A program made the translations under genes and the position numbers. From Desulfatirhabdium butyrativorans DSM 18734 (GTDB lineage: Bacteria > Desulfobacterota > Desulfobacteria > Desulfobacterales > Desulfatirhabdiaceae): a stretch of DNA of 64,000 nt. Below, in pieces: positions 1 through 64,000 of this stretch. The notes beneath the pieces are model-generated. The model was not told the origin of the DNA. It saw only the letters and a program-made list of their open reading frames with translations, and did not search any database. The stretch is taken from positions 62,001-126,000 of the forward strand of contig NZ_AUCU01000016.1 in assembly GCF_000429925.1 (NCBI RefSeq), written 5' to 3'. Every line of letters begins with the position of its first letter. The stretch's first letter is position 1.

Positions 1-2
1 CC

Positions 3-602
3 CGGGATCTGGGCTACGTGGAAACCGCAATCGAAGTGGCCCTGATGCCTGCAGAAGCTTACACCCGCGAAAAGAGCGCCACAGGACGCGTGGCGACGTT
101 GATGACTTTTCGCTGCAACAAGCCCAGGCATCACGCTGTTTTTCTGCCGCCGGTTTATGAAGTGATCCTGCGGCAGATTTATGCGCGCCTCGATGACGGT
201 CGAACCATCACCCTGGACCGGGCCAATACACCCTCAGGGAAGCAGACACGCACCGATATCACGATTTTTGGATTTGCACGGGTGGCTCGCATTGCCGTTC
301 ACGAAACAGGAAGTGATTTCGATACGTGTCTTGATCAACTCGAAAAGCAGGCGAGGGATCAGGATGTTCTGGTCTTTCAGGTGTGGCTGAAACTCACGGA
401 GCCGTGGGTTGGCGAAGCCGTGGTCATTCTGAGGTCCAGGGGATATTTCTTCGGAGGGGCGCTCCCAAGGTGGTTCGATGAAGATGGCTTGCTCATGCAA
501 AAAATCGATTGCCCGCCCGATTTCGAACGGATCGCATTGCTGAGCGGATTTTCCAGGGAATTGCTGGCCGTAATTCGGGCTGACTTCGATAGATCGTTCT
601 GA
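3..602 (+). CDS. C-terminal part of an uncharacterised protein (left edge cut)
   Basis: The reading frame is open from base 3 with no start upstream in the window, so this is the 3' part of a longer gene; the GTG at 18 need not be its start. About 199 residues are visible. It is a soluble, mixed alpha/beta sequence without membrane segments. The end (YFFGGALPRWFDEDGLLMQK) looks like the last strand of a GNAT-type acyltransferase fold, but no acetyl-CoA loop is visible, so this is only a suggestion. It converges with the methyltransferase gene 14 bp downstream. No function is assigned. Confidence 0.6.
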   Translation, partial: RDLGYVETAIEVALMPAEAYTREKSATGRVATLMTFRCNKPRHHAVFLPPVYEVILRQIYARLDDGRTITLDRANTPSGKQTRTDITIFGFARVARIAVHETGSDFDTCLDQLEKQARDQDVLVFQVWLKLTEPWVGEAVVILRSRGYFFGGALPRWFDEDGLLMQKIDCPPDFERIALLSGFSRELLAVIRADFDRSF

Positions 603-616
603 TCCCCTGCTGTCTC

Positions 617-1444
617 TCAATAGCTTGCAGAATCACCGGCAGCAAACGCTCTTTCTGAACGGGCTTCCTTGACCGCCTTGACCAGGATGTTCCAGCCAAG
701 GCGGTTCCAGGGGAAGAAGCTTCCGAGGATATGATCGACGTTAGATAGAAATTCGAGGCGGTAAAAGGCTTTTCGGGAAGAAGCCGGCGCCGGAATTTTG
801 TGGGGAACAATATAGGCGGATCGCCAGGCAACCGGTTTCAGTCCCGCTTGACGCAGCAGTTGCTGAAGGCTCCTCGGTGTATAGAAACGCAGATGGGTTC
901 TGTCCCAGCCGTACCAGTTCCTGTTGCCCCGCAATAAGCGATGGTAGGATCCTTCGATGAGGTAATTGAGGCTGAATGCATTCTGGGTGGACAGCACCAG
1001 GGCACCATCTGGCGTGAGCGCCCGGGATGCCGAACGAATCATGGCCGCATCATCCGGAACGTGTTCGAGAACATCTTTGATCAGGATGGTATGGAACGCG
1101 CCGGAAGATGAAAAGGCGGGAAAGACCTGGCTCACCAGAAATTCGCATTTTTCGCCAACGCCTTCCCGACTGGCAAGAAGACGCGCAGCGGCCAGCACCG
1201 TCTCTTCGGCATCGATGCCCAGCACCGCTGAAGCACCCTGGGCCGCCCCATAGGCCACGAACAGGCCTGCCCCGCAACCATAGTCCAGAAACCGACTGCC
1301 CCGAAGGTTCCCCAGCAGCGAACGGATAAAACGGTTTTTCGTTTTGCTGTACGTCTTGCTTTGCTGCTCCAGGTAGGCTTGCAGCGACCGTTCGGTATCC
1401 CGTGATCGAATCCAGTGATCCTCCGGATAGCGGATACGATTCAT
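617..1444 (-). CDS. class I SAM-dependent methyltransferase
   Basis: A 275-residue methyltransferase. Motif I is FLDYGCGAGLF (about residues 52-62), the acidic end of strand 2 is GIDAE (about 77-81), and a post-I motif IKDVLEHVPD follows, the usual order in UbiG/Methyltransf_11-type enzymes. The substrate is unknown. The gene lies 10 bp downstream of a family 4 glycosyltransferase on the same strand, so the two are probably co-transcribed and act on a cell-surface glycan or lipid-linked sugar. Soluble, no signal peptide. Confidence 0.85.
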   Translation of the reverse strand: MNRIRYPEDHWIRSRDTERSLQAYLEQQSKTYSKTKNRFIRSLLGNLRGSRFLDYGCGAGLFVAYGAAQGASAVLGIDAEETVLAAARLLASREGVGEKCEFLVSQVFPAFSSSGAFHTILIKDVLEHVPDDAAMIRSASRALTPDGALVLSTQNAFSLNYLIEGSYHRLLRGNRNWYGWDRTHLRFYTPRSLQQLLRQAGLKPVAWRSAYIVPHKIPAPASSRKAFYRLEFLSNVDHILGSFFPWNRLGWNILVKAVKEARSERAFAAGDSASY

Positions 1445-1454
1445 GAGAGCCCCT

Positions 1455-2654
1455 TCACCACTGTTGGTGGCAATCGGCCAAAGGATGGATCAGATCCCGA
1501 TAAATCCCCTGCCATGCCATCCGCTCTCTCGCCCGGGAAAACGCCCGCATCCGCTTTCTGGCGGATGCACCAAGGGATTGGCCCCTGTCCGGAAGCAGGA
1601 GTATCCGCTCGATCGCCGCCGCAAGCACATCCGCCCTGCCCTTTGGAAGGACAAAACCCGAAATGCCATCCTGCATCAGCACGGTCACGGCGCCAACATC
1701 GGTTGCAACGCAGGGAAGCCCTGCTGCCATCGCCTCCATCAGAATGTTTGGGCAACCCTCCGAGACAGAGGGCAGCACAAAGACATCGAGTCCCAAAAAC
1801 CATGCGCTCACCTCCTGGTGTGGAACGGCGGGACGACGAACGAGGACGTCTCCAATACCCGATTTCTCAACCATGTAATGGAAGGCTTTGGATTCCGTAT
1901 CGCGGATTTCTCCGAGAAGTTCCAGCGTCACCGGGTATTGTTTTCGCAGTTGCGCAACAGCCTTGATCAGATAGGGAAGTCCCTTGGCATATTTGAAAAT
2001 GCCGGCGCAGCCGATGTGAAATCTTTCCCTGTCGGCGCGAACCCATGCGCTTTCCGGAATCTCGACGGCGTTGTAGACGACATGCCCTTTCCCTTTCACC
2101 GGATAGAGCCCATCGGCCGTATCGAGCAGGTCCTGGCTCAAGGCAACGACCCGGTCCGCATTTTCCAGGCCGCTGCGGCACATGGCGCTCTTGTCCGGGC
2201 TGAACGGATATTTGTAGATATCGTTTCCGACAATGGTCAGGACGGAAGGGGTTGCAGATTTCCGGGCCAGAATTCCGGTAACATAGCCTGTGGGAAACAG
2301 AAAGAAACTGTGCAGGCAGGCGAAGCGCTCCTCGGCATGGAGCATTTCGAGGGATTGAAACATCATCTTGAAAGTTCGCGTAAAAGGCGAGTCCCAGATC
2401 GTAGGCATCCGATTGGAGATGTCCTCCCGGCCGACGCGAATCCTGTGCACCTTGATATCCTCCATCCGCTCATCGAGGCGATTTTCATCCAGGAGGACAA
2501 CCGGCGCATCGACGATGCTGAAATGGGCGATGTGGACTTCCAGTTCCATGTCGCGCAGATGCACGGCCACACGCTCCACGGTCCTGGCAAGCCCTCCCCA
2601 CTGATCCGGCGGGTATTCCGGTGTCACAATGCAGATTTTCATGGGGTTGCGCAT
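1455..2654 (-). CDS. glycosyltransferase family 4
   Basis: A 399-residue GT-B fold glycosyltransferase of the GT4 type. The N-terminus MKICIVTPEYPPDQWGG is the classic acceptor-side first strand and loop. The C-terminal half has the donor-binding stretch FVLPSVSEGCPN followed by ILMEAMAAGLPCVA, giving the E-x7-E pattern of retaining GT4 enzymes. The start could be Met1 or Met5; both lie before the conserved strand. It probably transfers a sugar from a nucleotide-sugar donor in surface polysaccharide assembly. A decayed second copy of its C-terminal segment lies at 3930-4041, beyond the DUF4143 gene. Confidence 0.9.
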   Translation of the reverse strand: MRNPMKICIVTPEYPPDQWGGLARTVERVAVHLRDMELEVHIAHFSIVDAPVVLLDENRLDERMEDIKVHRIRVGREDISNRMPTIWDSPFTRTFKMMFQSLEMLHAEERFACLHSFFLFPTGYVTGILARKSATPSVLTIVGNDIYKYPFSPDKSAMCRSGLENADRVVALSQDLLDTADGLYPVKGKGHVVYNAVEIPESAWVRADRERFHIGCAGIFKYAKGLPYLIKAVAQLRKQYPVTLELLGEIRDTESKAFHYMVEKSGIGDVLVRRPAVPHQEVSAWFLGLDVFVLPSVSEGCPNILMEAMAAGLPCVATDVGAVTVLMQDGISGFVLPKGRADVLAAAIERILLLPDRGQSLGASARKRMRAFSRARERMAWQGIYRDLIHPLADCHQQW

Positions 2655-2705
2655 TATGCTTGGTGTCTGGACAGATACTCCTGTATTCCGATCTTAATAC
2701 CAGCT

Positions 2706-2742
2706 TTGAACAAATTATAAATTGAATTGACAAATTGTTCAA
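2706..2742. promoter_or_regulatory. inverted repeat TTGAACAA/TTGTTCAA, candidate operator
   Basis: The exact 8-bp arms TTGAACAA (2706-2713) and TTGTTCAA (2735-2742) are separated by 21 AT-rich bases. The right arm and spacer overlap the -35 region of the promoter at 2727-2755, so a dimeric regulator bound here would block it. It also lies just upstream of the divergent glycosyltransferase gene. Operator function is inferred from position only. Confidence 0.4.
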
Positions 2743-2755
2743 CCCGTTCTAATCT
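2727..2755 (+). promoter_or_regulatory. sigma-70-type promoter, predicted leaderless transcript
   Basis: TTGACA (2727-2732), a 17-bp spacer and TAATCT (2750-2755). The expected start of transcription, 6-8 bp after the -10 box, falls on the ATG at 2762. There is no Shine-Dalgarno sequence in front of that ATG, so the mRNA would be leaderless. Confidence 0.55.
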
Positions 2756-2761
2756 TTCGAC

Positions 2762-3931
2762 ATGATTCCTCGAACAGCATACCATTCCCTGATGCGCATG
2801 GCCAAGGGATTTCCGGTTATCGCCATTACAGGCCCGCGTCAGTCAGGGAAAACCACTCTCGCCAAGGCGGCTTTCCCCGACAAGCCTTATCTATCTCTTG
2901 AAGATCCGGACATGCGGCTTCTGGCTGAAAGCGATCCGCGAGGGCTTCTATCCCGCTTTCCGGATGGCGCCATTCTGGATGAAGTGCAACGGGCTCCGGA
3001 GCTGTTATCCTACCTTCAGACTTTTGTTGATGCTGAGGTAAGCCCCGGGAAATATGTACTGACCGGTTCGCAGCAGTTCGGTCTGTTGTCCGGTATTACG
3101 CAATCCCTGGCTGGCCGAGTCGCAATGGTGCAGCTCCTCGGCTTTTCCATCGGGGAGCTGCTGGCGGCCAAAAGCCTTCCGGCAGAACTTGACAAGTTGA
3201 TGTTCCAGGGGTTTTATCCTCCTTTGTACGATCGTGACATCTCCCCTGGGGATTGGTATACCAGCTACATCAGCACGTATGCCGAACGTGATGTACGCCA
3301 GCTCATCACGGTGCGCGATCTATCCGCGTTTCAGCGTTTTCTGAAAATGTGCGCAGCCCGCACGGGTCAGTTGCTGAACCTCTCCTCCCTGGCAGCTGAC
3401 TGCGGCATCACCCATAATACGGCCGGCGCATGGCTGTCGGTTTTGGAGGCAAGCTACATTGTTTTTCTGCTTCGTCCCCATCATCGCAATTTCAATAAAC
3501 GGTTGGTCAAGACGCCCAAGCTTTATTTCTGCGACACGGGTCTGGCAGGCTGGCTGATGGGCATCCGCGAACCAGCGCAGCTTGCCTTCCATGCTCAGCG
3601 GGGAGCCTTGTTCGAAAATCTGGTGGTAACAGAATTCCTCAAAGCCCGCCTCAACAACGGGCTCCCACCGGATATCTATTTCTGGCGGGACAGCAGGGGA
3701 CTTGAAGTGGATCTTCTTCTGGAATCCGGTGAGGAGCTGCAACCTGTGGAGATCAAGGCCGGCCAGACCATCGCCGCCGACTTTTTCCATTCACTGAAAA
3801 AATGGGGGGAGCTTTCCAGCAGAGGAGAAAAACCGGCATGGCTGGTTTATGCTGGCGACAATGAGACCCAGAACGGCAACGTAACGATCCTTCCATGGCG
3901 CGGATTGTCGAAGCTGCTGGAGAACATCTGA
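2762..3931 (+). CDS. AAA_14/DUF4143 family ATPase
   Basis: A 389-residue member of the common ATPase family with an N-terminal AAA_14 domain and C-terminal DUF4143. The Walker A is GPRQSGKT (about residues 24-31) and the Walker B-like segment is AILDEVQ (about 71-77). The C-terminal part has the family signatures CDTGLAGWLMG and EVDLLLESG...PVEIKAG; the latter resembles a PD-(D/E)XK nuclease core. Biochemical role in the family is poorly known. The MIPRT start matches the family's usual beginning, so the ATG at 2762 is trusted although no ribosome-binding site precedes it. It stands alone between glycan genes and has its own promoter, typical of a mobile accessory gene. Its 3' end touches a glycosyltransferase relic. 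Confidence 0.88.
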   Translation: MIPRTAYHSLMRMAKGFPVIAITGPRQSGKTTLAKAAFPDKPYLSLEDPDMRLLAESDPRGLLSRFPDGAILDEVQRAPELLSYLQTFVDAEVSPGKYVLTGSQQFGLLSGITQSLAGRVAMVQLLGFSIGELLAAKSLPAELDKLMFQGFYPPLYDRDISPGDWYTSYISTYAERDVRQLITVRDLSAFQRFLKMCAARTGQLLNLSSLAADCGITHNTAGAWLSVLEASYIVFLLRPHHRNFNKRLVKTPKLYFCDTGLAGWLMGIREPAQLAFHAQRGALFENLVVTEFLKARLNNGLPPDIYFWRDSRGLEVDLLLESGEELQPVEIKAGQTIAADFFHSLKKWGELSSRGEKPAWLVYAGDNETQNGNVTILPWRGLSKLLENI

Positions 3932-4041
3932 GCCGCCCCTCGGCACAACAAAACCCGAAACGCCATGCTGCATCTGCACGGTCACGGCGCCTAAATAGGT
4001 TGCGACACAGGGAAGCCCTGCTGACATCGCTTCCATCAGAG
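3930..4041 (-). pseudogene. relic of a GT4 glycosyltransferase C-terminal segment
   Basis: Read on the minus strand it gives LMEAMSAGLPCVATYLGAV and then TVQMQHGVSGFVVPRG. The matching part of the intact gene at 1455-2654 reads LMEAMAAGLPCVATDVGAV and TVLMQDGISGFVLPKG. By eye about 11 of roughly 95 aligned bases differ. Only this short piece remains, without start or N-terminal domain. It ends abruptly at 4041, where a PAS-domain fragment in another frame begins. Confidence 0.75.
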
Positions 4042-4059
4042 TGGATCTTGCCAGATATC

Positions 4060-4215
4060 GATATCCAGGCTTGATTTGCCAACCACTTCGTTCTGGGTGT
4101 ATCCGGTCAGCAGTAAAAATCCGTGTTTGATGCCAGCAAGACAACCATCGTGCAGGCGAGTGATCAAAACGGCATCCGACCCGGTAATGCAGATTTTCGG
4201 CGGATGGTGCATCAT
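4060..4215 (-). pseudogene. relic of a PAS sensor domain
   Basis: On the minus strand the frame starting at 4215 reads SDAVLITRLHDGCLAGIKHG followed by FLLLTGYTQNEVVGKSSLDI and DIWQDPL, then a stop. This is the characteristic PAS pattern (D-A-hydrophobic..DG..., F..LTGYT..E..GK), here lacking its second half and any output domain. It probably comes from a sensor kinase or similar protein truncated by the same rearrangement that brought in the glycosyltransferase fragment. The 4216-4474 stretch upstream shows no recognisable gene. Confidence 0.6.
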
Positions 4216-4474
4216 GAGTGGCCGACACCGTATCAGAGGGCATATCAGTCGTCAACGGCATTGATTGGCCGTATTGATGCCCGTTTGATCATCGGCCTGA
4301 TCGACGATCGTGGCTTGCCGATGTCTTTCAAACATGGTATCTGTCCCCCATTCAAGAACTGGTTCGACGCTCATGGTCAGGAGACGGTTCCGCCCATCGA
4401 TGATACAGGAAGATTCCGCCTTTCTCCTGGCTACCGACCCCTGATGACTTCTGCTTTTCTTCATAGCAGGCATC

Positions 4475-5425
4475 ATGCCCAGATCCGATGTTCATCCGCA
4501 CTTCGAATTCGAACCCTGGCAGGTATGGCCGGGATCATACGACAATCCCCCGGCCCCGGAGAACGCCTACCCGTTCCCGGAAGCCACCGATCTAAAAATA
4601 GGACCGGCGACGCCCATCGCCTCGATGGGCTCTTGTTTTGCCAGGGAAATCAAGGATGTCTTGATCGAAAATGGGTATTCCTACGTCCAGGAAGAAGCGG
4701 GCCATCCAGCATCAAGACATGCCAGTGCCGCCTGGGAGCGCACATACAACACCTTCTCCATGCGCCAGATTTTCGAATACACCTTCGGTGAATGGCAACC
4801 GGAACTGCGCTGGTGGCAAGCGCCGATCAGCCAGGTAATCCAGGATCCGTACCGGCGGATCGTCATCTATGGCTCCGTTGCCGAGGCCGAAGCGGACTTC
4901 GAAAAACACCGTCAGGCATCCCGCAATGTGCTGATGCAATCCGATGTGCTGATTCTGAGCTTCGGATTGACCGAAATCTGGGAAGACCGGGTGGATGGTG
5001 CTGTCATTTGTCTGCCTTCCGGCCCCTATGTCAACGAAGGCGGGAACATGGACCGATACCGGTTCCGCGTCAGCCGGTATTCGGAAAATCTCGAGAACAT
5101 GGAGCGGATGCACGAGCTGATGTCGGAATACAATCCGAACTGCCGGATCATCGTCACCGTTTCGCCGATACACCTGTGGGCCACTTTCCGCAAAGATGTC
5201 GATGTCATCAGTGCAAGCTGGAATTCCAAATCCACGCTTCGGGCCGCTGCAGACGAGTTCGTCTGCCGTCATTCAAACGTCTTCTATTTTCCGGCATTTG
5301 AAATGGCCATGACATACCGGGGCATCCTCGGCAAACAAACGTTTGCGGAAGGAAGGGAGCCTTTTCATGTCAACAGGGAAACCGTACGGTTCATCATGGA
5401 CAATTTCTTCCGCATATACGCATGA
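4475..5425 (+). CDS. GSCFA domain protein
   Basis: A 316-residue protein with the name-giving motif GSCFA at about residues 52-56 and the second conserved block ILSFGLTEIWED at about 158-169. The family resembles SGNH/GDSL-type esterases and is often found next to polysaccharide genes, so deacylation or acylation of a surface glycan is a reasonable guess; no substrate is known. No signal peptide or membrane helix is seen. The start at 4475 is the first ATG in frame, preceded by a weak GCAGG. Neighbours are glycan-related on both sides. Confidence 0.82.
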   Translation: MPRSDVHPHFEFEPWQVWPGSYDNPPAPENAYPFPEATDLKIGPATPIASMGSCFAREIKDVLIENGYSYVQEEAGHPASRHASAAWERTYNTFSMRQIFEYTFGEWQPELRWWQAPISQVIQDPYRRIVIYGSVAEAEADFEKHRQASRNVLMQSDVLILSFGLTEIWEDRVDGAVICLPSGPYVNEGGNMDRYRFRVSRYSENLENMERMHELMSEYNPNCRIIVTVSPIHLWATFRKDVDVISASWNSKSTLRAAADEFVCRHSNVFYFPAFEMAMTYRGILGKQTFAEGREPFHVNRETVRFIMDNFFRIYA

Positions 5426-5443
5426 GGAATCCGGAGCTGTCGT

Positions 5444-6391
5444 TCAGGTGCAAAAAGGCAAGGGAACCAGGGCATTCAGGGCTTCCACCTGCTTCGGATC
5501 CCTCGGCCCGCTCTTCATGACCTGACCTGGCAGGGTTTTTCCAAGGATTGACTCCAGATAACGGGCAGCCAGGATGAGCTTCATCAGATCGATGCCGGTG
5601 GAATACCCCATATCCTCCAGCATGAAGACGACATCCTCGGTCGCCAGGTTCCCCGCCGCATGCGGTACGTTCGGGCACCCGCCGATGCCGCCCAGCGCCG
5701 TATCGAAGGTGCTTGCCCCGAGATCGAGCGCGGCATACAGATTGGCCATCGCCGTTCCCCTGTTGTTGTGAAGATGAAGGGAATAGGGTATCTGCGAAAA
5801 CCGATTCGCAAAACCACTCAACAGGTGGACGATCCGGGTTGGTGTGGCCATGCCTGTCGTATCGGCAAGAATCAGCGATGAAGCACCAGCACAGACATAG
5901 GCATCCGCAAGCCGGTAGACGTCATCCTCCGGAACATCACCCTGGTAAGGGCACCCGAAGGCTACGGCAATTGCGCCCATCACGGGTTTGCCGCATTCCC
6001 GGGCAAGATCGAAAATGGATTGCAGATCATGCAACGAGGCAGCGACGGTGCGGCGCACATTGGCCAGGTTGTGCGCGTCTGTCGCGGAAATCACGACAAC
6101 CAGCTTGTCCGCACCGCTGTTCAGCGCCAGTTCCGCACCTTTGCGATTGGGGACGAGCGGGCAGTGGACACATCCGTTTCGGGGGACTCCCGCCATTACC
6201 GCCGCGGCATCACGCATCTGGGGGATGGCTTTGGGGTGCACAAAGGATGTGGTTTCCATTTCCGTAATCCCTGCCTCGATCAGCATGCGGACGATTTCAA
6301 GTTTTTTTGCGGTCGGTATAAATTCGGGCCAGGATTGGAAACCGTCGCGGGGAGCGACTTCCCGGATTTGAATTCTTATTCCTGGTTTCAT
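5444..6391 (-). CDS. hydroxymethylglutaryl-CoA lyase family protein
   Basis: A 315-residue TIM-barrel lyase of the HMGL-like family. The start REVAPRDGFQSW carries the conserved R-D metal/substrate motif. SLHLHNNRGTAMAN provides metal-binding histidines, and GGIGGCPNVPHAAGN is the G-loop with the catalytic cysteine. The family cleaves HMG-CoA to acetyl-CoA and acetoacetate (leucine degradation), though related aldolases with other acyl-CoA substrates exist. Its ATG overlaps the stop of the upstream heparinase-like gene by 3 bp, so the two appear translationally coupled, an unexpected pairing. No other leucine-degradation gene is nearby. Confidence 0.85.
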   Translation of the reverse strand: MKPGIRIQIREVAPRDGFQSWPEFIPTAKKLEIVRMLIEAGITEMETTSFVHPKAIPQMRDAAAVMAGVPRNGCVHCPLVPNRKGAELALNSGADKLVVVISATDAHNLANVRRTVAASLHDLQSIFDLARECGKPVMGAIAVAFGCPYQGDVPEDDVYRLADAYVCAGASSLILADTTGMATPTRIVHLLSGFANRFSQIPYSLHLHNNRGTAMANLYAALDLGASTFDTALGGIGGCPNVPHAAGNLATEDVVFMLEDMGYSTGIDLMKLILAARYLESILGKTLPGQVMKSGPRDPKQVEALNALVPLPFCT

Positions 6392-8754
6392 ATCGGTATC
6401 CTTTCAGAGCCACCGGTGGGATCCCATCCAGAAGGAACCGGAAACGACCGGGGGATTGGGGCATGCATGTTTTTCAGTGGATAGAGTATCCAGTGCAGTA
6501 TCAATGGCAGATTTCCGCAAAACCGATAGACGAAGCGACTTGCCCGAACGTCCCTTCCGTCGATGGAAACCCATCCGCCAGGCGGATCGCTGTCCCCTTC
6601 CGATCGCTGGAGATCATTCAAGCTCACGTCCCAAACAGGGATCAGCGCCATCCCCCTGCCCTTGCTCGTCGCCTTGCGGATGATCCAGGTTTCTTCATCC
6701 AGAACAACATCTCCAGGGGCAAATTGCCAGCATACGCAGACATCGGCCGTCCCTTGTCCCTGGATGCGATCACGAACGATCACGTATTCTTCCGGGTTTG
6801 GAACTTGGCCAAACGTAAATTCCGGTTTTAACCAAGTTACAGGCAATGCACTGCTCCGAAATTTGGGTTTGCCCTCAGGTACGAAATAGGAAACGCTTCG
6901 GTCCACTGCGAGGATATTGCCGTTTTCGCAGTACCAGCGATGGACCGTTCCGGTCAGGGTCTGCAAGCCTGCGGTGTTAGCCCCCCCTTCGAGGGAGCAG
7001 TCCGCTGGAGGTAGTCCGGAAAAATCGGGCCCCTTGCCGTCTATGAGAATCATGTTGTGGCTGGATGCGCTGCGATAATAGCCGGTCATCTCCGTAGGGC
7101 CGTAGCCGCTGATGCCGGGATCGACGAGACACGTGACGCCATGGAGGCTGAAATCGAGGGAAAGCGTGTCTTCGTGCTGATGGGAAAACCCCCTAGGACC
7201 TGCCCGAAACACCAGAAAAGCGGCATCCGGTTGAAAGCCCGATCGCAGAACACCGATTCCTGCACTGGAAAAGATTTTCGGGCTTTTCAGGTTCGGCGGC
7301 TGGCCGCTACGGCCCCTCGTGCCAATCCACGTAAAATCGGGGCGGTGGAAAATGGCTCCGGCAAGGTGCATCAGGGTGCCGTAATCTCTGGTTATCCCGC
7401 CGGAATCGTTGAGTGCCGGCCAGGTAAAGTCCGGACGGCACAAGGCGGCAAGATAATCCGCCGCCTTCTCCAGAGGCGCGCCGAAGAAGGGCGGCAGGCG
7501 AACACCTCTGTCAGAAGCCACCCGCTTGACTTCAAGCAAGGCATGCAGGCAAATGGCATGATACAAGGGGGAAAGCTCGAAATGGGCGCCATCGCTCAGA
7601 AACTGTCTCGGCCATTCCCGGAAAAGCCGACTCAGGCCTTCCTCACGCCATTGAGCGGATTCTGTAAATTCTTTCATCAGCATACCGGCAAGCATCAGCG
7701 CCGAAGCTTCCACGATGATCCAATTGTTGGGATGCCCCTCGTGATCCATCAGATGACGGGCATGCTCCCAGAAGGAGCGCATCATCCACCGTTTCGTTTC
7801 CTTTCGGAAAACGTCATCCTTCCACATCGTCTCCCGCACCCAGAACCACTCCCGAAGACGCCAGGCAGCAGACAACGTTTCCCAGGCAGGCCCCGCCCCG
7901 CCGTTCGATCCGACCGGGACCGGATGTTTCCGGATCCAGTCTTGGATCAGTGCATCGACAAAACGCACATACCGTTGATCCGGCTTTTCCAGATATGCCT
8001 GGATGAGCGATCTCAGAAAATGGTGCCTGTGCAGAAAATGATGCCATTCGAGGATGCCGCTGACATGGTCGCTCCATGGCAGGGGCCATGCCAGTCGTTG
8101 GCCCATGATCCGTCCCTGAAGGATATCCGCAGCCGACTCCTTCGGATACGGGTGGCAGGGCGGGACCCGAAACGAAAGAAGGGCAAGAGGACCCAAGGGC
8201 GGATATTGTCGGGTTATCCCCTCCGGGTCTTTCAAAAAGATATCGAGTCCGCATTCCGTCAGCCTCGGTCCGGGTTCCGTCACCCGGGTTTCCCCAAAGA
8301 TCGGGCCGATATTGACAACGACGGGCTCCCGGGCAGCCATCCCTTTTTCGAATTTGCAGACGATTTCAAGAAAAGCAATCTGTTTCCAGCCTGCCGGCTT
8401 GCCATAAATCCCGAATGCTTCCCGGGGAAATCGAATTTCGCCCGCTTGCCTGGGAAGCAGGGTCATCCTGTCGCCGCTGAGGGAGACGGCCTTGCCGATT
8501 GCCGGAATTTTCCCATCACCGTGATGCAGGTTCATCTCCACGTGCACGGGGTTTTCCGTAAGGTTTACAGCAACAAGCACCAGTTGATCGAAAGAAGAAA
8601 GGTCCCGCCTCCGGCAGGGTCGAACAAGTTCAATCCGCCCCGTTCCTTCGGCTCGACCATAACCATCCAGGATCGTTTCCCTTCCCGTGATGGCATCATA
8701 ACGGAATGTGCTTTTCGGCAGCTCCGGGTTCTTCATCAGAAGGCTTTTCTCCAT
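6388..8754 (-). CDS. heparinase II/III-like polysaccharide lyase
   Basis: About 788 residues. The central (alpha/alpha)6-type part is followed by the heparinase II/III C-terminal beta domain around GIGVLRSG, GPRGFSHQHEDTLSLDF and YYRSASSHNMILIDGKG; H and Y residues of this region are catalytic in the family. Such enzymes cleave uronate-containing polysaccharides, often during export or turnover of an exopolysaccharide. The frame stays open up to 8886, but that extension is encoded by the repeat at 8830-8961. I therefore start at the ATG at 8754; the ATG at 8736, with GGAG 12 bp upstream, is an alternative. No signal peptide is visible with either start. It overlaps the HMGL gene by 3 bp. Confidence 0.82.
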   Translation of the reverse strand: MEKSLLMKNPELPKSTFRYDAITGRETILDGYGRAEGTGRIELVRPCRRRDLSSFDQLVLVAVNLTENPVHVEMNLHHGDGKIPAIGKAVSLSGDRMTLLPRQAGEIRFPREAFGIYGKPAGWKQIAFLEIVCKFEKGMAAREPVVVNIGPIFGETRVTEPGPRLTECGLDIFLKDPEGITRQYPPLGPLALLSFRVPPCHPYPKESAADILQGRIMGQRLAWPLPWSDHVSGILEWHHFLHRHHFLRSLIQAYLEKPDQRYVRFVDALIQDWIRKHPVPVGSNGGAGPAWETLSAAWRLREWFWVRETMWKDDVFRKETKRWMMRSFWEHARHLMDHEGHPNNWIIVEASALMLAGMLMKEFTESAQWREEGLSRLFREWPRQFLSDGAHFELSPLYHAICLHALLEVKRVASDRGVRLPPFFGAPLEKAADYLAALCRPDFTWPALNDSGGITRDYGTLMHLAGAIFHRPDFTWIGTRGRSGQPPNLKSPKIFSSAGIGVLRSGFQPDAAFLVFRAGPRGFSHQHEDTLSLDFSLHGVTCLVDPGISGYGPTEMTGYYRSASSHNMILIDGKGPDFSGLPPADCSLEGGANTAGLQTLTGTVHRWYCENGNILAVDRSVSYFVPEGKPKFRSSALPVTWLKPEFTFGQVPNPEEYVIVRDRIQGQGTADVCVCWQFAPGDVVLDEETWIIRKATSKGRGMALIPVWDVSLNDLQRSEGDSDPPGGWVSIDGRDVRASRFVYRFCGNLPLILHWILYPLKNMHAPIPRSFPVPSGWDPTGGSERIPI

Positions 8755-8829
8755 GATTTCAAGAAAACCGGGTACGTTGGCGGGCACCGGGGATGTCCTG
8801 TTGCGTATTGCAATGAACAACGATATATC

Positions 8830-8961
8830 ATAGTGCCTGAATGAAAAACCCCTATTTGAAGCAGCGCGCAGCCTGCGGGCAGGCAATTTTGCGATACAGC
8901 GTGAAACAGTCTGCCCTCCGGCTCAGGTTGCAACCAGAAATGGGTTCCGTTCAGGCACTAT
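8830..8961. repeat. TAGTGCCTGAA element, copy A (132 bp)
   Basis: The ends ATAGTGCCTGAA and TTCAGGCACTAT are inverted copies. Inside it carries the GCAATTTTGCGATACAGCGT block and the CCCTCCGGCTCAGGTTG block shared with other copies, joined by a deletion of the central part. It lies between the heparinase-like gene and the divergent histidine phosphatase gene. It encodes nothing and has no transposase. Confidence 0.85.
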
Positions 8962-9035
8962 CATAGCATCTGAACAAAAGTCCTGTTTTTTCAACGCACC
9001 CAGGCCAAGGGACAGATGAAAGCAATCGGAAGACA

Positions 9036-9641
9036 ATGAAGATTTTTCTGGCCCGGCACGGCCAAACGTTCGGTAACAGCCAGGGGATTGTCATGGGACA
9101 CCGCGATTTTCCACTGACGGCCGCAGGCATCGAAACCACCCGGAAACTGGCTCACATCATCCAGGATCGCGTTTCGGATGCGATAATCCTCTCTTCTCCC
9201 CTGGCAAGAGCACTGGAATGTGCCCGGATATACGCAGACCAGACCGGGTGGCGGATCGAGGTGGTGGCAGAAATGGCCGAGCTGGCCTGCGGGCAATGGG
9301 AAGGCCAACCAAAAGACATTGTTGCGCCGGATCATCCGTTTATCCGATCGTCCTGGACACAGCGGCCGCCCGGCGGCGAAAGCTACGCGGATGCAGAAGC
9401 ACGAATCGCGGCACTCGTCGAGCGAATCCAGCGCCTGCCGGTTTCCTCCGCGCTCGTTCTCCTGGGACATGGCGGAGCCAACCGGGTTTTTCTCAAATTG
9501 TGGATGCATCTGAATCCGGCCCTGGCACTCTGGGTGTTTCAACCGAACGCCTGCGTCTATATCTTGGATGAAGACAGCCGCGTTTCCTGGATCGATGCCG
9601 AGGGCAACAATGGAAAGGGGTTGATCGTTGCTGAATCGTAG
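9036..9641 (+). CDS. histidine phosphatase family protein
   Basis: A 201-residue phosphoglycerate-mutase-like phosphatase. The N-terminal ARHGQT motif (about residues 6-11) holds the phospho-accepting histidine, SSPLARALECA the second conserved arginine, and LLGHGGANRVF the second histidine. Substrates in the family range from sugar phosphates and alpha-ribazole phosphate to nucleotides and cannot be told apart here. A GGAAG sits upstream of the ATG. It overlaps the start of the radical SAM gene by 14 bp, so the two are probably co-expressed; alpha-ribazole phosphatase activity beside a B12-type radical SAM protein is possible but unproven. Confidence 0.85.
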   Translation: MKIFLARHGQTFGNSQGIVMGHRDFPLTAAGIETTRKLAHIIQDRVSDAIILSSPLARALECARIYADQTGWRIEVVAEMAELACGQWEGQPKDIVAPDHPFIRSSWTQRPPGGESYADAEARIAALVERIQRLPVSSALVLLGHGGANRVFLKLWMHLNPALALWVFQPNACVYILDEDSRVSWIDAEGNNGKGLIVAES

Positions 9642-11097
9642 GCTCCTGCTGATCCAGCCCCCTTTCTATCGCCTGTACCAAGATCGCTATGCCCTGGTTC
9701 GATATCCACTGGGCATCGGGTATCTGGCGGCTTCGGTCCGGGAACGAACGGACTGGGATGTTCTGGCGTATAACGCCGATTTCCTGCCCGCAAGCGATCC
9801 CTTCGAAGTGCGCTGTTTCCAGGGAGCGGGATTTGCCCGTTACCGGGCAGCGCTGGCCGACAGATCCCATGCATTGTGGAACGAAGTGCGGGACACCATC
9901 TCCGCTTATCGTCCTGCAGTGGTTGGCATTTCCTCCAAATCGACGGCATGGCGATCCACCATGGCCGTTGCCCAAATCGCCAAGGAATGTGATTCGGAAA
10001 CCGTTGTTCTGGTGGGCGGCCCCCACCCTTCATCGGTATTTACGGGCGTTCCTGGAGGGGCATCCCAACCGGACGAATCCTGCAGACCTGGCATTGGTGA
10101 AGTGGACAAATTGCCCGGATCCATCGACATTGCCGCCATTGGCGAGGGGGAGGACACCCTTGTCGAACTGCTTCATTTCCTGGAACGGGGAAAACATCTC
10201 GATTCGATTCGCGGTATCGTATTCCGGAAAGGATCGAGGCTTTTTGAAACGGGGCACAGAGAACCGATTGCCCATCTTGATGCCCTGCCCTTTCCCTTCC
10301 GGTATGCCGCAAGCGTCCTCAAAGACTATGAGCGCTATCCGGCAGCCGCCTTCGGACACCTCTTTGCAACCCGGGGATGCCCGTACCATTGTCTGTTCTG
10401 TGGATCGAGAAATGTATGGGGCAGGCAGGTCCGGTTCCGCTCTCCACGGAACGTCATCGAAGAAATGTCGCTCCTGCGGGATGCAGGCCTCGATCATCTC
10501 CATTTCGATGACGACACCTTCGGTGTGAACGGCGCTTATCTGAGGGCCCTTTGCCAGACCATCGCCGCCCATGGCCCGGATATCGGATGGAGCTGCGAGA
10601 TGCATGTCCACCTGATCAGTGACGAAAACCTGCGTATCATGAAACAGGCTGGATGCGTCATGATCCAGCTCGGCATCGAATCGGGGAACAATGAAATCCT
10701 GCGGTCCATCCGCAAAGGATTCACCATCGAACAGGCACTGGACGCCTGCCGGAAAATCCGGAACCACGGCATGGCCTTGCAGACGTTTTTCATGGCCGGA
10801 TTTCCCGAGGAAACGGAGACGACGATCAGCGATACGGCCCGCATCATCGAATCCATCGATTGTGACAAAATCATCTACAGCATCTTTACGCCCTATCCCG
10901 GTACAGAAGCATTCACCTTGTGCCGGGACATGGGGATCATCGGCAATGACGGATACGATCCCTCCCGCTACAGTCACCAAAGTCCGGAAAATTGCTTTTG
11001 CCGGGGCATGGACAAGGAGCGGTTCCGCGAAATCTCCGGCCGAATCGAAGCTGTGGTGATGCAAAAAAACAGGACCAGGCGCATCCAAAACGGGTGA
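9628..11097 (+). CDS. B12-binding-type radical SAM protein
   Basis: A 489-residue protein starting with TTG, with AAAGGGG 7-8 bp upstream. The N-terminal Rossmann-like domain LLLIQPP...PLGIGYLAASV and VVLVGGPHPSS matches the cobalamin-binding domain of class B radical SAM enzymes, though the canonical DxHxxG cobalamin-ligand motif is not evident. The radical SAM core begins with FATRGCPYHCLFC, the CxxxCxxC motif for the [4Fe-4S] cluster, and continues with HFDDDTF and IQLGIESGN. Such enzymes perform methylation or rearrangement on lipids, sugars or antibiotics. The product is unknown; the setting suggests a surface glycan or lipid. Confidence 0.88.
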   Translation: MLNRRLLLIQPPFYRLYQDRYALVRYPLGIGYLAASVRERTDWDVLAYNADFLPASDPFEVRCFQGAGFARYRAALADRSHALWNEVRDTISAYRPAVVGISSKSTAWRSTMAVAQIAKECDSETVVLVGGPHPSSVFTGVPGGASQPDESCRPGIGEVDKLPGSIDIAAIGEGEDTLVELLHFLERGKHLDSIRGIVFRKGSRLFETGHREPIAHLDALPFPFRYAASVLKDYERYPAAAFGHLFATRGCPYHCLFCGSRNVWGRQVRFRSPRNVIEEMSLLRDAGLDHLHFDDDTFGVNGAYLRALCQTIAAHGPDIGWSCEMHVHLISDENLRIMKQAGCVMIQLGIESGNNEILRSIRKGFTIEQALDACRKIRNHGMALQTFFMAGFPEETETTISDTARIIESIDCDKIIYSIFTPYPGTEAFTLCRDMGIIGNDGYDPSRYSHQSPENCFCRGMDKERFREISGRIEAVVMQKNRTRRIQNG

Positions 11098-12309
11098 TCA
11101 GCCCCGATTGAGCCTTGCTTCCATATCGCCGATCATTTCCCTGCCAATCCGATATTTGTCGAACCGAAAGTGCAGCAACGTCTTTGGTCTGCAGAGAATT
11201 TCCCGCAGAACGGTTTCAAGTGACGGGCCCAACACCTCCCTCTCGCCCATGACGACGATGTTGTCGCGGGGTAGCAGGTTGGCCCGGCGTTCCTGCTCCC
11301 CGCTGACGTGATGTTCGGGTATGACGATGGCCCTGGTATCTGTCAGCAGCAATTCATTGATGGTGTTGTAACCAGCCCGGCATATCACGAGCTCGGAAGC
11401 ATGAATCAGGTCGATCAGCGGATAAGAGAACGGCAGGAACCGTACCTCTCTGAAAAGCGGACATTTCCGCAATCTTTCCCGAACTCCACTTTCCAGATAC
11501 GGATCCAGGACCATGACAACTTGAAACTTCAAAGAGATTCCCAGAATGGAAAGGCTTTCCACGAGTCGTCCACTCAGCGCTTCAATGTTTCCGTGCCGGC
11601 TCAGATGCAGCAGGATGATCGGTTTTTCGGAGAGCCGAAACCGCCGAATCACCTCCATTGGCGACGAAATCTCTTCCCGATTCTTTTCGGTGATCTTTCC
11701 GACGTACCGGATTTTTCCATCGATGAGCGGATCATTGCCAAAATGCTCGGTGTTCAGATCGATGACATTCCGTTCTTCAAAAACATACATCAAGTCATAG
11801 AGGGAAATTGAATCGGCGAACGGGAAGCCGGAAACGTCCCGGGCATCCCGGTGGGTCTGCCCGAATATCCCGCGGCACAGATGGACCAGCAGAAATTCCC
11901 GGGCCGTTCCCCTGGAGGCCATTTTATGTTCCAGAAGCGGCAGAATTTCGCCGGATAGGCCTTCCAGGTAGTGTTCAATCATCAGCACATCCGGCCGAAA
12001 GAATTCGAAGGCGCCAAGCAGGATCTGTTTGCGATATTCCAGGATGTCTTCGATTCGGGTGTTGTTCAGATAGCGGGGCACCAGGCTGGAATCAGGGGAT
12101 TCGGGAAACTTTTTTACACTGGGAAGCTTGATGACTTCAATGCCATGGCTTAAAAGAACATGGGGGACCGATGTTCCGGAAACCACCAGAAATTCGATAT
12201 CCGGCCGCCAGCCTTTGATACCGTTTATAACGGCCAAGACCCGGAACATATGTCCCAGACCGATGGCATTGTGGGAATAGATGAGAATTTTATGGACATG
12301 ATGGGACAA
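11098..12309 (-). CDS. MurG/GT28-like glycosyltransferase
   Basis: A 403-residue GT-B-like protein. The N-terminus KILIYSHNAIGLGHMFR has the GLGH loop of MurG-like and processive transferases. The C-terminal LVICRAGYNTINELLLT followed by PEHHVSGEQERRANLL is the typical nucleotide-sugar binding region of GT28 enzymes. Translation must begin at TTG (12309): an in-frame TGA lies a few codons upstream and the conserved strand begins at residue 7. It abuts the convergent radical SAM gene directly. A role in glycan assembly is inferred. Confidence 0.78.
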   Translation of the reverse strand: MSHHVHKILIYSHNAIGLGHMFRVLAVINGIKGWRPDIEFLVVSGTSVPHVLLSHGIEVIKLPSVKKFPESPDSSLVPRYLNNTRIEDILEYRKQILLGAFEFFRPDVLMIEHYLEGLSGEILPLLEHKMASRGTAREFLLVHLCRGIFGQTHRDARDVSGFPFADSISLYDLMYVFEERNVIDLNTEHFGNDPLIDGKIRYVGKITEKNREEISSPMEVIRRFRLSEKPIILLHLSRHGNIEALSGRLVESLSILGISLKFQVVMVLDPYLESGVRERLRKCPLFREVRFLPFSYPLIDLIHASELVICRAGYNTINELLLTDTRAIVIPEHHVSGEQERRANLLPRDNIVVMGEREVLGPSLETVLREILCRPKTLLHFRFDKYRIGREMIGDMEARLNRG

Positions 12310-12407
12310 GGGATTGCTCTTTCATGTTGTCGTGTGAAAAAGTGGGCAGTCAGCAGTGTGAAGCATGTTTTCGGCCTATTTTCATCTCCGGGAGGCGGCA
12401 ATCTATC
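12310..12407. other. gap before repeat copy B
   Basis: About 100 bp between the TTG start of the glycosyltransferase and repeat copy B. It should hold the leftward promoter of that gene, but I see no convincing -35/-10 pair and no coding potential. Confidence 0.4.
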
Positions 12408-12722
12408 TAGTGCCTGAACGGAAAACCCCTATTCGGAGCAGCGCGCCGCCTGCGGGCGGGCAATTTTGCGATACAGTGTGAAATCCTGCGGAACACAGGA
12501 CAGCCGCCCGATATCGTAAGGGCCCGGCGGGTCCGGATCCGTCCAGAAAAGCCGAATCAAATGAATGAGGGGTTTATATCGTGCTTTCTCCTGAAGAACG
12601 CCCGGCCCTATCACGCCTTTGGCGTGATCTCCGGCGGCTTCAGACAAGTTCCCGCTGCATCGCAAAACAGCCCGCCCTCCGGCTCAGGTTGTACCCAAAA
12701 CGGGCTTTCCGTTCAGGCACTA
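12408..12722. repeat. TAGTGCCTGAACGG element, copy B (full-length, 315 bp)
   Basis: The most complete copy. The ends TAGTGCCTGAACGGAAA and TTTCCGTTCAGGCACTA are inverted. A second, inner inverted pair GCAATTTTGCGATACAG and CTGCATCGCAAAACAG sits inside them, so the RNA or single strand could fold into one long interrupted hairpin. The core GAATGAGGGGTTTATATCGT is shared with copies E and I. This copy alone carries a small palindrome ATCACGCCTTTGGCGTGAT near 12608-12628. No protein is encoded. Confidence 0.88.
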
Positions 12723-12772
12723 TCGATGATCATTCATCCTGAAAATACATCTGGTTGGGCCAAAAGCGAAAG

Positions 12773-15445
12773 ATGAAACGATTATTGGGCAAAACACTCG
12801 GTATTTATGCAGGAGAATGGGGAAAACTGCTCTGGATCGTATCCCTGTTCTCCGGCATTTTTTTGATCATGGCCATCTTTCGCAATTATGTCGATACCAC
12901 ATTTATCAGACGGTATGGCTCTGAAGCCATACCGTTGATGCTACTGATCAATGGGATAGTGACCATCTTCGCTTTCGGGGTAATGAATCGTCTCGGCAGG
13001 CGTTTTCCAGATCACAAGCTGTTGGATGGTTTCCTCGCCCTGTGCGCCCTTTCGATAGCAGTCCTTTATTCCATGGTTCAAAACGGCAACCGTCAGGCCT
13101 ATCCGATCCTGTTTCAGTTGCTGAACCTCCAGGATTCCTTCTTTCTGGTCTATCTGTGGAACATGGCCTGTGATCTCTTCACCGCCCGCCAGGGAAAACG
13201 GATATTTCCGCTGATCATGGCGGCGCAGGTCATGGGAACGACCATCGGGAGCTTTTTGGCTGCACCCATTGCAAACGCCATCGGAAACAACCGGCTCCTG
13301 GTTCTTTCCGCATCGGGTTACCTTGTCCTTGCCGCAACGATTCGCTTTTCCGCAAAACGCATGTTCCCGCCGTTTGTATTTCAAAAAGCAAATGCGCAAA
13401 TCCTTGGGAAATCGACATCACAAGTCCTGTCCATCATCCGGCAATATCCCATTGTCCGTTATCTGATCGTATCGGGGCTCATCCCGATTGTCCTGCTGCA
13501 TATCCTGGCATATCAGTTCAGCGTCATTGCCCAGCACAGCTTTGCCACGGAACCCGGGTTGCTGAGGTTTTTGAGCGTTTTCCGGGGCAGTATCAATCTG
13601 ATCAGTTTTGTTCTGCTTTTTCTCGTCGGCCGAGCTTACACCCGATTGGGCCTGCCCAAAGCGGCCATGCTCCAGCCAATCAATTTCACCTGCATCTTCG
13701 CAGCTCTGCTGCCATTTTTCAATATGGAGGTCGCTGCAGGCGGCCAATTTTTCGCCATTCTCATCCAGCGAACGGTTGTCGGGCCTTTGAACAAGATTTT
13801 CTTCAACATTGTGCCGGGCGATGTAGCAGCATGGGGCCGCGTGTTTATCCGGGGCTCCGTCGTCAAGGTCGGGGTCATCATCGGCGCACTGCTCATGGTT
13901 GCCTTGAAACCGTGGCTCAGCGCGCGGGGCATGAGCTGGATCGCATTCGGGCTGTCGCTCTATTGGATCGTTGAAACGCTGCTGCTCAAAAAGCGCTACA
14001 AGGATGTCCTCAGGCAAGTGCTGTTGGACGGGAGCGTGGACTTCGACCGTCTCGAAACGGAAATGGCCATCGGACAGGACATGAGCCCGATGATTTTTCA
14101 TGCATCCGACATCGGTGAAATCCTGATAAACCGGATGCCGGATGCCGAACGATCGGCGAAGCTTTCGTTGGAAGGCGCATTGGAGATGCTTCAAAGCGAA
14201 GACGCCTGGACGCGGCAACAGGCAGCATTGTTTTTCCAGGATCACCCGGATGTACGGGCGATCCATGGGTTGATGGCATATCTGGAAGACACGAAGGACG
14301 TTCGGGAAAGAGCCATCGAAGCCCTTGCCGCATACGGTAAAAAAGCCCTCCCGTTTCTGGAATCGATGCTTCCGCATGCCCCGATCCATACCCAATTGGG
14401 TATTCTCGAGGTCATGAGATCATCGCATATCGGGCGTTTCGACATGAGGCCTTTTCTCTTCCATGCATTGACACAAGCCTACAACAACCTCTTTGCCGCC
14501 GAAGTTCTGTCACATGTGGAAGGGATCCATGGATGTGAATTGCTGAAGTCGCATTTATACGAAAAAAACGAAGAGACCCTGGATGCCGTATTTTTTGCCC
14601 TCTGGGTGCGCCATGGGGACATGCGGCTGATCTATCGATCTCTGAAAACGTGCAGGATCTCCATTGCCGTGGAACTGGTCGAGGCATCGATCGATCGGGA
14701 AACGGCCCGTTATCTGGTTCCATTCATCGACGAGCTCCCGATTTCCGAAAAGATCGCGAGGGGAAGAAAGGTCCTGCCGATCTGGGGCTCAGCGGATCCG
14801 GTCTTCCTCTTTTCGTGCCTGAGCCGGAGCGATGACCCGATTACGAGAATGCTTGCGGTATATGCCGCAGGAGATGTCTCCGGCATGGCCGCCTTCCCAA
14901 TCGCCCGGAGCCTTCAGGACGATGCGGACGAGGGCGTGCGCCAGGCCGCAGCCTATGCCCTGCAGCGATGCATGAAAGGAGAAGCAAGGATGCCCGAAAT
15001 TGTTTATGATATGGACACGCTCCGGCAGGAAACCCTGTTTGCCGGCATGAGCCTCAAAGGGTACAAGGCCATCGCTTCCATCGCCACGCAGAAATTTTTC
15101 AAACGAGGGGATATGCTTATCGAAGCGGGCAAGGATGTGCCTTTTCTGTATGTCATTACGGACGGTGAAGTGGCCTGCTTCGAAAACGACGGACCGGATG
15201 GCAGGCGACCAGCGAAAACCGTCAAGGAACGTGGCATTGTCGGTGAAATCCCATTTTTCAGCCAGCTTCCTGCAACGGCGACCTGTGTGGTCACTTCGGA
15301 TTTTCTGGAGACCCTCGTATTCTCACGTCATGCACTCCAGGAAATGATGTACCTCCATCCCCAGATCGCCATCAACGTTTGCAGGCAGTTTGCCATGCAG
15401 TTGGGTAGGCGGGCAGAGGCGCACCGGCAGGATCAGACCGGATGA
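12773..15445 (+). CDS. nucleotide-transporter-like membrane protein fused to HEAT repeats and a cNMP-binding domain
   Basis: About 890 residues from the ATG at 12773 (a TTG at 12755 is also possible). Residues 1-410 are a run of about twelve hydrophobic helices resembling the MFS/ATP:ADP-antiporter (NTT) fold. Residues about 430-740 are helical HEAT-like repeats (DAWTRQQAALFFQDHPDVR, DTKDVRERAIEALAAYG, DDADEGVRQAAAYALQ). Residues about 755-880 form a cyclic-nucleotide-binding domain with GDMLIEAGKDVPFLYVITDG and a phosphate cassette-like GEIPFFSQLPATATCV. The last module suggests transport controlled by cAMP or a similar ligand. The substrate is unknown. It overlaps the convergent glycosyltransferase by 13 bp. 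Confidence 0.8.
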   Translation: MKRLLGKTLGIYAGEWGKLLWIVSLFSGIFLIMAIFRNYVDTTFIRRYGSEAIPLMLLINGIVTIFAFGVMNRLGRRFPDHKLLDGFLALCALSIAVLYSMVQNGNRQAYPILFQLLNLQDSFFLVYLWNMACDLFTARQGKRIFPLIMAAQVMGTTIGSFLAAPIANAIGNNRLLVLSASGYLVLAATIRFSAKRMFPPFVFQKANAQILGKSTSQVLSIIRQYPIVRYLIVSGLIPIVLLHILAYQFSVIAQHSFATEPGLLRFLSVFRGSINLISFVLLFLVGRAYTRLGLPKAAMLQPINFTCIFAALLPFFNMEVAAGGQFFAILIQRTVVGPLNKIFFNIVPGDVAAWGRVFIRGSVVKVGVIIGALLMVALKPWLSARGMSWIAFGLSLYWIVETLLLKKRYKDVLRQVLLDGSVDFDRLETEMAIGQDMSPMIFHASDIGEILINRMPDAERSAKLSLEGALEMLQSEDAWTRQQAALFFQDHPDVRAIHGLMAYLEDTKDVRERAIEALAAYGKKALPFLESMLPHAPIHTQLGILEVMRSSHIGRFDMRPFLFHALTQAYNNLFAAEVLSHVEGIHGCELLKSHLYEKNEETLDAVFFALWVRHGDMRLIYRSLKTCRISIAVELVEASIDRETARYLVPFIDELPISEKIARGRKVLPIWGSADPVFLFSCLSRSDDPITRMLAVYAAGDVSGMAAFPIARSLQDDADEGVRQAAAYALQRCMKGEARMPEIVYDMDTLRQETLFAGMSLKGYKAIASIATQKFFKRGDMLIEAGKDVPFLYVITDGEVACFENDGPDGRRPAKTVKERGIVGEIPFFSQLPATATCVVTSDFLETLVFSRHALQEMMYLHPQIAINVCRQFAMQLGRRAEAHRQDQTG

Positions 15446-16509
15446 TATCCAAATCGTGCGGATACCGGCACGCCGTCATGCAGGGCATGAAACAACCCGA
15501 TATAGGCTTTGACCCGGCAATCCCAGGAATGCTTTTCAATCATCAAACGCATGGCCGCCTGCTTGTTTGCCAGTGGTGGGGCATCGAGGAGCCTGCGCGC
15601 CTTCGTGGCCATGTCTTCCATGTCTGCGTAGCGGAAGACAAGCCCCATGCCTGTTTTCCGTACAAGCGGGTTGTTCAGGACGGGGCTTTCGGATAGTACC
15701 GGAAGCCCGCCGCGCAGATAGCTCCAGACCTTGGACAGGTCGTTGTCGAACGGATGGGGACCGGTTGCGATGGCAAGCCCGAGGTGCGCATGGTGGATAT
15801 ACGCCCAGATATCCGTCTCCCGCATGGGCCCATGGTTTACCACAACGGGATCGAGCGTCAATCGCTTGTTTTGACCGTACAGGTGGGTTTTATCCAAGCC
15901 GATGATATGCACCTGTGCAACATCATGGCATCGCCTGGCAAGTTCGTTGATGATGGAGATCATACGAACAGCGGCGAGGCTTCCTAAAAACAGGATGGTT
16001 TTTTTGCCGGATTCGAACGGATTCCGTTCGGCAGGTTGCGGAATCCGGGCCGGACATCCCGTTGGCACACAGACAACGGGAATCCGGGAACCGTACAAAT
16101 GGCGCCATCGTCTTGCATTTGCGGGGTTGTTCACCACAACACAAGCCGCACGGGATGCGATGATAGCCTGAAGCCGCAACAGCTCGGCTCTGGCTGCCCC
16201 ATCCCGCTCCGGAAGACGATCATCCGCCACCCGGACGATTCTGGCCACGATAGGCCCATCGAAGCCGGATGCCAGATCGATGGAAAAGTGATAGCATGTC
16301 TTCACCAGATCGTAGTCCATCCGTTGCAATTGGGCTACGGGACGAACAATCACCCCGCCATCCGTCCGGACCACATCCGGAACGGGAGCCAGGATTTCGG
16401 TTTCCACGCCGCTGGCATTCAGGCCTTTCGTTATGGCCCGCAATCGAATCAGATCGATACTGTCGGGAGCTGCCAAAGGATCCTTGTGAAAAACCACCCC
16501 GATTTTCAT
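15433..16509 (-). CDS. glycosyltransferase, GT4-like
   Basis: 358 residues from the ATG at 16509 (MKIGVVFHKDPLAAPDSIDL). The frame is open further upstream, but that part overlaps the STAS gene and is not protein-like. The N-terminal Rossmann half and the donor-side half with TILFLGSLAAVRMISIINEL and GLPVLSESPVLNNPLV fit a GT-B enzyme. The C-terminal ExxxxxxxE motif is less clear than in the glycosyltransferase at 1455, so family assignment is less certain. It follows the STAS gene by 23 bp on the same strand. Confidence 0.72.
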   Translation of the reverse strand: MKIGVVFHKDPLAAPDSIDLIRLRAITKGLNASGVETEILAPVPDVVRTDGGVIVRPVAQLQRMDYDLVKTCYHFSIDLASGFDGPIVARIVRVADDRLPERDGAARAELLRLQAIIASRAACVVVNNPANARRWRHLYGSRIPVVCVPTGCPARIPQPAERNPFESGKKTILFLGSLAAVRMISIINELARRCHDVAQVHIIGLDKTHLYGQNKRLTLDPVVVNHGPMRETDIWAYIHHAHLGLAIATGPHPFDNDLSKVWSYLRGGLPVLSESPVLNNPLVRKTGMGLVFRYADMEDMATKARRLLDAPPLANKQAAMRLMIEKHSWDCRVKAYIGLFHALHDGVPVSARFGYHPV

Positions 16510-16532
16510 GGCGGCAATGCCCTGTTCCGGGA

Positions 16533-16865
16533 TTACCGTTTCTGCAAGGCTTCTTCGGCTGTTTCGAAGACCTGGAAAATCGAATCGAAACCGGATATCC
16601 GGAAAACGTCTCGGACCGGCTCCTGCAACCCGAAAAAGAGCATTCGGCCGTTTTTCGCCTTCAATCGTTTCGCCGTTGACAAAATGCCTCGCAACCCGGC
16701 GCTGCTGATATATTCCAATTTGCCCAGGTTCAACTGAAGAACCGTCTCGCCCTTCTCGATCCATTCCGCAAGGTTTTTTTCGAAGGCCGGAGCAGTCACG
16801 GCATCCAGCCTGCCCTCCACCAGGACCACCAAACCATCTTTGGTCGTTTCCACGTTGATTTCCAC
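16533..16865 (-). CDS. STAS-domain anti-sigma factor antagonist
   Basis: 110 residues forming a single STAS domain: INVETTKDGLVVLVEGRLDA, then LQLNLGKLEYISSAGLRGIL with the S-S-A-G motif around the usual phosphorylatable serine. Such proteins bind anti-sigma kinases in partner-switching circuits. I place the start at GTG (16865), because AGGAGG lies 6 bases before it and STAS proteins begin at this strand; upstream ATGs at 16883 and 16904 lack ribosome sites. It is followed 23 bp later by a glycosyltransferase gene. No kinase or phosphatase partner is in the window. Confidence 0.85.
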   Translation of the reverse strand: MEINVETTKDGLVVLVEGRLDAVTAPAFEKNLAEWIEKGETVLQLNLGKLEYISSAGLRGILSTAKRLKAKNGRMLFFGLQEPVRDVFRISGFDSIFQVFETAEEALQKR

Positions 16866-17138
16866 AAAATCCTCCTCTCTCATCTGTTTGTTGTCAGATC
16901 CCATGTTGCGATCAAGGTGATGTTCCAGCAAGCATTCGAAGGCGAAAGCAGGCGGGCAGCGATGATGCGCTCCATTCGGTCTGTCGGATCACAGTACGGC
17001 GAAGCTGACGAAGATATCCGTTTGAACGTTTGCTTGAATGACAACCCGGCAGAACAATCTGCTCATCGAACCATTGCAGGAAAAGGTGTGATGATGTGCT
17101 GTTTGCCAGCAGATGACACCATGCCTCTTCTTCACCCT

Positions 17139-17753
17139 TCATTTGTATCGCCGGATCTCCTCGGCAAAATCGTTTATCCAGTAAATGTGATCGGCCCTTG
17201 CCTGAATGTCCGTCGATACGGCTTCGCTGAACACGACCAGCTCGATGCGTTTGCCGCTCTCCGAAAGATACTCGATCATGTCGATGAAATCACCGTCTCC
17301 GGAAGACAGCATCAAGGTATCATAGTTGGTGCGGTGAATGAGCGCCAGCGTCGCGATGCCGACATCCACTCCTTTCTGCTGTTTGTTGAGGATCCGGTGT
17401 TCTCTTGGGATTTCCCGCTCGGCATTCGGGCATACGAGATGCACTTTTCGGCCGCACTCTTCACAATATGCGCTGTCAGCGGGAACATCCTTCAATTGGT
17501 AAAGTTTTACGATGATTTTAGGCCCTCTTGGCGGAGCCGCCTGCAACCAGTTGTGGAAGCCGTCATTCGAAACGGCATCCATCGAAGCGTTCGGCACGGA
17601 ATTGAGATAATATGCGCGCCAGATAGGGCCGTCTTCTTCCAGTTTGGTCCTCAGCTTGAGATAATCGAACTGGTAATCTCTCGCTACGGATCGGCATGCA
17701 TTGAAAAAATACCCGCCATCGATCAGCCATAAACGCTTTCCTGTTGAATTCAT
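17139..17753 (-). CDS. NYN-domain (PIN-like) putative ribonuclease with cysteine insert
   Basis: 204 residues of the NYN/LabA-DUF88 type. The first strand LWLIDGGYFF, then GVDVGIATLAL and LMLSSGDGDFIDMIEYL carry the acidic residues that hold metal in PIN-like nucleases. Between them is an insert CEECGRKVHLVC (about residues 97-108, CxxCx7C) that may bind zinc. RNA cleavage is the family expectation, not shown here. The gene is transcribed away from the ftsB-like operon, separated by 182 bp. Confidence 0.82.
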   Translation of the reverse strand: MNSTGKRLWLIDGGYFFNACRSVARDYQFDYLKLRTKLEEDGPIWRAYYLNSVPNASMDAVSNDGFHNWLQAAPPRGPKIIVKLYQLKDVPADSAYCEECGRKVHLVCPNAEREIPREHRILNKQQKGVDVGIATLALIHRTNYDTLMLSSGDGDFIDMIEYLSESGKRIELVVFSEAVSTDIQARADHIYWINDFAEEIRRYK

Positions 17754-17900
17754 TTTCTTTCCTTTTTAAATGCGTTTTGAAAGATTCACTGACAAACGAT
17801 TTTAAACATCCATTGCGGCGGATGGACCCCTGGCAAGTCCTTATCGTTACGAAGGCACCATTGTTTCACGCCTCAATTTGGTTTTTAACTCAATTCGCTA

Positions 17901-17929
17901 TTGATTTCAAAAGGCTATTGCGCAATACT
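17901..17929 (+). promoter_or_regulatory. candidate promoter of the ftsB-rnj-ftsK operon
   Basis: TTGATT (17901-17906), a 17-bp spacer and AATACT (17924-17929), each with 4 of 6 consensus bases. The expected transcription start would again coincide with the ATG at 17936, which has no Shine-Dalgarno sequence in front. The match is moderate. Confidence 0.35.
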
Positions 17930-17935
17930 ACACTC

Positions 17936-18277
17936 ATGAAATTCAAGGGTCCCGGCATCGTTGTCACGGCTTGCTTGATTGTTGCAGCCATGGTGTTCAT
18001 CACTTTGACAATCACCCTGTTTTCCGCCAATCAGGGGATTTCGAAAATCCATCGAAAGATTCAGGAAAGAAACAGGCTGGTCGAGGCCAACCTCGGGCTT
18101 GCCCAGCGCATTACGGATAAATATCGAAGGATCGAACGGCTGAAACATGACCCTGCATATATCGAATTCCTGGCGCGAAAAAACCTGAATATGGTTCGCA
18201 AGGATGAGCTCGTGTTCACCGCACAATCTCCTGCTCAATCCAACATTGAAGCACCCCAGCCCGAGAAAAAGCCATGA
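17936..18277 (+). CDS. ftsB: FtsB/DivIC-like septum formation initiator
   Basis: 113 residues: a short cytoplasmic N-terminus, one membrane helix (about residues 7-30), then a coiled coil (ISKIHRKIQERNRLVEANLG) and the conserved DPAYIEFLARKNLNMVRKDE segment typical of FtsB/DivIC. It would act in the divisome, linking FtsL/FtsQ to FtsWI activation. The start at 17936 is chosen because the upstream part of the open frame is not protein-like. It overlaps the next gene by 4 bp (ATGA). It heads an operon that also contains ftsK. Confidence 0.75.
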   Translation: MKFKGPGIVVTACLIVAAMVFITLTITLFSANQGISKIHRKIQERNRLVEANLGLAQRITDKYRRIERLKHDPAYIEFLARKNLNMVRKDELVFTAQSPAQSNIEAPQPEKKP

Positions 18278-18648
18278 GCGAAGACACGATATTTCAAACG
18301 GAAACCATGGCCGACGTATGGCGAAAGCAAGGCCGATACACCGAGGCGATCCGGATTTATGCCACATTGCTGGAAAAAGAGCCAGCTCGAAGCGATCTTG
18401 CCGAAAAATTGGCAGCAACCCGCATCGAATACGAGCGCCAGGAGCCTGTCGGGCTTCGTACCGGCAGGCTTTTGCAGCAATGGGTCGAAGCATTGCTCCG
18501 GCTAAGAAGACAAGCGGATATCCAGGCCATCCAGCCGGATTGGATGCTGAAAGGCAATTCCGTTGCGCCATCCGGGCAAATTGGAACCGAAACCACCGGA
18601 AACGAAGACCATGAAACAATATGTCATCGATCAACTGCGGCCCAGTGA
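18274..18648 (+). CDS. small TPR-like protein
   Basis: 124 residues. The N-terminal half contains one clear TPR-like helical pair, MADVWRKQGRYTEAIRIYAT followed by LLEKEPARSDL; the rest, LLQQWVEALLRLRRQ, is helical, and the tail is low in conservation. No signal or membrane segment. It is coupled by a 4-bp overlap to the ftsB-like gene and overlaps the next gene by 38 bp. Its position suggests an adaptor in cell envelope or division biology, but nothing more specific can be said. Confidence 0.7.
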   Translation: MSEDTIFQTETMADVWRKQGRYTEAIRIYATLLEKEPARSDLAEKLAATRIEYERQEPVGLRTGRLLQQWVEALLRLRRQADIQAIQPDWMLKGNSVAPSGQIGTETTGNEDHETICHRSTAAQ

Positions 18649-18940
18649 TCACCAGAAGCTGAAGACTTACATGAATGAACACCTCGAGTCCGGCGCGCTT
18701 CCCGGCATTTATAAGCTCACTTTGGCGCCCGAGGTCATGAACGAAACCCAGATTGCCCATTCCCAGTGTCAGCCCTATGTTGCGATCGAGCTTGAGCCTG
18801 ATCGCATGAGCTGCGAATTGTTGATACGATCCTGCATCAAGATGCGATGTGATTGCATGGGTTACGCCACCGAGGTCCAACGAAACTGGTTGATCGACCG
18901 GATAGAGACCATGCTGAACGAGCTGGAAATTTTTCTATGA
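18611..18940 (+). CDS. conserved small protein of unknown function
   Basis: 109 residues from the ATG at 18611. It contains no motif I can name. Features are a helical N-terminus, a central LAPEVMNETQIAHSQCQPYV stretch, and three cysteines in SCELLIRSCIKMRCDCMG. No membrane helix. It sits between the TPR-like gene and plsC with overlapping ends on both sides (38 bp and 4 bp), so it is almost certainly translated in this operon. Confidence 0.7.
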   Translation: MKQYVIDQLRPSDHQKLKTYMNEHLESGALPGIYKLTLAPEVMNETQIAHSQCQPYVAIELEPDRMSCELLIRSCIKMRCDCMGYATEVQRNWLIDRIETMLNELEIFL

Positions 18941-19677
18941 ACTTCAAAGAAACGCTTTATCTGATTCGTACGATCGGCATCGTGTTCTGGGTCATCATCG
19001 CCGTCATTATTTTTGGAACCGGAACCATCATCGCCTCCTTTATTGACGGCAAAGGCATCTGGGGGCATATCGTCGCCCGCTATTGGGCACGGTCTATCCT
19101 GTTTGTCAGCCGCACCAAAGTCACCGTCAAGGGGCTCGAAAACATCGATCCGGGACGTCCCTATATTTTCATGCCGAACCATTCGAGCAATTTCGATATT
19201 CCGGTGCTGCTCTCCCATCTGCCGGTGCAGTTCCGCTGGCTTGCCAAGGCCGAGCTTTTCAAGTTTCCCCTCTTCGGCTACGCCATGAAACGGGCCGGAT
19301 ATATCAGCATCGATCGAACGAACCGCAGATCGGCCTTCGAAAGCCTGGATCAGGCGGCCGCAGCCATCCGAAACGGCAAATCCGTCATGATCTTCCCGGA
19401 AGGAACCCGCAGCAGGGACAATCAAATCCACGAATTCAAGAAAGGTGGGTTTGTGCTCGCCATCAAGGCAGGGGTTCCCATTGTGCCGATCATCATTCAC
19501 GGAACCTGGCAGATCATGGCCAAAACCGGCATCACCATCCGACCCGGAAATGTACTGCTGGAAATTCTGCCTCCCATCGATACCAGCGCCTATCCCATGA
19601 ACCAGAAGGACCGGCTCATGGCGGATCTGCGCCAGATCATGATCCAGGTTTTCGAAGCGGGGAAGCATTCGCAATGA
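18937..19677 (+). CDS. plsC: 1-acyl-sn-glycerol-3-phosphate acyltransferase
   Basis: 246 residues. One N-terminal membrane helix (about residues 10-34) is followed by the acyltransferase motifs: NHSSNFD (about 81-87, the HX4D catalytic pair), FPEGTRSRD (substrate phosphate binding) and VPIVPIIIHGT. It makes phosphatidic acid at the cytoplasmic membrane. The start at 18937 overlaps the preceding gene by 4 bp. Its stop overlaps the RNase J start in the same ATGA fashion. Confidence 0.9.
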   Translation: MNFKETLYLIRTIGIVFWVIIAVIIFGTGTIIASFIDGKGIWGHIVARYWARSILFVSRTKVTVKGLENIDPGRPYIFMPNHSSNFDIPVLLSHLPVQFRWLAKAELFKFPLFGYAMKRAGYISIDRTNRRSAFESLDQAAAAIRNGKSVMIFPEGTRSRDNQIHEFKKGGFVLAIKAGVPIVPIIIHGTWQIMAKTGITIRPGNVLLEILPPIDTSAYPMNQKDRLMADLRQIMIQVFEAGKHSQ

Positions 19678-21329
19678 CGGCATTGAAACTGCTCCCTCTC
19701 GGAGGACTCGGTGAAATCGGCATGAACATGATGGTCGCCGAATACGGCGAGACCATCGTCGTGATCGACGCCGGAATCATGTTTCCGGAAGATGCCATGC
19801 TCGGCGTGGATTTCGTCATTCCGGACATCACCTATCTTCGACAAAACGCATCGAAAATCGCTGCCATCGTTCTGACCCACGCACACGAAGATCATATCGG
19901 GGCCCTTCCCTTCATTTTGAAGGAGTTGAAAGTCCCGATCTACGGAACCGCCTTCACGATAGGGCTTGTTTCCCATAAACTCGACGAGGCTGGGCTGCTT
20001 TCGGCCATTCCCATCCATGTCGTCAAGGCTGGCGACACCCTCCATTTCGGTCCCTTTCACATCGAGTTGATCCGGGTACACCACAGCGTGATCGACGGTG
20101 TCGGACTTGCCATCCAGACCCCCGTCGGCACCGTTATCCATACGGGAGACTTCAAGATTTCCCATGGCTGCCGGCAATCCGATGCAACGGATATTCACCG
20201 CTTCGCCCATTATGGCGAGCGGGGCGTGCTGGCGCTGCTATCGGATTCCACGAACGTCGAAAAGGAAGGCTACACCCTTTCCGATTGGGAAATCGGTGAG
20301 AACCTGCGCCATATCGCACAGAAAGCCAGGGGGAGGATCATCGTTGCATTGTTCGCTTCGAGCATTCACCGGATTCAGCAGATCATCGACATTGCGGCGG
20401 AACGAGGCCGCAAAATCGCCTTCAGCGGCAAAAGCCTCGAAATCAGCGTTTTTATCGCCAAACGCCTCGGTTATCTGAATATCCCGGAAGGCATGGAAGT
20501 TCTGATCCACCAGATCGGCGATATTCCGGCAAGTCGGCTGGCGATTGTCACGACTGGAAGCCAGGGAGAGCCCATGTCCGCCCTGGCCCGGATGGCCAGC
20601 GGCATCCATAAATTGCTGAAAATCGAACCGGACGACACCGTCATTCTTTCATCCAAATTCATTCCCGGAAACGAGCGGGCCATCGCCAGGATCATCAATG
20701 TCCTGTTTCGCAACGGCGCGGACGTGATTTACGAGAAAATATCGGATATTCACGTATCGGGCCATGCATTTCAGGAAGAGCTCAAGCTCATGATCCAATT
20801 GACAAGACCCCGATATTTCATTCCGGTTCATGGCGAATACAGACATCTGGTGCTGCATGCCAGATTGGCCCGGCAAATGGGTATACCGCAAGAGCGGGTG
20901 TTTGTCATCGAAAACGGTCATCCCGTTGAATTCAGCGGAAGCGGGGCGACTCTTCTGGAACCCATATCCACAGGGCGCATTCTCATAGATGGCAAAGGTA
21001 TCGGAGATGTCGGAAAAAGCGTTTTGCGCGAGCGCCAATTGCTTTCGGAAGACGGCATCGTTGGCGTAACGATGGCCTTTGACGAGGAAACCGGCATTAT
21101 CCTGTACGGACCGGAATTGTTCTCGAGAGGCTTCGTGTTCGAAAACGAGACGGGGCATCTGCTTCAGGAAGCCCAATGCGTCATCCTTGAAGTGGTGGAG
21201 GAGATCCCCTTCGAAACGCCTGATCGCATTGCCAAAATCCGTTCCAAAATGATTACGGCCCTCAAGAAATATTTCAATTTTGCGATCAACCGCCATCCCA
21301 TGATTTTGCCTTTTTTTCTGGAAATATAG
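19674..21329 (+). CDS. rnj: ribonuclease J
   Basis: 551 residues of the metallo-beta-lactamase/beta-CASP ribonuclease family. LPLGGLGEIGMNM is the typical N-terminus, HAHEDH (about residues 69-74) is the zinc-binding HxHxDH motif, and HTGDFKISH, ALLSDSTNVE and the C-terminal RYFIPVHGEYRHL complete the active site and beta-CASP motifs. It degrades or processes mRNA and rRNA from the 5' end and internally. The start at 19674 is translationally coupled to plsC. Confidence 0.95.
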   Translation: MTALKLLPLGGLGEIGMNMMVAEYGETIVVIDAGIMFPEDAMLGVDFVIPDITYLRQNASKIAAIVLTHAHEDHIGALPFILKELKVPIYGTAFTIGLVSHKLDEAGLLSAIPIHVVKAGDTLHFGPFHIELIRVHHSVIDGVGLAIQTPVGTVIHTGDFKISHGCRQSDATDIHRFAHYGERGVLALLSDSTNVEKEGYTLSDWEIGENLRHIAQKARGRIIVALFASSIHRIQQIIDIAAERGRKIAFSGKSLEISVFIAKRLGYLNIPEGMEVLIHQIGDIPASRLAIVTTGSQGEPMSALARMASGIHKLLKIEPDDTVILSSKFIPGNERAIARIINVLFRNGADVIYEKISDIHVSGHAFQEELKLMIQLTRPRYFIPVHGEYRHLVLHARLARQMGIPQERVFVIENGHPVEFSGSGATLLEPISTGRILIDGKGIGDVGKSVLRERQLLSEDGIVGVTMAFDEETGIILYGPELFSRGFVFENETGHLLQEAQCVILEVVEEIPFETPDRIAKIRSKMITALKKYFNFAINRHPMILPFFLEI

Positions 21330-21344
21330 TCTGGTCGAATCCTC

Positions 21345-23513
21345 ATGCGAAAAATGGTGTATCCCCTGTTCCTGCTGTTGTTGACGGCTGCCGTGGTAAC
21401 GAGCCTCGTTTCCTACAGCCCGGGGGATCCTTCCTGGTTTCATCCCGGCAAGTCCGGAACCATCGCCAACCGCTTCGGGTGGATCGGGGCACAGATCGCA
21501 GGCGGGCTCATCGGCTTCCTGGGCAAAGGCGCGCTCTGGGTTCCGGTCACGTTGTTTCTGGTTTCGATCTTCGGCATATTGGCAAGCCCCTGGTATGCCA
21601 TTCTTCGAACGATCATCGGTGGTACGATCCTGGTTCTGGTAACCAGCGTTTCAACAACCTTCCTGATGCCTCCTGCCGATGGATCCGCGCTCTTCCAAAG
21701 TACCGGAGGACTACTTGGCGCCAGACTGACCGCCCTCTCCCTGTTTTATACGGGATTTGCGGGAACCCTGCTGCTGATCATTCCCGCTTTTATCGCCGGA
21801 TTTTTCCTGCTTACCGGCATATCGCCATTGGGTATCGCCAGAATGTTCCGGAAAAGGCCATCCCCGATCCCAACCGAGACGCCCAAGCCTTCCATCGAAA
21901 TCATCAAAACACCGAATCCGGCAGCCCGTACCGGCAAAAAAAAAAGCAAAGCCGCTCCTGATCCACCGGACGCCGTGGAAATGGACATGCCGGACATCGC
22001 CCCAATGGCCCCTGAACTGCTGATCGAGCCAAAACCGCCAACAGTCAAGCCACCGGCCTTGTCTTCCGCATCCACCGCATCCAGACAATTCACCCTGCCC
22101 CAATTCGATTTCCTGACCGATCCACAACCGGGAAACACCACGGCCGACCAGGAAGAGCTGCTTCACCAGGCCGAACTGCTGTCTTCCAAACTGGAAGATT
22201 TCGGGGTGAAGGGTCGGGTAGCGGCCATTACACCAGGCCCGGTCATCACGACCTTCGAGTACGAACCGGCGCCTGGCGTCAAGATCAACAAGATCGTCTC
22301 CCTTGCAGACGATCTGGCGCTCGCGCTCAAGGCCATGAGCATCCGGATCGTTGCACCCATTCCCGGAAAAGCGGTGATCGGGATCGAAATCCCCAATGCC
22401 GCCCGCCAGATCGTTCACTTCAAGGAAATCGTCACCAGCCCGGCATTCGCCAAGGCCCGGTCGGTGCTCACCATTTGCCTGGGAAAAGACATCGTCGGAA
22501 AGCCCGTTGTCGCGGAGCTTGACCGCATGCCGCATCTGCTGATTGCCGGCGCTACGGGAACCGGCAAGAGCGTGGGCTTGAATTCCATGATCTGCAGCAT
22601 GCTGTATAAAAGTACACCCGATCAGGTCAAGCTCATCATGATCGATCCCAAGCGTATCGAGCTCAGCCTCTACGACGGCATCCCGCATCTGATCACGCCG
22701 GTGGTTACCGATGTGAAGAAGGCGACCAATGCGCTGTTCTGGGCGGTTCGGGAAATGGAAAGCCGCTATGAGCTGCTGAGCAACCAGAAATGCCGCAACA
22801 TCACCCAGTACAACCTGAAGATCGGAAAAGCCAGGGCCGCGGATGGGGCGGCTTCGGGCAAACTGCCCTATATCGTCATCATCATCGACGAGCTGGCCGA
22901 TCTGATGATGGTGGCATCGCGGGATGTGGAAGTGGCCCTGACGCGGCTTGCCCAGATGGCCAGGGCCAGCGGCATTCATCTGATACTGGCCACCCAGAGG
23001 CCATCGGTGGATGTGCTGACCGGCATCATCAAGGCCAATTTTCCGACCCGGCTCACCTTCCAGGTGTCCTCCAAAACCGATTCCCGAACCATTCTGGACT
23101 GTAACGGCGCCGAATCCCTTCTCGGAAACGGCGACATGCTGTTTCTGCCGCCGGGAACGGCCAAGTTGCAACGCATTCACGGCGCCTTCATTTCGGAGGA
23201 GGAAGTCGGCAGGATCACGGACTTTTTGCGGGAACAGATGCCGCCCGATTACAACGATCAGGTGACCGAGGCCCCCCAGAACGAGGCGGGTCAATCCGGA
23301 GACGAGGAGCATGACGAACGATACGACGATGCCGTTGCGCTGGTCACCAAGACCCGGCAGGCATCCATCTCCATGATCCAGCGCCATCTGAGGATCGGCT
23401 ATAACCGGGCCGCCCGGATCATCGAAATGATGGAGAAAGAAGGCGTTATTGGCCCATCGGATGGGGTCAAGCCCAGAGAGGTGCTGGTGCGCAGTTATGA
23501 CGGGATGCCGTAG
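21345..23513 (+). CDS. ftsK: DNA translocase FtsK/SpoIIIE
   Basis: 722 residues. Four hydrophobic helices lie within about residues 1-165, followed by a proline-rich linker (to about 245) and the motor with Walker A GATGTGKSVGLN and Walker B IVIIIDELADLMM. LATQRPSVDVLTG and the C-terminal winged-helix gamma domain (TRQASISMIQRHLRIGYNRA), which reads KOPS-type polarity sequences, follow. The linker is short, as in most non-enteric FtsK. It clears chromosome ends from the septum. It begins 15 bp after RNase J. Confidence 0.95.
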   Translation: MRKMVYPLFLLLLTAAVVTSLVSYSPGDPSWFHPGKSGTIANRFGWIGAQIAGGLIGFLGKGALWVPVTLFLVSIFGILASPWYAILRTIIGGTILVLVTSVSTTFLMPPADGSALFQSTGGLLGARLTALSLFYTGFAGTLLLIIPAFIAGFFLLTGISPLGIARMFRKRPSPIPTETPKPSIEIIKTPNPAARTGKKKSKAAPDPPDAVEMDMPDIAPMAPELLIEPKPPTVKPPALSSASTASRQFTLPQFDFLTDPQPGNTTADQEELLHQAELLSSKLEDFGVKGRVAAITPGPVITTFEYEPAPGVKINKIVSLADDLALALKAMSIRIVAPIPGKAVIGIEIPNAARQIVHFKEIVTSPAFAKARSVLTICLGKDIVGKPVVAELDRMPHLLIAGATGTGKSVGLNSMICSMLYKSTPDQVKLIMIDPKRIELSLYDGIPHLITPVVTDVKKATNALFWAVREMESRYELLSNQKCRNITQYNLKIGKARAADGAASGKLPYIVIIIDELADLMMVASRDVEVALTRLAQMARASGIHLILATQRPSVDVLTGIIKANFPTRLTFQVSSKTDSRTILDCNGAESLLGNGDMLFLPPGTAKLQRIHGAFISEEEVGRITDFLREQMPPDYNDQVTEAPQNEAGQSGDEEHDERYDDAVALVTKTRQASISMIQRHLRIGYNRAARIIEMMEKEGVIGPSDGVKPREVLVRSYDGMP

Positions 23514-23650
23514 TGGCGGAGCGAAACGTTTGCCGGATTCCCCATGAATGGCCATCGATTGCCCGAGGTGAGCAGCAGGCGAGGCGCCGCTCCAAACGAG
23601 GGTTCCCATTCAGGTGCCCCGGTACAGGAAACAACGATTCGGAAAGGCGA

Positions 23651-24286
23651 ATGATGAACGACATCGATCGGCTGATCGAGGCAACCAGGGGGTTCATGGA
23701 TCCCGAGGAAGGCCAGCGGCTTCACACCATTGCACAGGAAGCCTCGCTTCTCGGCCCATGCCTCGAAATCGGCAGTTACTGCGGCAAGTCCGCCCTCTAT
23801 ATCGGATCAGCATGCCGAAAAACCCGATCCATTCTTTTCTCGATTGATCATCACCGCGGCTCTGAGGAGCAACAGCCGGGAGAACTCTATTTCGATCCGG
23901 GGCTGATCGATCCGGTGACCCTCGAAATCGATACCCTGCGTCATTTCCGGGCAACCCTTCAGGCTGCCGGGCTCGAGGAAACCGTCGTTCCGATCGTATG
24001 CCGCTCGGAAGTTGCGGCAAAAGCCTGGAAAACCGGCCTGGGGATGGTGTTCATCGACGGGAGCCACGCTTACGAGTCCGCCCTTCTGGATTACCGGCTC
24101 TGGTCACCCCACATCCTGTCCAGAGGATTTCTCGTCTTTCACGACATTTTCAAGGACCCGGCCGAAGGCGGACTTGCTCCCTACCGGGTATACTGTGAAG
24201 CGCTTGAATCGCGCCTGTTCGATGAACTGCCGATGACCAAAACGCTTGGGGTTCTCCGGCGCAAGGCGGCGATAAAGCACACCTGA
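23651..24286 (+). CDS. class I SAM-dependent methyltransferase
   Basis: 211 residues from the ATG at 23651, which follows GGAAAGG. Motif I is CLEIGSYCGKSALYIG, the acidic loop is FSIDHHRGSEE, and VFIDGSHAYESALLDYRLW is the Methyltransf_24-type D-G-x-H motif that often binds metal in O-methyltransferases. The frame is open back to 23513, directly at the ftsK stop, but the upstream part is not conserved-looking. The substrate is unknown. Confidence 0.82.
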   Translation: MMNDIDRLIEATRGFMDPEEGQRLHTIAQEASLLGPCLEIGSYCGKSALYIGSACRKTRSILFSIDHHRGSEEQQPGELYFDPGLIDPVTLEIDTLRHFRATLQAAGLEETVVPIVCRSEVAAKAWKTGLGMVFIDGSHAYESALLDYRLWSPHILSRGFLVFHDIFKDPAEGGLAPYRVYCEALESRLFDELPMTKTLGVLRRKAAIKHT

Positions 24287-24306
24287 GGCTTGTCGATCGA
24301 ATCAGA

Positions 24307-25080
24307 TCACCTGACCTGCAGGACACGCCCCATCGGAAGCACCGCAATGCCCGCTTCTTCCAGCTCTTTCCGGATCAAGGCCGCCAGATCGGGTGCTCCT
24401 GGGGTATCCCCATGGATGCACAGGGTATCCGCAGGCAATGCAATCGACTTTCCGGTGATCGCCACCATTTCGCCTTCCCGAATCAGCCGGACAATCCGCG
24501 TTTTGACGGCATCCGGATCGTGGATCACGGCTCCAGGCATGCTTCGCGGCGCCAGCCTGCCGTTTTCAAGATAGGCCCGATCCGGAAACACTTCCCGGGC
24601 CACCCGGAGGCCCTGTCTTTCGGCAATCCCTGCCAGCACGCACCCTGGCTGGGTCACCAGGATCAGTTCGGAATCCACCGAAAAAACGGCTTGAGCCACC
24701 TCGAGGGCTACTGCCTCGTTGTCTGCAGCCAGATTGTAGAGCGCGCCATGCGGCTTGACATGCTGCAAACGAGCGCCTTCTGCCTTGACAAACGCGCAAA
24801 GCGCTCCGATCTGGTAGACCATCAATGCCTTGATTTCTCCGGGAGCCGTTTGGATGTTGCGTCGTCCGAATCCCATCAAATCGGAAAATCCCGGATGAGC
24901 GCCGACAGCCACCCCGCTTTCAATGGCGAGCCGAACGGTTTTCTGCATCACCATCGGATCGCCGGCATGAAATCCACAGGCAATGTTGGCAGAGGTGATA
25001 TGCGCCATCATGCGCTCATCCTCGCCCATGCGCCAGGCCCCGAAACTTTCACCCATGTCGCAATTGAGATCGATTTGCAT
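24307..25080 (-). CDS. pxpA: 5-oxoprolinase subunit A (LamB/YcsF family)
   Basis: 257 residues. The N-terminus QIDLNCDMGESFGAW, the block ITSANIACGFHAGDP and VKPHGALYN are hallmarks of PxpA. With PxpB and PxpC it hydrolyses 5-oxoproline to glutamate using ATP. PxpB and PxpC are not in this window, so the gene is separated from its usual partners. The start is the ATG at 25080; a TTG two codons earlier is less likely. A repeat copy lies 38 bp upstream. Confidence 0.9.
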   Translation of the reverse strand: MQIDLNCDMGESFGAWRMGEDERMMAHITSANIACGFHAGDPMVMQKTVRLAIESGVAVGAHPGFSDLMGFGRRNIQTAPGEIKALMVYQIGALCAFVKAEGARLQHVKPHGALYNLAADNEAVALEVAQAVFSVDSELILVTQPGCVLAGIAERQGLRVAREVFPDRAYLENGRLAPRSMPGAVIHDPDAVKTRIVRLIREGEMVAITGKSIALPADTLCIHGDTPGAPDLAALIRKELEEAGIAVLPMGRVLQVR

Positions 25081-25117
25081 AGTCAATCCCTACCCTTTGA
25101 GACGATTGCAATTCAAC

Positions 25118-25209
25118 AGTGTCTGAGCAGGAACCCGCTTCTGCTCGCCAGCTGAGCCGGAGGACAGACGACGCTCTACCCCGAATAGGGCCTTTTCGTT
25201 CAGGCACTA
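25118..25209. repeat. TAGTGCCTGAA element, copy C (92 bp, degenerate)
   Basis: Ends AGTGTCTGAGC and CGTTCAGGCACTA. A GCCAGCTGAGCCGGAGGACAG block corresponds to the inner part of other copies. Much of the core is deleted. Its right end provides the TAG stop of the Dabb gene (25207-25209 read on the minus strand). Confidence 0.75.
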
Positions 25210-25515
25210 CATGAAATCGTAAATCAGTATTTTCGACCAGTACTGGCTGAACTGTTTCAAAAATCCCTGATGCGCCGGATGGACTTGATAAGCTTCCTGA
25301 TCGGCGATGGAATCGAAGAGAACCGTAACGCCGATGGAATAGCTGGTGTCGATGATGGGGCGGGGCGCAGTCGGGGCTGGTGTTCCGATGTATACCCCCC
25401 GGGTGGTGGGAATCGTTTTCAGGACTTCGAGACCTTCGCGAAAAGCCTGAACTTCGGTTGAAGACAATTCGGGTTTCAGCCAAAACAAGACGATATGGCT
25501 CAGCATGGCATTCAT
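25207..25515 (-). CDS. Dabb (stress-responsive A/B barrel) family protein
   Basis: 102 residues, the full size of a single Dabb domain. It starts MLSHIVLFWLKPE, the usual HxVLF(W)K pattern, and ends with AYQVHPAHQGFLKQF, the conserved H-P-x-H motif. Members are dimeric ferredoxin-like barrels of mostly unknown function; some are enzymes. Its last codon before the stop belongs to the native gene, while the TAG stop lies in the terminal repeat of element copy C. Confidence 0.82.
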   Translation of the reverse strand: MNAMLSHIVLFWLKPELSSTEVQAFREGLEVLKTIPTTRGVYIGTPAPTAPRPIIDTSYSIGVTVLFDSIADQEAYQVHPAHQGFLKQFSQYWSKILIYDFM

Positions 25516-25711
25516 CCTCCAAAGGTTGTTACGACAACAATTTCGCTCGTTTCAACATGTATTCGATTCAATCGTTCTTGCGGATAAGTCTGCGCCCAGC
25601 TTGCATCATTTGTCAATCTGAATGATGGTATAGCTGGATGATCGCATTGCGCCTGAACGGATCATACCTTCGGCCGGGAACTACAGAAACAGGTTTTTCT
25701 TTCAATTTCCC

Positions 25712-25744
25712 GCCGCTCCATCATAATGGAGTGGCACTTTTTTT
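25712..25744 (+). terminator. hairpin plus T-run in front of the hydrolase gene
   Basis: GCCGCTCCAT (25712-25721) pairs with ATGGAGTGGC (25726-25735) with one G-T pair, a CATA loop and TTTTTTT directly after. This looks like a rho-independent terminator on the + strand, 36 bp before the hydrolase ATG. No + strand gene ends upstream, so it may attenuate the leader or end a short RNA. Confidence 0.55.
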
Positions 25745-25780
25745 CATGATTTTTTCAACCGTTCACTCAGAGGAGATACG

Positions 25781-26845
25781 ATGACGGTCAAGATCAAGTT
25801 TTCCCTGGTTGTTTTCTATATCATCGTTTCATTCTGCGGGATCGCCTGGTCGGAAGATGCCGTCCGATATGCGGACCTGGGCGATTTCCGCCTGGAAAAC
25901 GGAGACGTCATTCGGAACTGCCGCGTGGGCTACCTCATCTCCGGCGAACTGAATGCCGGAAAGTCCAATGCGATGCTGGTACCCACCTGGCTTGCCGGAA
26001 CGTCCCGGGAACTGGCTGACCTCGGTTTTATCGGCCCCGGCAAGGTGTTCGACAACTCGAAGTACTGCGTCATTGCAGTGGATGCTTTCGCCAACGGCCT
26101 GTCATCGTCTCCTTCCAACAGCGCGACGCAGAAAGGGAAATCGTTTCCACGTTTCAGCATACGGGATCTGGTTCGCGCCCAGCATCTTCTTCTGACCCGT
26201 CATTTGAACATACCGCATGTCCGAGCCGTAACGGGCATCTCCATGGGGGCGATGACGACCTTTCAATGGATGGTTTCTTATCCGGATTTCATGGATATGG
26301 CCATTCCCATCGAAGGCAGCCCCTGGATGAGCTCTTACGAACTGCTTTTCTTCTCGGCCCAATTGGGGATTCTGGAGAATGTCGGAGAATGCAAAGGAAG
26401 CGAAGCGGCCATGAAAATTCTGGCTCCCCTGCATGTCATGCATGCCTGGGGACCCGATTACCGCAGGGCCCACACGAGCGTTGCCGATTTTCCGGGCTTT
26501 CTGGCTGATTCGCAGGCCAGGCTTGCCCGATATAACGCGGACAATTGGGCCCACCAGGTCATGGCCATCATGGACCATGACATCACCCAACCATTTGGCG
26601 GGAACCGCCAGAATGCCGCTGCCGCGGTCCGGGCCCGATGCCTGGTGATCACCTCCGCTCAGGACCAGATGGTCGGCAGAGAAGAAGCGCATAGCTTTGC
26701 CCGTCTGATCGGGGCGCCAACCGCCGATCTGAACGGCGCCTGCGGTCATTTTGCCTTCTTCTGCGACCGGGAGAATTTACAGGAGATGGTCAACGCCTTT
26801 CTGTCCGGGCAGGAGCAGACGTCTTCCCGTGAGCCAACGAGGTAA
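25781..26845 (+). CDS. secreted alpha/beta hydrolase, homoserine acetyltransferase (MetX)-like
   Basis: 354 residues with a Sec signal peptide (about residues 1-24, cleavage near IAWS). The alpha/beta-hydrolase core follows, with a nucleophile elbow TGISMGAM, the acidic residue in ITSAQDQMVG and the histidine in GACGHFAFF. Overall layout (LENGDVIRNCRVGY, then DLVRAQHLL) follows the MetX-like family, but export argues against methionine biosynthesis and for hydrolysis of an ester outside the cytoplasm. AGAGGAG precedes the ATG. A terminator-like hairpin lies in its leader. Confidence 0.8.
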   Translation: MTVKIKFSLVVFYIIVSFCGIAWSEDAVRYADLGDFRLENGDVIRNCRVGYLISGELNAGKSNAMLVPTWLAGTSRELADLGFIGPGKVFDNSKYCVIAVDAFANGLSSSPSNSATQKGKSFPRFSIRDLVRAQHLLLTRHLNIPHVRAVTGISMGAMTTFQWMVSYPDFMDMAIPIEGSPWMSSYELLFFSAQLGILENVGECKGSEAAMKILAPLHVMHAWGPDYRRAHTSVADFPGFLADSQARLARYNADNWAHQVMAIMDHDITQPFGGNRQNAAAAVRARCLVITSAQDQMVGREEAHSFARLIGAPTADLNGACGHFAFFCDRENLQEMVNAFLSGQEQTSSREPTR

Positions 26846-26851
26846 AAATCC

Positions 26852-26978
26852 TGCCTGAACGGAAAACCGGTTCTTGATGAGACATCATGCCGGAGGGCAA
26901 GCCCTTTCACGCTGCATCGCAAAACGGCCTGCCAGCAGGCGGAATGCCGTTCCAAGCAAGTGGTTTCCGTTCAGGCAC
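26852..26978. repeat. TAGTGCCTGAACGG element, copy D (about 127 bp)
   Basis: TGCCTGAACGGAAAACC at the left and GGTTTCCGTTCAGGCAC at the right, with TTTCACGCTGCATCGCAAAAC inside. It lies between the convergent ends of the hydrolase and the TRAP binding-protein genes. The outermost bases of both ends have diverged. Confidence 0.78.
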
Positions 26979-27031
26979 AACATACATGCGGCACTTCTGC
27001 AAAATCAGGGGCTAAAAGACGTGCAGGAAAA

Positions 27032-28057
27032 TCATTTGGCGCCTTTTTTGACCTCTTCCCGAACGAAATCGACATACTGCTTGCCTGGAAGGCCCTTCTT
27101 GTTCATGGCTTCAATATATCCCTGGGTTACCGGCTCAACGGCGGCAACCCATCGGGCATCCTCTTCGGCGGAAAGACGGATGAATTTGTTTCCCAGGCTC
27201 AGGCTGTATTCAAGCCCCTCCTTGTCGCTCTGATCCCAGGCGGCCCCGTGTTTGGGAATCCACTCGGCGCTGACCTGCTCGAAAACATCCTGTACATCTT
27301 TCGGAAGGGATTTCCACCGATCCAGATTCATCACAACGTACTGGCCGGCGGAATACCCGATGCCATAGCAGCCGATCGTGTATTTGATGACCTCCGCCTG
27401 TTTCCAGCCTTTCAGCGCCTCCGATCCAACGAAGGTAGCGTCGGCGACTCCCTTCTGAAGGGCTTCGTATACACCGCTGATGGGCAGGGACACAGGAACG
27501 GCCCCCAAAGCGGTTACCATATCCGCATTGAAGCCGTAGGAACGGATTTTCAAGCCTTTCAGATCTTCCAGACGGTTGATTTCCTTTTTGCTGTGCAGGA
27601 TGCCCGGGCCGTGGGCATGGAGATACAACACCTTGACCTTGTTCAATTCTTCCGGCTTGAACTTCTGGTAAAACGCATTGATGACACGTGTCGCCGTCTT
27701 GCCGTCCGGGTATCCATTCGGAAGATCGATCACCTCCATGGCCGGGAAGACCCCGCGGCTGTATCCGAATACCGACATGCCGATATCGGCGATCCCTTTC
27801 AAGACACCATCGTAGATCTGGGGACCGTTCAAAAGGCCGCCGCCGCCGTAATAGGTAATCTTGACCTTTCCATTCGTTCGGGCTTCCACCTCTTTCGCCC
27901 ACGCTTCGGCAAGTTTTCCCTGTTCATGCATCGGCGGGAAGAAATTGGCGTAGGCCAATTCGATGGTGGCTGCTGTTGCGGACTGGATCAATGGCATCCA
28001 CATCAGGCCGAACGAAAATAAACAACTCCATGCCAGGGTCATCAGGTTACGTCTCAT
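27032..28057 (-). CDS. TRAP transporter substrate-binding protein (DctP family)
   Basis: 341 residues with a signal peptide (about 1-30, ending SATAA). The mature domain begins IELAYANFFPPMHEQGKLAE and contains the DctP signature region LHAHGPGILHSKKEINRLED followed by LKGLKIRSYG, whose arginine normally binds the substrate carboxylate. It would capture an organic acid in the periplasm. Matching permeases DctQ and DctM are encoded divergently at 31725-33553, on the other side of the regulator. The carboxylate is unknown. Confidence 0.9.
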   Translation of the reverse strand: MRRNLMTLAWSCLFSFGLMWMPLIQSATAATIELAYANFFPPMHEQGKLAEAWAKEVEARTNGKVKITYYGGGGLLNGPQIYDGVLKGIADIGMSVFGYSRGVFPAMEVIDLPNGYPDGKTATRVINAFYQKFKPEELNKVKVLYLHAHGPGILHSKKEINRLEDLKGLKIRSYGFNADMVTALGAVPVSLPISGVYEALQKGVADATFVGSEALKGWKQAEVIKYTIGCYGIGYSAGQYVVMNLDRWKSLPKDVQDVFEQVSAEWIPKHGAAWDQSDKEGLEYSLSLGNKFIRLSAEEDARWVAAVEPVTQGYIEAMNKKGLPGKQYVDFVREEVKKGAK

Positions 28058-28123
28058 CGTCTGTCTCCTTCTTCATGATGGGGGTTTGGGGCCGGTCACT
28101 TCAAGAAAAGACTCCGGTACTGC

Positions 28124-28382
28124 CGGAGGGCAGGCAATTTTGCGATACAGCGTGAAATCCTGTGGAACACAGGACAGCCGCCCGATATCGTAAGGGCCGG
28201 GCGGATCCGGGTCCATCAATAAAAGCCGAATCCAATGAATGAGGGGTTTATATCGTGCTTTTTCCTGGAGAACGCCCGGCCCGACGATCTCCGGCGGCTT
28301 CAGACAAGTTCCCGCTGCATCGCAAAACAGCCTGCCCTCCAGCTCAGGTTGTACCCAAAACGGGTTTTCCGTTCAGGCACTA
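28124..28382. repeat. TAGTGCCTGAACGG element, copy E (about 259 bp, left end lost)
   Basis: Same orientation and core as copy B (GATATCGTAAGGGC, AATGAATGAGGGGTTTATAT), ending in TTTTCCGTTCAGGCACTA. The left terminal repeat is missing; homology begins near CCGGAGGGCAGGCAATTTTG. It separates the DUF3237 gene from the TRAP binding-protein gene, so these two are probably not one transcript. The rest of the gap (28058-28123) shows only the ribosome site of the binding-protein gene. Confidence 0.85.
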
Positions 28383-28408
28383 TGTAAAACGAGATTCCCA
28401 ATGCCATG

Positions 28409-28894
28409 CTACAAGACTTCATATACCGTAATAACGACATGGTTTGGATGACGTTCTCCGGATGCCACGGCAACGGTGGTATTCAGCCAGGCAAGCGAGG
28501 GGTCTCCGGTCTCGAGAACCGGGACCGTCCGGAAATAGTAGAGATCCGGTGAAACATCCATACCTGCAACCAGTCGTTCGATGATTTCCCGAGGGCCGTG
28601 CCGAAGCCCACGGTTGGTAACGGAGATGAGCTGGCCCTCTTCCGTCTCCAGGGTATAGCGGGCTTCCACTTCGAGCGTTCCGTCCAACCGGACGACCTGC
28701 CAGTCCGCACCGCCTGGCAGAACCCGCCCTCGGATCCGGGGACCGGAAAACCTGCCTCCAAGAATCGGGACCACGCGGCGAAAGCCCGCAGGCGTGTTGC
28801 CAATCACCAACGGAGCACCGACCTCTATCAAGGACGAGTAGAGCAGCCGAAGTGCCGGCATCGCTGCAACGGGAACATCCGTATTCGTTTTCAT
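28409..28894 (-). CDS. DUF3237 family protein
   Basis: 161 residues from the ATG at 28894, which has AGGAGGG 6 bases upstream. The sequence shows the DUF3237 pattern: LIEVGAPLVIGNTPAGFRRV, then GGRFSGPRIRGRVLPGGADW with the RLDGTLEVEARYTLET strand pair, and FRTVPVLETGDPSLAWLN near the end. The fold is a lipocalin-like barrel. Catalytic role unknown; members often sit in aromatic or organic-acid degradation clusters. It lies 31 bp after the FadR-type regulator gene. Confidence 0.85.
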   Translation of the reverse strand: MKTNTDVPVAAMPALRLLYSSLIEVGAPLVIGNTPAGFRRVVPILGGRFSGPRIRGRVLPGGADWQVVRLDGTLEVEARYTLETEEGQLISVTNRGLRHGPREIIERLVAGMDVSPDLYYFRTVPVLETGDPSLAWLNTTVAVASGERHPNHVVITVYEVL

Positions 28895-28925
28895 GCAATT
28901 CCCTCCTGTTGGGCTGAATGCTTCC

Positions 28926-29654
28926 CTACTCCTGAACGATCTGCCGCCTGTACGTCTTTTCCATTTCAATCAGATTCTGTGAAAACTGCCGCAAATGCTC
29001 TGCCATTTCACGGGCTGCTTCTTCTTCGTTCCGGGAAATGACGGCCTGAATGACCCGGAGGTGTTCACCCGGACCGTGAAGCAGATCGTGGTTCGATGCC
29101 ACCTTCAGAACGACTTCGGCGGTCAACAGGAGCATGGATCGGACGATCGCCTCGAAAAACGGATTTCCGCAAATCTTGGCCAACGCCTTGTGTACACGGG
29201 TCAATCGATCGATTCGATCTTCATAGGATACGTAATCGACATGTTCTTCCTTTTCCAGATTCAGCAGCATATCCATCTGGGAAGGATCGAAATGTTTGGC
29301 TGCCAGACGAGCCACTTCCGGTTCGACGTGCATTCGAACCTGAGCAATGTCTTTCATGGACAACTTGTTCGTCTTGAAGAGGTCCAGGAATGCATTCCCT
29401 ACCTGGTTGAACCCCAGATCGGTCACATAGGCCCCTCCGGCAGGCCCTTGCCGTATGAGAACAAACCCGCGCAATTCGAGCGCCCGGATTGCTTCACGGA
29501 TTACCCCGCGACTGACCTGAAATTCTTCGCAGAGCTCCCGCTCGGAAGGCAATTTTTCGCCCGGTTTGAATCGGCTGGTCAGAATCGCCCCTTTCAGTTG
29601 ATCCAATACTTTTTCATAGATCCGATCCGTTTTGATCGGCTTGAAATGTTTCAT
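28926..29654 (-). CDS. FadR/GntR family transcriptional regulator
   Basis: 242 residues: an N-terminal GntR winged helix (RFKPGEKLPSERELCEEF, SRGVIREAIRALELRGFV) and a C-terminal all-helical FCD domain with the metal-binding D/H residues (RMHVEPEVARLA, DRLTRVHKALAKICGNPFF). Such regulators usually repress catabolic genes and are released by an organic-acid or acyl-CoA ligand. The adjacent divergent region has TTGG/CCAA half-sites over a promoter. Likely targets are this gene, DUF3237 and the TRAP genes and ligase on the + strand. Confidence 0.9.
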   Translation of the reverse strand: MKHFKPIKTDRIYEKVLDQLKGAILTSRFKPGEKLPSERELCEEFQVSRGVIREAIRALELRGFVLIRQGPAGGAYVTDLGFNQVGNAFLDLFKTNKLSMKDIAQVRMHVEPEVARLAAKHFDPSQMDMLLNLEKEEHVDYVSYEDRIDRLTRVHKALAKICGNPFFEAIVRSMLLLTAEVVLKVASNHDLLHGPGEHLRVIQAVISRNEEEAAREMAEHLRQFSQNLIEMEKTYRRQIVQE

Positions 29655-29671
29655 GGCTGACCCCCATTATT

Positions 29672-29715
29672 GCCAAAAAATTGGCTTGACATTAAACATT
29701 AGACCAAACTATATA
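29672..29715 (+). promoter_or_regulatory. promoter with TTGG/CCAA half-sites, likely FadR-type operator
   Basis: TTGACA (29686-29691), 18 bp and TATATA (29710-29715) form a good + strand promoter pointing to the acyl-CoA ligase. Around the -35 lie GCCAA (29672-29676), TTGGC (29681-29685) and ACCAA (29703-29707), half-sites of the kind bound by FadR-family dimers. The regulator gene begins just to the left. Confidence 0.45.
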
Positions 29716-30121
29716 TGGCTCAGTCAAGTAAAAAATGCTCACTGACTGAATGAACATTATTTATCATGAAAATACACCAATGGTCATTGGTTAGCCTGTA
29801 GGGGCGACCGGCTGTAGGGGCGACCGGCCGGTCGCCCCTACGCTGGACATCGTAGGCCAACGTTTCGGAGTCCATTTTTCGCAGGAATCGCCCATGCAGC
29901 CGGGGCTGCACCCCGGTTAATGAAAGTCGCAGGAGCAAACTACAAACAATGGGAGCCATCCGCTTTCTTCTGACTTCTGACTCCTGACTCCTGATATTCG
30001 ATTTTCGAAGGAATGACTACCGGATTTTTATCCCCAGGGGCGGCTGCCCTCGTTATGAGCATTGATTGGTTTTTCGGCATGAACCCCACTGCCGAAAGAA
30101 CCCTTATTCGGATGGTCAACC
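29716..30121. other. long leader/intergenic region with palindromes
   Basis: About 400 bp without a gene. It holds a perfect 28-bp palindrome (29814-29841) preceded by a half copy, and GCAGCCGGGGCTGCACCCCGG near 29895-29915. No coding potential is seen, and no second promoter is obvious before the ligase ATG. Confidence 0.5.
29814..29841. repeat. 28-bp perfect palindrome centred on GACCGGCCGGTC
   Basis: GTAGGGGCGACC followed by GGCCGGTCGCCCCTAC reads the same on both strands. A half copy (TGTAGGGGCGACCGGC) sits directly to the left. A nearly identical palindrome occurs at 54534-54563. Confidence 0.8.
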
Positions 30122-31612
30122 ATGAATCTCGCGTTTATTTTGAAACAGTCCGCATCGTGGTTCGGCAATAGGCCGGCATTGATCGAGAAGGATACCCACA
30201 TCACCTATCAGGAATTGGACGCCCGAAGTGGCCGCATCGCATCTGCTCTCCTGAACCTTGGAATTCATCCGGGCGATACGGTTGGCATCTGCGCTCCCAA
30301 TTCGATCGAATGGGTCGTTTCCTACTTTGGCATCATGAAGGCGGGTGCGGTTGCAGCCACTTTTCCAAATGCCGCAAGGGGAACCGAACTGAAGCAACTG
30401 ATACACGAGGTCAAACCCCGGATGATCTTCGCTTCGCCGGAGCATTTGAGCGACCTCCGGGATATCCAAACCTCCGGCATTTTGGAGCGCATCATCTGTC
30501 CCGACGGGGATCTGGATGTTCAGCGTTTAATGGCATCCGGTTCCGATGCCTTTGATATCGTTGACCGGGATCGGGACGATGCCTGCGCGATTCTCTTCAC
30601 GGGAGGAACCACCGGCATCCCGAAAGGAGCCGTCCTCAGCCACGAAAACATCCTGACTTCCATTCAGAACGTGGTATTCAACGAACGATCTCGGGAAACC
30701 GACTGCGCCCTCTGTTTTCTTCCCTTAAACCATGTCTTCGGTCAGATCCATATCCTCGATGCCACCCTGCTCAGCGGAGGATGCGTCGAGCTCATGCCCG
30801 CCTTCGACATGGAACGCATCCTTGAGATGCTTTCGATGGGTCGCATCACCAAACTCTTTGCCGTACCCACCGTGTATGCCAGGTTGCTCTCCCTGCCGTC
30901 CCTGAAAGAAACCCTCGGAGCGGTGCAGTACTGCTTTTCCGCGGCTGCCAGCATGGCGGCCGAGATGGTTCGACAATGGAAGGATCTTACGGGACTTGCC
31001 ATTCATGAGGCTTACGGCATGACGGAAAGCGCCTCCATGGTCACCTATAACCATTATCGGCGCCATGTGATCGGATCCGTCGGAACGCCCGTGGGTACCG
31101 TCGAAGTGCAGATTCGGGATATGGATGGTCGCAGGATTGGAATGGGACAGACGGGGGAAATTTGTATCCGGGGCCGCAACATCATGCGGGGATATCTCAA
31201 CCGGCCGGAGGAGACACAGGCCGTGTTCTGGGGAGACTGGTTTCGAAGCGGCGATCTGGGCATGCTGGATGAAAATGGCTATCTGTATATTGTCGATCGA
31301 CTGAAGGATATGATCATCACAGGCGGCGAAAACGTTTATCCCCGAGAAGTGGAAGATCGGCTGTACGGCCGGCCGGAAATCCAGGAGTGCGCGGTTATCG
31401 GAGTGCCGGATCCGGAATGGGGAGAGCGGGTAACGGCCTTCATCGTCGGCAGGCCGGGGTTTACAGTCGATCCACAGGCCCTCAAGGCCAGCCTGAAATC
31501 CTGCCTGGCACCGTTCAAGGTACCCAAGGAATTCCGCATCGTCGACGCGCTTCCCAAAAGCCCATCCGGCAAAATCCTAAAAAGGTCCCTTCGTGAGGGA
31601 CAACATCGATGA
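30122..31612 (+). CDS. acyl-CoA ligase (ANL superfamily)
   Basis: 496 residues. The phosphate-binding loop is LFTGGTTGIPKGA, and the A5-A8 motifs are AYGMTESASMV, WFRSGDLGMLDENGYLYIVDR and KDMIITGGENVYPREVE. The C-terminal catalytic lysine is in LPKSPSGKILKR. The reaction is carboxylate + ATP + CoA to acyl-CoA + AMP + PPi. It heads a + strand run with TRAP permeases and an acyl-CoA dehydrogenase, so it probably activates the imported acid. Substrate specificity is not predictable from the sequence. Confidence 0.92.
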   Translation: MNLAFILKQSASWFGNRPALIEKDTHITYQELDARSGRIASALLNLGIHPGDTVGICAPNSIEWVVSYFGIMKAGAVAATFPNAARGTELKQLIHEVKPRMIFASPEHLSDLRDIQTSGILERIICPDGDLDVQRLMASGSDAFDIVDRDRDDACAILFTGGTTGIPKGAVLSHENILTSIQNVVFNERSRETDCALCFLPLNHVFGQIHILDATLLSGGCVELMPAFDMERILEMLSMGRITKLFAVPTVYARLLSLPSLKETLGAVQYCFSAAASMAAEMVRQWKDLTGLAIHEAYGMTESASMVTYNHYRRHVIGSVGTPVGTVEVQIRDMDGRRIGMGQTGEICIRGRNIMRGYLNRPEETQAVFWGDWFRSGDLGMLDENGYLYIVDRLKDMIITGGENVYPREVEDRLYGRPEIQECAVIGVPDPEWGERVTAFIVGRPGFTVDPQALKASLKSCLAPFKVPKEFRIVDALPKSPSGKILKRSLREGQHR

Positions 31613-31724
31613 ACGATCGGAATACGATTCCTGAAGGTCCACGCGATCCTGCCGTTTGCCGATCGAGTGCATCGGAAACGACCCATCGCCAGGGCAACCG
31701 TAAAGGATTCGAAAAGGAAGGATC

Positions 31725-32255
31725 ATGATCGCTTTTCTGGAAATCCAAACCAACAGGATTGCCGTAATCCTGTACTGGATTGCAGGTGCCGCCATCGTCG
31801 CGATGATGCTGCTCACCTGCGCCGACGTGCTGCTCCGCTATGCCGTCACACTGCACCAGTCCATCGGATGGTCATTGCTTTCCGGTTTGAAACCGATACC
31901 GGGGACCTTCGAGCTTGCGAGCTTCCTGGGCGCGGTCGCAGCCGCCTGCGCCATGGCCCATACGGCCATCAAAAAAGGTCATGTTGCCGTCAGTTTCGCC
32001 GTCGAGCTGCTCCCTGAAAGGTACCGGAGGATCATGGAGGGCTTGACCCACACCTTCTCGCTGCTTCTGTTCGTTCTTCTGTCCTGGCAGGCGTTTGTCT
32101 ATGGAGGCAATCTCCGGGAGTCGGGAGAAGTGTCCCCCACGCTGCAGCTTCCTTTCTACATTTTCGTATATGGAATCGGCGTTGCGTCGATAGCGGTCTG
32201 TCTCGTCCTATCGCTTGACCTGGTAAAAATCTTTCGGAGGATAGACAACACATGA
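31725..32255 (+). CDS. TRAP transporter small permease (DctQ)
   Basis: 176 residues with four membrane helices, at about 12-34, 60-80, 100-120 and 143-165. The stretch FLGAVAAACAMAHTAIKKGH and VAVSFAVELLP is the typical DctQ loop motif (GHV.V). It forms the membrane complex with DctM and overlaps its gene by 4 bp. A GGAAGG lies before the ATG. Together with the binding protein at 27032-28057 it probably makes one importer. Confidence 0.88.
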   Translation: MIAFLEIQTNRIAVILYWIAGAAIVAMMLLTCADVLLRYAVTLHQSIGWSLLSGLKPIPGTFELASFLGAVAAACAMAHTAIKKGHVAVSFAVELLPERYRRIMEGLTHTFSLLLFVLLSWQAFVYGGNLRESGEVSPTLQLPFYIFVYGIGVASIAVCLVLSLDLVKIFRRIDNT

Positions 32256-33553
32256 GTCTGATGACTATCGGCGTGCTGGGGATTGTCGTTCTGATCGCGC
32301 TGTTGTTTTCGAATATGCCGGTTGGATTCGTCATGGGATTTATCGGATTTCTCGGGTTTTGGTACGTGCGGGGGCTCGAAGCCGGTCTGAGCCTGCTGAT
32401 CCGGGATTTCTTCGAAGTGTTTTCCTCCTACGGCCTTACCGTAATTCCCCTGTTCGTCTTCATGGGGCAGATCGCCTTCTATTCGGGTATCAGCAGAAGG
32501 CTCTACGATGCCGCATACATCCTCATCGGCAACCGTCCCGGCGGACTTGCCATCGCGACGATCGGCGCCTGCGCAGGATTTTCCGCCATCTGCGGGTCCA
32601 CCAACGCTACAGCGGCCACCATGGCCACGGTGACCATCCCGGAAATGAGACGCTACCACTATGATCTGGGGCTCGCCAGCGGAACGGTCGCGGCCGCGGG
32701 AAGTCTCGGCATCCTGATTCCGCCCAGCGTCATTTTTATCGTGTACGGCATTCTGACCGAGCAGTCCATCGGCAAACTGTTTGCGGCGGGAATTCTTCCC
32801 GGAATTCTTCTCGCTTCGCTCTTTGTCCTGACGGTCTATATCCGGGTACGCAGGCATCCGCATCTGGCTCCTTGTGGTCCGAGCAGCTCATCCGTCGAAA
32901 AATGGCAGGCCTTTACCGGTTTCATCGAAACCTTTTTCATTTTCGGTCTTGTCATGGGAGGCATTTTCTTCGGGCTGTTCACACCCACCGAAGCAGCCGG
33001 CATTGGCGCCTTTCTCACCCTGCTTGTTGCCTTGATCCGCAGGAATCTGACATGGCAGGGGTTTGTCCGATCCCTTGCTGACACGACCCGTATCAGTTGC
33101 ATGGTCATGGTGATTGTCGCCGGTGCCATCGTATTCGGGCATTTCATGGCCGTAACCCGTCTTCCATACGATCTGGCCAATTGGGTGGCCGGCCTTCCCC
33201 TGCCTGCTTTCGTCATCGTCTGCCTGATCATCCTCGTCTACATCATGGGCGGCTGTTTCATGGACTCCCTCGCCATGATCATCCTGACGGTGCCCATTTT
33301 CTACCCCATCATAACCAAACTCGGATTTGATCCGATATGGTTCGGTGTCGTCATCGTGCTGATTACGGAAATGGGGGTCATTACCCCGCCGGTAGGTGTC
33401 AACGTATATGTCGTATACGGTGTGGCAAAGGACATTCCCCTGGAAACAATTTTCCGGGGGGTTATGCCCATGCTCTTGGCTCTGATTGTGTGCAACCTCC
33501 TTATTCTCTTCTTTCCGCAAATTGCCTTGTTTCTTCCCGGACTGATGCGATAG
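32252..33553 (+). CDS. TRAP transporter large permease (DctM)
   Basis: 433 residues, about twelve hydrophobic helices, of the DctM family. Motifs seen are FGFxSxxGLTVIPLFVFMG (here YGLTVIPLFVFMGQIA), FSAICGSTNATAATMATV, LGILIPPSVIFIVYG and MGVITPPVGVNVYVVYG. It couples sodium-driven transport of an organic acid delivered by the binding protein. It is coupled to dctQ by an ATGA overlap. Confidence 0.92.
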   Translation: MSLMTIGVLGIVVLIALLFSNMPVGFVMGFIGFLGFWYVRGLEAGLSLLIRDFFEVFSSYGLTVIPLFVFMGQIAFYSGISRRLYDAAYILIGNRPGGLAIATIGACAGFSAICGSTNATAATMATVTIPEMRRYHYDLGLASGTVAAAGSLGILIPPSVIFIVYGILTEQSIGKLFAAGILPGILLASLFVLTVYIRVRRHPHLAPCGPSSSSVEKWQAFTGFIETFFIFGLVMGGIFFGLFTPTEAAGIGAFLTLLVALIRRNLTWQGFVRSLADTTRISCMVMVIVAGAIVFGHFMAVTRLPYDLANWVAGLPLPAFVIVCLIILVYIMGGCFMDSLAMIILTVPIFYPIITKLGFDPIWFGVVIVLITEMGVITPPVGVNVYVVYGVAKDIPLETIFRGVMPMLLALIVCNLLILFFPQIALFLPGLMR

Positions 33554-33678
33554 CCCGCGCATATTGGGCCTGCTTGCAGGGAATGATGGCCTCGCGGTGT
33601 GGCCATCATCCTTCTGGACAGCCGTTCTTGGGGGGAAGATCATTGTTACGAACTCAATTCGATTGAAAGGAAATACCC

Positions 33679-35481
33679 GTGGCCCAATGGATTGCCGATC
33701 GCAGGGATGTGGCATTCGTCCTGCAGGAACAGTTTCACGCAGATGAACTTGCCAAACACGACCGATTCTCCGAGTTCAATCGCCGCACCATCGACATGAT
33801 CGTCACGGAAGCGCGAAATCTTGCCGTACAGGAAATTCTGCCGACACGCCAGATCGGAGATCGCATTGGATGCCGCTACGCGAACGGAACGGTTCAAACC
33901 CCGGATGAATTCAAGCGGGTGTGGCGGCTTCTCATGGAGGGCGGATGGTTTGCGCCGTCAGCGGATCCGAAATGTGGCGGACAGGGAATGCCGAAGCTTG
34001 TCGGCCTGGCGGCTCAGGAATACCTCTTCGGCGCGAACCTTGCGCTCATGATGGTGGCGGGCCTCAATCACGGGGCTGGAAGATTGATCGAAACCTTCGG
34101 AACAGAATCCCAAAAGCGCCGGTATCTGGAGAATGTATACAGCGGAAAATGGGCAGGAACGATGGTGCTTACGGAACCGGAAGCCGGATCGGACCTGAGC
34201 GGGCTCACAACCTCAGCCATTCAACATCCGGATGGCACCTATTCGCTTTCGGGCGCCAAGATTTTCATCAGCGGTGGGGAACAGGATTTGACCGAAAACA
34301 TCGTCTATCCCGTTCTGGCAAGGATTCAGGGGGCACCGGAAGGAAGCCGCGGGATATCGCTGTTTCTCGTCTCAAAATTCATCGTCCGTGAAGATGGAAC
34401 CCCCGGTGAGCGAAACGACATTGTCTGTACGGGAATCGAGGAGAAAATGGGCCTTCACGGAAGCCCTACCTGCTCCATGGCCCTCGGAAGCTGCGGCAAA
34501 TGCATCGGCGAGCTGTTGGGGGAACCCAATCGAGGACTTGCGGCAATGTTTCTGATGATGAACGAGGCGCGACTCATGGTGGCTTGCCAGGGACTGGTGA
34601 GTGCCTCGACATCGTATCTCTATGCCTTGTCCTATGCCAGGACACGGGTTCAGGGCAAATTCGGCTGCAACGGCAAAAGCGTTCCCATCATCCGCCATCC
34701 CGATGTTCGCAGGATGCTCTTGATCATGAAAGCCAATGTGGAAGGGATACGCAGCCTGCTCTATTATCTGGCCTGGTGTGATGATCGGCAGAAGGTTGCA
34801 TCCGATCGCTCCGAATCAAGACGGTATCGGGAGCGTATCGATCTTCTGATTCCAGTGGCGAAAAGCTATGCCACGGATCGCGCAATCGATGTATGCAACC
34901 TGGGCATCCAGGTGTACGGAGGATATGGGTATACATCGGAATACCCGGTGGAGCAGTTGTTGCGGGATGTCCGTGTCACATCAATCTATGAAGGCACAAA
35001 CGGGATTCAGGCCATCGATTTTTTGGGGAGAAAGCTTCAACTGGACGATGGACGCCTGTTTCTTGAATGGATGGATGACGTTCGGCAAACCATTGCCTGG
35101 AGCAAACGCTTCCCCTCGATCCGCCATTTGGCCGATCGGCTTGCCGATGCAGTCAATGAGCTGGATCAAACGGCACAAGAGCTGCGGAAAGCCGCTGCCA
35201 GCACACAAGCCTTATCGGCCTATTCTTTCGCAAGCCCCCTGTTGGATGCTGCCGGCGATGTCGCCGTTGGCTGGATGCTGCTTTGGCGGGCCGCCATCGC
35301 CTCCGAAAACCTGCAGAGAAAGACCGCCAAAACCGATTTCACATTCCATCAGGGTCAAATCCTGAACGCCGAATTTTTCCTTCGTACGCAACTTCCCGTC
35401 ACCATCGGAAAGCTGAGGGCAATCCAGGACGGTACGACGGCCGTGACCGACATGACGGAAACATCCTTCGGTGGGATGTGA
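33679..35481 (+). CDS. acyl-CoA dehydrogenase
   Basis: 600 residues, the long type with an extra C-terminal helical domain. It begins with GTG (33679) after GAAAGG. FAD/substrate motifs are MVLTEPEAGSDLSG, SGAKIFISGGEQDLTEN and the C-terminal ICNLGIQVYGGYGYTSEYPV-like segment (here CNLGIQVYGGYGYTSE). The catalytic glutamate is expected in IYEGTNGIQAIDFLGRK. It oxidises an acyl-CoA to the 2-enoyl-CoA and passes electrons to ETF, whose genes are not in the window. It probably follows the ligase and transporter in one pathway. Confidence 0.92.
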   Translation: MAQWIADRRDVAFVLQEQFHADELAKHDRFSEFNRRTIDMIVTEARNLAVQEILPTRQIGDRIGCRYANGTVQTPDEFKRVWRLLMEGGWFAPSADPKCGGQGMPKLVGLAAQEYLFGANLALMMVAGLNHGAGRLIETFGTESQKRRYLENVYSGKWAGTMVLTEPEAGSDLSGLTTSAIQHPDGTYSLSGAKIFISGGEQDLTENIVYPVLARIQGAPEGSRGISLFLVSKFIVREDGTPGERNDIVCTGIEEKMGLHGSPTCSMALGSCGKCIGELLGEPNRGLAAMFLMMNEARLMVACQGLVSASTSYLYALSYARTRVQGKFGCNGKSVPIIRHPDVRRMLLIMKANVEGIRSLLYYLAWCDDRQKVASDRSESRRYRERIDLLIPVAKSYATDRAIDVCNLGIQVYGGYGYTSEYPVEQLLRDVRVTSIYEGTNGIQAIDFLGRKLQLDDGRLFLEWMDDVRQTIAWSKRFPSIRHLADRLADAVNELDQTAQELRKAAASTQALSAYSFASPLLDAAGDVAVGWMLLWRAAIASENLQRKTAKTDFTFHQGQILNAEFFLRTQLPVTIGKLRAIQDGTTAVTDMTETSFGGM

Positions 35482-35675
35482 TCAGGCGAGGCTGCGCAAT
35501 CGATGTGATGAACCAAAAAGATCGTCAGAGTGTCGATATGCTCTTTTTTCTCATTGAAAGGTGAGGAAAGGGGGAGGGTGAGAAGCTCTTCCGTTGTTCC
35601 CTTGCCCCCCTTCCTCTCTTCCACGCCGTGGGGAAAATGGAAGAGGTACGTTTCGGAGGAAAAACCCATCCGGAT
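35482..35675. other. intergenic region before repeat copy F
   Basis: Between the convergent acyl-CoA dehydrogenase and ADP-forming acyl-CoA synthetase genes. No gene is seen. The only structured parts of the gap are the half-element and hairpin that follow at 35676-35747. Confidence 0.4.
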
Positions 35676-35715
35676 GGCGGGCTGCTCCGAATAGGGGTTT
35701 TCCGTTCAGACACTA
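35676..35715. repeat. TAGTGCCTGAACGG element, copy F (half, right end only)
   Basis: GGCGGGCTGCTCCGAATAGG followed by GGTTTTCCGTTCAGACACTA matches one end of the long copies, inverted. The other end is not found. Confidence 0.65.
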
Positions 35716-35716
35716 T

Positions 35717-35747
35717 GTAGCGGCCGGGTATAAAACCCGGCCGCTAC
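35717..35747. terminator. 13-bp perfect hairpin between convergent genes
   Basis: GTAGCGGCCGGGT and ACCCGGCCGCTAC are separated by ATAAA. It lies between two convergent genes and directly beside repeat copy F. It lacks a T-run, so it may slow polymerase or act as a bidirectional stop rather than be a classic rho-independent terminator. Confidence 0.4.
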
Positions 35748-35796
35748 GCTGCAGTTGATGAAATCCGCGATGCGTCTTTCGAATGGTGGCGTGTTT

Positions 35797-37875
35797 TTAT
35801 AGCACCATGCGGGCATCTACAGCCACAGCCTTGTCTGCAAACGCCATCACGGGGTTCAAATCCATTTCCTGAATCTGCGGAAAATCGGTAACGAGCTGGG
35901 AGACCCGAAGCAGGATATCGACGATTCCCGGGCGATCGACGCCAGCCTGACCCCGCACGCCCTTCAGCAGGGCCGCCGCCTTGAGCGAATCGATCATTTC
36001 CCCGGCTTCGATCTCGGTGATGGGGGCAATCCGGAAGGAAACATCCTTCAGAATTTCGACATAGATGCCACCCAGACCGAAGAGCAGGATATGCCCCAGG
36101 CCAGGCTCGGCCTTCGCACCCACGATGACTTCCCGTCCTCCGCCTTCGAATTTCTGAATGAAGAAGCGCAAATCCGTTGCCCCGATCCGCTTGACCATCG
36201 TTTCGGCAGCTTCCCGGACAGACTTTCCATCCTTCAGATTCACGGCGACACCGCCCATGTCGCTCTTGTGAACGACAGACGGCGAATCGGCCTTCAGAAC
36301 CACGGGATATCCGATGGCGTTTGCCGCTGCTTCGGCATCCGCCACTGTATCGGCGATCTTCCAGGCGGCGCAAGGAATGCGGTAGGCTTCGAGGATCCCG
36401 TACACATCGGCTGCAGACAGAAGCGTCTTCCCATCCGATGCAGCCTTCTCCAGGATTGCGGCAACCGCGCCGGAATCGACATCCGTAAAGGTCTTTGGCT
36501 TGCCGATGTCCTTCGACCGAAGAGCTGCATAACGGCTGAGAGCGGCCAATGCCCGGGCTGCCGTGCCCGGAAAGGTGTAACAGGGGACGCCGCCTGTCTT
36601 CAGAATCTCGACGACATCCTTCCATTGCTTCGGATCGGTCATGAGATTGCAGACGATGGGCTTTTTGTGCTGGCGGTTCACCTCTGTAATCTGCTGGGCC
36701 ACCGCCTCGTTGTTGACGAAGAAGGGCGTGACGAAATTGATGTACAGGCAGTCGATGCCGTCTTCGGCCATCATCACGTCCATTGCCGCCCGGAAATGGC
36801 CGGCATCTGCCGTTGCCAGCACATCCACCGGATTTTCGAACGCGGATTCGGGAAACAATTTTCCTTTCAGCGTCTGGATGGAGGCTTCCGAAAGGGTCGG
36901 AATCTTCATTCCCTCATCGACGAGCACATCGGTGGCGATGACGGCCGGGCCTCCGGTGTTCGTGATGATCCCCACCCGATTCCCCGAAGGGATGGGCTGG
37001 GAAGCGAAGGCAGCCGCAGCCTGGCACAGTTCGCCTTCGTCCCGGAAGGTGAGAATGCCCAGTTTCTGGAGAATGAGCTCGATGGCGATGTCCGTTTTGG
37101 CCAGCCCACCGGTGTGGGACGAGGAGGCCTTGGCGCCCTCGGCGGTCCTTCCGGCCTTCATGGCCAGAACGATCTTTTGGGATGCCACCCGCTGCATGAC
37201 CTCGAGAAAGGCCTTGGGATCCTTCAGGCTTTCGAGATACAGCACGATGACGCGGGTTCCGGAGTCGTTTCCCAGGTAGTCCAGAATTTCGGTGATGGAA
37301 ACATCGCTGGCGTTGCCGTTGGATGCATAAATGCGCGTGCCGATGCCCATCTGGGAAAAGCCCTGGTGGATCAGCTCCCCGACGCCGCCGCTCTGGGCAA
37401 CGATCGAGATGAACCCCGGATCGGGTTTGGTGAAGGTGAAGTTGCAGTAGGCCCGGACTTCCGGATCGGTATTGATGATACCCTGGCAATTGGGCCCGAG
37501 AATCCGGATGCCGTATTTGGCGGCCCGTTCCAGAAAGTCTTTCTGCAGGGCGGCCCCTTCCGGTCCGACTTCGGTGAATCCGGCCGAATTGATAATGATG
37601 GCCTTGATCCCTTTCTTGCCGCAATCTTCTACGGCTGCAGGCACGAATTTGCTGGCGATCACCATGTGGGCCAGATCGATCGGCCCGGGAACGTCGAAAA
37701 TGCTCGGATAGGCTTTGACGCCTCGAATGTCGGACGCTTTCGGGTTGATGGGATAGACGGGTCCCTTGAAACCGAAATCGATCAAATTTTTGATGATGCG
37801 GTTTCCGATCGACAACTCTTTGGTCGAGGCCCCGATGATGGCCACACTTTTGGGTCTGAACAAGGCATCCAGCAT
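35797..37875 (-). CDS. ADP-forming acyl-CoA synthetase (acetate--CoA ligase family)
   Basis: 692 residues from the ATG at 37875, in the order CoA-binding domain (SVAIIGASTKELSIGNRI), succinyl-CoA ligase-like flavodoxin domain with the phosphohistidine segment SSSHTGGLAKTD, and a C-terminal ATP-grasp domain (IGYPVVLKADSPSVVHKSD). It interconverts acyl-CoA + ADP + Pi with acid + ATP + CoA; it can conserve energy from a pathway product or activate the substrate. It begins 1 bp after the stop of the dehydratase gene and is surely co-transcribed with it. Confidence 0.92.
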   Translation of the reverse strand: MLDALFRPKSVAIIGASTKELSIGNRIIKNLIDFGFKGPVYPINPKASDIRGVKAYPSIFDVPGPIDLAHMVIASKFVPAAVEDCGKKGIKAIIINSAGFTEVGPEGAALQKDFLERAAKYGIRILGPNCQGIINTDPEVRAYCNFTFTKPDPGFISIVAQSGGVGELIHQGFSQMGIGTRIYASNGNASDVSITEILDYLGNDSGTRVIVLYLESLKDPKAFLEVMQRVASQKIVLAMKAGRTAEGAKASSSHTGGLAKTDIAIELILQKLGILTFRDEGELCQAAAAFASQPIPSGNRVGIITNTGGPAVIATDVLVDEGMKIPTLSEASIQTLKGKLFPESAFENPVDVLATADAGHFRAAMDVMMAEDGIDCLYINFVTPFFVNNEAVAQQITEVNRQHKKPIVCNLMTDPKQWKDVVEILKTGGVPCYTFPGTAARALAALSRYAALRSKDIGKPKTFTDVDSGAVAAILEKAASDGKTLLSAADVYGILEAYRIPCAAWKIADTVADAEAAANAIGYPVVLKADSPSVVHKSDMGGVAVNLKDGKSVREAAETMVKRIGATDLRFFIQKFEGGGREVIVGAKAEPGLGHILLFGLGGIYVEILKDVSFRIAPITEIEAGEMIDSLKAAALLKGVRGQAGVDRPGIVDILLRVSQLVTDFPQIQEMDLNPVMAFADKAVAVDARMVL

Positions 37876-37876
37876 G

Positions 37877-39121
37877 TCACTTTCTCTCCTCGAGTTGTTC
37901 AATGAAGGCTTCGACATTGGTCTTGGTCTGCTCATCGGAAATCAGGCGCAGATCGTTCAGGTCGCCATTGATGATGAGGCTGGGAACCCCGGTCTCTTTT
38001 TCGAGCCGCTGGGGCATGCCATAGCGGCAATTGGAGTTGTTCGGGCAGGTTTTCGCATCGTGATAGATGATGCCGTCAACCTTGAAAAAGGCGATCATGT
38101 CCTTGATGTATTTTTCCTTGGCCTCATCGGATCGGACGATGAACAGCTTCGTGTAGGCGCGGGCCATGCTCTCGAAGGGTTCGGCCGGATCGAAATCGGA
38201 GAAAATCCAGGAATTGCAGTACGTCGAAGCCAGGACGTTGGTTTGGTGGCTGCTGAAAAGCATGGAATGGTCCCGCAATCTTCCCCAAACCGGCATGCCT
38301 TCCCAGTAGAGGCGGAATTTTTCGCCCGGAACGGCAGCGACCTTGTCCTGAATCCGTTTTTCGAGCTCGGCAAGCAGCATTTTGTAGTAATCGACCGCCC
38401 GCTGGGTGCCGCGCAGCACAACGGCCGGCCCCATGTGGATGGTGCCATCAAAGAAGGTGATGGGCGAAGGAACGGCTGCGGCCGTATCGAGCACTTTCTT
38501 CCACAGTTCGGAGCATTCCCGGGAGAGGGCCAGCACATGTTTCATCTCATCCATGTCGAACCTTTTCCCCGAAATTTCCTCGAGCGGACGGATGAGGGCT
38601 TCCATTTGCCTGGCGATCGATGCCGTATGCTCGCCACGCACATCCCCGACACCGCGGTGGGTGTGAATGCCGACAACCGGAACCTTGAATTCCCGGCCAT
38701 ACCACATGAACCAGTCCTGAACGTCGCGGCACTGATTCGTGTTGTAGACCAGTACGTCGGGTTTCGGCACCGAGTCGATGCCGGGGTAGGCTTTCGAAAG
38801 GGGGGTGACACCTTTGAGATAGGCGCCGACATCCGCCGTCAGATACGAGCAGATATCTGGTGAATAGCCAATGGCGTTCGCTTCCGGAATCATGTCGGTC
38901 GCCATCCGGGTGGCTCCGAGCATGGCGCCGTGATTCTCCGGAAAATGGACCAGAAACCCCAAGGCCCGAAGAATTTCCGCCGGCCCTACACTCGTGCACC
39001 AGGCGATCTTCTGCTTTTTGGTCGTTGCGGCTTCGTTCAGTTCGTAAAAGTAGTCGCTCATGTACTGCTTCATCATGCCTGCGGCCTGAATCTTGGGCAA
39101 GGCCAGTTTTTCTTCTGCCAT
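37877..39121 (-). CDS. 2-hydroxyacyl-CoA dehydratase/benzoyl-CoA reductase-type subunit (HgdB/BcrC family)
   Basis: 414 residues. Cysteines characteristic of the [4Fe-4S]-binding HgdB fold lie in AWCTSVGPAEIL (C42), SPDICSYLTADVG (C91) and NTNQCRDVQDW (C131), with a further pair in AKTCPNNSNCRYG near the end. The family removes water from 2-hydroxyacyl-CoA by ketyl-radical chemistry, or reduces benzoyl-CoA, after one-electron activation by an ATPase. The activase follows upstream at 39404-40216. Usually two subunits of this family are encoded side by side; only one is present here, so it may be homodimeric or have a partner elsewhere. Confidence 0.88.
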   Translation of the reverse strand: MAEEKLALPKIQAAGMMKQYMSDYFYELNEAATTKKQKIAWCTSVGPAEILRALGFLVHFPENHGAMLGATRMATDMIPEANAIGYSPDICSYLTADVGAYLKGVTPLSKAYPGIDSVPKPDVLVYNTNQCRDVQDWFMWYGREFKVPVVGIHTHRGVGDVRGEHTASIARQMEALIRPLEEISGKRFDMDEMKHVLALSRECSELWKKVLDTAAAVPSPITFFDGTIHMGPAVVLRGTQRAVDYYKMLLAELEKRIQDKVAAVPGEKFRLYWEGMPVWGRLRDHSMLFSSHQTNVLASTYCNSWIFSDFDPAEPFESMARAYTKLFIVRSDEAKEKYIKDMIAFFKVDGIIYHDAKTCPNNSNCRYGMPQRLEKETGVPSLIINGDLNDLRLISDEQTKTNVEAFIEQLEERK

Positions 39122-39153
39122 GGTACCTCCGGTTGAATGGGATTGATAATAAG

Positions 39154-39235
39154 ATGGGCGATAGGCAATAGGCTATGGGCGATAGGCTATGGGCTATGGG
39201 CTATGGGTTATGGGTGATGGGTGATGGGTGGATGG
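39154..39235. repeat. GGCNATR heptamer array, arm 1
   Basis: A run of 7-bp units such as GGCGATA, GGCAATA, GGCTATG, GGTTATG and GGTGATG, about eleven units. It is the inverted complement of the array at 39311-39418, with about 75 bp of unique sequence between. It lies in the leader of the dehydratase gene. Confidence 0.85.
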
Positions 39236-39310
39236 GAAGTAGCCCAGGGGATTGGACCTTCAGGCTGGAAACCGTGCCCGGACATCTGGCAAAACACAAC
39301 GCCACCCAGA

Positions 39311-39418
39311 ACCCATAGCCTATCGCCCATAGCCCATAGCCCATAACCTATTGCCTATCGCCTATCGCCCATAGCCTATTGCCTATTGCCTATTGCCTAT
39401 TGCCTATCGCCTATCACC
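39311..39418. repeat. heptamer array, arm 2 (inverted)
   Basis: About fifteen 7-bp units such as CCCATAG, CCTATTG and CCTATCG, inverse of arm 1. The end of the activase reading frame (its last codons and TAG stop, 39404-39406) runs into this array. Confidence 0.85.
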
Positions 39419-40216
39419 TTCCATTGCATACAACGCTGCGCCCAGCGCACCCGTCAGCTGCGGCAAGGGCGGCACCCAGATAGGTCTTCCGATCAGCTCC
39501 TGGGCCATTTCCACCAGATACGGATTGTGGGCCACCACGCCGCCGGTCATGACCACGTTTTCGGTGAGGGAATCCATCTCGAGCACCCGTTTGATGACCG
39601 ACAGAAACAATCCCTTGACGATGTCGGGCACCTTCTTTCCCTGACGGATCTTTTCCAGCACTTCGGTTGCCGAAAAGACCGTGCAGAAACTGCCCAATTC
39701 CACCATCTGGGTGCTCTGGCGGGCCAGCCCGTCCATGGACTCTATCGGAATATCGAGTCTGGGAGCCATCTCTTCCAGAAACGCCCCCGTACCGGCTGCG
39801 CATTTGCGGTTCATCTTGAAGCTCTGCCGCCTGCCCTCACCATCCACCTTGATGACCTTGTTGTCCTGCCCGCCAATGTCGATGATCGTGATGGGATGGG
39901 GGAAACAATGGAAACACCCTTTGGCGTGACAGCCGATTTCCGTCTTGGTATCGTCTGCCCGTTGCACGTTTTTTCTGCCGTAGCCGGTCGAGATGAGCCT
40001 CCGGATGGCCTGTTGCGTGACACCAGCCATCGCAAGGGCCATTTCCAAACATTGATCGCTCGACTCGGTGAAATTGGTACCGGATTTGACGACGGCATGG
40101 CCGACGGGCCGCCTTTCACCATCAATCACCATGACCTTGGTTCGGGAGGCGCCAACATCGACCCCAGCCCATATCGATGGATCACCATTGCCCATACGTT
40201 CGCTCTTTCCTGTCAT
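39404..40216 (-). CDS. BadF/BcrA/HgdC-type activase (ATPase)
   Basis: 270 residues of the ASKHA-fold activator family. GVDVGASRTKVMVID is the first phosphate loop, IIDIGGQDNKVIKV the second. Cysteines in KCAAGTGAFLE (C139) and GSFCTVFSATE (C178) hold the [4Fe-4S] cluster at the dimer interface, and MTGGVVAHNPYLV closes the nucleotide site. It injects one electron into the dehydratase at the cost of ATP. Its start overlaps the stop of the reductase gene upstream (ATGA). Its last residues, after EGD, are encoded by the heptamer array. Confidence 0.92.
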   Translation of the reverse strand: MTGKSERMGNGDPSIWAGVDVGASRTKVMVIDGERRPVGHAVVKSGTNFTESSDQCLEMALAMAGVTQQAIRRLISTGYGRKNVQRADDTKTEIGCHAKGCFHCFPHPITIIDIGGQDNKVIKVDGEGRRQSFKMNRKCAAGTGAFLEEMAPRLDIPIESMDGLARQSTQMVELGSFCTVFSATEVLEKIRQGKKVPDIVKGLFLSVIKRVLEMDSLTENVVMTGGVVAHNPYLVEMAQELIGRPIWVPPLPQLTGALGAALYAMEGDRR

Positions 40217-41157
40217 TTCGGCTCGATGGCTTTCACCAGTCCCCGGATCATCACATTGAAGGGGGTTTCGATGCCTGCCTGCTGACCGTATTCGATAAAT
40301 TTGCCGTTCATGAAATCGATTTCGGTGCGACGCTTGGCCTCGATGTCCATGAGCATGGAGGGTTTATGATCCCCGGCATGCCGCATGTACGCAATGGCGT
40401 TCGGATAGAAATCCCAGCCAAGATCGATTTCATTGGCCCGGGCGATCTTGACGCATTCCTTGACCAGGGAATCGACGATGTTGAAGACGATCGGATCGTT
40501 CATGGCCTGGGCCATGGTGTAGCCCGTTACGGCGCAAACCGGATTCATGCAGGCATTCAAAACGGCCTTTCGCCAGACCATGGATACGATCTTGTCCGTG
40601 GCTTCCGTCAGAAGCCCGGCCTGTGTAAAAGCCGCTGCAATAGCCTGGGCGGCGGGTTTGGATTCGGGATCGAGCTCCTGCAGGTAGTGGGGCGCATGAT
40701 GGAAAGGCATTTTGACATGGCCGGGCTTGACCAACCCGCATCCGTAATTGACGACGGCGCGCATTACCGGAAGGGTGCCGAGGGTTTTGGCAATTTCCCG
40801 TTCGGTATCGATTCCGTTCTGCCAGCTCACCACATATTGCCCTTCTTGCAGGAACCCCTCGATGGCAGATGAGAGCAGCGGCAGCACGTTGGCCTTGACC
40901 GTGATAATGATGACATCGGGCCGGATATCCGCCAGATCGTCGATGGATCGACAGACCCGCTTCACTTTCTGCTGCAGATTTTCGGCCCCTTCGATCACGA
41001 TTCCGGGATCAAGCGCCGGATCGATCAGCGCCTGGACAACATCGCACAGTGTCACCTCGTAGCCGCCTCTGGCCAGAAAGGCCGCGACGATACAGCCAAC
41101 GGGCCCTGCCCCCACCACGGCGAATTTTTTCGGTGTAAATGCAGATGGATCCGACAT
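40213..41157 (-). CDS. ketopantoate reductase-like 2-oxoacid reductase (ApbA/PanE family)
   Basis: 314 residues. The NAD(P)-binding glycine loop VVGAGPVGCIVAAFLARGG comes first, then IITVKANVLPLLSSAIEGFL and SWQNGID, and a C-terminal helical domain with the conserved lysine in VWRKAVLNACMNPVCAVTG. Family members reduce 2-oxo acids to D-2-hydroxy acids; ketopantoate is only one substrate. Next to a 2-hydroxyacyl-CoA dehydratase, reduction of a 2-oxo acid feeding that enzyme, or the reverse oxidation, is a better guess than pantothenate synthesis. Confidence 0.85.
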   Translation of the reverse strand: MSDPSAFTPKKFAVVGAGPVGCIVAAFLARGGYEVTLCDVVQALIDPALDPGIVIEGAENLQQKVKRVCRSIDDLADIRPDVIIITVKANVLPLLSSAIEGFLQEGQYVVSWQNGIDTEREIAKTLGTLPVMRAVVNYGCGLVKPGHVKMPFHHAPHYLQELDPESKPAAQAIAAAFTQAGLLTEATDKIVSMVWRKAVLNACMNPVCAVTGYTMAQAMNDPIVFNIVDSLVKECVKIARANEIDLGWDFYPNAIAYMRHAGDHKPSMLMDIEAKRRTEIDFMNGKFIEYGQQAGIETPFNVMIRGLVKAIEPK

Positions 41158-41169
41158 GGTGTTCTCCTT

Positions 41170-41613
41170 TCAGCTTTCAGTTTCCAGAATGCCAAACGAT
41201 TTGGCATCCAGAATGTGGACGCCATGTTTCTGCAGCACGTCGATCGCCCTGTCGTTGTCGCTGAACCGGAAAATCATGACGGCGTTGTTGGCTGCCATGC
41301 CGATGAATGCATACATGTACATGACGTTGACGTTGGCTTCGGTGAGCGGCTTGAGGATTTCGGAAAGCCTGCCGGGCTTGTCCTCGATTTGGACGGCAAC
41401 CACATCATCCACTCGGGCCGGCATATGCCGTTCCATCAGAATGCGGCGGGTGGTGGCAATGTCCGAAACGAGGAGCCGCAGCGATCCGAAATCTCCGCTG
41501 TCTACCAGGTTCAATGCCCTCAGGTTGATGCCCGCCTGGCCCAGTGCATGGGTCACCTCGTACAGACGACCGGGTGCATTTTCGATGGATACCGAAATCT
41601 GTTTCAGTTTCAT
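41170..41613 (-). CDS. tandem ACT domain protein
   Basis: 147 residues made of two ACT domains: KQISVSIENAPGRLYEVTHA (1-70) and VAVQIEDKPGRLSEILKPLT (70-140), each with the beta-alpha-beta PGRL turn that binds amino acids. This two-domain type is often encoded with phenylacetate-CoA ligases or indolepyruvate oxidoreductases, so it may sense an amino acid or its 2-oxo acid. The ATG at 41613 has AGGAG 8 bases upstream. It is the first gene of the reductase-activase-dehydratase transcript, 12 bp before the reductase. Confidence 0.88.
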   Translation of the reverse strand: MKLKQISVSIENAPGRLYEVTHALGQAGINLRALNLVDSGDFGSLRLLVSDIATTRRILMERHMPARVDDVVAVQIEDKPGRLSEILKPLTEANVNVMYMYAFIGMAANNAVMIFRFSDNDRAIDVLQKHGVHILDAKSFGILETES

Positions 41614-41806
41614 GGGCCTGTCTCCTTTCTTGCGCCTTTCCGGGGAGATCTTCATGTGAAGCTTTGCCCCGTCGATTCGTTCAGCATAATGAACTGTTCT
41701 TGTGGATACATTTTAATTATAATGTAACCATTTGTCCTATTTCTAACGGTTGAAGAGAGATGTGTCAAGAAAAAAAATGGGATTCAGTTTGGAATGGATT
41801 GAAACG
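41614..41806 (-). promoter_or_regulatory. leader and probable promoter region of the ACT-dehydratase operon
   Basis: Read leftward it contains TATAAT about 100 bp before the ACT gene start (in CATTATAATTAAAATG); a clear -35 box is not visible at the right spacing. The region is AT-rich compared with its surroundings. No gene. Confidence 0.35.
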
Positions 41807-41840
41807 AAAAAGCCAGAATACTGAACGCATCCTGGCTTTT
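41807..41840 (-). terminator. terminator of the leftward TRAP operon
   Basis: AAAAGCCAG and CTGGCTTTT form a stem with a 13-15 base loop; on the minus strand it is followed by TTTTTCGTTTC. It lies 150 bp after the DctM stop and before the promoter region of the ACT operon, so it separates the two transcripts. The A-tract on the other side could make it bidirectional. Confidence 0.65.
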
Positions 41841-41891
41841 CAGATGATCGGGAAAATCTCGGTCCTGGGTTGCATCTCCAAAAGGATTATG

Positions 41892-41933
41892 AGCGCCTGA
41901 ACGCAAAGCCTCCGTTCAGATCAGCACGCCGCA
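41892..41933. repeat. TAGTGCCTGAACGG element, copy G (left-end fragment)
   Basis: GCGCCTGAACGCAAAGCCTC followed by CGTTCAGATCAGCACGCCGC matches the left end of the long copies with some changes. The right end is absent. Confidence 0.5.
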
Positions 41934-41989
41934 TCCAAGAAGAAACGCTTTTCGCCTGGCTCCTGGCCCCTAGATTCTGACTCCCTGAA

Positions 41990-43312
41990 TCACGTCCCGC
42001 CCCCAAGCGAAACCCCACTGATATCGTATCCAAGTATCTTCGGGAGCCACAGGACAGCATCCGGCCAATAGGTCAACAGGAACAGGATGGCGATCTGAAT
42101 CGCCAGAAAAGGCATCACCGCCTTGGTGACATAGACAATATCCCGTTTGGCCACAGCCCCCGAAATATACAGGCTGACCCCGACAGGCGGTGTGCAGTAG
42201 CCGATGGCCAAATTAACAGTCATGATCAGGCCGAAATGGATGGGGTTGATGTTGAAGGCCATCAGGAGCGGCAAACACACGGGACCGATGATCAATGTAG
42301 CCGAAATGATGTCCATCAGCATCCCGACGGCCAGCAGGATGATATTGATCGCAAAGAGAAACACCATCGGGGAATGAATGTTTCCGGTAACCGCTTCGGT
42401 GATCTTGGCCGGAATGGATTCGATGGTCAGATACCGGCCGAAACAGGTGGCGCCCGCCACGATGATCAGCAACGTCGCAGAGGTGACGGCCGAGCTCACC
42501 ACCACTTGTTTCATCTGCTGGAATTTCATGGATTTGTGGATGAAGATTTCCACGATGAAGGCATAAACGCAGGCAATGACGGCCGCCTCGTTAGCCGTAT
42601 ACGTGCCGGTGTAAATGCCGGCAAAAATGACAACCGGGAGCATCAGCGCCCAGAAACATTCCTTGAAGGTTTTCCATAGCGTGGAAAAACTGGGAACGGG
42701 CATGCGGGCAACAGATGGGTTCTTGACGAAAACAAAATAGGTGTAAACGCACATGGCAAGCGTGATCAGGATCCCGGGAAGAAAACCGGTCAGGAAGAGC
42801 GCCTCGAGGGAACAGTTGCTGATCATGCTGAAGAGGATCATGCCGATACTGGGCGGTATGATGACCCCCAGGTTTCCGGCAGTTGTCATGACCCCGATGC
42901 TGTAATTTTCGGGATACCCTTGTTGCATGAGCGCCGGAATCATGAATCCGCCCAGAGCGACCACCGTGGCGACGGTCGATCCCGAAATGGCGCCGAACAT
43001 AGCGCAGGCGATGATTCCAGCCATGCCAAGCCCGCCCGGGAGCCAACTCACCAGGATGTTGGCGAATTTGATCAGTTTTTCGACGATGGTCCCGGCAGTC
43101 ATGATATTCCCGCAAAGAATGAAGAACAGCACGACGACCAGGGAAAAATTGTCAAGCCCCCGGAAGACGGTCTGCACCAGAAGCATGATCGGAAGGCTGG
43201 TGAACATCAGCATACAAATCACCGCCGTAAAAAACAGACTCATGAACACCGGCACATAGGCGACCATCATCCCCAGAAGAAGCAACAGGGGCGCAATATA
43301 GGTCCATTCCAT
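41990..43312 (-). CDS. TRAP transporter large permease (DctM)
   Basis: 440 residues, about twelve membrane helices. Motifs include GAISGSTVATVVALGGFMIP, LGVIIPPSIGMILFSMI and the C-terminal YCTPPVGVSLYISGAVAKRD. It belongs to the second TRAP system of the window and lies with its small permease and binding protein in the usual P-Q-M order on the minus strand. A rho-independent terminator follows the gene. Confidence 0.92.
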   Translation of the reverse strand: MEWTYIAPLLLLLGMMVAYVPVFMSLFFTAVICMLMFTSLPIMLLVQTVFRGLDNFSLVVVLFFILCGNIMTAGTIVEKLIKFANILVSWLPGGLGMAGIIACAMFGAISGSTVATVVALGGFMIPALMQQGYPENYSIGVMTTAGNLGVIIPPSIGMILFSMISNCSLEALFLTGFLPGILITLAMCVYTYFVFVKNPSVARMPVPSFSTLWKTFKECFWALMLPVVIFAGIYTGTYTANEAAVIACVYAFIVEIFIHKSMKFQQMKQVVVSSAVTSATLLIIVAGATCFGRYLTIESIPAKITEAVTGNIHSPMVFLFAINIILLAVGMLMDIISATLIIGPVCLPLLMAFNINPIHFGLIMTVNLAIGYCTPPVGVSLYISGAVAKRDIVYVTKAVMPFLAIQIAILFLLTYWPDAVLWLPKILGYDISGVSLGGGT

Positions 43313-43483
43313 AACGATTGGGTCTCCTTGACAAGGTTCTCAGCTTGCGAACCGATGAAAATGCTCATGGCGGTGACGCCGCCCCAGGGAATAAGCATTC
43401 CAATGGAAACGATCCTCCTACAAAATCAAAGCGTTCCCATCCATCCCTTTTCCCTTTACCCTATCCTCTTTTCCCGTTTCCCT

Positions 43484-43975
43484 CTACGATTGCTTCATGG
43501 CCACCACGTCCTGATAAATAACATGAATGGTTCGAAGCAACATCATGATGCCCATCATCGGCAGCCACACATAGAGAATGACGAGCGGAATCTGAAGAAT
43601 GATCGTCTTCTGGTTGGTCATCGCCTGTTGCGCAGCAATCTGCCACCCGTAGATGATCATAATCAGGGCAAAAACGATGGTCACCAGATGACTGAAGACC
43701 ATCAAGGGATATTTCGTCTTTGGCACCAATTGGAGCAGCACATCCACCTTGATCATCGAACGATTCTTGACGGCCGAACTGCAGCCGATGAGGGTGGTGT
43801 AAATGATGACCTCCCGGACCAGCTCTTCGGACCAGGCCAGGGAGTAGTTGATGGTATAGCGCAGGATGACATTGACGAAGAGCGCGATCAACACCACCAT
43901 GACCGTGATGAACAGGGTCCAATCCTCAAAGAAAGTCAGGACGGTGTCAATGATATCGAGTGTTTTTTTGAACAT
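43484..43975 (-). CDS. TRAP transporter small permease (DctQ)
   Basis: 163 residues with four membrane helices. The segment EELVREVIIYTTLIGCSSAV and KNRSMIKVDVLLQLVP is the DctQ signature loop. It partners with the large permease 171 bp downstream and the binding protein upstream. These wider gaps (171 and 383 bp) differ from the overlap seen in the first TRAP system. Confidence 0.88.
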   Translation of the reverse strand: MFKKTLDIIDTVLTFFEDWTLFITVMVVLIALFVNVILRYTINYSLAWSEELVREVIIYTTLIGCSSAVKNRSMIKVDVLLQLVPKTKYPLMVFSHLVTIVFALIMIIYGWQIAAQQAMTNQKTIILQIPLVILYVWLPMMGIMMLLRTIHVIYQDVVAMKQS

Positions 43976-44358
43976 CAGGGAACCTTCATCGCTAAAGAGT
44001 TGCCATGGTCAAACGAAATTTCTTTCGTTGATGAGTTGTCTCGTTTTGGCGCCTGAATTGGCAATGTCTGCTCAAAAAATCCAGATAACCGAGCCAATTG
44101 CAAAACCCCTATTTTTCGTCACCCCGGCAAAATCCTGCCACTGGCAGGAAGGGTCCATAACGATTTGGAATAAATGGATTCCGGCTTCCGCCGGAATGAC
44201 GCACGGGGGTTTCACCCATCGGCGATGGGGATGAAAGCAAACTTTCTGGTGGAAAATTCTGGAATGATCCACCCCAAAACGAAGCAACGCTTCATGGGTG
44301 ATATCATCTCTTCTATGAGTACTCAGGGGCGCGCCGTGCAGTGCGCCCCTGCCCCATC
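43976..44358. other. 383-bp gap with a common genome repeat
   Basis: Between the binding-protein and small-permease genes. No gene is seen. It contains GGATTCCGGCTTCCGCCGGAA with flanking ATGACG (about 44169-44201), a type of dispersed repeat common in proteobacteria; a related decayed piece lies near 54470-54513. TCCTGCCACTGGCAGGA (near 44137) is a small hairpin. Confidence 0.5.
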
Positions 44359-45441
44359 TCAAGGCTTGTAGCCCAAGAGATCCTGCACTTCCTTCAGATA
44401 ATTCACGGGCCGGTAGGTATCGCTCGGGTAGAGTTTGTTGATTTCCTCGGCATACTGCTTATGGACGACATCCCCTTCTTTTCGCAATGTATTCATGTCG
44501 GCTTCTGACAACTTGAAAAATTCGACCCCCGAAGCCTTGGCTTTGGCGATCTCATCGGCCTCCTGCTTTACAGTCTCTGCACGGATCACCTTGCAGACAT
44601 CATGAACGGTATCCTTGAAGGTCTTCTGCAGATCGGCAGGCAGGCTGTTGAACCATGCCTTGTTGAAAATCCAGATGAACAGCCCCTGGGCATAGTTGAC
44701 CTGGGTGAAATATTTGGCGTCTTCGAATTTCTTGGTGATGTTGCACACCATCGGGGTATGATCGAGACCGGTGATCACCCCCTGTTTCAGCGCGATCGGC
44801 ACATCCGGCCAGGGCATGGCTACCGGGTTGAATCCCCATGCCTTGTACAGGAGCTGGTTGACCGCAGCCTCAGCCGTCCGGAACTTGATTTTCTTGGCAT
44901 CTTCGATCGTCTTGACAGGCGTTATCGTCGCCCAGCCATAATTGCCGTATCCGGTGATATCCATGCCGATGATTCCCTGATGGTCCATCGCCATGAGGAA
45001 ATGATCCCACAGTTTTCCACTGTTGACGAATTTATCGAGTTTGTCGAACGAATCCACCAGGAAGGGCAGGTTCACCACACCAAAGCGTGGACCAAGATTG
45101 GTCGAGGCCACGGAACTGACCCCCATTCCCTGAATGGCGCCCATCTGCAATTGGTTCAGGACTTCCACCTCGCCGCCCAGCATGGAAAATGGCTTGTAGT
45201 CAATGTAAATCTGGCCGTTGCTCCGCTTCCACAATTCATCCCGGATGGCAAACCCGGCATAGACCCCCCGGATAACCGGATGGGAAACATTGGAAACGAC
45301 CGCCTTGTATTTGGCAGTCGACGGATCGAATGCCGGTTTCCAGGCATCCAGCGATGGCCCTGCAGCTCCTGCGAATCCAGAAGTCAGAAACAGTGCCATA
45401 CCCACCACGACAGCAATCCAACCGATCCTCTTTCCTGTCAT
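44359..45441 (-). CDS. TRAP transporter substrate-binding protein (DctP family)
   Basis: 360 residues with a signal peptide (about 1-26, ending FAGAA). The DctP pattern is seen in VVSNVSHPVIRGVYAGFAIR, GIIGMDITGYGNYGWATITP and KTIEDAKKIKFRTAEA, where the arginine binds the carboxylate. AAAGGAG precedes the ATG. It is the binding component of the second TRAP importer; the ligand is unknown. It differs clearly from the binding protein at 27032 and is not a recent duplicate. Confidence 0.9.
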   Translation of the reverse strand: MTGKRIGWIAVVVGMALFLTSGFAGAAGPSLDAWKPAFDPSTAKYKAVVSNVSHPVIRGVYAGFAIRDELWKRSNGQIYIDYKPFSMLGGEVEVLNQLQMGAIQGMGVSSVASTNLGPRFGVVNLPFLVDSFDKLDKFVNSGKLWDHFLMAMDHQGIIGMDITGYGNYGWATITPVKTIEDAKKIKFRTAEAAVNQLLYKAWGFNPVAMPWPDVPIALKQGVITGLDHTPMVCNITKKFEDAKYFTQVNYAQGLFIWIFNKAWFNSLPADLQKTFKDTVHDVCKVIRAETVKQEADEIAKAKASGVEFFKLSEADMNTLRKEGDVVHKQYAEEINKLYPSDTYRPVNYLKEVQDLLGYKP

Positions 45442-45516
45442 ACCGTTCTCCTTTCATTGGGTTGATGGTTGACCACACACTAAACGACGTTCATATTCCG
45501 ACAACCATTTACAAGC

Positions 45517-45545
45517 TATATTTCAGCTATCGCCACATTTGTCAA
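45517..45545 (-). promoter_or_regulatory. candidate promoter of the second TRAP operon
   Basis: On the minus strand TTGACA (45545-45540) is followed after 17 bp by AATATA (45522-45517), or after 19 bp by TATAGC. The -35 box is perfect and the -10 is weak. It lies about 75 bp upstream of the binding-protein start. Confidence 0.4.
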
Positions 45546-45570
45546 GGGGAAAACGATTCAAACCGGGGGA

Positions 45571-46839
45571 TCACATTGAAGCAGAAAGCGTTTCCCGAAT
45601 CCGGGTGCTGGCCAGAAAGCCGATGACCGCACAGGCCAGCATCAGCGCAAACATGCGGCCGAAAGCCGCCGCATCGGGGCCTGCGGACATTTCGATGACA
45701 TATCCCGCCAGAGGCTGCAGCACGGCACCGCCTGCAAACGGAAAGAGGTTGACAACCCCTGTGGCAGTGCCCGCCATGTTGACCGGAAAAGACTCCTTGG
45801 CGGCAGTGAATCCGATCACGACGATGGCACTGGCAAATACCCCCAGCCCGAGAAATTGCAGGTACAGCACCCAGATCGGCAGCGTGGCGGTAAACAGGGT
45901 AAAGAGCAGAACGATTGCGACCACAATGGCTGAGGAGAGCACCAGGACGGGTTTTCTGGCGCGAAAGACCTTTGTGGAGAGATGGCTCAGGAAAGGGCTC
46001 CCGAAGATCATGCCGATGGCGATCATGGAGAGAATATGGCCTGCCTCGGATGGATCCAGATGGTACACTTTGCGCAGATAGGGCCCTCCCCAGAGGCCGC
46101 CGACAGAGAAAAACACCCCAAGGACAAAAAAGAACCAGATGCACAGCGGCCAGAAGGATCGGGTCATCAGAACCCGTTTGAGACCGGCAAGCAACGGGAT
46201 TGCTTCGGTTTTCCCTGACCCTGCCGCGGGCACGACATTTGGCCAGCCCTTGTCGGAAGGTTGATCCCGAACAATGATCCAGACCAGAATCCCCAAGACG
46301 ATGGTGGCGATTCCCACCCCGACAAAAGACATGCGCCAGCCAACGGCCGAGCTCAGCCAGACCAGCGGGGTGGCCGATGTCAGCGATCCGATGCCGCCCA
46401 TGGCCATGAGAATTCCCGTCAGATGGGCGAACGATTTGGCTTCGAACCATTGCGAAAAAATTTTCAGGGTCGGCACAAAGAACATGGCCACGCCCAGACC
46501 CACAAGCGTCCTTCCGAAGATGGCGATGGTCGTGGTGTGAGCCAGCCCGAGCATGATGGAACCGATGCAGGCAATCCCGAAAAACACGGTGATGGTGTTG
46601 CGGGGTCCCCAGGAATCGGCCAGGAGCCCTGCAGGAAGCTGCATGATGGCGTATGGGTAAAAGTAGGCGGAAGCCAGAAACCCGGTGAGGGTTGGCCCGG
46701 TGTTCAGGTCCCGCATCATGTCGAGTGCGACAACGGCCGGGCAGAGCCGATGGAAATAGACGAGAATGTATCCGAAAGACAATACCCAGAAAATCGCCCA
46801 TCTGTACCCTTGAATCGATCGTTCGGTGGCTTCACGCAT
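45571..46839 (-). CDS. MFS transporter
   Basis: 422 residues with twelve predicted membrane helices. The MFS loop 2-3 motif appears as GLLADSWGPRNTI, and RTLVGLGVAMFFVP resembles the helix 4 motif. The second half repeats the pattern (LSHLSTKVFRARKPV). It is most like anion/organic-acid carriers of the MFS and sits between the CoA-transferase and TRAP genes, so it may move the same or a related acid. Direction and substrate are unknown. Confidence 0.88.
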   Translation of the reverse strand: MREATERSIQGYRWAIFWVLSFGYILVYFHRLCPAVVALDMMRDLNTGPTLTGFLASAYFYPYAIMQLPAGLLADSWGPRNTITVFFGIACIGSIMLGLAHTTTIAIFGRTLVGLGVAMFFVPTLKIFSQWFEAKSFAHLTGILMAMGGIGSLTSATPLVWLSSAVGWRMSFVGVGIATIVLGILVWIIVRDQPSDKGWPNVVPAAGSGKTEAIPLLAGLKRVLMTRSFWPLCIWFFFVLGVFFSVGGLWGGPYLRKVYHLDPSEAGHILSMIAIGMIFGSPFLSHLSTKVFRARKPVLVLSSAIVVAIVLLFTLFTATLPIWVLYLQFLGLGVFASAIVVIGFTAAKESFPVNMAGTATGVVNLFPFAGGAVLQPLAGYVIEMSAGPDAAAFGRMFALMLACAVIGFLASTRIRETLSASM

Positions 46840-46910
46840 GGTCGATCATCCTTTTCAGGGGAAAGGAAACGGTTTCTTGCTGACTTCTGGACCGGATGGC
46901 CATCGAAAGT

Positions 46911-47684
46911 TCATTTTCCGGTCCAGTATCCTTTCGGGTCGAAGCGTTTGAGCAGGGCGATTTCTTCCGCACTCGGCGCAGGCGTCTCCGAAAGCTCGGG
47001 TGAAACGGACAAATCCCATCCGGTCTGGGCCAGCACATCCTCGAGCCGAACGCCGGGATGGATCGAGGTCAGCAGCATTTCCCGGGTTTCCGGATCGAAT
47101 CGGAGCACCCCCAGCGTGGTGATGACGGTGCTGGGGCCGCCTCGAGGAAGTCCGACATCGTTTCGCCAGGTTCCCCCTTCCCCCCATCCGGGAGACGTGA
47201 TGTAATCCACCCGTTCGACGAACCGCCTTCGCTCGTGGCTCATCACGATGATGTGCCGTTGGGCGAGGCAGGCCAAATCGCAGGCGCCGCCGCTTCCAGG
47301 AAGGGAGGCCATCCTGCCCTCGGCATCGAAGGTTCGGGTCGTGTTGAGATTGCCGAACCGATCGACCTGAGCCCCGCCAATGAAGCTTGCGGAAACGAGC
47401 CCCTGCTGCAGCAGGCACATGGCGTCGAAGGTGTCTGCGAGCCAGGCGGATCGATACAGGTTGGGCAAATCTCCCATGGTCAGAATGGGCTCCGGAGCGA
47501 CGCTATCCCGAACGATTCCCAATTCATAAACGCCGACGGCGTTCGGGGCATGAAGGCTTTTGGCCAGCAGAAATCCCAGCAAGGGAAGCCGCATGCCGAC
47601 GAAAATCACCTCGTGATCCATTATTTCGCGGGCGGCTGCTGCCACCATCAACTGGGATCGGGTATAGGGGACATCAATAGCCAT
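46911..47684 (-). CDS. CoA-transferase family I, beta subunit
   Basis: 257 residues from the ATG at 47684. It has the beta-subunit layout of glutaconate CoA-transferase-like enzymes: RSQLMVAAAAREIMDHEVIF, then AVGVYELGIVRDS, where the glutamate is a candidate for the thioester-forming residue, and LPGSGGACDLACLAQR. It overlaps the alpha subunit gene by 11 bp. Together they would move CoA between an acyl-CoA and the pathway acid. Hydrolytic relatives (IpdAB type) cannot be excluded. Confidence 0.88.
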   Translation of the reverse strand: MAIDVPYTRSQLMVAAAAREIMDHEVIFVGMRLPLLGFLLAKSLHAPNAVGVYELGIVRDSVAPEPILTMGDLPNLYRSAWLADTFDAMCLLQQGLVSASFIGGAQVDRFGNLNTTRTFDAEGRMASLPGSGGACDLACLAQRHIIVMSHERRRFVERVDYITSPGWGEGGTWRNDVGLPRGGPSTVITTLGVLRFDPETREMLLTSIHPGVRLEDVLAQTGWDLSVSPELSETPAPSAEEIALLKRFDPKGYWTGK

Positions 47685-48588
47685 AATCCACCCCCTCTGC
47701 AATGCTGTGGTTGCGAATTGCCAATGCCTGCATGCGTTCTTCTCCGATACACCTTCGCATGTAGACATCCCGATCCGGCACCCCATGGACATCGGACTTC
47801 AGCCAGGCTTCGAAATCTTCCGGCCTTTTGCTGCGGTTCTTGTACCGCAGGAATTCTTCGTGGTCCCGGTTGTAATATCCAGGCATGGGAGAGGGGTGGG
47901 CCCCCCAAGGCACGTGGGCGACTGCGGAAACGCGAAAACCGGGAACAAGCACCCGGTTCGGGTCCCGGAAAATCATATCGGAGGAAACGATTTCCTCGGC
48001 CAGCAGCAGCACCTTTTCGGCAGCCATGCAGGCTTCCCGGGTGATACCGAGGCACCCCCACACATGGGCGTTACCGGATGTATCGCTTCGCTGCACCTGA
48101 ACGACGGCCACATCGGGCCGGATGGCTGCCACGGCGGACAGGCGTTTTCCCGTAAATGGGCAGCTCATGGTCGTGATCGAGGGATTTTCGTTCAGAATGT
48201 CGCTTCCCAGAGCCGTCAGCGAAGGCAGGAAGGTGACACCCATGGCTGCGGCCTTCAGGGCCAGGGAAATGGTGAAGTTGGAATGGTGTTCGACAGTGAT
48301 GGAACGGCTTTCGGCCGCCCGCTGGTAGTTGTAGCCGATGCCGGTGATGACGTTTCCGACCCAGGCCGCACGAACCTTTTCGGCACAGCCTGCGCCGATC
48401 AACTGATCGAAGAGAATGTCGGAAATGGGGCCGATCAGGGTCAGATTCCGTTTGTTCTGCCGGATGACTTCATGGCCGAATGCAAAGGGGATGGCGGTTT
48501 CCAGCGATAGGCCCAGGGCGACGGCCGAGCCGTCCGGAACGAATCGCTGTACCGCCTCGGACAAGGAAAGCAGTTTCGAAGGGGGCAT
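47674..48588 (-). CDS. CoA-transferase family I, alpha subunit
   Basis: 304 residues, GctA/IpdA type. N-terminal SLSEAVQRFVPDGSAVALGL is the usual first block, KNLTLIGP-like is here RNLTLIGPISDILFDQLIGA, and VTFLPSLTALGSDIL and PDVAVVQVQRSDTSGNAHVW follow. It forms a heteromer with the beta subunit encoded immediately downstream. A start at 48588 is preceded by AGGAG (minus strand, within GAGACC context). Confidence 0.88.
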   Translation of the reverse strand: MPPSKLLSLSEAVQRFVPDGSAVALGLSLETAIPFAFGHEVIRQNKRNLTLIGPISDILFDQLIGAGCAEKVRAAWVGNVITGIGYNYQRAAESRSITVEHHSNFTISLALKAAAMGVTFLPSLTALGSDILNENPSITTMSCPFTGKRLSAVAAIRPDVAVVQVQRSDTSGNAHVWGCLGITREACMAAEKVLLLAEEIVSSDMIFRDPNRVLVPGFRVSAVAHVPWGAHPSPMPGYYNRDHEEFLRYKNRSKRPEDFEAWLKSDVHGVPDRDVYMRRCIGEERMQALAIRNHSIAEGVDYGY

Positions 48589-48809
48589 TCAACAGGTCTC
48601 CTTTTTCGGATGCGAGAATGCAGAACCAATGGCATGAACGATTTTCCCTTCCATACCATCTTCCTCGGCAATTTCCAACCCCTCTATCTTGTATCTTCTC
48701 AATGAATGCCCATGGCGCATGTCGGCAGCCCTGTGGATGAAAATCGGAAAAGTATTTTCCCTTATCCAACCGTTCCCATTCACCCCTTTTCCCCTTCCCT
48801 TCTGCCCGA

Positions 48810-50462
48810 TCATTTTCCGAACGGGCACTTCGGGAACGTGCAGGTCTTGCACTCCATGCAGAAGGCGCCGTGGCCCATCTTGGCCAGGTGCTCCCGCTGG
48901 ATGGGAACATTGGCCAAAAGCCTCGGCAGCAGAAGATCGAAACTCGTGATCTTGAAGTAGAGGGCGCATGCGGGCACACCGATGACCTGGACGTTTCCGA
49001 TGCGGGCCAGCAGGGTCATCGCGCCGGGCAGAATGGCCGATCCATAGAGCATGCCGGAGGCCCCGGCATCGAGAAGTCCCTGCCGGGTGACATCGTCCGG
49101 ATCGACCGACAGACCGGCCGTAGTAACCAGCAGATCGGCGCCTGCCTGAAGGATGGCTTGAATGCCTTCGGATATGGCGTTTCGATCATCCGGAACGATA
49201 TCGGTACGGACGACCGAACAGCCGTATGCTTCGACTTTGGCTCGAATGATCGGGATGAATTTGTCTTCGACCAACCCCCGGAATACCTCGGTTCCCGTGA
49301 CCAGAATGCCGACTTTGGCCTGCCGCATCGGATGGATGGAAAAGATCGGTTTCTCATCCAGGACCTGCATGGCCCGCTCGAAGGTGGTTCTGGGCAAATA
49401 CAAGGGGATGGCCCGGGTTCCGGCGAAGACCTGTCCTTTCTGGAGAACGCTGTAGCTTTTCCGGCTGGCGCACATCACCCCTTCGATGCGGTTGAACCGC
49501 TCGAGAATGTCATCGGCTACCACCAGCAGGCCATCTTCGGCTGCAAACAAATTGATCTTGCCTTCCCGGGGCGGATCACTGCGCCCGATACGCTCTCCAC
49601 TCATGGCCTTCGCAAAGGCCAGCGCAGCCTCGTTTTCATGCACCCAGCCTGAACCGATCGCCGTTTCGTCTGTGACATAGACCTGTTCTTTACCCATCTG
49701 GTGCAACCGGCACAGGTCTCCGGCATCCAGTACATGGCCCTTCTGGAAAGCCGGGCCTTTGCTCTTGCCCGGGATGATTTCGGTCATGTCGTGAACGATG
49801 GGCTTCCCGATGGCCTCCTCCACAGACACGGCTTTCAGCTCCGGGGTCGGGATCCCATGCGGGAGCTCGATGTACGGGTTCTGCCCCTGGCAGACCCGGC
49901 AGATGCGTCCGTGATCTGCCGGATAGGCTTCCCCGCAGATGGAGCATATCGCTATGGCGCCTTTGTGCCGACGCTGCAGCAGATGCTCGCGGAGGGTAAC
50001 CGGTTCGATCCCGTAAATGCCGAAACCGGCTTCGCGAATCTGGGAAAGCAGCAAATCGGTATCCTGTTCCCGCTTGGGTTTCAATTTGAGAAACCAGGTG
50101 TGAACGGCCGGATAGTGCACCGTTTTCCGCGAATCCACGTAGACCCGGACACCGTTACCGTTTGTTTTGTCATAAAGGCACAAGGCATATCGCCCGAGAT
50201 TGAGCACGCGCATCCACCCGTTTCCAATGGTACAGGGCGTGAGCAGTTGAATGGCATCCGGAAGGCAATTGGTTGTTTCACTGACGGCATCGTAGAGCAC
50301 ACCTTCCGGCATCCGCTCCATGGCCATCTGCACCATGAAACCGCCCATCAGCACGCCTGGCGCCGCATATCCATGAAAAGACTGAACCACGGAAACGAAT
50401 TCATCATAGGAATATTTTCCGATCTTCTGTACCGCCGAATCGTTGTGTGGAGATACCTGCAT
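48810..50462 (-). CDS. FmdE domain fused to molybdopterin-binding (MoCF) domain
   Basis: About 550 residues from the ATG at 50462 (AAGGG upstream; a TTG 11 codons earlier is possible). The N-terminal FmdE-like domain has FHGYAAPGVLMGG and ETTNCLPDAIQLLTPCTIGN. It is followed by a zinc-ribbon pair CSICGEAY/CRVCQG and a MoeA/MogA-like molybdopterin-binding domain (VGILVTGTEVFRGLVEDKF, GADLLVTTAGLSVDPDD). The end CMECKTCTFPKC (CX2CX2CX4C) could bind an FeS cluster. It probably handles molybdenum or tungsten cofactor for a redox enzyme; the sulfur-redox operon to the right encodes one. Confidence 0.85.
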   Translation of the reverse strand: MQVSPHNDSAVQKIGKYSYDEFVSVVQSFHGYAAPGVLMGGFMVQMAMERMPEGVLYDAVSETTNCLPDAIQLLTPCTIGNGWMRVLNLGRYALCLYDKTNGNGVRVYVDSRKTVHYPAVHTWFLKLKPKREQDTDLLLSQIREAGFGIYGIEPVTLREHLLQRRHKGAIAICSICGEAYPADHGRICRVCQGQNPYIELPHGIPTPELKAVSVEEAIGKPIVHDMTEIIPGKSKGPAFQKGHVLDAGDLCRLHQMGKEQVYVTDETAIGSGWVHENEAALAFAKAMSGERIGRSDPPREGKINLFAAEDGLLVVADDILERFNRIEGVMCASRKSYSVLQKGQVFAGTRAIPLYLPRTTFERAMQVLDEKPIFSIHPMRQAKVGILVTGTEVFRGLVEDKFIPIIRAKVEAYGCSVVRTDIVPDDRNAISEGIQAILQAGADLLVTTAGLSVDPDDVTRQGLLDAGASGMLYGSAILPGAMTLLARIGNVQVIGVPACALYFKITSFDLLLPRLLANVPIQREHLAKMGHGAFCMECKTCTFPKCPFGK

Positions 50463-50579
50463 GTTCGATTTCCCTTCCATCTGAATTGGGGACAACTGGA
50501 TGTTGATATTGAAAACGTGAACGCTGTCCTGAAAACGTCGATCAACAACCCCGCGGATTTCGATCCTTGACTCCCATCA
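50463..50579. other. short leader before the 50.6-kb repeat cluster
   Basis: Part of a 565-bp region without a gene, up to 51027. This first part should hold the leftward promoter of the FmdE fusion, but no convincing box pair is seen. The remainder is filled by the repeats at 50580-50754, 50880-50967 and 50969-50990. Confidence 0.4.
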
Positions 50580-50754
50580 TTGGTGATGGGCTCGCAAAAA
50601 GTCCAGCATATGGACGGCTTCGAAAAAAGGCCGCAGGCAAGGAGTGCAAATTGCGTCTGTGAGGCGTACTTGAACGTACGCCGCAACGACGAGGGATGCA
50701 GCACGATCCCGCGGAACGCGAGACATCCGGCCTTTTTGCGAAGCCGTCATTGGT
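50580..50754. repeat. 175-bp repeat with inverted ends GGCTTCGCAAAAAGGC
   Basis: The left end reads GATGGGCTCGCAAAAAGTCC; the right end, inverted, reads ATGACGGCTTCGCAAAAAGG. Inside are GTACTTGAACGTAC (a palindrome) and GCAACGACGAGGGATGCAGC. It is a second, unrelated family of dispersed repeat; a piece of its end (ATGGTCTCGCAAAAGGTCG) recurs at 61440-61460. No coding potential. Confidence 0.65.
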
Positions 50755-50879
50755 TGTCGATCATTGGTATGGATCATATCGGTTTCATCTGCTATATTTC
50801 ATTCAGCTCATTGACTAACTGTCGGCCCATGTTTTGTCAACCCTATAGACGACTGGCGATACGACCCCAAACCCATCAA

Positions 50880-50967
50880 TAGTGCCTGAACGGAAAACTC
50901 CTATTTGGAGCAGCGCGTCGCCTGCGGGCAGGCTGTACCCAAAACAGGTTTTTCCGTTCAGGCACTA
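50880..50967. repeat. TAGTGCCTGAACGG element, copy H (88 bp)
   Basis: TAGTGCCTGAACGGAAAACT and TTTTTCCGTTCAGGCACTA are exact or near-exact inverted ends, joined by only about 50 bp (GCGTCGCCTGCGGGCAGGCT, GTACCCAAAACAGG). It looks like an internal deletion of the long form. Confidence 0.85.
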
Positions 50968-50968
50968 A

Positions 50969-50990
50969 GCCTATCGTCTATAGCCCATTT
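50969..50990. repeat. short heptamer tract
   Basis: GCCTATCGTCTATAGCCCAT repeats the same heptamer type as 39154-39418 and abuts copy H. Another short tract is at 54641-54664. Confidence 0.6.
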
Positions 50991-51027
50991 ATGATGAACA
51001 ACAAAGCTCCTCGGAACCGATCCTTCG

Positions 51028-52017
51028 ATGCAACACACACAACCGTTTCTTTCCCATTGCCGGCTGCGATTTCTGGTAATGATGGCCATCTGTCTGCTTC
51101 CCACATGCTTTCTCTCCTGCAGCAGGGATGCCGATTATAAAAAGGTGGATTTTACCCAGAAAACGGATAACGAAAAAAAAGATTCGACCCCTGTCCGGGA
51201 ACCCCTTCGGGTAGCTGTGGCAGCCATGATTTCACCGAAAGAGACCTTTATTTATTACCGGGAGATCATCGATTACATCGGCGCCAAACTGAACCGGGAA
51301 ACACTTCTTGTCCAGAGAAAAACGTATGGAGAGGTAAACGGGCTGCTGGCCAGAAACGGCATCGATCTGGCCTTCATCTGCAGCGGGCCCTATGTGATGG
51401 GTTCCGATACAGCCGGTTTTTCGGCCATCGCTACCCCTGTCATCCATGGCAAACCCATGTATCAATCCTACCTTATCGTCCACAAGGACAGTCCATATCA
51501 GACGATCGAAGATCTGAAGGGCAAAACCTTCGCCTTCACGGACCCCGATTCCAATTCCGGAAGCCTGGTTCCAAGATACTGGCTCAAGCAACTGGGGACC
51601 CGACCCGAGGATTTCTTTCATTCCATCACCTATACCTACAGCCATGACAATGCCATCATGGCTGTAGCCAAACAACTGGTGGATGCTGCAGCCGTCGATG
51701 GACATTACTGGGAATACTATCAGCAGCGCAATTCCTATTATTCCGGCAAAACGCGTGTAATCAAACAATCCGAGCCTTTCGGCAGCCCGCCGATCGTCGT
51801 ATCGAATGCCTTGGCACCCGATCTGAAAAAGGCACTGGCTTCCATTCTGCTGCACATGCACGAGGATCCCGATGGAAGACGCATTCTGGCCGGATTGATG
51901 ATCGAGCGCTTCGAAAAGCCCCGGGCTGAGTGGTATGCGCCCATCCGTGCGATGGTGAGCTACCTTTCCCAAAACGATGGAACCCACGGCGATGTACCCC
52001 AAAAGCCTGAAAAATAG
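51028..52017 (+). CDS. PhnD-type periplasmic binding lipoprotein, likely sensor partner
   Basis: 329 residues. Lipoprotein signal: hydrophobic helix [13 protein letters not shown] then FLSC with the lipidated cysteine at 31. The mature part is a phosphonate/phosphite-binding type domain: [53 protein letters not shown] and [19 protein letters not shown]. No ABC permease or ATPase is near. Instead the next gene, overlapping by 26 bp, is a membrane-bound sigma-54 activator. TtrS kinases carry such a domain as tetrathionate sensor, so a sensory role is more likely than transport. This is an inference from context. Confidence 0.85.
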
Positions 52018-54226
52018 CCTTCTGCTGGTTGTGGCCCTCTTTGTCATTCTGCCGGGTATCGCCATCTCTCAGCTTGTCGCTCACCATTACAGCACTGGCT
52101 TGATGGAACTGGCCGCCGCCCGCGCGGAAAACATCGCCCACAATCTGGCTCTCGAATCTACCGACAAAATTTTAACGAACGAACTGGTGGCCCTGCAAAA
52201 GCTCTGCGACGACCAGATCGCAGGGGACGCTTTCATCGCCTATATTTTCATCGTTCGCAACGGAAAGGTCCTGGTCCACACGTTTGCAGACGGAATCCCC
52301 CGGCAACTGATTCAGGCCAACGCCAGCGACACCGAAAGCCTGCCGCATGTCACCAGGATCGTCTCCGAAAAAGGCGATCGCTTCATCGATATCGCTTATC
52401 CCATCTTTGATGGAAAGGCCGGGACATTGCGAATGGGGTTTTCCGAAACACCTTACCGGCGGAAGGTTCATGAGCTTTGGAGCCGCATCAGTTTCATTTC
52501 GTTCATCATTCTCTGCCTGACCCTTGCCCTGAGCCAGTGGGTGATCGGCCGTTTGCTGAAACCGCTGGGCCTCTTGACCCAATATGCGGAGCAGATCGAT
52601 CTGGACCATACAGACACCCAGATCGCACTCAAGGGCGGACAGGAAGTGATTTCGCTGACCAGCGCCTTTAATGCCATGCTGATACGGCTTCGGAACAATA
52701 CGAAGCGACTCCGGGAATACACGCGCGCCCTCGAGCAAAAAAATATGGAACTGCAGCGGGCGCACAAACAGTTGGCCACATCTTTTTCGATCTCCCAAAA
52801 AATAGCGGCGCTCTCCGGACTGGAACAGATCGGCGCTTTCCTGATCCAGACATTGAAGGAAGTGATGCTCAGTCAACGCATTCATCTTCTGGTTTTCGAT
52901 GCGCCTGCCCAATCCGTTCATATACTCACCACCGAAGGAAGGATCGAACGGGATGAAACATGCCATGCCATCCTGTTCGAGTTGTTCGACCGCTGCAAAG
53001 AACCCAAATGTGTCGCTCAATCCGAGGTTGCCTCCTGCCGGATTCCGGACCTGGCCCAAGAGGCCGATCAGGTGGCGATCTTTCCGATTCGAAACCACGA
53101 CATGCTGATCGGCGGATTGTTGGTCGTCTGCGATGAGACCTGTTCTCCGATCAAACAGGATATGCGCGTCGCACTGATGATCCTCAGCCAAGCGGCCGGT
53201 GCGCTTCAGCGCGCCTGTATCCATGAAGATCAGTTGCGGGCGCTTCGCCAGCGACTCGATCTGGATGCCGGACTGGGAGAGATTGTGGGTAAAGACCCCA
53301 AGATGCAGACGCTGTTTCGATTGATCGAGGATGTGGCGCCGACCGATGCCACCGTTTTGATTCAGGGCGAAAGCGGAACGGGAAAGGAGCTTGTCGCCCG
53401 GGCCATCCACAACCGAAGCCACCGGGCGAATAAACCCTTTGTGGTGATTAATTGTTCGGCATATCCCACGACGCTTCTGGAAAGTGAGCTTTTTGGTCAT
53501 GAAAAAGGGGCTTTCACCGGCGCCACGCGTCGGAAAATCGGCCGCTTTGAGCAGGCCGACGGCGGAACCGTCTTCCTGGATGAAATCAGCGAAATCGAGC
53601 CCATGTCCCAAACCCGCCTGTTGCGTGTCCTGCAGCAGCAAACCATCGATCGGCTTGGCGGTGATCAGCCCATCAAAGTCGATGTGCGGATACTTGCGGC
53701 AACCAATCGAGATCTAATGCAAGAAGTACGCCAAGGCAGGTTTCGGGAAGACTTGTTCTATCGCCTGAATGTCGTTCCGATTCGGATCCCGCCGCTTCGG
53801 GAAAGATCGAGAGATATACATCTGCTGGCCCGCCATTTTCTGAACCGATTCGCGAAAGAGCAGGGCAAAACAATCCATGGTTTTCGGAGCGAGGTCTTGC
53901 GAAGTCTCATGGACTATACGTGGCCGGGCAATGTTCGAGAACTGGAAAACACCATCGAACATGCGGTCGTTCTGGCAAAAGGAAACATGATTGAACTGAA
54001 CGATCTGCCCACATCACTGGTGGAACCGCAACCATCCGTTGCATGCCACCCTTCCACCATCGCCGAAATTGAAACCAGGACCATTCTGAATGTTCTGGAC
54101 GAGGTGAACTGGAACAAGACCGAAGCGGCCAGAAAGCTCGGTATCAGCCGCAGCACCCTGTATGAAAAAATGAAAAAGCGCAACATCAAGAACTCTTCGT
54201 CCGGATCGTCCGGCGATCTTGCGTGA
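51992..54226 (+). CDS. membrane-anchored sigma-54-dependent transcriptional activator
   Basis: 744 residues (from ATG 51992; ATG 51977 is an alternative). One membrane helix (about 7-27), a periplasmic domain of about 130 residues, a second helix (about 166-188) and a HAMP-like linker with coiled coil (to about 260) come first. A GAF-like domain (about 270-405) carries a CX4CX8C cluster. The AAA+ core has Walker A GESGTGKE, the sigma-54 loop GAFTGA and Walker [11 protein letters not shown], and a Fis-type helix-turn-helix ends the protein. GAFTGA means it can remodel sigma-54 holoenzyme. It likely responds to the PhnD-type lipoprotein and switches on the operon at 54694 onward. Confidence 0.9.
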
Positions 54227-54233
54227 TTCGTAC

Positions 54234-54313
54234 GTCCGATTTCCGGATATTTTATCCAATTGAATTTATGTTAAAATAACCGATCCGGCACGATGATCGA
54301 TCGATTTTCGGAC
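54234..54313. promoter_or_regulatory. candidate upstream activating sites GTCCGA/TCGGAC
   Basis: GTCCGA (54234-54239) and TCGGAC (54308-54313) are inverted to each other, 100-180 bp upstream of the sigma-54 promoter, where activators of this class normally bind. GATCGATCGATTTTC lies between. Weak evidence, position only. Confidence 0.25.
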
Positions 54314-54413
54314 ATTCGCCTTGTCGAAAAACCCCATCATTCGGTCGTGATTTCCCCTCTTTCCATCCACACCCCCGGCTGAAACCCGCTTCTTACAGAT
54401 CATTCCAACTCTC

Positions 54414-54428
54414 GGCACAACTATTGCA
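54414..54428 (+). promoter_or_regulatory. sigma-54 promoter
   Basis: GGCACAACTATTGCA has GG (54414-54415) and GC (54426-54427) separated by exactly ten bases, with the CAC and TTGC context of the -24/-12 consensus TGGCACG-N4-TTGCW. It faces the receiver-like gene and ttr-like operon and lies 190 bp after the sigma-54 activator gene. Confidence 0.65.
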
Positions 54429-54533
54429 AAGTTTTTGGATTGATTTGCATCAAAATCAATGCCTCGGGGCGTCATTCCTGCGAAATCTTGTCTTTGGCGG
54501 GAGGAATCCAGAACATTGGCCAACGCAGGACCT

Positions 54534-54563
54534 TGTATGGGCGACCGGCCGGTCGCCCATACA
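54534..54563. repeat. 30-bp perfect palindrome centred on GACCGGCCGGTC
   Basis: TGTATGGGCGACCGG and CCGGTCGCCCATACA. It is the same repeat type as 29814-29841, here in the leader of the sigma-54 transcript. The rest of the 54429-54693 leader has a decayed proteobacterial repeat (54470-54513) and a heptamer tract (54641-54664), no gene. Confidence 0.8.
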
Positions 54564-54693
54564 GGCTGCGCACTGACGTATCATTCCGGTAATTGTTCAT
54601 TGAGGTGGCGCAGCCCCCGTCCAGAAAAATAGGCCAGAAACCCATAGCCTATTGCCCATAGCCTGTATTTTCACGATAAAACTGGAAATTCTT

Positions 54694-55125
54694 ATGACCC
54701 GCTCCCCGCCTTCCAATGAACAGGTGGCCATCTTAAGCGCCGATGCCGAGGATATCGCCGCCTTCTGTCATGAGATTCAACAAGCCGATTATCGGACAAC
54801 CGTCTTTTCGAGCGTGGATCAACTGGATGAGGGGCTTGTTCGAAATCCTTGTTTTGCCGTAATTCTGGATGCCGACGGCATCGAGCTGAACGACTTCATC
54901 ATCCGCAAATTAAAGAGCCGTCATCCGGAAACCCATTTTTTGCTGGCATCTCGAAATCCGTTTCACCCGGAGCTCCAGGAATCCATCAGCCGCATTCTCT
55001 ATGCCTGCCTGAGAAAACCGGCCAACCTGGAAGAAATCACGTATCTGTTCAGAAGCATATCGCGTCGCATCCCGAACAGGGGAACAGGCGTTCTCGATCA
55101 GGGACAATCCGTTGAGACACCATGA
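54694..55125 (+). CDS. receiver-like regulatory protein
   Basis: 143 residues from the ATG at 54694. The fold resembles a response-regulator receiver: VAILSADAEDIAAFCHEIQQ (beta1-alpha1), FAVILDADGIELNDF with a possible phospho-accepting aspartate, HFLLASRNPF and the conserved lysine context ACLRKPANLEEITYL. The acidic pair normally before helix 1 is reduced (S-A-D), so phosphorylation is uncertain. No output domain. Being first in the sigma-54-controlled transcript, 36 bp before ttrB-like, it may be an anti-activator or adaptor. Confidence 0.68.
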   Translation: MTRSPPSNEQVAILSADAEDIAAFCHEIQQADYRTTVFSSVDQLDEGLVRNPCFAVILDADGIELNDFIIRKLKSRHPETHFLLASRNPFHPELQESISRILYACLRKPANLEEITYLFRSISRRIPNRGTGVLDQGQSVETP

Positions 55126-55161
55126 AGGAATTCATCACCATCAACCACGGGAGGTCAACAC

Positions 55162-55890
55162 ATGTCAAATTCTGAAAACGCTGTCAGCCGGCGCCAGTTT
55201 CTGGGGAAGGTCGGCATCAGTGCAGCAGCCCTGGGCGTTACGACGTTACTCATTCAGGGCGATCGATCGGCGGAAGGCAAGCAAACGGGTGTGAAAAAAT
55301 ACGCCATGGTGATCGACACCAACCGGTGCACCTGCTGCCACGGATGCACTATCGCCTGCCTGAGTGAAAACAATGTCCCGGACGGATATTACCGTTGCTG
55401 GGTCAAAAAAATCGCCAAAGGTCGATACCCCAATGTCAGTTTTCATTTTCTCCCCCGATTGTGCAACCATTGTGAAGATGCCCCCTGCCTGAACCTCTGC
55501 CCAACGGGAGCCACGTATCGTACCCAGGAGGATGGCGTCGTTCACGTCAACCGGGAAGTCTGCGTCGGATGCCACGTTTGCATCGATGCCTGCCCCTACG
55601 GGGCGCGGTTTTTCAACCCCATCACCCATACGGCCGACAAATGCGATTTTTGCTATCACCGCATCACGCAGGGCATGGAGCCTGCCTGTGTAACAGCCTG
55701 TACGGGAAAGGCGCGGATATTTGGTGATCTGAACGATCCGACGAGCCAGATCGCAAAATACCTCAACGATCATTCGACACAGTCCCTTCGAACCGATCTG
55801 GATACCCACCCCAAGGTCCATTATGTCATGGCCGATGAAGCCATCCTGAATGCCGATTATTCCGCGCTCACCAAAAAGGAGGAACGATGA
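55162..55890 (+). CDS. TtrB-like 4Fe-4S electron-transfer subunit (Tat-exported)
   Basis: 242 residues. A Tat signal (SRRQFLGKVGISAAALG) is followed by four cysteine clusters: CTCCHGCTIAC (C56-C66), CNHCEDAPCLNLC, CVGCHVCIDAC and CDFCYHRITQGMEPACVTAC, each able to bind a [4Fe-4S] cluster. This is the DmsB/PsrB/TtrB layout. It would pass electrons from the NrfD-like membrane subunit to the molybdoenzyme in the periplasm. The gene order B-C-A is that of ttrBCA. It overlaps the next gene by 4 bp. Confidence 0.88.
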   Translation: MSNSENAVSRRQFLGKVGISAAALGVTTLLIQGDRSAEGKQTGVKKYAMVIDTNRCTCCHGCTIACLSENNVPDGYYRCWVKKIAKGRYPNVSFHFLPRLCNHCEDAPCLNLCPTGATYRTQEDGVVHVNREVCVGCHVCIDACPYGARFFNPITHTADKCDFCYHRITQGMEPACVTACTGKARIFGDLNDPTSQIAKYLNDHSTQSLRTDLDTHPKVHYVMADEAILNADYSALTKKEER

Positions 55891-57041
55891 ACGAAGTGAT
55901 TCAGCATATCCATTGGATCAATCACGGGGTCGCACTCGGATACCTCATCGCGTGCTACCTGTTTTTCTTCTCCCTGGCGGAAGGGACGCACATCGTCTCC
56001 CACCTTTCCTGGCTGTATTACCGGCAGGACAATTACCGCCCTCTGGAAAAAGTCGGATCGTTTCTGCCATTCATCATTCTGTGCCTGGTATCGCTGTTTC
56101 TGGTCGCCGATCTTGGCCATCCGGAACGGGCAATGACCATGGCCTACCACTGGAACTGGACAGCCCCGGTCGCCTACGGCTTCTATGTCGTTCTGTTGTG
56201 CATCATTTCCTATGCCTTTCATGCCTACTATCTGTTTCTTCCGGAAATGATCGTCAAGGCCCGCACCGGAAAGGGACTTGCCGGCTTATACCGATTGCTT
56301 GCCGGAAAGCTCGAAACGGGAAACACGGATGATATCCGGGGGCGGCATCATGCCAAAGAGCGCTTCTGGGCGAACGCCAGTGTGACCATGTCCATCGTCG
56401 GCCTGATTTATCTGGGGTTCATGCTCAGTTCCTTCAAGGGACGGGTCGCCTGGAACTCGGCGGTCATGATCTTCATCTTCATCAGTCAGGGCCTTTCTAC
56501 CGGGGCGGCCTTCCTGATTCTCTTCTCCCAGATCAAGAATATCATCGGCAGTCCTTCTGCAACCGATGTAGCCGAGCAGGAAACGTATCTGAGCGGGTTG
56601 GCCAGATTTCTGAAATATGCCCTTCTGGTTCAGGCCATCGTATGGGGCGTCTACCTGTTGCAGCTACATTTCGTCGGCCAGGGCGGCAAGGCCATCATCT
56701 ATCTGTTGCTCTCCGGGCCAAGGTCCTCACAATTCTGGATGCTGCAGATCGCCGTCGGGTTGGTCATTCCCTTTGTGCTGACGTTTGCCAAAGCAGGCCG
56801 TTCGTCTGGCGGCATTCGATTCATCGCGGCAGCCGCAGCCATCCTGGGAGCGTTTTTCGGCATCGTCAATCTGTTTATCGGTGGTCAGATGCTGCCCATG
56901 ACCAGCCATCAGTGGGAGAAGGTCCCACCCGATCCTGAAAAGATCACTTTTGCGGTCATCATCACCGCTCTGATTCTGGTCATCTTTCTGGTCAGCTACA
57001 AAATACTGCCCTATGAAAATATCCAAAGCGAGGAGGTCTGA
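55887..57041 (+). CDS. TtrC/NrfD-like membrane quinol oxidase subunit
   Basis: 384 residues with about nine membrane helices. The NrfD/PsrC family pattern is seen in NHGVALGYLIACYLFFFSLA, VADLGHPERAMTMAYHWNW and the helix pair near WGVYLLQLHFVGQGG. It is expected to bind menaquinol and feed electrons to the FeS subunit without heme. It overlaps the FeS gene by 4 bp and precedes the catalytic gene by 2 bp. About 40 residues longer than typical TtrC. Confidence 0.87.
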   Translation: MNEVIQHIHWINHGVALGYLIACYLFFFSLAEGTHIVSHLSWLYYRQDNYRPLEKVGSFLPFIILCLVSLFLVADLGHPERAMTMAYHWNWTAPVAYGFYVVLLCIISYAFHAYYLFLPEMIVKARTGKGLAGLYRLLAGKLETGNTDDIRGRHHAKERFWANASVTMSIVGLIYLGFMLSSFKGRVAWNSAVMIFIFISQGLSTGAAFLILFSQIKNIIGSPSATDVAEQETYLSGLARFLKYALLVQAIVWGVYLLQLHFVGQGGKAIIYLLLSGPRSSQFWMLQIAVGLVIPFVLTFAKAGRSSGGIRFIAAAAAILGAFFGIVNLFIGGQMLPMTSHQWEKVPPDPEKITFAVIITALILVIFLVSYKILPYENIQSEEV

Positions 57042-57043
57042 AT

Positions 57044-59884
57044 ATGGGTTTCACCGACAGAAGAACATTCATCAAATCTGCGCTGGCGCTGGGCGCCATG
57101 GTCGCCACATCCGGCTGTATGAAACCCGCCGATAAACCGGCCCCGTGGATCAGCGGCGCTCCCGATCCCGATCCGATGAATGGGAAAAACGTCAAGATCG
57201 TACGGACGGTTTGTCTGGCCTGCCACAGCGCCTGCGGCCTTCAGGTCAAGGTCGTCGACGGCGTTGTCGCCAAGGTAAGCGGAAACCCCTATCATCCCAA
57301 CACGATGGAACCGCATATTCCCTATGGGACCGATCCCAAGGCCGCCGAGAAACTGGAAGGTACCGTTTGCGCAAAGGGCGGTGCGTTGATTCAGAGCCTC
57401 TACAACCCCGATCGTCTGCTGCATCCCCTCAAGCGGGCCGGCGCCCGTGGATCGGGAAAGTGGAAAACCATCACCTGGGAGCAGGCCTACAATGAAATCA
57501 TCAACGGCGGCGATTTGTTCGGAGAAGGACCGGTGGAAGGACTTGCCGCCCTGAGAGACCTGCAAACGCCCATCGATCCGGAAGCTCCGGAGCTCGGTCC
57601 CAAGGCCAATTCCGTCGTGTTCATGCCGGGCCGAATCGAACACGGGAAAAAGGAGTTCACGGACCGCTGGTTCAAGAATGCATTCGGAACCGTCAACAAC
57701 CGGCTGGACCACACATCGATCTGCGAAACGTCCCATCACGTCGGGCTGAGCCTGTGTTTTGAAGGATCTACCCACATCAAGCCCGACATCATGAATGCCC
57801 AGTATATCCTCTTTTTCGGGACCAGCCCCTATGAAGCGAATTTTCCCATGCAGGCGCTGGCGCGCAAGCTGAATTTTTTCCGGGAGCGGAAAGGCAAACT
57901 GGTCATCGTCGATCCCAGGTTCTCCAATTCCGCTGCGAAAGCCTATCGTTGGATTCCCATCCTTCCGGGAACCGATGCGGCCTTCGCTCTGGGCATGATG
58001 CGATGGATGATCGAGCACGACCGCATCGACAAACGATACCTGTCCTTTCCAAATGCAAAAGCATCGAGCGCCGACGGACATCTGACATGGTGCAATGCAA
58101 CCTATCTGGTCCGGCAGGATACCCGCAAATTCCTCCGGCCAGCCGATATCGGTCTGAGCGCCGGAGAAAAGGATTTCGTGGTTATGGAAGGCGGCAAGGC
58201 TGCGGCAAGCGGAGCGCCCGCCATGGCCGATCTGGAATATACGGGGGAGATCAACGGTATTGCGGTGAAAACCGTGTTCACCATGCTCAAGGAGCGCGTT
58301 TCCGAACATACCCTCGAAGAATATGCGGCCATCTGCCAACTCGATCCCCAGGTGATCGTCAAAACCGCAGACGAGTTCAGCTCCCACGGAAGAAAGGCCA
58401 TTGCCGATTTTTATCGCGGGGCCGTGCAGCATACCAATGGGACCTATAATGCGCGAACCATCGCCGTGCTGAACTTTCTGATCGGGAACGTTTCCTGGAA
58501 AGGAGGCTGTGAGGCGCACGGCGGTTCCCACTGGCATGAAATGGGGGGGCAACCCGGAAACAAATATGATCTGGCAAAATCCCTGCACCCCGGCAGCGTA
58601 AAGGCCAAGGGCGTCACCATCGACCGGAAGAAAAGCCTGTATGAAGAAAGCACGGAGTTCAAGAAAAATGGCTATCCAGCCAAACGGCAATGGTTTCCTT
58701 TTGCAAACGACAACGTATATCAGGAAGTCTTTCCCAGCATCGGCGCGCAATATCCCTATCCGATCAAGGCGTTGATCACCTACTGGTGCAACGTGGCCTA
58801 TGCGGCTCCGGCGGGAATCCATCAGATCAAAGGGATCAAGGACCCCAAGGTATTGCCCCTGTTTGTCGCGATCGACATGGTGATGGGGGAGACATCGGCC
58901 TGGGCGGATTATATTTTGCCGACCGTCCATATTCTGGAGGATTGGGCAACACCGCATGTGGCGCCGACCATTCTCACCCAGACAAGCGGTGTGCGGCAAC
59001 CCTGCATCCCGCCGGTAGCCAGGGATGCCAAATCCACCGAAGAGATATTTATCGATATCGCTCTCAAAATGGGGCTTCCGGGTTACGGGAAAGATGGCTT
59101 CGGGCCAGGAATGCCGCTGGAAAAGCCTTCCGACTGGTACCACAAGATGGTAGCCAATATCGCCTATGGAGACAAGGCAGGCGATAGTGTTCCGGGTGAG
59201 ACGGAAGCGGAAAAAGTCCAATATGTCCTCGATCGGGGGGGGCGGTTCGAAGACTACAGCAAGTCGCACAACGGCGATCATACCAGCCACCCCTACAAAA
59301 ACATTTGTCTGATCTACAACGAAAAACTGGCCACCACCCGGGATTCGATGACCGGGCAGTTCTTTGACGGACTTCCCTATTACGAGCCTATCCGGGATGC
59401 CATGGGAAGACCGGCCGATATGCAGAAGGACAAGTATCCCTTCCATATCATCACCTATCATCCGGTGTACCATGCGCAGGCGCGCACCGCAGTCAGCAAG
59501 TGGTTGATGGACCTGACCCCCGAGGAATGCGTGGAAATCTATGCCGGTGATGCACAACAGCTTGGGATTCGATACGGGGACATGGTTCGCGTGTATTCCC
59601 CCTCCAATCCGGAAGGGGTCAAGGGACGGGCCTTCGTCACCGAGGCCATGCGGCCGGGCATCATTTCCATACCGCACTCTCTGGGGCATTGGGAATACGG
59701 CAGCAAATCCTATACGCTGGATGGAAAGGCGACTCCCCACCGGAGTTTTATCGGTCGTGGATGCAGCGCCAACCCGGTGATGATGCTCGATCCCCACCTC
59801 AAGGATGTTTGCATGCAGGATCCGATCGGGGGCAGCGCTTCCTTTTATGATTCCTATGTCGCTATCGAGAAGGTGAAGGAATAA
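57044..59884 (+). CDS. TtrA-like molybdopterin oxidoreductase, catalytic subunit
   Basis: 946 residues of the DMSO-reductase family. It begins with a Tat motif DRRTFIK and then TSGC (C25), which could be a lipobox. FS0 cluster cysteines are C57, C60, C64 (CLACHSAC) and C109. The likely metal-ligand cysteine is C227 in HTSICETSHH. The run GGDLFGEGPVEGL...TPIDPE...GPKAN, and later LPLFVAIDMVMGETSAWADY, match TtrA as I remember it, including the order after B and C subunits. Tetrathionate, another sulfur oxyanion, or an arsenic or selenium compound could be the substrate; clade members vary. Confidence 0.88.
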   Translation: MGFTDRRTFIKSALALGAMVATSGCMKPADKPAPWISGAPDPDPMNGKNVKIVRTVCLACHSACGLQVKVVDGVVAKVSGNPYHPNTMEPHIPYGTDPKAAEKLEGTVCAKGGALIQSLYNPDRLLHPLKRAGARGSGKWKTITWEQAYNEIINGGDLFGEGPVEGLAALRDLQTPIDPEAPELGPKANSVVFMPGRIEHGKKEFTDRWFKNAFGTVNNRLDHTSICETSHHVGLSLCFEGSTHIKPDIMNAQYILFFGTSPYEANFPMQALARKLNFFRERKGKLVIVDPRFSNSAAKAYRWIPILPGTDAAFALGMMRWMIEHDRIDKRYLSFPNAKASSADGHLTWCNATYLVRQDTRKFLRPADIGLSAGEKDFVVMEGGKAAASGAPAMADLEYTGEINGIAVKTVFTMLKERVSEHTLEEYAAICQLDPQVIVKTADEFSSHGRKAIADFYRGAVQHTNGTYNARTIAVLNFLIGNVSWKGGCEAHGGSHWHEMGGQPGNKYDLAKSLHPGSVKAKGVTIDRKKSLYEESTEFKKNGYPAKRQWFPFANDNVYQEVFPSIGAQYPYPIKALITYWCNVAYAAPAGIHQIKGIKDPKVLPLFVAIDMVMGETSAWADYILPTVHILEDWATPHVAPTILTQTSGVRQPCIPPVARDAKSTEEIFIDIALKMGLPGYGKDGFGPGMPLEKPSDWYHKMVANIAYGDKAGDSVPGETEAEKVQYVLDRGGRFEDYSKSHNGDHTSHPYKNICLIYNEKLATTRDSMTGQFFDGLPYYEPIRDAMGRPADMQKDKYPFHIITYHPVYHAQARTAVSKWLMDLTPEECVEIYAGDAQQLGIRYGDMVRVYSPSNPEGVKGRAFVTEAMRPGIISIPHSLGHWEYGSKSYTLDGKATPHRSFIGRGCSANPVMMLDPHLKDVCMQDPIGGSASFYDSYVAIEKVKE

Positions 59885-59888
59885 GCTC

Positions 59889-60569
59889 ATGGCAAATCAG
59901 CAGGAAATCGACTGGCCGGTATCCAGATCCCGCATCTATGCGTTGCTTGGACAATTGACCACCCGGCAACCCAACCCGGAAGACATGGAACGGTTGATCC
60001 GAGCGGAATCCATTGCCCTCATCGATGCCCTGTTCGGCGATCCGGACATCGGCGCCATCTTTCGGCAAGCGGCGCTTCTGCATTCGACCGGAGAATTGTC
60101 GCCCGATACGGTGGAACTGGATTTTCAGGCACTGATGCGTGTGCCTGGTCCGTCCTATACCCACCCTTATGAATCGTGTTATCGGGACCGGCGAGGAAAC
60201 AACGGCAATACCAAATGGGGTGGGATCTGCGGGCCTTATGTCCAGCAAACGGAGCGCTATTATGAAAGCGAAGGACTTTCTCCCATGTATGACACCGTCG
60301 ATTTCGCCGATCATATCGGAGCGGAATTGTCCTTCATGGCCCATCTGTGCGAGCAGCAAGGCAAGGCGCTTGACGATGGAACCGAGGAAATGGCCTTGCA
60401 GATTCGGCAGAAACAGGAGGCATTCGCAAAGGAGCATCTTTTCCAGTGGGCCGAAGATTTCGGTTCCGAATTGTCGGCCAAAGCCATGACACCCTTCTAT
60501 CAGGGCGTGGGGCGTATGCTTCAGGCCTTCATCCAATTGGAAAGAACCGTCGGTATACAGGAAAATTGA
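59889..60569 (+). CDS. TorD/DmsD-family molybdoenzyme chaperone
   Basis: 226 residues, all-helical. The family motif is seen as DTVDFADHIGAELSFMAHL (E-x2-x-D-H-x3-E-L). The protein would bind the Tat signal of the catalytic subunit and hold it until cofactor insertion. It starts 4 bp after the catalytic gene, so it is made together with it. A part VPGPSYTHPYESCYRDRRG corresponds to the substrate loop of TorD-like proteins. Confidence 0.86.
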   Translation: MANQQEIDWPVSRSRIYALLGQLTTRQPNPEDMERLIRAESIALIDALFGDPDIGAIFRQAALLHSTGELSPDTVELDFQALMRVPGPSYTHPYESCYRDRRGNNGNTKWGGICGPYVQQTERYYESEGLSPMYDTVDFADHIGAELSFMAHLCEQQGKALDDGTEEMALQIRQKQEAFAKEHLFQWAEDFGSELSAKAMTPFYQGVGRMLQAFIQLERTVGIQEN

Positions 60570-60696
60570 CCTGGGAAAGCGAACGAACACAATCCGGTTT
60601 CTTTTCGCGAAAGCCGAGGGAAACCGGATTGTCTTTCCTGTTTGCGGCAACGAAACGCTATTTCACCAAGCAGCACAACATCGTAAAGGGACTGCC

Positions 60697-61188
60697 ATGC
60701 AGAAAGCCCCGGAGTATCAGGGTCGGGTGGTTGCCGTATCGATCAGTGATCGAAAAGGCATCAAGAAGCGAAATGTCGAAGAAGTCCAATTGCGGATCAA
60801 CCATGGGATCGAAGGGGACGCCCACGCCGGTGATTGGCATCGGCAGGTCAGTCTGCTCGGCATGGAATCTATCCAAAAAATTCAGGCCAAGGGCCTGGAT
60901 GTGGCTCCAGGCGATTTTGCCGAAAACATCACCACCGAAGGCATTTGTCTCTGGGAACTGCCGATCGGCACGCGACTTCGGATGGGAGATGCCGCTCTGG
61001 TGGAAGTGACCCAGATCGGAAAGACCTGCCACCGGCATTGTGCGATTTTTCATGAGGTCGGTGATTGCGTCATGCCACGAGAAGGCATTTTCGTGCATGT
61101 GCTCGAACCCGGTATCGTCAGACCCGGAGACACCATTGAGGTGGTTCAATGGTGTCTGAACGGAAACCCGGTTTTGGTTACAACCTGA
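60697..61188 (+). CDS. MOSC domain protein
   Basis: 163 residues, a single MOSC domain. VEEVQLRINHGIEGDAHAGD followed by WHRQVSLLGMESI is the conserved entry. The cysteine in GKTCHRHCAIFHEVGDCVMP is the family's proposed sulfur or cofactor ligand. MOSC proteins bind or sulfurate molybdenum cofactor, which fits the preceding molybdoenzyme operon. The last 12 residues (WCLNGNPVLVTT) and the stop come from repeat copy I, which begins at 61151, so the native C-terminus was replaced. Confidence 0.85.
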   Translation: MQKAPEYQGRVVAVSISDRKGIKKRNVEEVQLRINHGIEGDAHAGDWHRQVSLLGMESIQKIQAKGLDVAPGDFAENITTEGICLWELPIGTRLRMGDAALVEVTQIGKTCHRHCAIFHEVGDCVMPREGIFVHVLEPGIVRPGDTIEVVQWCLNGNPVLVTT

Positions 61189-61435
61189 GCCGGAGGGCAG
61201 GCTGTTTTGCGATACAGCGGGAACTTGTTTGAAGCCGCCTGAGATCGTAGGGTCGGGCGTTCTCAAGGCGAAAGCACGATATAAAACCCTCATTCATTGG
61301 ATTCGGCTTTTCTTGATGGCCCCGGATCCGCCCGACCCGTACGAGATCGGGCGGCTGAGTTTTCACGCTGTATCGCAAAATTGCCTGCCCGAAGGCGGCG
61401 CGCTGCTCCAAATAGGGGTTTTTCGTTCAGGCACT
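61151..61435. repeat. TAGTGCCTGAACGG element, copy I (285 bp, inverted orientation)
   Basis: GTGTCTGAACGGAAACCCGG at the left and GGGTTTTTCGTTCAGGCACTA at the right. The core ATATAAAACCCTCATTCATT is the reverse complement of that in copies B and E. It covers nearly the whole 61189-61496 gap and encodes the last part of the MOSC protein at its left end. Confidence 0.85.
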
Positions 61436-61496
61436 AAATCATGGTCTCGCAAAAGGTCGAGAAGGCTCATCGGAGCCGCAAGGAAGGGAAAACGAC

Positions 61497-62729
61497 ATGA
61501 GAAAGATATTGATCTTGGGAGCAGGGGCCGGCGGAACCATTGTTGCCAACATGTTGCGCAAGCAGTTGAGTGATGCCGAATGGCAGATCACCATCATCGA
61601 CAGGGACGAACGGCACCACTATCAGGCCGGATACCTGTTCATCCCGTTCGGGGTATATTCCGAACAGGATGTCCTCAAACCGAAAAAAGAATTCATTCCT
61701 CCGGATGTCGATTTCGTGGTGGATCACATCGTCAAGATCGATCCGGAGCAGCGGCGTGTGGAAACCCGGACAGGGCGATACGACTACGACTGGCTGATCA
61801 TCGCCACCGGATGCGACATCCATCCGGAGGAGATTCCCGGCATGTCCGACGGCTGGCGAAGCAGCATCTTCGATTTCTACACGCTGGACGGCGCCAAGGC
61901 GTTGTTCAAGGCCCTGAAGTATTTTTCCGACGGCAAGATCGTTCTGAACATCGCAGAAGTTCCCTATAAATGCCCCATTGCACCGCTCGAATTCGTCTTC
62001 ATGGCGGACTGGTTCTTTACTGTCAACGGGGTACGGGACAAGGTCGAGATCGAATTCGTGACCCCTCTCGACAACGTGTTCACCAAGCCTGTTGCCACCA
62101 AGGCATTGGCCATGGTGGCCGAGAAGAAAAACATCAAAGTAACTCCGTACTTCGATCTGGCACAGGTGAATGCTGCGGAGAAAACCATCGAGTCCCACAA
62201 GGGCCTCAAGGTCGGCTATGACCTGCTGGTGGCCATTCCGCCCAACATGGGAGACAAGGCGCTGATCGACTCCGGCATCAGCGATCCGGTCGGCTTCGTT
62301 CAAACGGACAAACACACGCTGAAGGCCGCCAACTTTGACAGAATCTACGTCATTGGCGATACAACGAATGTGCCGACCTCCAAGGCCGGATCGGTGGCCC
62401 ATTACATGGCCTATACCCTGGTGGAGAACCTCATTCGGGAGATCGACGGTCATGCACCGCTTCCCAAATTCGACGGTCATGCCACCTGTTTCCTCGCTTC
62501 TGGATTCGAGAAGGCCATTCTCCTGGATTTCAACTATGCCGTGGAACCGCTTCCGGGCAAGTTCCCCTTCCCGGGCATGGGTCCGTTCAGTCTTCTTCAG
62601 GAAAGTCTCGGCAATCATTGGGGAAAAATGATGTTCCGCTGGGTCTACTGGAACCTCATGATGAAGGGGCTGGATCTGCCTTTGGAGCCCCAGATGAACA
62701 TGGCCGGAAAAGTCCGACCAAGCGCCTGA
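61497..62729 (+). CDS. sulfide:quinone oxidoreductase-like flavoprotein
   Basis: 410 residues. FAD-binding ILGAGAGGTIVANML comes first, then IIDRDERHHYQAGYLFIPFG, the second loop IIATGCDIHPEEIPG and the FAD-ribityl site VIGDTTNVPTSKAGSVAHYM. Cysteines C106, C159 (YKCPIAPLEF) and C331 (ATCFLASG) fall where SQR enzymes have their three catalytic cysteines. It would oxidise sulfide to polysulfide or sulfur with quinone at the membrane; the C-terminal WGKMMFRWVYWNLMMKG is amphipathic. A DUF1641 gene follows, the common SQR companion. Confidence 0.86.
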   Translation: MRKILILGAGAGGTIVANMLRKQLSDAEWQITIIDRDERHHYQAGYLFIPFGVYSEQDVLKPKKEFIPPDVDFVVDHIVKIDPEQRRVETRTGRYDYDWLIIATGCDIHPEEIPGMSDGWRSSIFDFYTLDGAKALFKALKYFSDGKIVLNIAEVPYKCPIAPLEFVFMADWFFTVNGVRDKVEIEFVTPLDNVFTKPVATKALAMVAEKKNIKVTPYFDLAQVNAAEKTIESHKGLKVGYDLLVAIPPNMGDKALIDSGISDPVGFVQTDKHTLKAANFDRIYVIGDTTNVPTSKAGSVAHYMAYTLVENLIREIDGHAPLPKFDGHATCFLASGFEKAILLDFNYAVEPLPGKFPFPGMGPFSLLQESLGNHWGKMMFRWVYWNLMMKGLDLPLEPQMNMAGKVRPSA

Positions 62730-62742
62730 AGGAGGTGATCCC

Positions 62743-63399
62743 ATGACCAACGAAGAACAGATTCTGCAGCGGCTGGAAAACCTGGAGCGTCAGGTGGCCC
62801 CGCTGGCCGCCTTTGCCAAGGGAGCAGGCGAGCTGCGGGAAGAAATCGCACCGCGGATCAACGAGGCCGTCCAGGCACTCATTGTGGAGCTGGCCGATGT
62901 CGAAGCGGATTTTCGGATCGAAGATCTGCTGTATTTAATCAAGAAACTCATGCGCAACCTGAATACCCTGAACTACGTTCTCGATCAAATCCGGAACCTG
63001 GTCGATTTCGCCCTGACGGCGGAGCCGTTGCTCAAGAGCAGTGTGCCGCAGGTGATTGCCTTTCTCGACGGGTTGGAGCAGGGAGGTGTTTTCCGGTTGA
63101 TGTCGATTGCGACGGAAGTCCTGCGGAAAATCGGATCGACATATTCACCGGAGGACATGCAGCAGATCGGCGACGGCGTCGTTCGACTGATCGGGGTGCT
63201 GAAGCGATTGACGGCTCCATCCGCCCTCGATTTGCTGGAACGCGCCGCTGAAGTACCGACCCGGGTCGATCTGGCCGCTGCCCGTCCCGTGGGACTGTGG
63301 GGAATGGTCGGTGCCATGGGGGATCGGGACGTGCAGCAGGGTCTTGGGGTGTTGATGGAGCTTACCAAGGGCCTTGGGACAATCAAGGCTCAGGCGTAG
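62743..63399 (+). CDS. DUF1641 family protein
   Basis: 218 residues, mostly helical, with DUF1641-type segments such as LYLIKKLMRNLNTLNYVLDQ, VIAFLDGLEQGGVFRLMSIA and the C-terminal RPVGLWGMVGAMGDRDVQQG followed by LGVLMELTKGLG. The function is unknown, but the family is regularly found next to SQR-like or formate dehydrogenase genes. AGGAGG precedes the ATG 13 bp after the flavoprotein stop; the two are surely co-transcribed. Confidence 0.88.
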   Translation: MTNEEQILQRLENLERQVAPLAAFAKGAGELREEIAPRINEAVQALIVELADVEADFRIEDLLYLIKKLMRNLNTLNYVLDQIRNLVDFALTAEPLLKSSVPQVIAFLDGLEQGGVFRLMSIATEVLRKIGSTYSPEDMQQIGDGVVRLIGVLKRLTAPSALDLLERAAEVPTRVDLAAARPVGLWGMVGAMGDRDVQQGLGVLMELTKGLGTIKAQA

Positions 63400-63420
63400 C
63401 CTGTCGTTTGGCTCCGTACG

Positions 63421-63463
63421 TAGTGCCTGAACAGAAATCCCCTGTTCGGAGCAGCACGCCGCC
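63421..63463. repeat. TAGTGCCTGAACGG element, copy J (left-end fragment)
   Basis: TAGTGCCTGAACAGAAATCC followed by CCTGTTCGGAGCAGCACGCC matches the left end of copies B and H. The right end is missing. Confidence 0.7.
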
Positions 63464-63495
63464 ATGTACCCTCTGCATCAAGAAAGGAGTATGCC

Positions 63496-64000
63496 ATGAC
63501 CGTCAAATTCAATCAATACTGGCGCATCGATCCGGAGAAACGATCCGAGTATGTAACGTTTATTCTGAAGAAATACATTCCGGGCGTCAATCGGTTGGGG
63601 ATTCATATCGTTGCCGGATGGGTGGTTCTTGTTGGCGGCTATAGCGAGATTATACTGGAAGCTGTCGCCAACGATCTGCATCTGCTCGAAGAGGCCCTGA
63701 CGAATTCAAAATACAAAACCCTGAGTCAGGATTTGCTGAAATTTATCAAAGGATACAAATCGAAGGTTCTGGTTTCGAGCGGAAGAAAAGAGGCCTATTC
63801 GAAAGAAATTCAGACCGAAATCATCAAGTTCAACCAATCCTGGGACATTATCAGTAAACATTACAACGATTACACGAACTTTACGGCTCAAACGTTTTAT
63901 CCCTGTATGGAAGAATTGGGGATCCGAATTGCCGGTGAATGGGAAGTGCTGATCGGCGAAGGGCCCCGCATGATTTGCGAAGGAAGGACCGATCAATCGG
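63496..64000 (+). CDS. internally duplicated protein of unknown function (right edge cut)
   Basis: 168 residues are visible and the frame is open at the window end. AAAGGAG lies 6 bases before the ATG. Two similar halves can be seen: FNQYWRIDPE...LGIHIVAGWVVLVGG (about 5-48) and FNQSWDIISK...LGIRIAGEWEVLIGEG (about 111-155). Each has the strand-helix-strand look of a ferredoxin-like (Dabb/NIPSNAP-type) barrel. Cytoplasmic, no signal. It lies behind repeat copy J after the SQR-DUF1641 pair. No function can be assigned. Confidence 0.72.
   Translation, partial: MTVKFNQYWRIDPEKRSEYVTFILKKYIPGVNRLGIHIVAGWVVLVGGYSEIILEAVANDLHLLEEALTNSKYKTLSQDLLKFIKGYKSKVLVSSGRKEAYSKEIQTEIIKFNQSWDIISKHYNDYTNFTAQTFYPCMEELGIRIAGEWEVLIGEGPRMICEGRTDQS

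What the first reader, a model, noticed from the sequence alone, without database searches (positions are those of the whole stretch)
35797..41613. Single-subunit dehydratase in an operon with 2-oxoacid reductase, tandem ACT and ADP-forming CoA ligase
HgdB/BcrC-type enzymes are normally encoded as two related subunits. Here there is one, with its activase, a PanE-like reductase, an amino-acid-sensing type ACT protein and an energy-conserving acyl-CoA synthetase. A route such as 2-oxo acid, 2-hydroxy acid, 2-hydroxyacyl-CoA, enoyl-CoA is possible, with the neighbouring CoA-transferase and acyl-CoA dehydrogenase. I do not recognise a described pathway with this set.
Basis: partly seen in the sequence, partly recalled or inferred. 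Interest (0 to 1): 0.6.

Follow-up and report, generated by a model that had tools for sequence, protein, structure and literature searches.

The report
One-subunit dehydratase for aromatic acids
This gene set encodes an iron-sulfur water-removing enzyme that normally needs two different protein subunits but here has only one, and it probably carries out a missing step by which oxygen-avoiding microbes break down phenylalanine-related aromatic acids.

Summary
The operon (minus strand, 35797-41655) encodes an ADP-forming acyl-CoA ligase, a solitary 2-hydroxyacyl-CoA dehydratase-family protein (DEH), its activase, a PanE-like reductase and an ACT-pair protein; a TRAP transporter lies upstream. 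No partner subunit was found: four family members on four contigs here; a second family ORF, only a 129-aa fragment, in 1 of 80 related loci; DEH is the sole member in genomes G232 and G112. DEH belongs to the catalytic (HadB/BcrB) half of the family and forms its own clade (100/100).
Context points to aromatic acids. Eight of eight checked DEH genomes carry the ring-opening hydrolase BamA; 37 of 47 Desulfobacterota DEH genomes do, against 32 of 250 others. In a genome matching Desulfococcus multivorans by length, DEH lies in a stretch that fits the cluster reported as formed specifically on phenylacetate and phenylpyruvate, where the route to benzoyl-CoA was called unclear (PMC5109826). I propose phenylpyruvate, phenyllactate, phenyllactyl-CoA, cinnamoyl-CoA, then beta-oxidation to benzoyl-CoA plus acetyl-CoA. 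Shown: gene content, conservation, linkage. Inferred: substrate, homodimer, flux. No activity was measured.

The parts
44359..45441 (-). DctP, TRAP substrate-binding protein; 71% identical to the DctP of the D. multivorans cluster
43484..43975 (-). DctQ, small TRAP membrane subunit; 50% to the D. multivorans one
   Evidence: named by homology to that cluster; not scanned against Pfam
41990..43312 (-). DctM, large TRAP membrane subunit; 65% to the D. multivorans one
   Evidence: named by homology to that cluster; not scanned against Pfam
41170..41655 (-). ACT-domain pair protein (PF19571), likely start at 41613; probable amino-acid or aryl-acid sensor
   Evidence: sensor role inferred
40213..41157 (-). 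PanE/ApbA-type NAD(P)H-dependent 2-oxoacid reductase; K197, N201, N205 and E279 in 30 of 30 aligned rows (window included)
   Evidence: 2-oxoacid reduction inferred from the family
39404..40216 (-). Activase (BcrAD/BadFG ATPase); candidate cluster cysteines C139 and C178 in 59 of 59 aligned rows (window included)
37877..39121 (-). Solitary alpha-type 2-hydroxyacyl-CoA dehydratase (DEH). C91, C131, C359 match cluster ligands; S44, E62 match HadB S37, E55; extra invariant C42, C203, C302
35797..37935 (-). ADP-forming acyl-CoA ligase, single chain; motif SHTG with H274 in 45 of 45 aligned rows (window included)

Best explanation
The operon encodes uptake plus the front half of a route from aryl-2-oxo acids (phenylpyruvate most likely) to aroyl-CoA. 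PanE reduces the 2-oxo acid to the (R)-2-hydroxy acid; the ADP-forming ligase (in some relatives perhaps an AMP-forming ligase or CoA-transferase) makes the CoA ester; the activase injects one low-potential electron at the cost of ATP; DEH, working as a homo-oligomer of catalytic alpha-type subunits, removes the 2-hydroxyl by a ketyl-radical mechanism to give cinnamoyl-CoA. Hydratase, 3-hydroxyacyl-CoA dehydrogenase and thiolase, encoded on other contigs of this genome, then give benzoyl-CoA plus acetyl-CoA, and benzoyl-CoA enters ring reduction and BamA. NAD(P)H used by PanE is balanced by NADH from the 3-hydroxyacyl-CoA dehydrogenase. Shown: gene content, conserved catalytic residues, solitary state, linkage and co-occurrence with BamA, location in the phenylacetate/phenylpyruvate cluster of the genome matching D. 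multivorans. Inferred: substrate identity, oligomeric state, electron handling, flux.
For: DEH keeps the three cluster cysteines and HadB's S37 and E55 equivalents in 70 of 70 aligned rows; the aryl-CoA reductase subunit MbdO has no serine there (Ile in the alignment, Ala in that). Its predicted fold matches HadB best (TM 0.88-0.92; Z 44.6). BamA above cut-off in 8 of 8 checked DEH genomes, in 0 of 14 controls (11 of 14 give weaker matches); in a Desulfobacterota sample of 297, 37 of 47 DEH genomes have BamA against 32 of 250 (odds ratio 25). BamA lies 8-13 kb from DEH in G005, G007, G168, G232, G239 and G274. Neighbours among 80 loci: IorA 29, PaaK 28, thiolase 27, 3-hydroxyacyl-CoA dehydrogenase 19. 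G168 has the exact published length of D. multivorans (4,455,399 bp); its DEH lies at 2.79 Mb in a gene order that fits the tags of the cluster 'specifically formed' on phenylacetate and phenylpyruvate, with hydratase, dehydrogenase and thiolase, and 'phenyllactate to phenylpyruvate' genes (PMC5109826 section 9). The window genome holds homologues on three contigs: TRAP, ACT, PanE, activase and DEH here; a dehydrogenase-hydratase fusion (66%), CheY (61%) and IorAB (40-41%) near BamA on C5; a FadD4-like ligase (67%) and thiolase (69%) on C6.
Against: No activity or substrate was measured. The text of PMC5109826 that I saw does not say that DEH itself was detected. 10 of 47 DEH genomes in the sample lack BamA at the threshold. 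DEH and BamA are far apart or on different contigs in many genomes: 28-53 kb in G004, G130, G230 and G028, 0.8 Mb in G289, 1.6 Mb in G006, 2.6 Mb in D. magnum, other contigs in the own genome. Some loci show only activase and DEH (L128, L134, L136). In the window itself no Ior, hydratase or thiolase gene is adjacent, and the D. multivorans cluster has no ADP-forming ligase next to DEH. Of the 36 loci with 8 kb on both sides, 10 show none of Ior, PaaK, beta-oxidation or BamA genes. Related genomes are not independent in the Fisher test. The substrate could be another aryl or branched 2-hydroxyacyl-CoA.
Confidence: 0.62

Rival explanations
1. Reductive (Stickland-like) branch: the same enzymes make arylacrylyl-CoA, which an acyl-CoA dehydrogenase reduces to arylpropionyl-CoA as an electron sink, as in Clostridium sporogenes.
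For: An acyl-CoA dehydrogenase gene lies just downstream in the window on the opposite strand; its best NCBIfam match is acryloyl-CoA reductase, far below cut-off (165 of 640 bits). A homologue lies in the D. multivorans hotspot. IorAB in 29 and 28 of 80 loci could be the oxidative branch.
Against: Acyl-CoA dehydrogenases in 5 of 80 loci only, thiolase in 27, 3-hydroxyacyl-CoA dehydrogenase in 19; many carriers belong to lineages known as sulfate or iron reducers (recalled) and carry BamA.
Confidence: 0.12
2. The substrate is an aliphatic 2-hydroxyacyl-CoA, for example 2-hydroxyisocaproyl-CoA from leucine, and the aromatic linkage is incidental.
For: Closest solved relative is 2-hydroxyisocaproyl-CoA dehydratase; the PanE and ligase families act on many acids; 10 of 36 well-covered loci have no Ior, PaaK, beta-oxidation or BamA gene nearby.
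Against: BamA association, PaaK and IorAB linkage, the phenylacetate/phenylpyruvate-specific cluster in D. multivorans.
Confidence: 0.12
3. DEH is a solitary aryl-CoA reductase (a one-subunit class I benzoyl-CoA reductase) rather than a dehydratase.
For: Co-occurrence with BamA; the family includes BCR subunits; E62 is shared with MbdO.
Against: Some DEH genomes clearly carry other ring-reduction candidates: a class I-like set (two activases, two subunits) near BamA in G004; large AOR-family genes followed by small FeS genes, which I take for BamB and BamC, in G002 and G028. Not every DEH genome was checked. DEH keeps HadB's serine and scores higher with HadB (224 bits) than BcrB (156). PanE linkage would be unexplained.
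Confidence: 0.07
4. DEH is half of a heterodimer whose partner is too divergent or too short to recognise, or is a DCCP-like or other beta-half protein elsewhere in the genome.
For: Characterised 2-hydroxyacyl-CoA dehydratases are heterodimers (PMC11574389); the own genome and D. magnum have DCCP-like proteins, and D. multivorans two further HGD-D genes.
Against: G232 and G112 hold no other HGD-D protein. Clustering of ORFs of 110 aa or more showed no conserved unknown gene beside DEH apart from what look, by position only, like antisense ORFs. The D. magnum DCCP-like gene has its own activase next to it.
Confidence: 0.07

Closest known systems
Heterodimeric 2-hydroxyacyl-CoA dehydratases: HadBC (2-hydroxyisocaproyl-CoA) and FldBC (phenyllactyl-CoA) with activases HadI/FldI
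   Same: Catalytic alpha-type subunit with the same three cysteine positions, same serine and glutamate, dedicated activase, a reductase that can make the 2-hydroxy acid
   Different: No beta subunit (HadC/FldC) found; a CoA ligase rather than the CoA-transferase FldA/HadA (names recalled) in the operon; neighbours favour beta-oxidation, not Stickland reduction; three clade-specific invariant cysteines
Double-cubane cluster protein DCCP (6eno) with DCCP-R
   Same: One gene plus activase; its homodimer is the solved precedent for a one-subunit member of this family
   Different: DCCP lies in the beta half of the tree, lacks the FPEN segment and binds [8Fe-9S]; DEH is in the alpha half
Class I benzoyl-CoA reductases (BcrABCD, BzdNOPQ, MbdNOPQ)
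   Same: Same fold family and activases; same aromatic gene neighbourhood
   Different: Two catalytic subunits and two activase subunits; DEH has HadB's serine where MbdO has none
Phenylacetate/phenylpyruvate module of Desulfococcus multivorans (PMC5109826)
   Same: Homologues of TRAP, ACT, PanE, activase, DEH, dehydrogenase-hydratase fusion, thiolase and two-component system
   Different: Published reading goes through phenylglyoxylate and leaves its conversion unclear; here read as phenylpyruvate to cinnamoyl-CoA. No ADP-forming ligase beside DEH there
Benzene route proposed for BzS1 (PMC13416013)
   Same: Postulates phenylpyruvate, phenyllactyl-CoA, cinnamoyl-CoA, benzoyl-CoA with a 'yet unassigned dehydratase'
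   Different: Proposed for benzene. Candidates named there: a detected cluster with a CoA-transferase-like pair, a dehydratase-domain protein and an acyl-CoA synthetase; an undetected singular gene 30% identical to FldB; an undetected 2-hydroxyglutaryl-CoA dehydratase-like cluster. Whether any is a DEH was not testable here

Membership tests
2-hydroxyacyl-CoA dehydratase (HadBC/FldBC type) | HGD-D fold with three cysteines for the catalytic [4Fe-4S] cluster | tested here: met
   HGD-D 230 bits; C91, C131, C359 in 70 of 70 rows; fold Z 44.6 to HadB
2-hydroxyacyl-CoA dehydratase (HadBC/FldBC type) | Active-site serine and glutamate of HadB (S37, E55; role recalled) | tested here: met
   S44 and E62 in 70 of 70 rows
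2-hydroxyacyl-CoA dehydratase (HadBC/FldBC type) | Second, beta subunit (HadC/FldC) | tested here: not met
   None beside DEH in the own genome, nor within held flanks of 80 loci; DEH the only HGD-D gene in G232 and G112
2-hydroxyacyl-CoA dehydratase (HadBC/FldBC type) | Dedicated ATP-dependent activase with two cluster cysteines | tested here: met
   Acyl-CoA dehydratase activase 203 bits over cut-off 125; C139, C178 in 59 of 59 rows; activase in 73 of 80 loci
2-hydroxyacyl-CoA dehydratase (HadBC/FldBC type) | Score above the curated HadB cut-off (750 bits) | tested here: not met
   224 bits
2-hydroxyacyl-CoA dehydratase (HadBC/FldBC type) | Dehydration of a 2-hydroxyacyl-CoA | not testable with these tools
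   Needs enzyme assay
Double-cubane cluster protein (DCCP) | Sequence above the NCBIfam NF040772 cut-off (350 bits) | tested here: not met
   56 bits; tree places DEH in the other half
Double-cubane cluster protein (DCCP) | Six cysteine ligands for [8Fe-9S] | tested here: inconclusive
   C302 shares the column of BzdN C263 and DCCP C309, C42 is one column off BzdN C36; no equivalent of BzdN C293; cluster type not testable
Class I benzoyl-CoA reductase | Score above the curated BcrB/BzdO cut-offs | tested here: not met
   BcrB 156 of 487 bits, BzdO 75 of 449
Ketopantoate reductase family (PanE-like) | ApbA and ApbA_C domains with catalytic Lys and Glu (residues recalled) | tested here: met
   apbA_panE 193 bits over cut-off 141; K197 and E279 in 30 of 30 rows; substrate not tested
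ADP-forming acyl-CoA synthetase | CoA-binding, ligase and ATP-grasp domains with the phospho-histidine (residue recalled) | tested here: met
   Pfam domains; H274 in 45 of 45 rows; below every NCBIfam equivalog cut-off listed, so substrate unknown

The most novel reading that the evidence does not exclude
A CO2-fixing, Pad-independent anaerobic phenylacetate pathway: phenylacetyl-CoA (PaaK) is reductively carboxylated by IorAB to phenylpyruvate, reduced, activated, dehydrated by the solitary DEH homodimer to cinnamoyl-CoA and beta-oxidised to benzoyl-CoA plus acetyl-CoA, in sulfate and iron reducers and archaea. The homodimer does the beta subunit's electron storage itself, perhaps through a modified cluster using the clade-specific C42 and C302, which lie at or next to double-cubane ligand positions. 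Against it: in D. multivorans IorA3B3 was formed specifically on phenylpyruvate and less on phenylacetate.
Probability: 0.3. Interest if true: 0.9.

Novelty: new variant of a known kind. Interest (0 to 1): 0.72.

Why it matters
PMC5109826 states that D. multivorans lacks PadB and PadEFGHI of the known phenylacetate pathway and that the last conversion to benzoyl-CoA is unclear; PMC13416013 needs a 'yet unassigned' dehydratase for phenyllactyl-CoA. This conserved gene gives a concrete candidate for the first and a family to test for the second. It would explain why a hydratase, a dehydrogenase and a thiolase are formed on phenylacetate and phenylpyruvate, and would join aromatic amino acid breakdown to the benzoyl-CoA pathway in bacteria and archaea. 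It would also be a 2-hydroxyacyl-CoA dehydratase without the beta subunit, which is said to relay and store the electron (PMC11574389), so it tests how much of the mechanism one kind of subunit can do.

Tried and rejected
Second subunit hidden nearby: profiles of both halves of the family were run on all ORFs of 80 aa or more in 80 loci; only L044 has an extra hit, a 129-aa fragment. Flanks are uneven (36 of 80 loci have 8 kb on both sides), so absence rests mainly on the whole-genome searches. DEH as the ring reductase: rejected as told under rivals. TRAP as a universal part: only 3 of 80 loci have it, plus the D. multivorans genome. ACT role: not resolved. Whether DEH was detected in the published D. 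multivorans proteome: figures and supplements could not be read. Exact locus tag: DEH is Dmul_C24840 or C24850 by counting ORFs; not settled. Which Ior of D. multivorans is IorA3B3 is not settled either; the IorA beside DEH there is only 41% identical to the one near BamA in the own genome. Literature: 10 searches, all used. 'phenyllactyl-CoA' with 'benzoyl-CoA' found two papers in the open library: PMC13416013, and a tropane alkaloid review seen as a listing only. Subscription papers (for example on D. toluolica Tol2 and Desulfonema) were not searchable. One search found no paper; brought nothing on a one-subunit dehydratase beyond the DCCP homodimer told in PMC11971306. PMC9850924 and PMC6472368 (passages) did not help. 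The tree warns of long branches meeting, so the order inside each half is unsure; in one pair of G004 (850-854 kb) both subunits fall with the alpha half, so the split into halves is not perfect. The percentages of conserved residues leave out rows that were dropped for length or identity (68 of 70 picked ORFs kept, plus D. multivorans and the window; rows picked by identity and length).


Full report
OBSERVATION. Five minus-strand ORFs between 35797 and 41655 are as described: ADP-forming acyl-CoA ligase, HGD-D dehydratase (DEH), BcrAD/BadFG activase, PanE-like reductase, ACT-pair protein. A TRAP transporter (DctM, DctQ, DctP; 41990-45441) lies upstream on the same strand. Catalytic residues are intact in the helper proteins: activase C139 and C178 (59 of 59 aligned rows), PanE K197 and E279 (30 of 30), ligase H274 (45 of 45), the window included each time (the roles of these residues are recalled).

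SINGLE SUBUNIT. The window lies in a 4.48 Mb, 73-contig assembly (97.3% complete); Pfam HGD-D finds four genes on four contigs, none paired. The same search finds adjacent pairs in other genomes, so pairs are detectable (G004, G005, G006, G007). The complete Desulfonema magnum genome (G001) has only DEH and one other HGD-D gene, which is DCCP-like (454-456 bits to DCCP). In ten further genomes, G232 and G112 (100% and 99% complete) contain DEH as their only HGD-D protein, and G168 has DEH plus two other HGD-D genes of 399 and 361 bits, which I take as DCCP-like by their scores alone. In none of these ten is another HGD-D gene within 40 kb of DEH on the contig held (in G280 DEH is at a contig end). 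In G004 a pair with its own two activases lies about 20 kb from DEH. A genome-contig scan gave 308 relatives, of which the best 80 were kept, 69-81% identical, from Desulfobacterota including Geobacter, Thermoplasmatota, Lokiarchaeota, Ignavibacteria, Aminicenantes, Planctomycetota and others, many of them MAGs. Profiles of both subunit types found a second family ORF in 1 of 80 loci, a 129-aa fragment.

WHAT KIND. A 42-row tree splits the family into a beta/DCCP half (HadC, BzdN, MbdN, DCCP) and an alpha half (HadB, MbdO) with 100/99 support; DEH forms a 100/100 clade of 19 rows in the alpha half. Long branches make the order within the halves unsure, and in one G004 pair both subunits fall with the alpha half. 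The known one-subunit member, DCCP, is in the other half. So DEH is a separate one-subunit type built on the catalytic subunit. NCBIfam scores: HadB 224, BcrB 156, BzdO 75, double-cubane 56 bits, all below the curated cut-offs. The AlphaFold model (mean pLDDT 82.6) matches HadB best (TM 0.88-0.92; Z 44.6 over 393 residues, against BzdO 41.0, MbdO 38.3, DCCP 32.1, HadC 30.5). The three cluster cysteines and the HadB S37 and E55 equivalents are invariant in 70 of 70 rows (68 loci, D. multivorans and the window), as are three further cysteines C42, C203 and C302. C302 shares its column with BzdN C263 and DCCP C309, and C42 is one column from BzdN C36; PMC11971306 (passages read) lists BzdN C36, C73, C100, C263, C293 and C327 as coordinating the [8Fe-9S] cluster. 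No DEH cysteine matches C293. Whether DEH has an unusual cluster is open.

NEIGHBOURS. Genes found anywhere in the held flanks (E<=1e-20, half of the query covered) over all 80 loci, and in brackets over the 36 with at least 8 kb on both sides: activase 73 (34), ligase 55 (28), PanE 52 (27, distant ones included), AMP-forming ligase of the L051 type 32 (17), IorA 29 (21), IorB 28 (18), PaaK 28 (16), thiolase 27 (19), 3-hydroxyacyl-CoA dehydrogenase 19 (14), ACT 19 (10), enoyl-CoA hydratase 13 (10), acetyl-CoA hydrolase/transferase type 11 (8), AOR 10 (6), acyl-CoA dehydrogenase 5 (3), BamA 5 (4), TRAP 3 (1). 26 of the 36 show at least one of IorAB, PaaK, beta-oxidation or BamA genes; 10 do not. 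One IorA representative (L015) passes the curated indolepyruvate:ferredoxin oxidoreductase cut-off; the PaaK representative (L013) has phenylacetate-CoA ligase as best match but is under its cut-off. In G007 one stretch reads AMP ligase, ADP-forming ligase, DEH, activase, PanE, PaaK, IorB, IorA, with BamA about 10 kb beyond DEH.

AROMATIC LINK. BamA/Oah (TIGR03200) is above cut-off in 8 of 8 genomes checked (own, D. magnum, Geobacter argillaceus, Desulforhabdus, a Thermoplasmatales MAG, an Ignavibacterium MAG, two other MAGs; picked by me, not drawn) and in 0 of 14 controls, 11 of which give weaker matches. In 297 Desulfobacterota genomes, DEH is in 47 (E<=1e-120) and BamA in 69 (same threshold, 65 over the curated cut-off); both in 37, DEH only in 10, BamA only in 32, neither in 218; odds ratio 25, p 3e-19, treating genomes as independent, which they are not; 19 of the 22 families with DEH include a genome with both. 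DEH and BamA are 8-13 kb apart in G005, G007, G168, G232, G239 and G274, 28-53 kb in G004, G130, G230 and G028, and far apart or on other contigs elsewhere, for example 0.8 Mb in G289, 1.6 Mb in G006 and 2.6 Mb in D. magnum.

THE D. MULTIVORANS CLUSTER. Contig G168:C1 is 4,455,399 bp, the published length of the D. multivorans DSM 2059 chromosome (PMC5109826, passage). DEH there is at 2,791,060-2,792,298. Section 9 of the paper (read whole) reports proteins of two adjacent clusters at 2.77 Mbp specifically formed on phenylacetate and phenylpyruvate: TRAP DctM4Q4P4, FadD4 (C24830), Hbd5, hydratase (C24740) and thiolase (C24750). The second cluster also has genes C24850-70 for 'conversion of phenyllactate to phenylpyruvate', CheY (C24760) and two histidine kinases (C24770/80); phenyllactate served as growth substrate. 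IorA3B3 is formed specifically on phenylpyruvate and at lower level on phenylacetate; [quoted passage not shown] My ORF order in G168 is HBDH, dehydrogenase-hydratase fusion, thiolase, CheY, kinase, kinase, DctM, DctQ, DctP, two AMP ligases, DEH, activase, PanE, ACT, IorB, IorA, which fits. The paper does not, in what I read, say that DEH was detected or connect it to cinnamoyl-CoA. An acyl-CoA dehydrogenase 44% identical to the window's over the 209 residues held lies about 24 kb from DEH; the paper places 3-phenylpropanoate and cinnamate genes in the same hotspot (passage).

OWN GENOME. The D. multivorans module has counterparts on three contigs here. This window: DctP 71%, DctM 65%, DctQ 50%, DEH 65%, activase 67%, PanE 60%, ACT 62%. 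Contig C5, next to BamA: dehydrogenase-hydratase fusion 66%, CheY 61%, kinases 45% and 37%, IorA 41%, IorB 40%. Contig C6: AMP ligase 67% and thiolase 69%.

MECHANISM. From established knowledge of the family (PMC11574389, passages): the activase passes an electron at the cost of ATP, the alpha cluster reduces the thioester to a ketyl radical, hydroxide leaves, a proton is lost and the electron returns; the beta subunit relays and stores it. In DEH this last task must fall to a second copy of the same subunit or to the same cluster; homodimer is inference. The net route phenylpyruvate to benzoyl-CoA plus acetyl-CoA is redox-neutral in NAD(P)H and costs one CoA activation (inference). With PaaK and IorAB, phenylacetate could enter by carboxylation; the lower IorA3B3 level on phenylacetate speaks against this in D. 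multivorans.

NOVELTY. A 2026 paper on benzene (PMC13416013, passages) postulates the same intermediates for another purpose and calls the dehydratase 'yet unassigned', while naming three candidate loci; apart from a tropane alkaloid review (listing only), it was the only paper in the open library with both 'phenyllactyl-CoA' and 'benzoyl-CoA'. PMC1924859 (passages) reports no catalytic subunit of this family in Geobacter metallireducens. I therefore class this as a new variant of a known enzyme kind, in a pathway that my searches did not find described; subscription journals were not searched.

Noticed in passing
window 39153-39231 and 39302-39419: Two arrays of a heptamer (GGGCTAT / GCCTATT type) in inverted orientation, 75-nt arms 84% complementary, between activase and DEH; predicted RNA fold z-score -9.7. 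A close pattern occurs nowhere else in the window. It looks like an inserted repeat element that may separate the transcripts.
   Followed up: partly
G000 contig C24 27320-29265 (L104): A second solitary alpha-type dehydratase with activase, 34-35% identical to DEH; it has the same three cluster cysteines and the S/E pair. A response-regulator-like gene follows (judged by eye).
   Followed up: partly
G000 contig C32 about 22468-26829 (L103 1969-6330): A 1453-aa protein with two activase-like domains; role unknown to me.
   Followed up: no
L044 6345-9025 / L110 3006-5686: In Ignavibacterium a 129-aa remnant (C-terminal part of the profile) of an alpha-type subunit and two extra activase-like genes stand just before the activase-DEH-ligase unit.
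   Followed up: no
L128, L134, L136: In three Desulfobacterota genomes without BamA the activase-DEH pair has no PanE, ADP-forming ligase or ACT in the stretch held (L128 ends 0.2 kb after DEH); a different use is possible.
   Followed up: no
L078, L079, L088, L091: These loci carry the ACT-PanE pair twice in tandem downstream of the DEH unit.
   Followed up: no
window 30122-35481, plus strand: A convergent set of AMP-forming ligase, second TRAP transporter and an acyl-CoA dehydrogenase with the PF12806 C-terminal domain; perhaps an arylpropionate or other acid operon, since a homologue of the dehydrogenase lies in the D. multivorans hotspot.
   Followed up: partly
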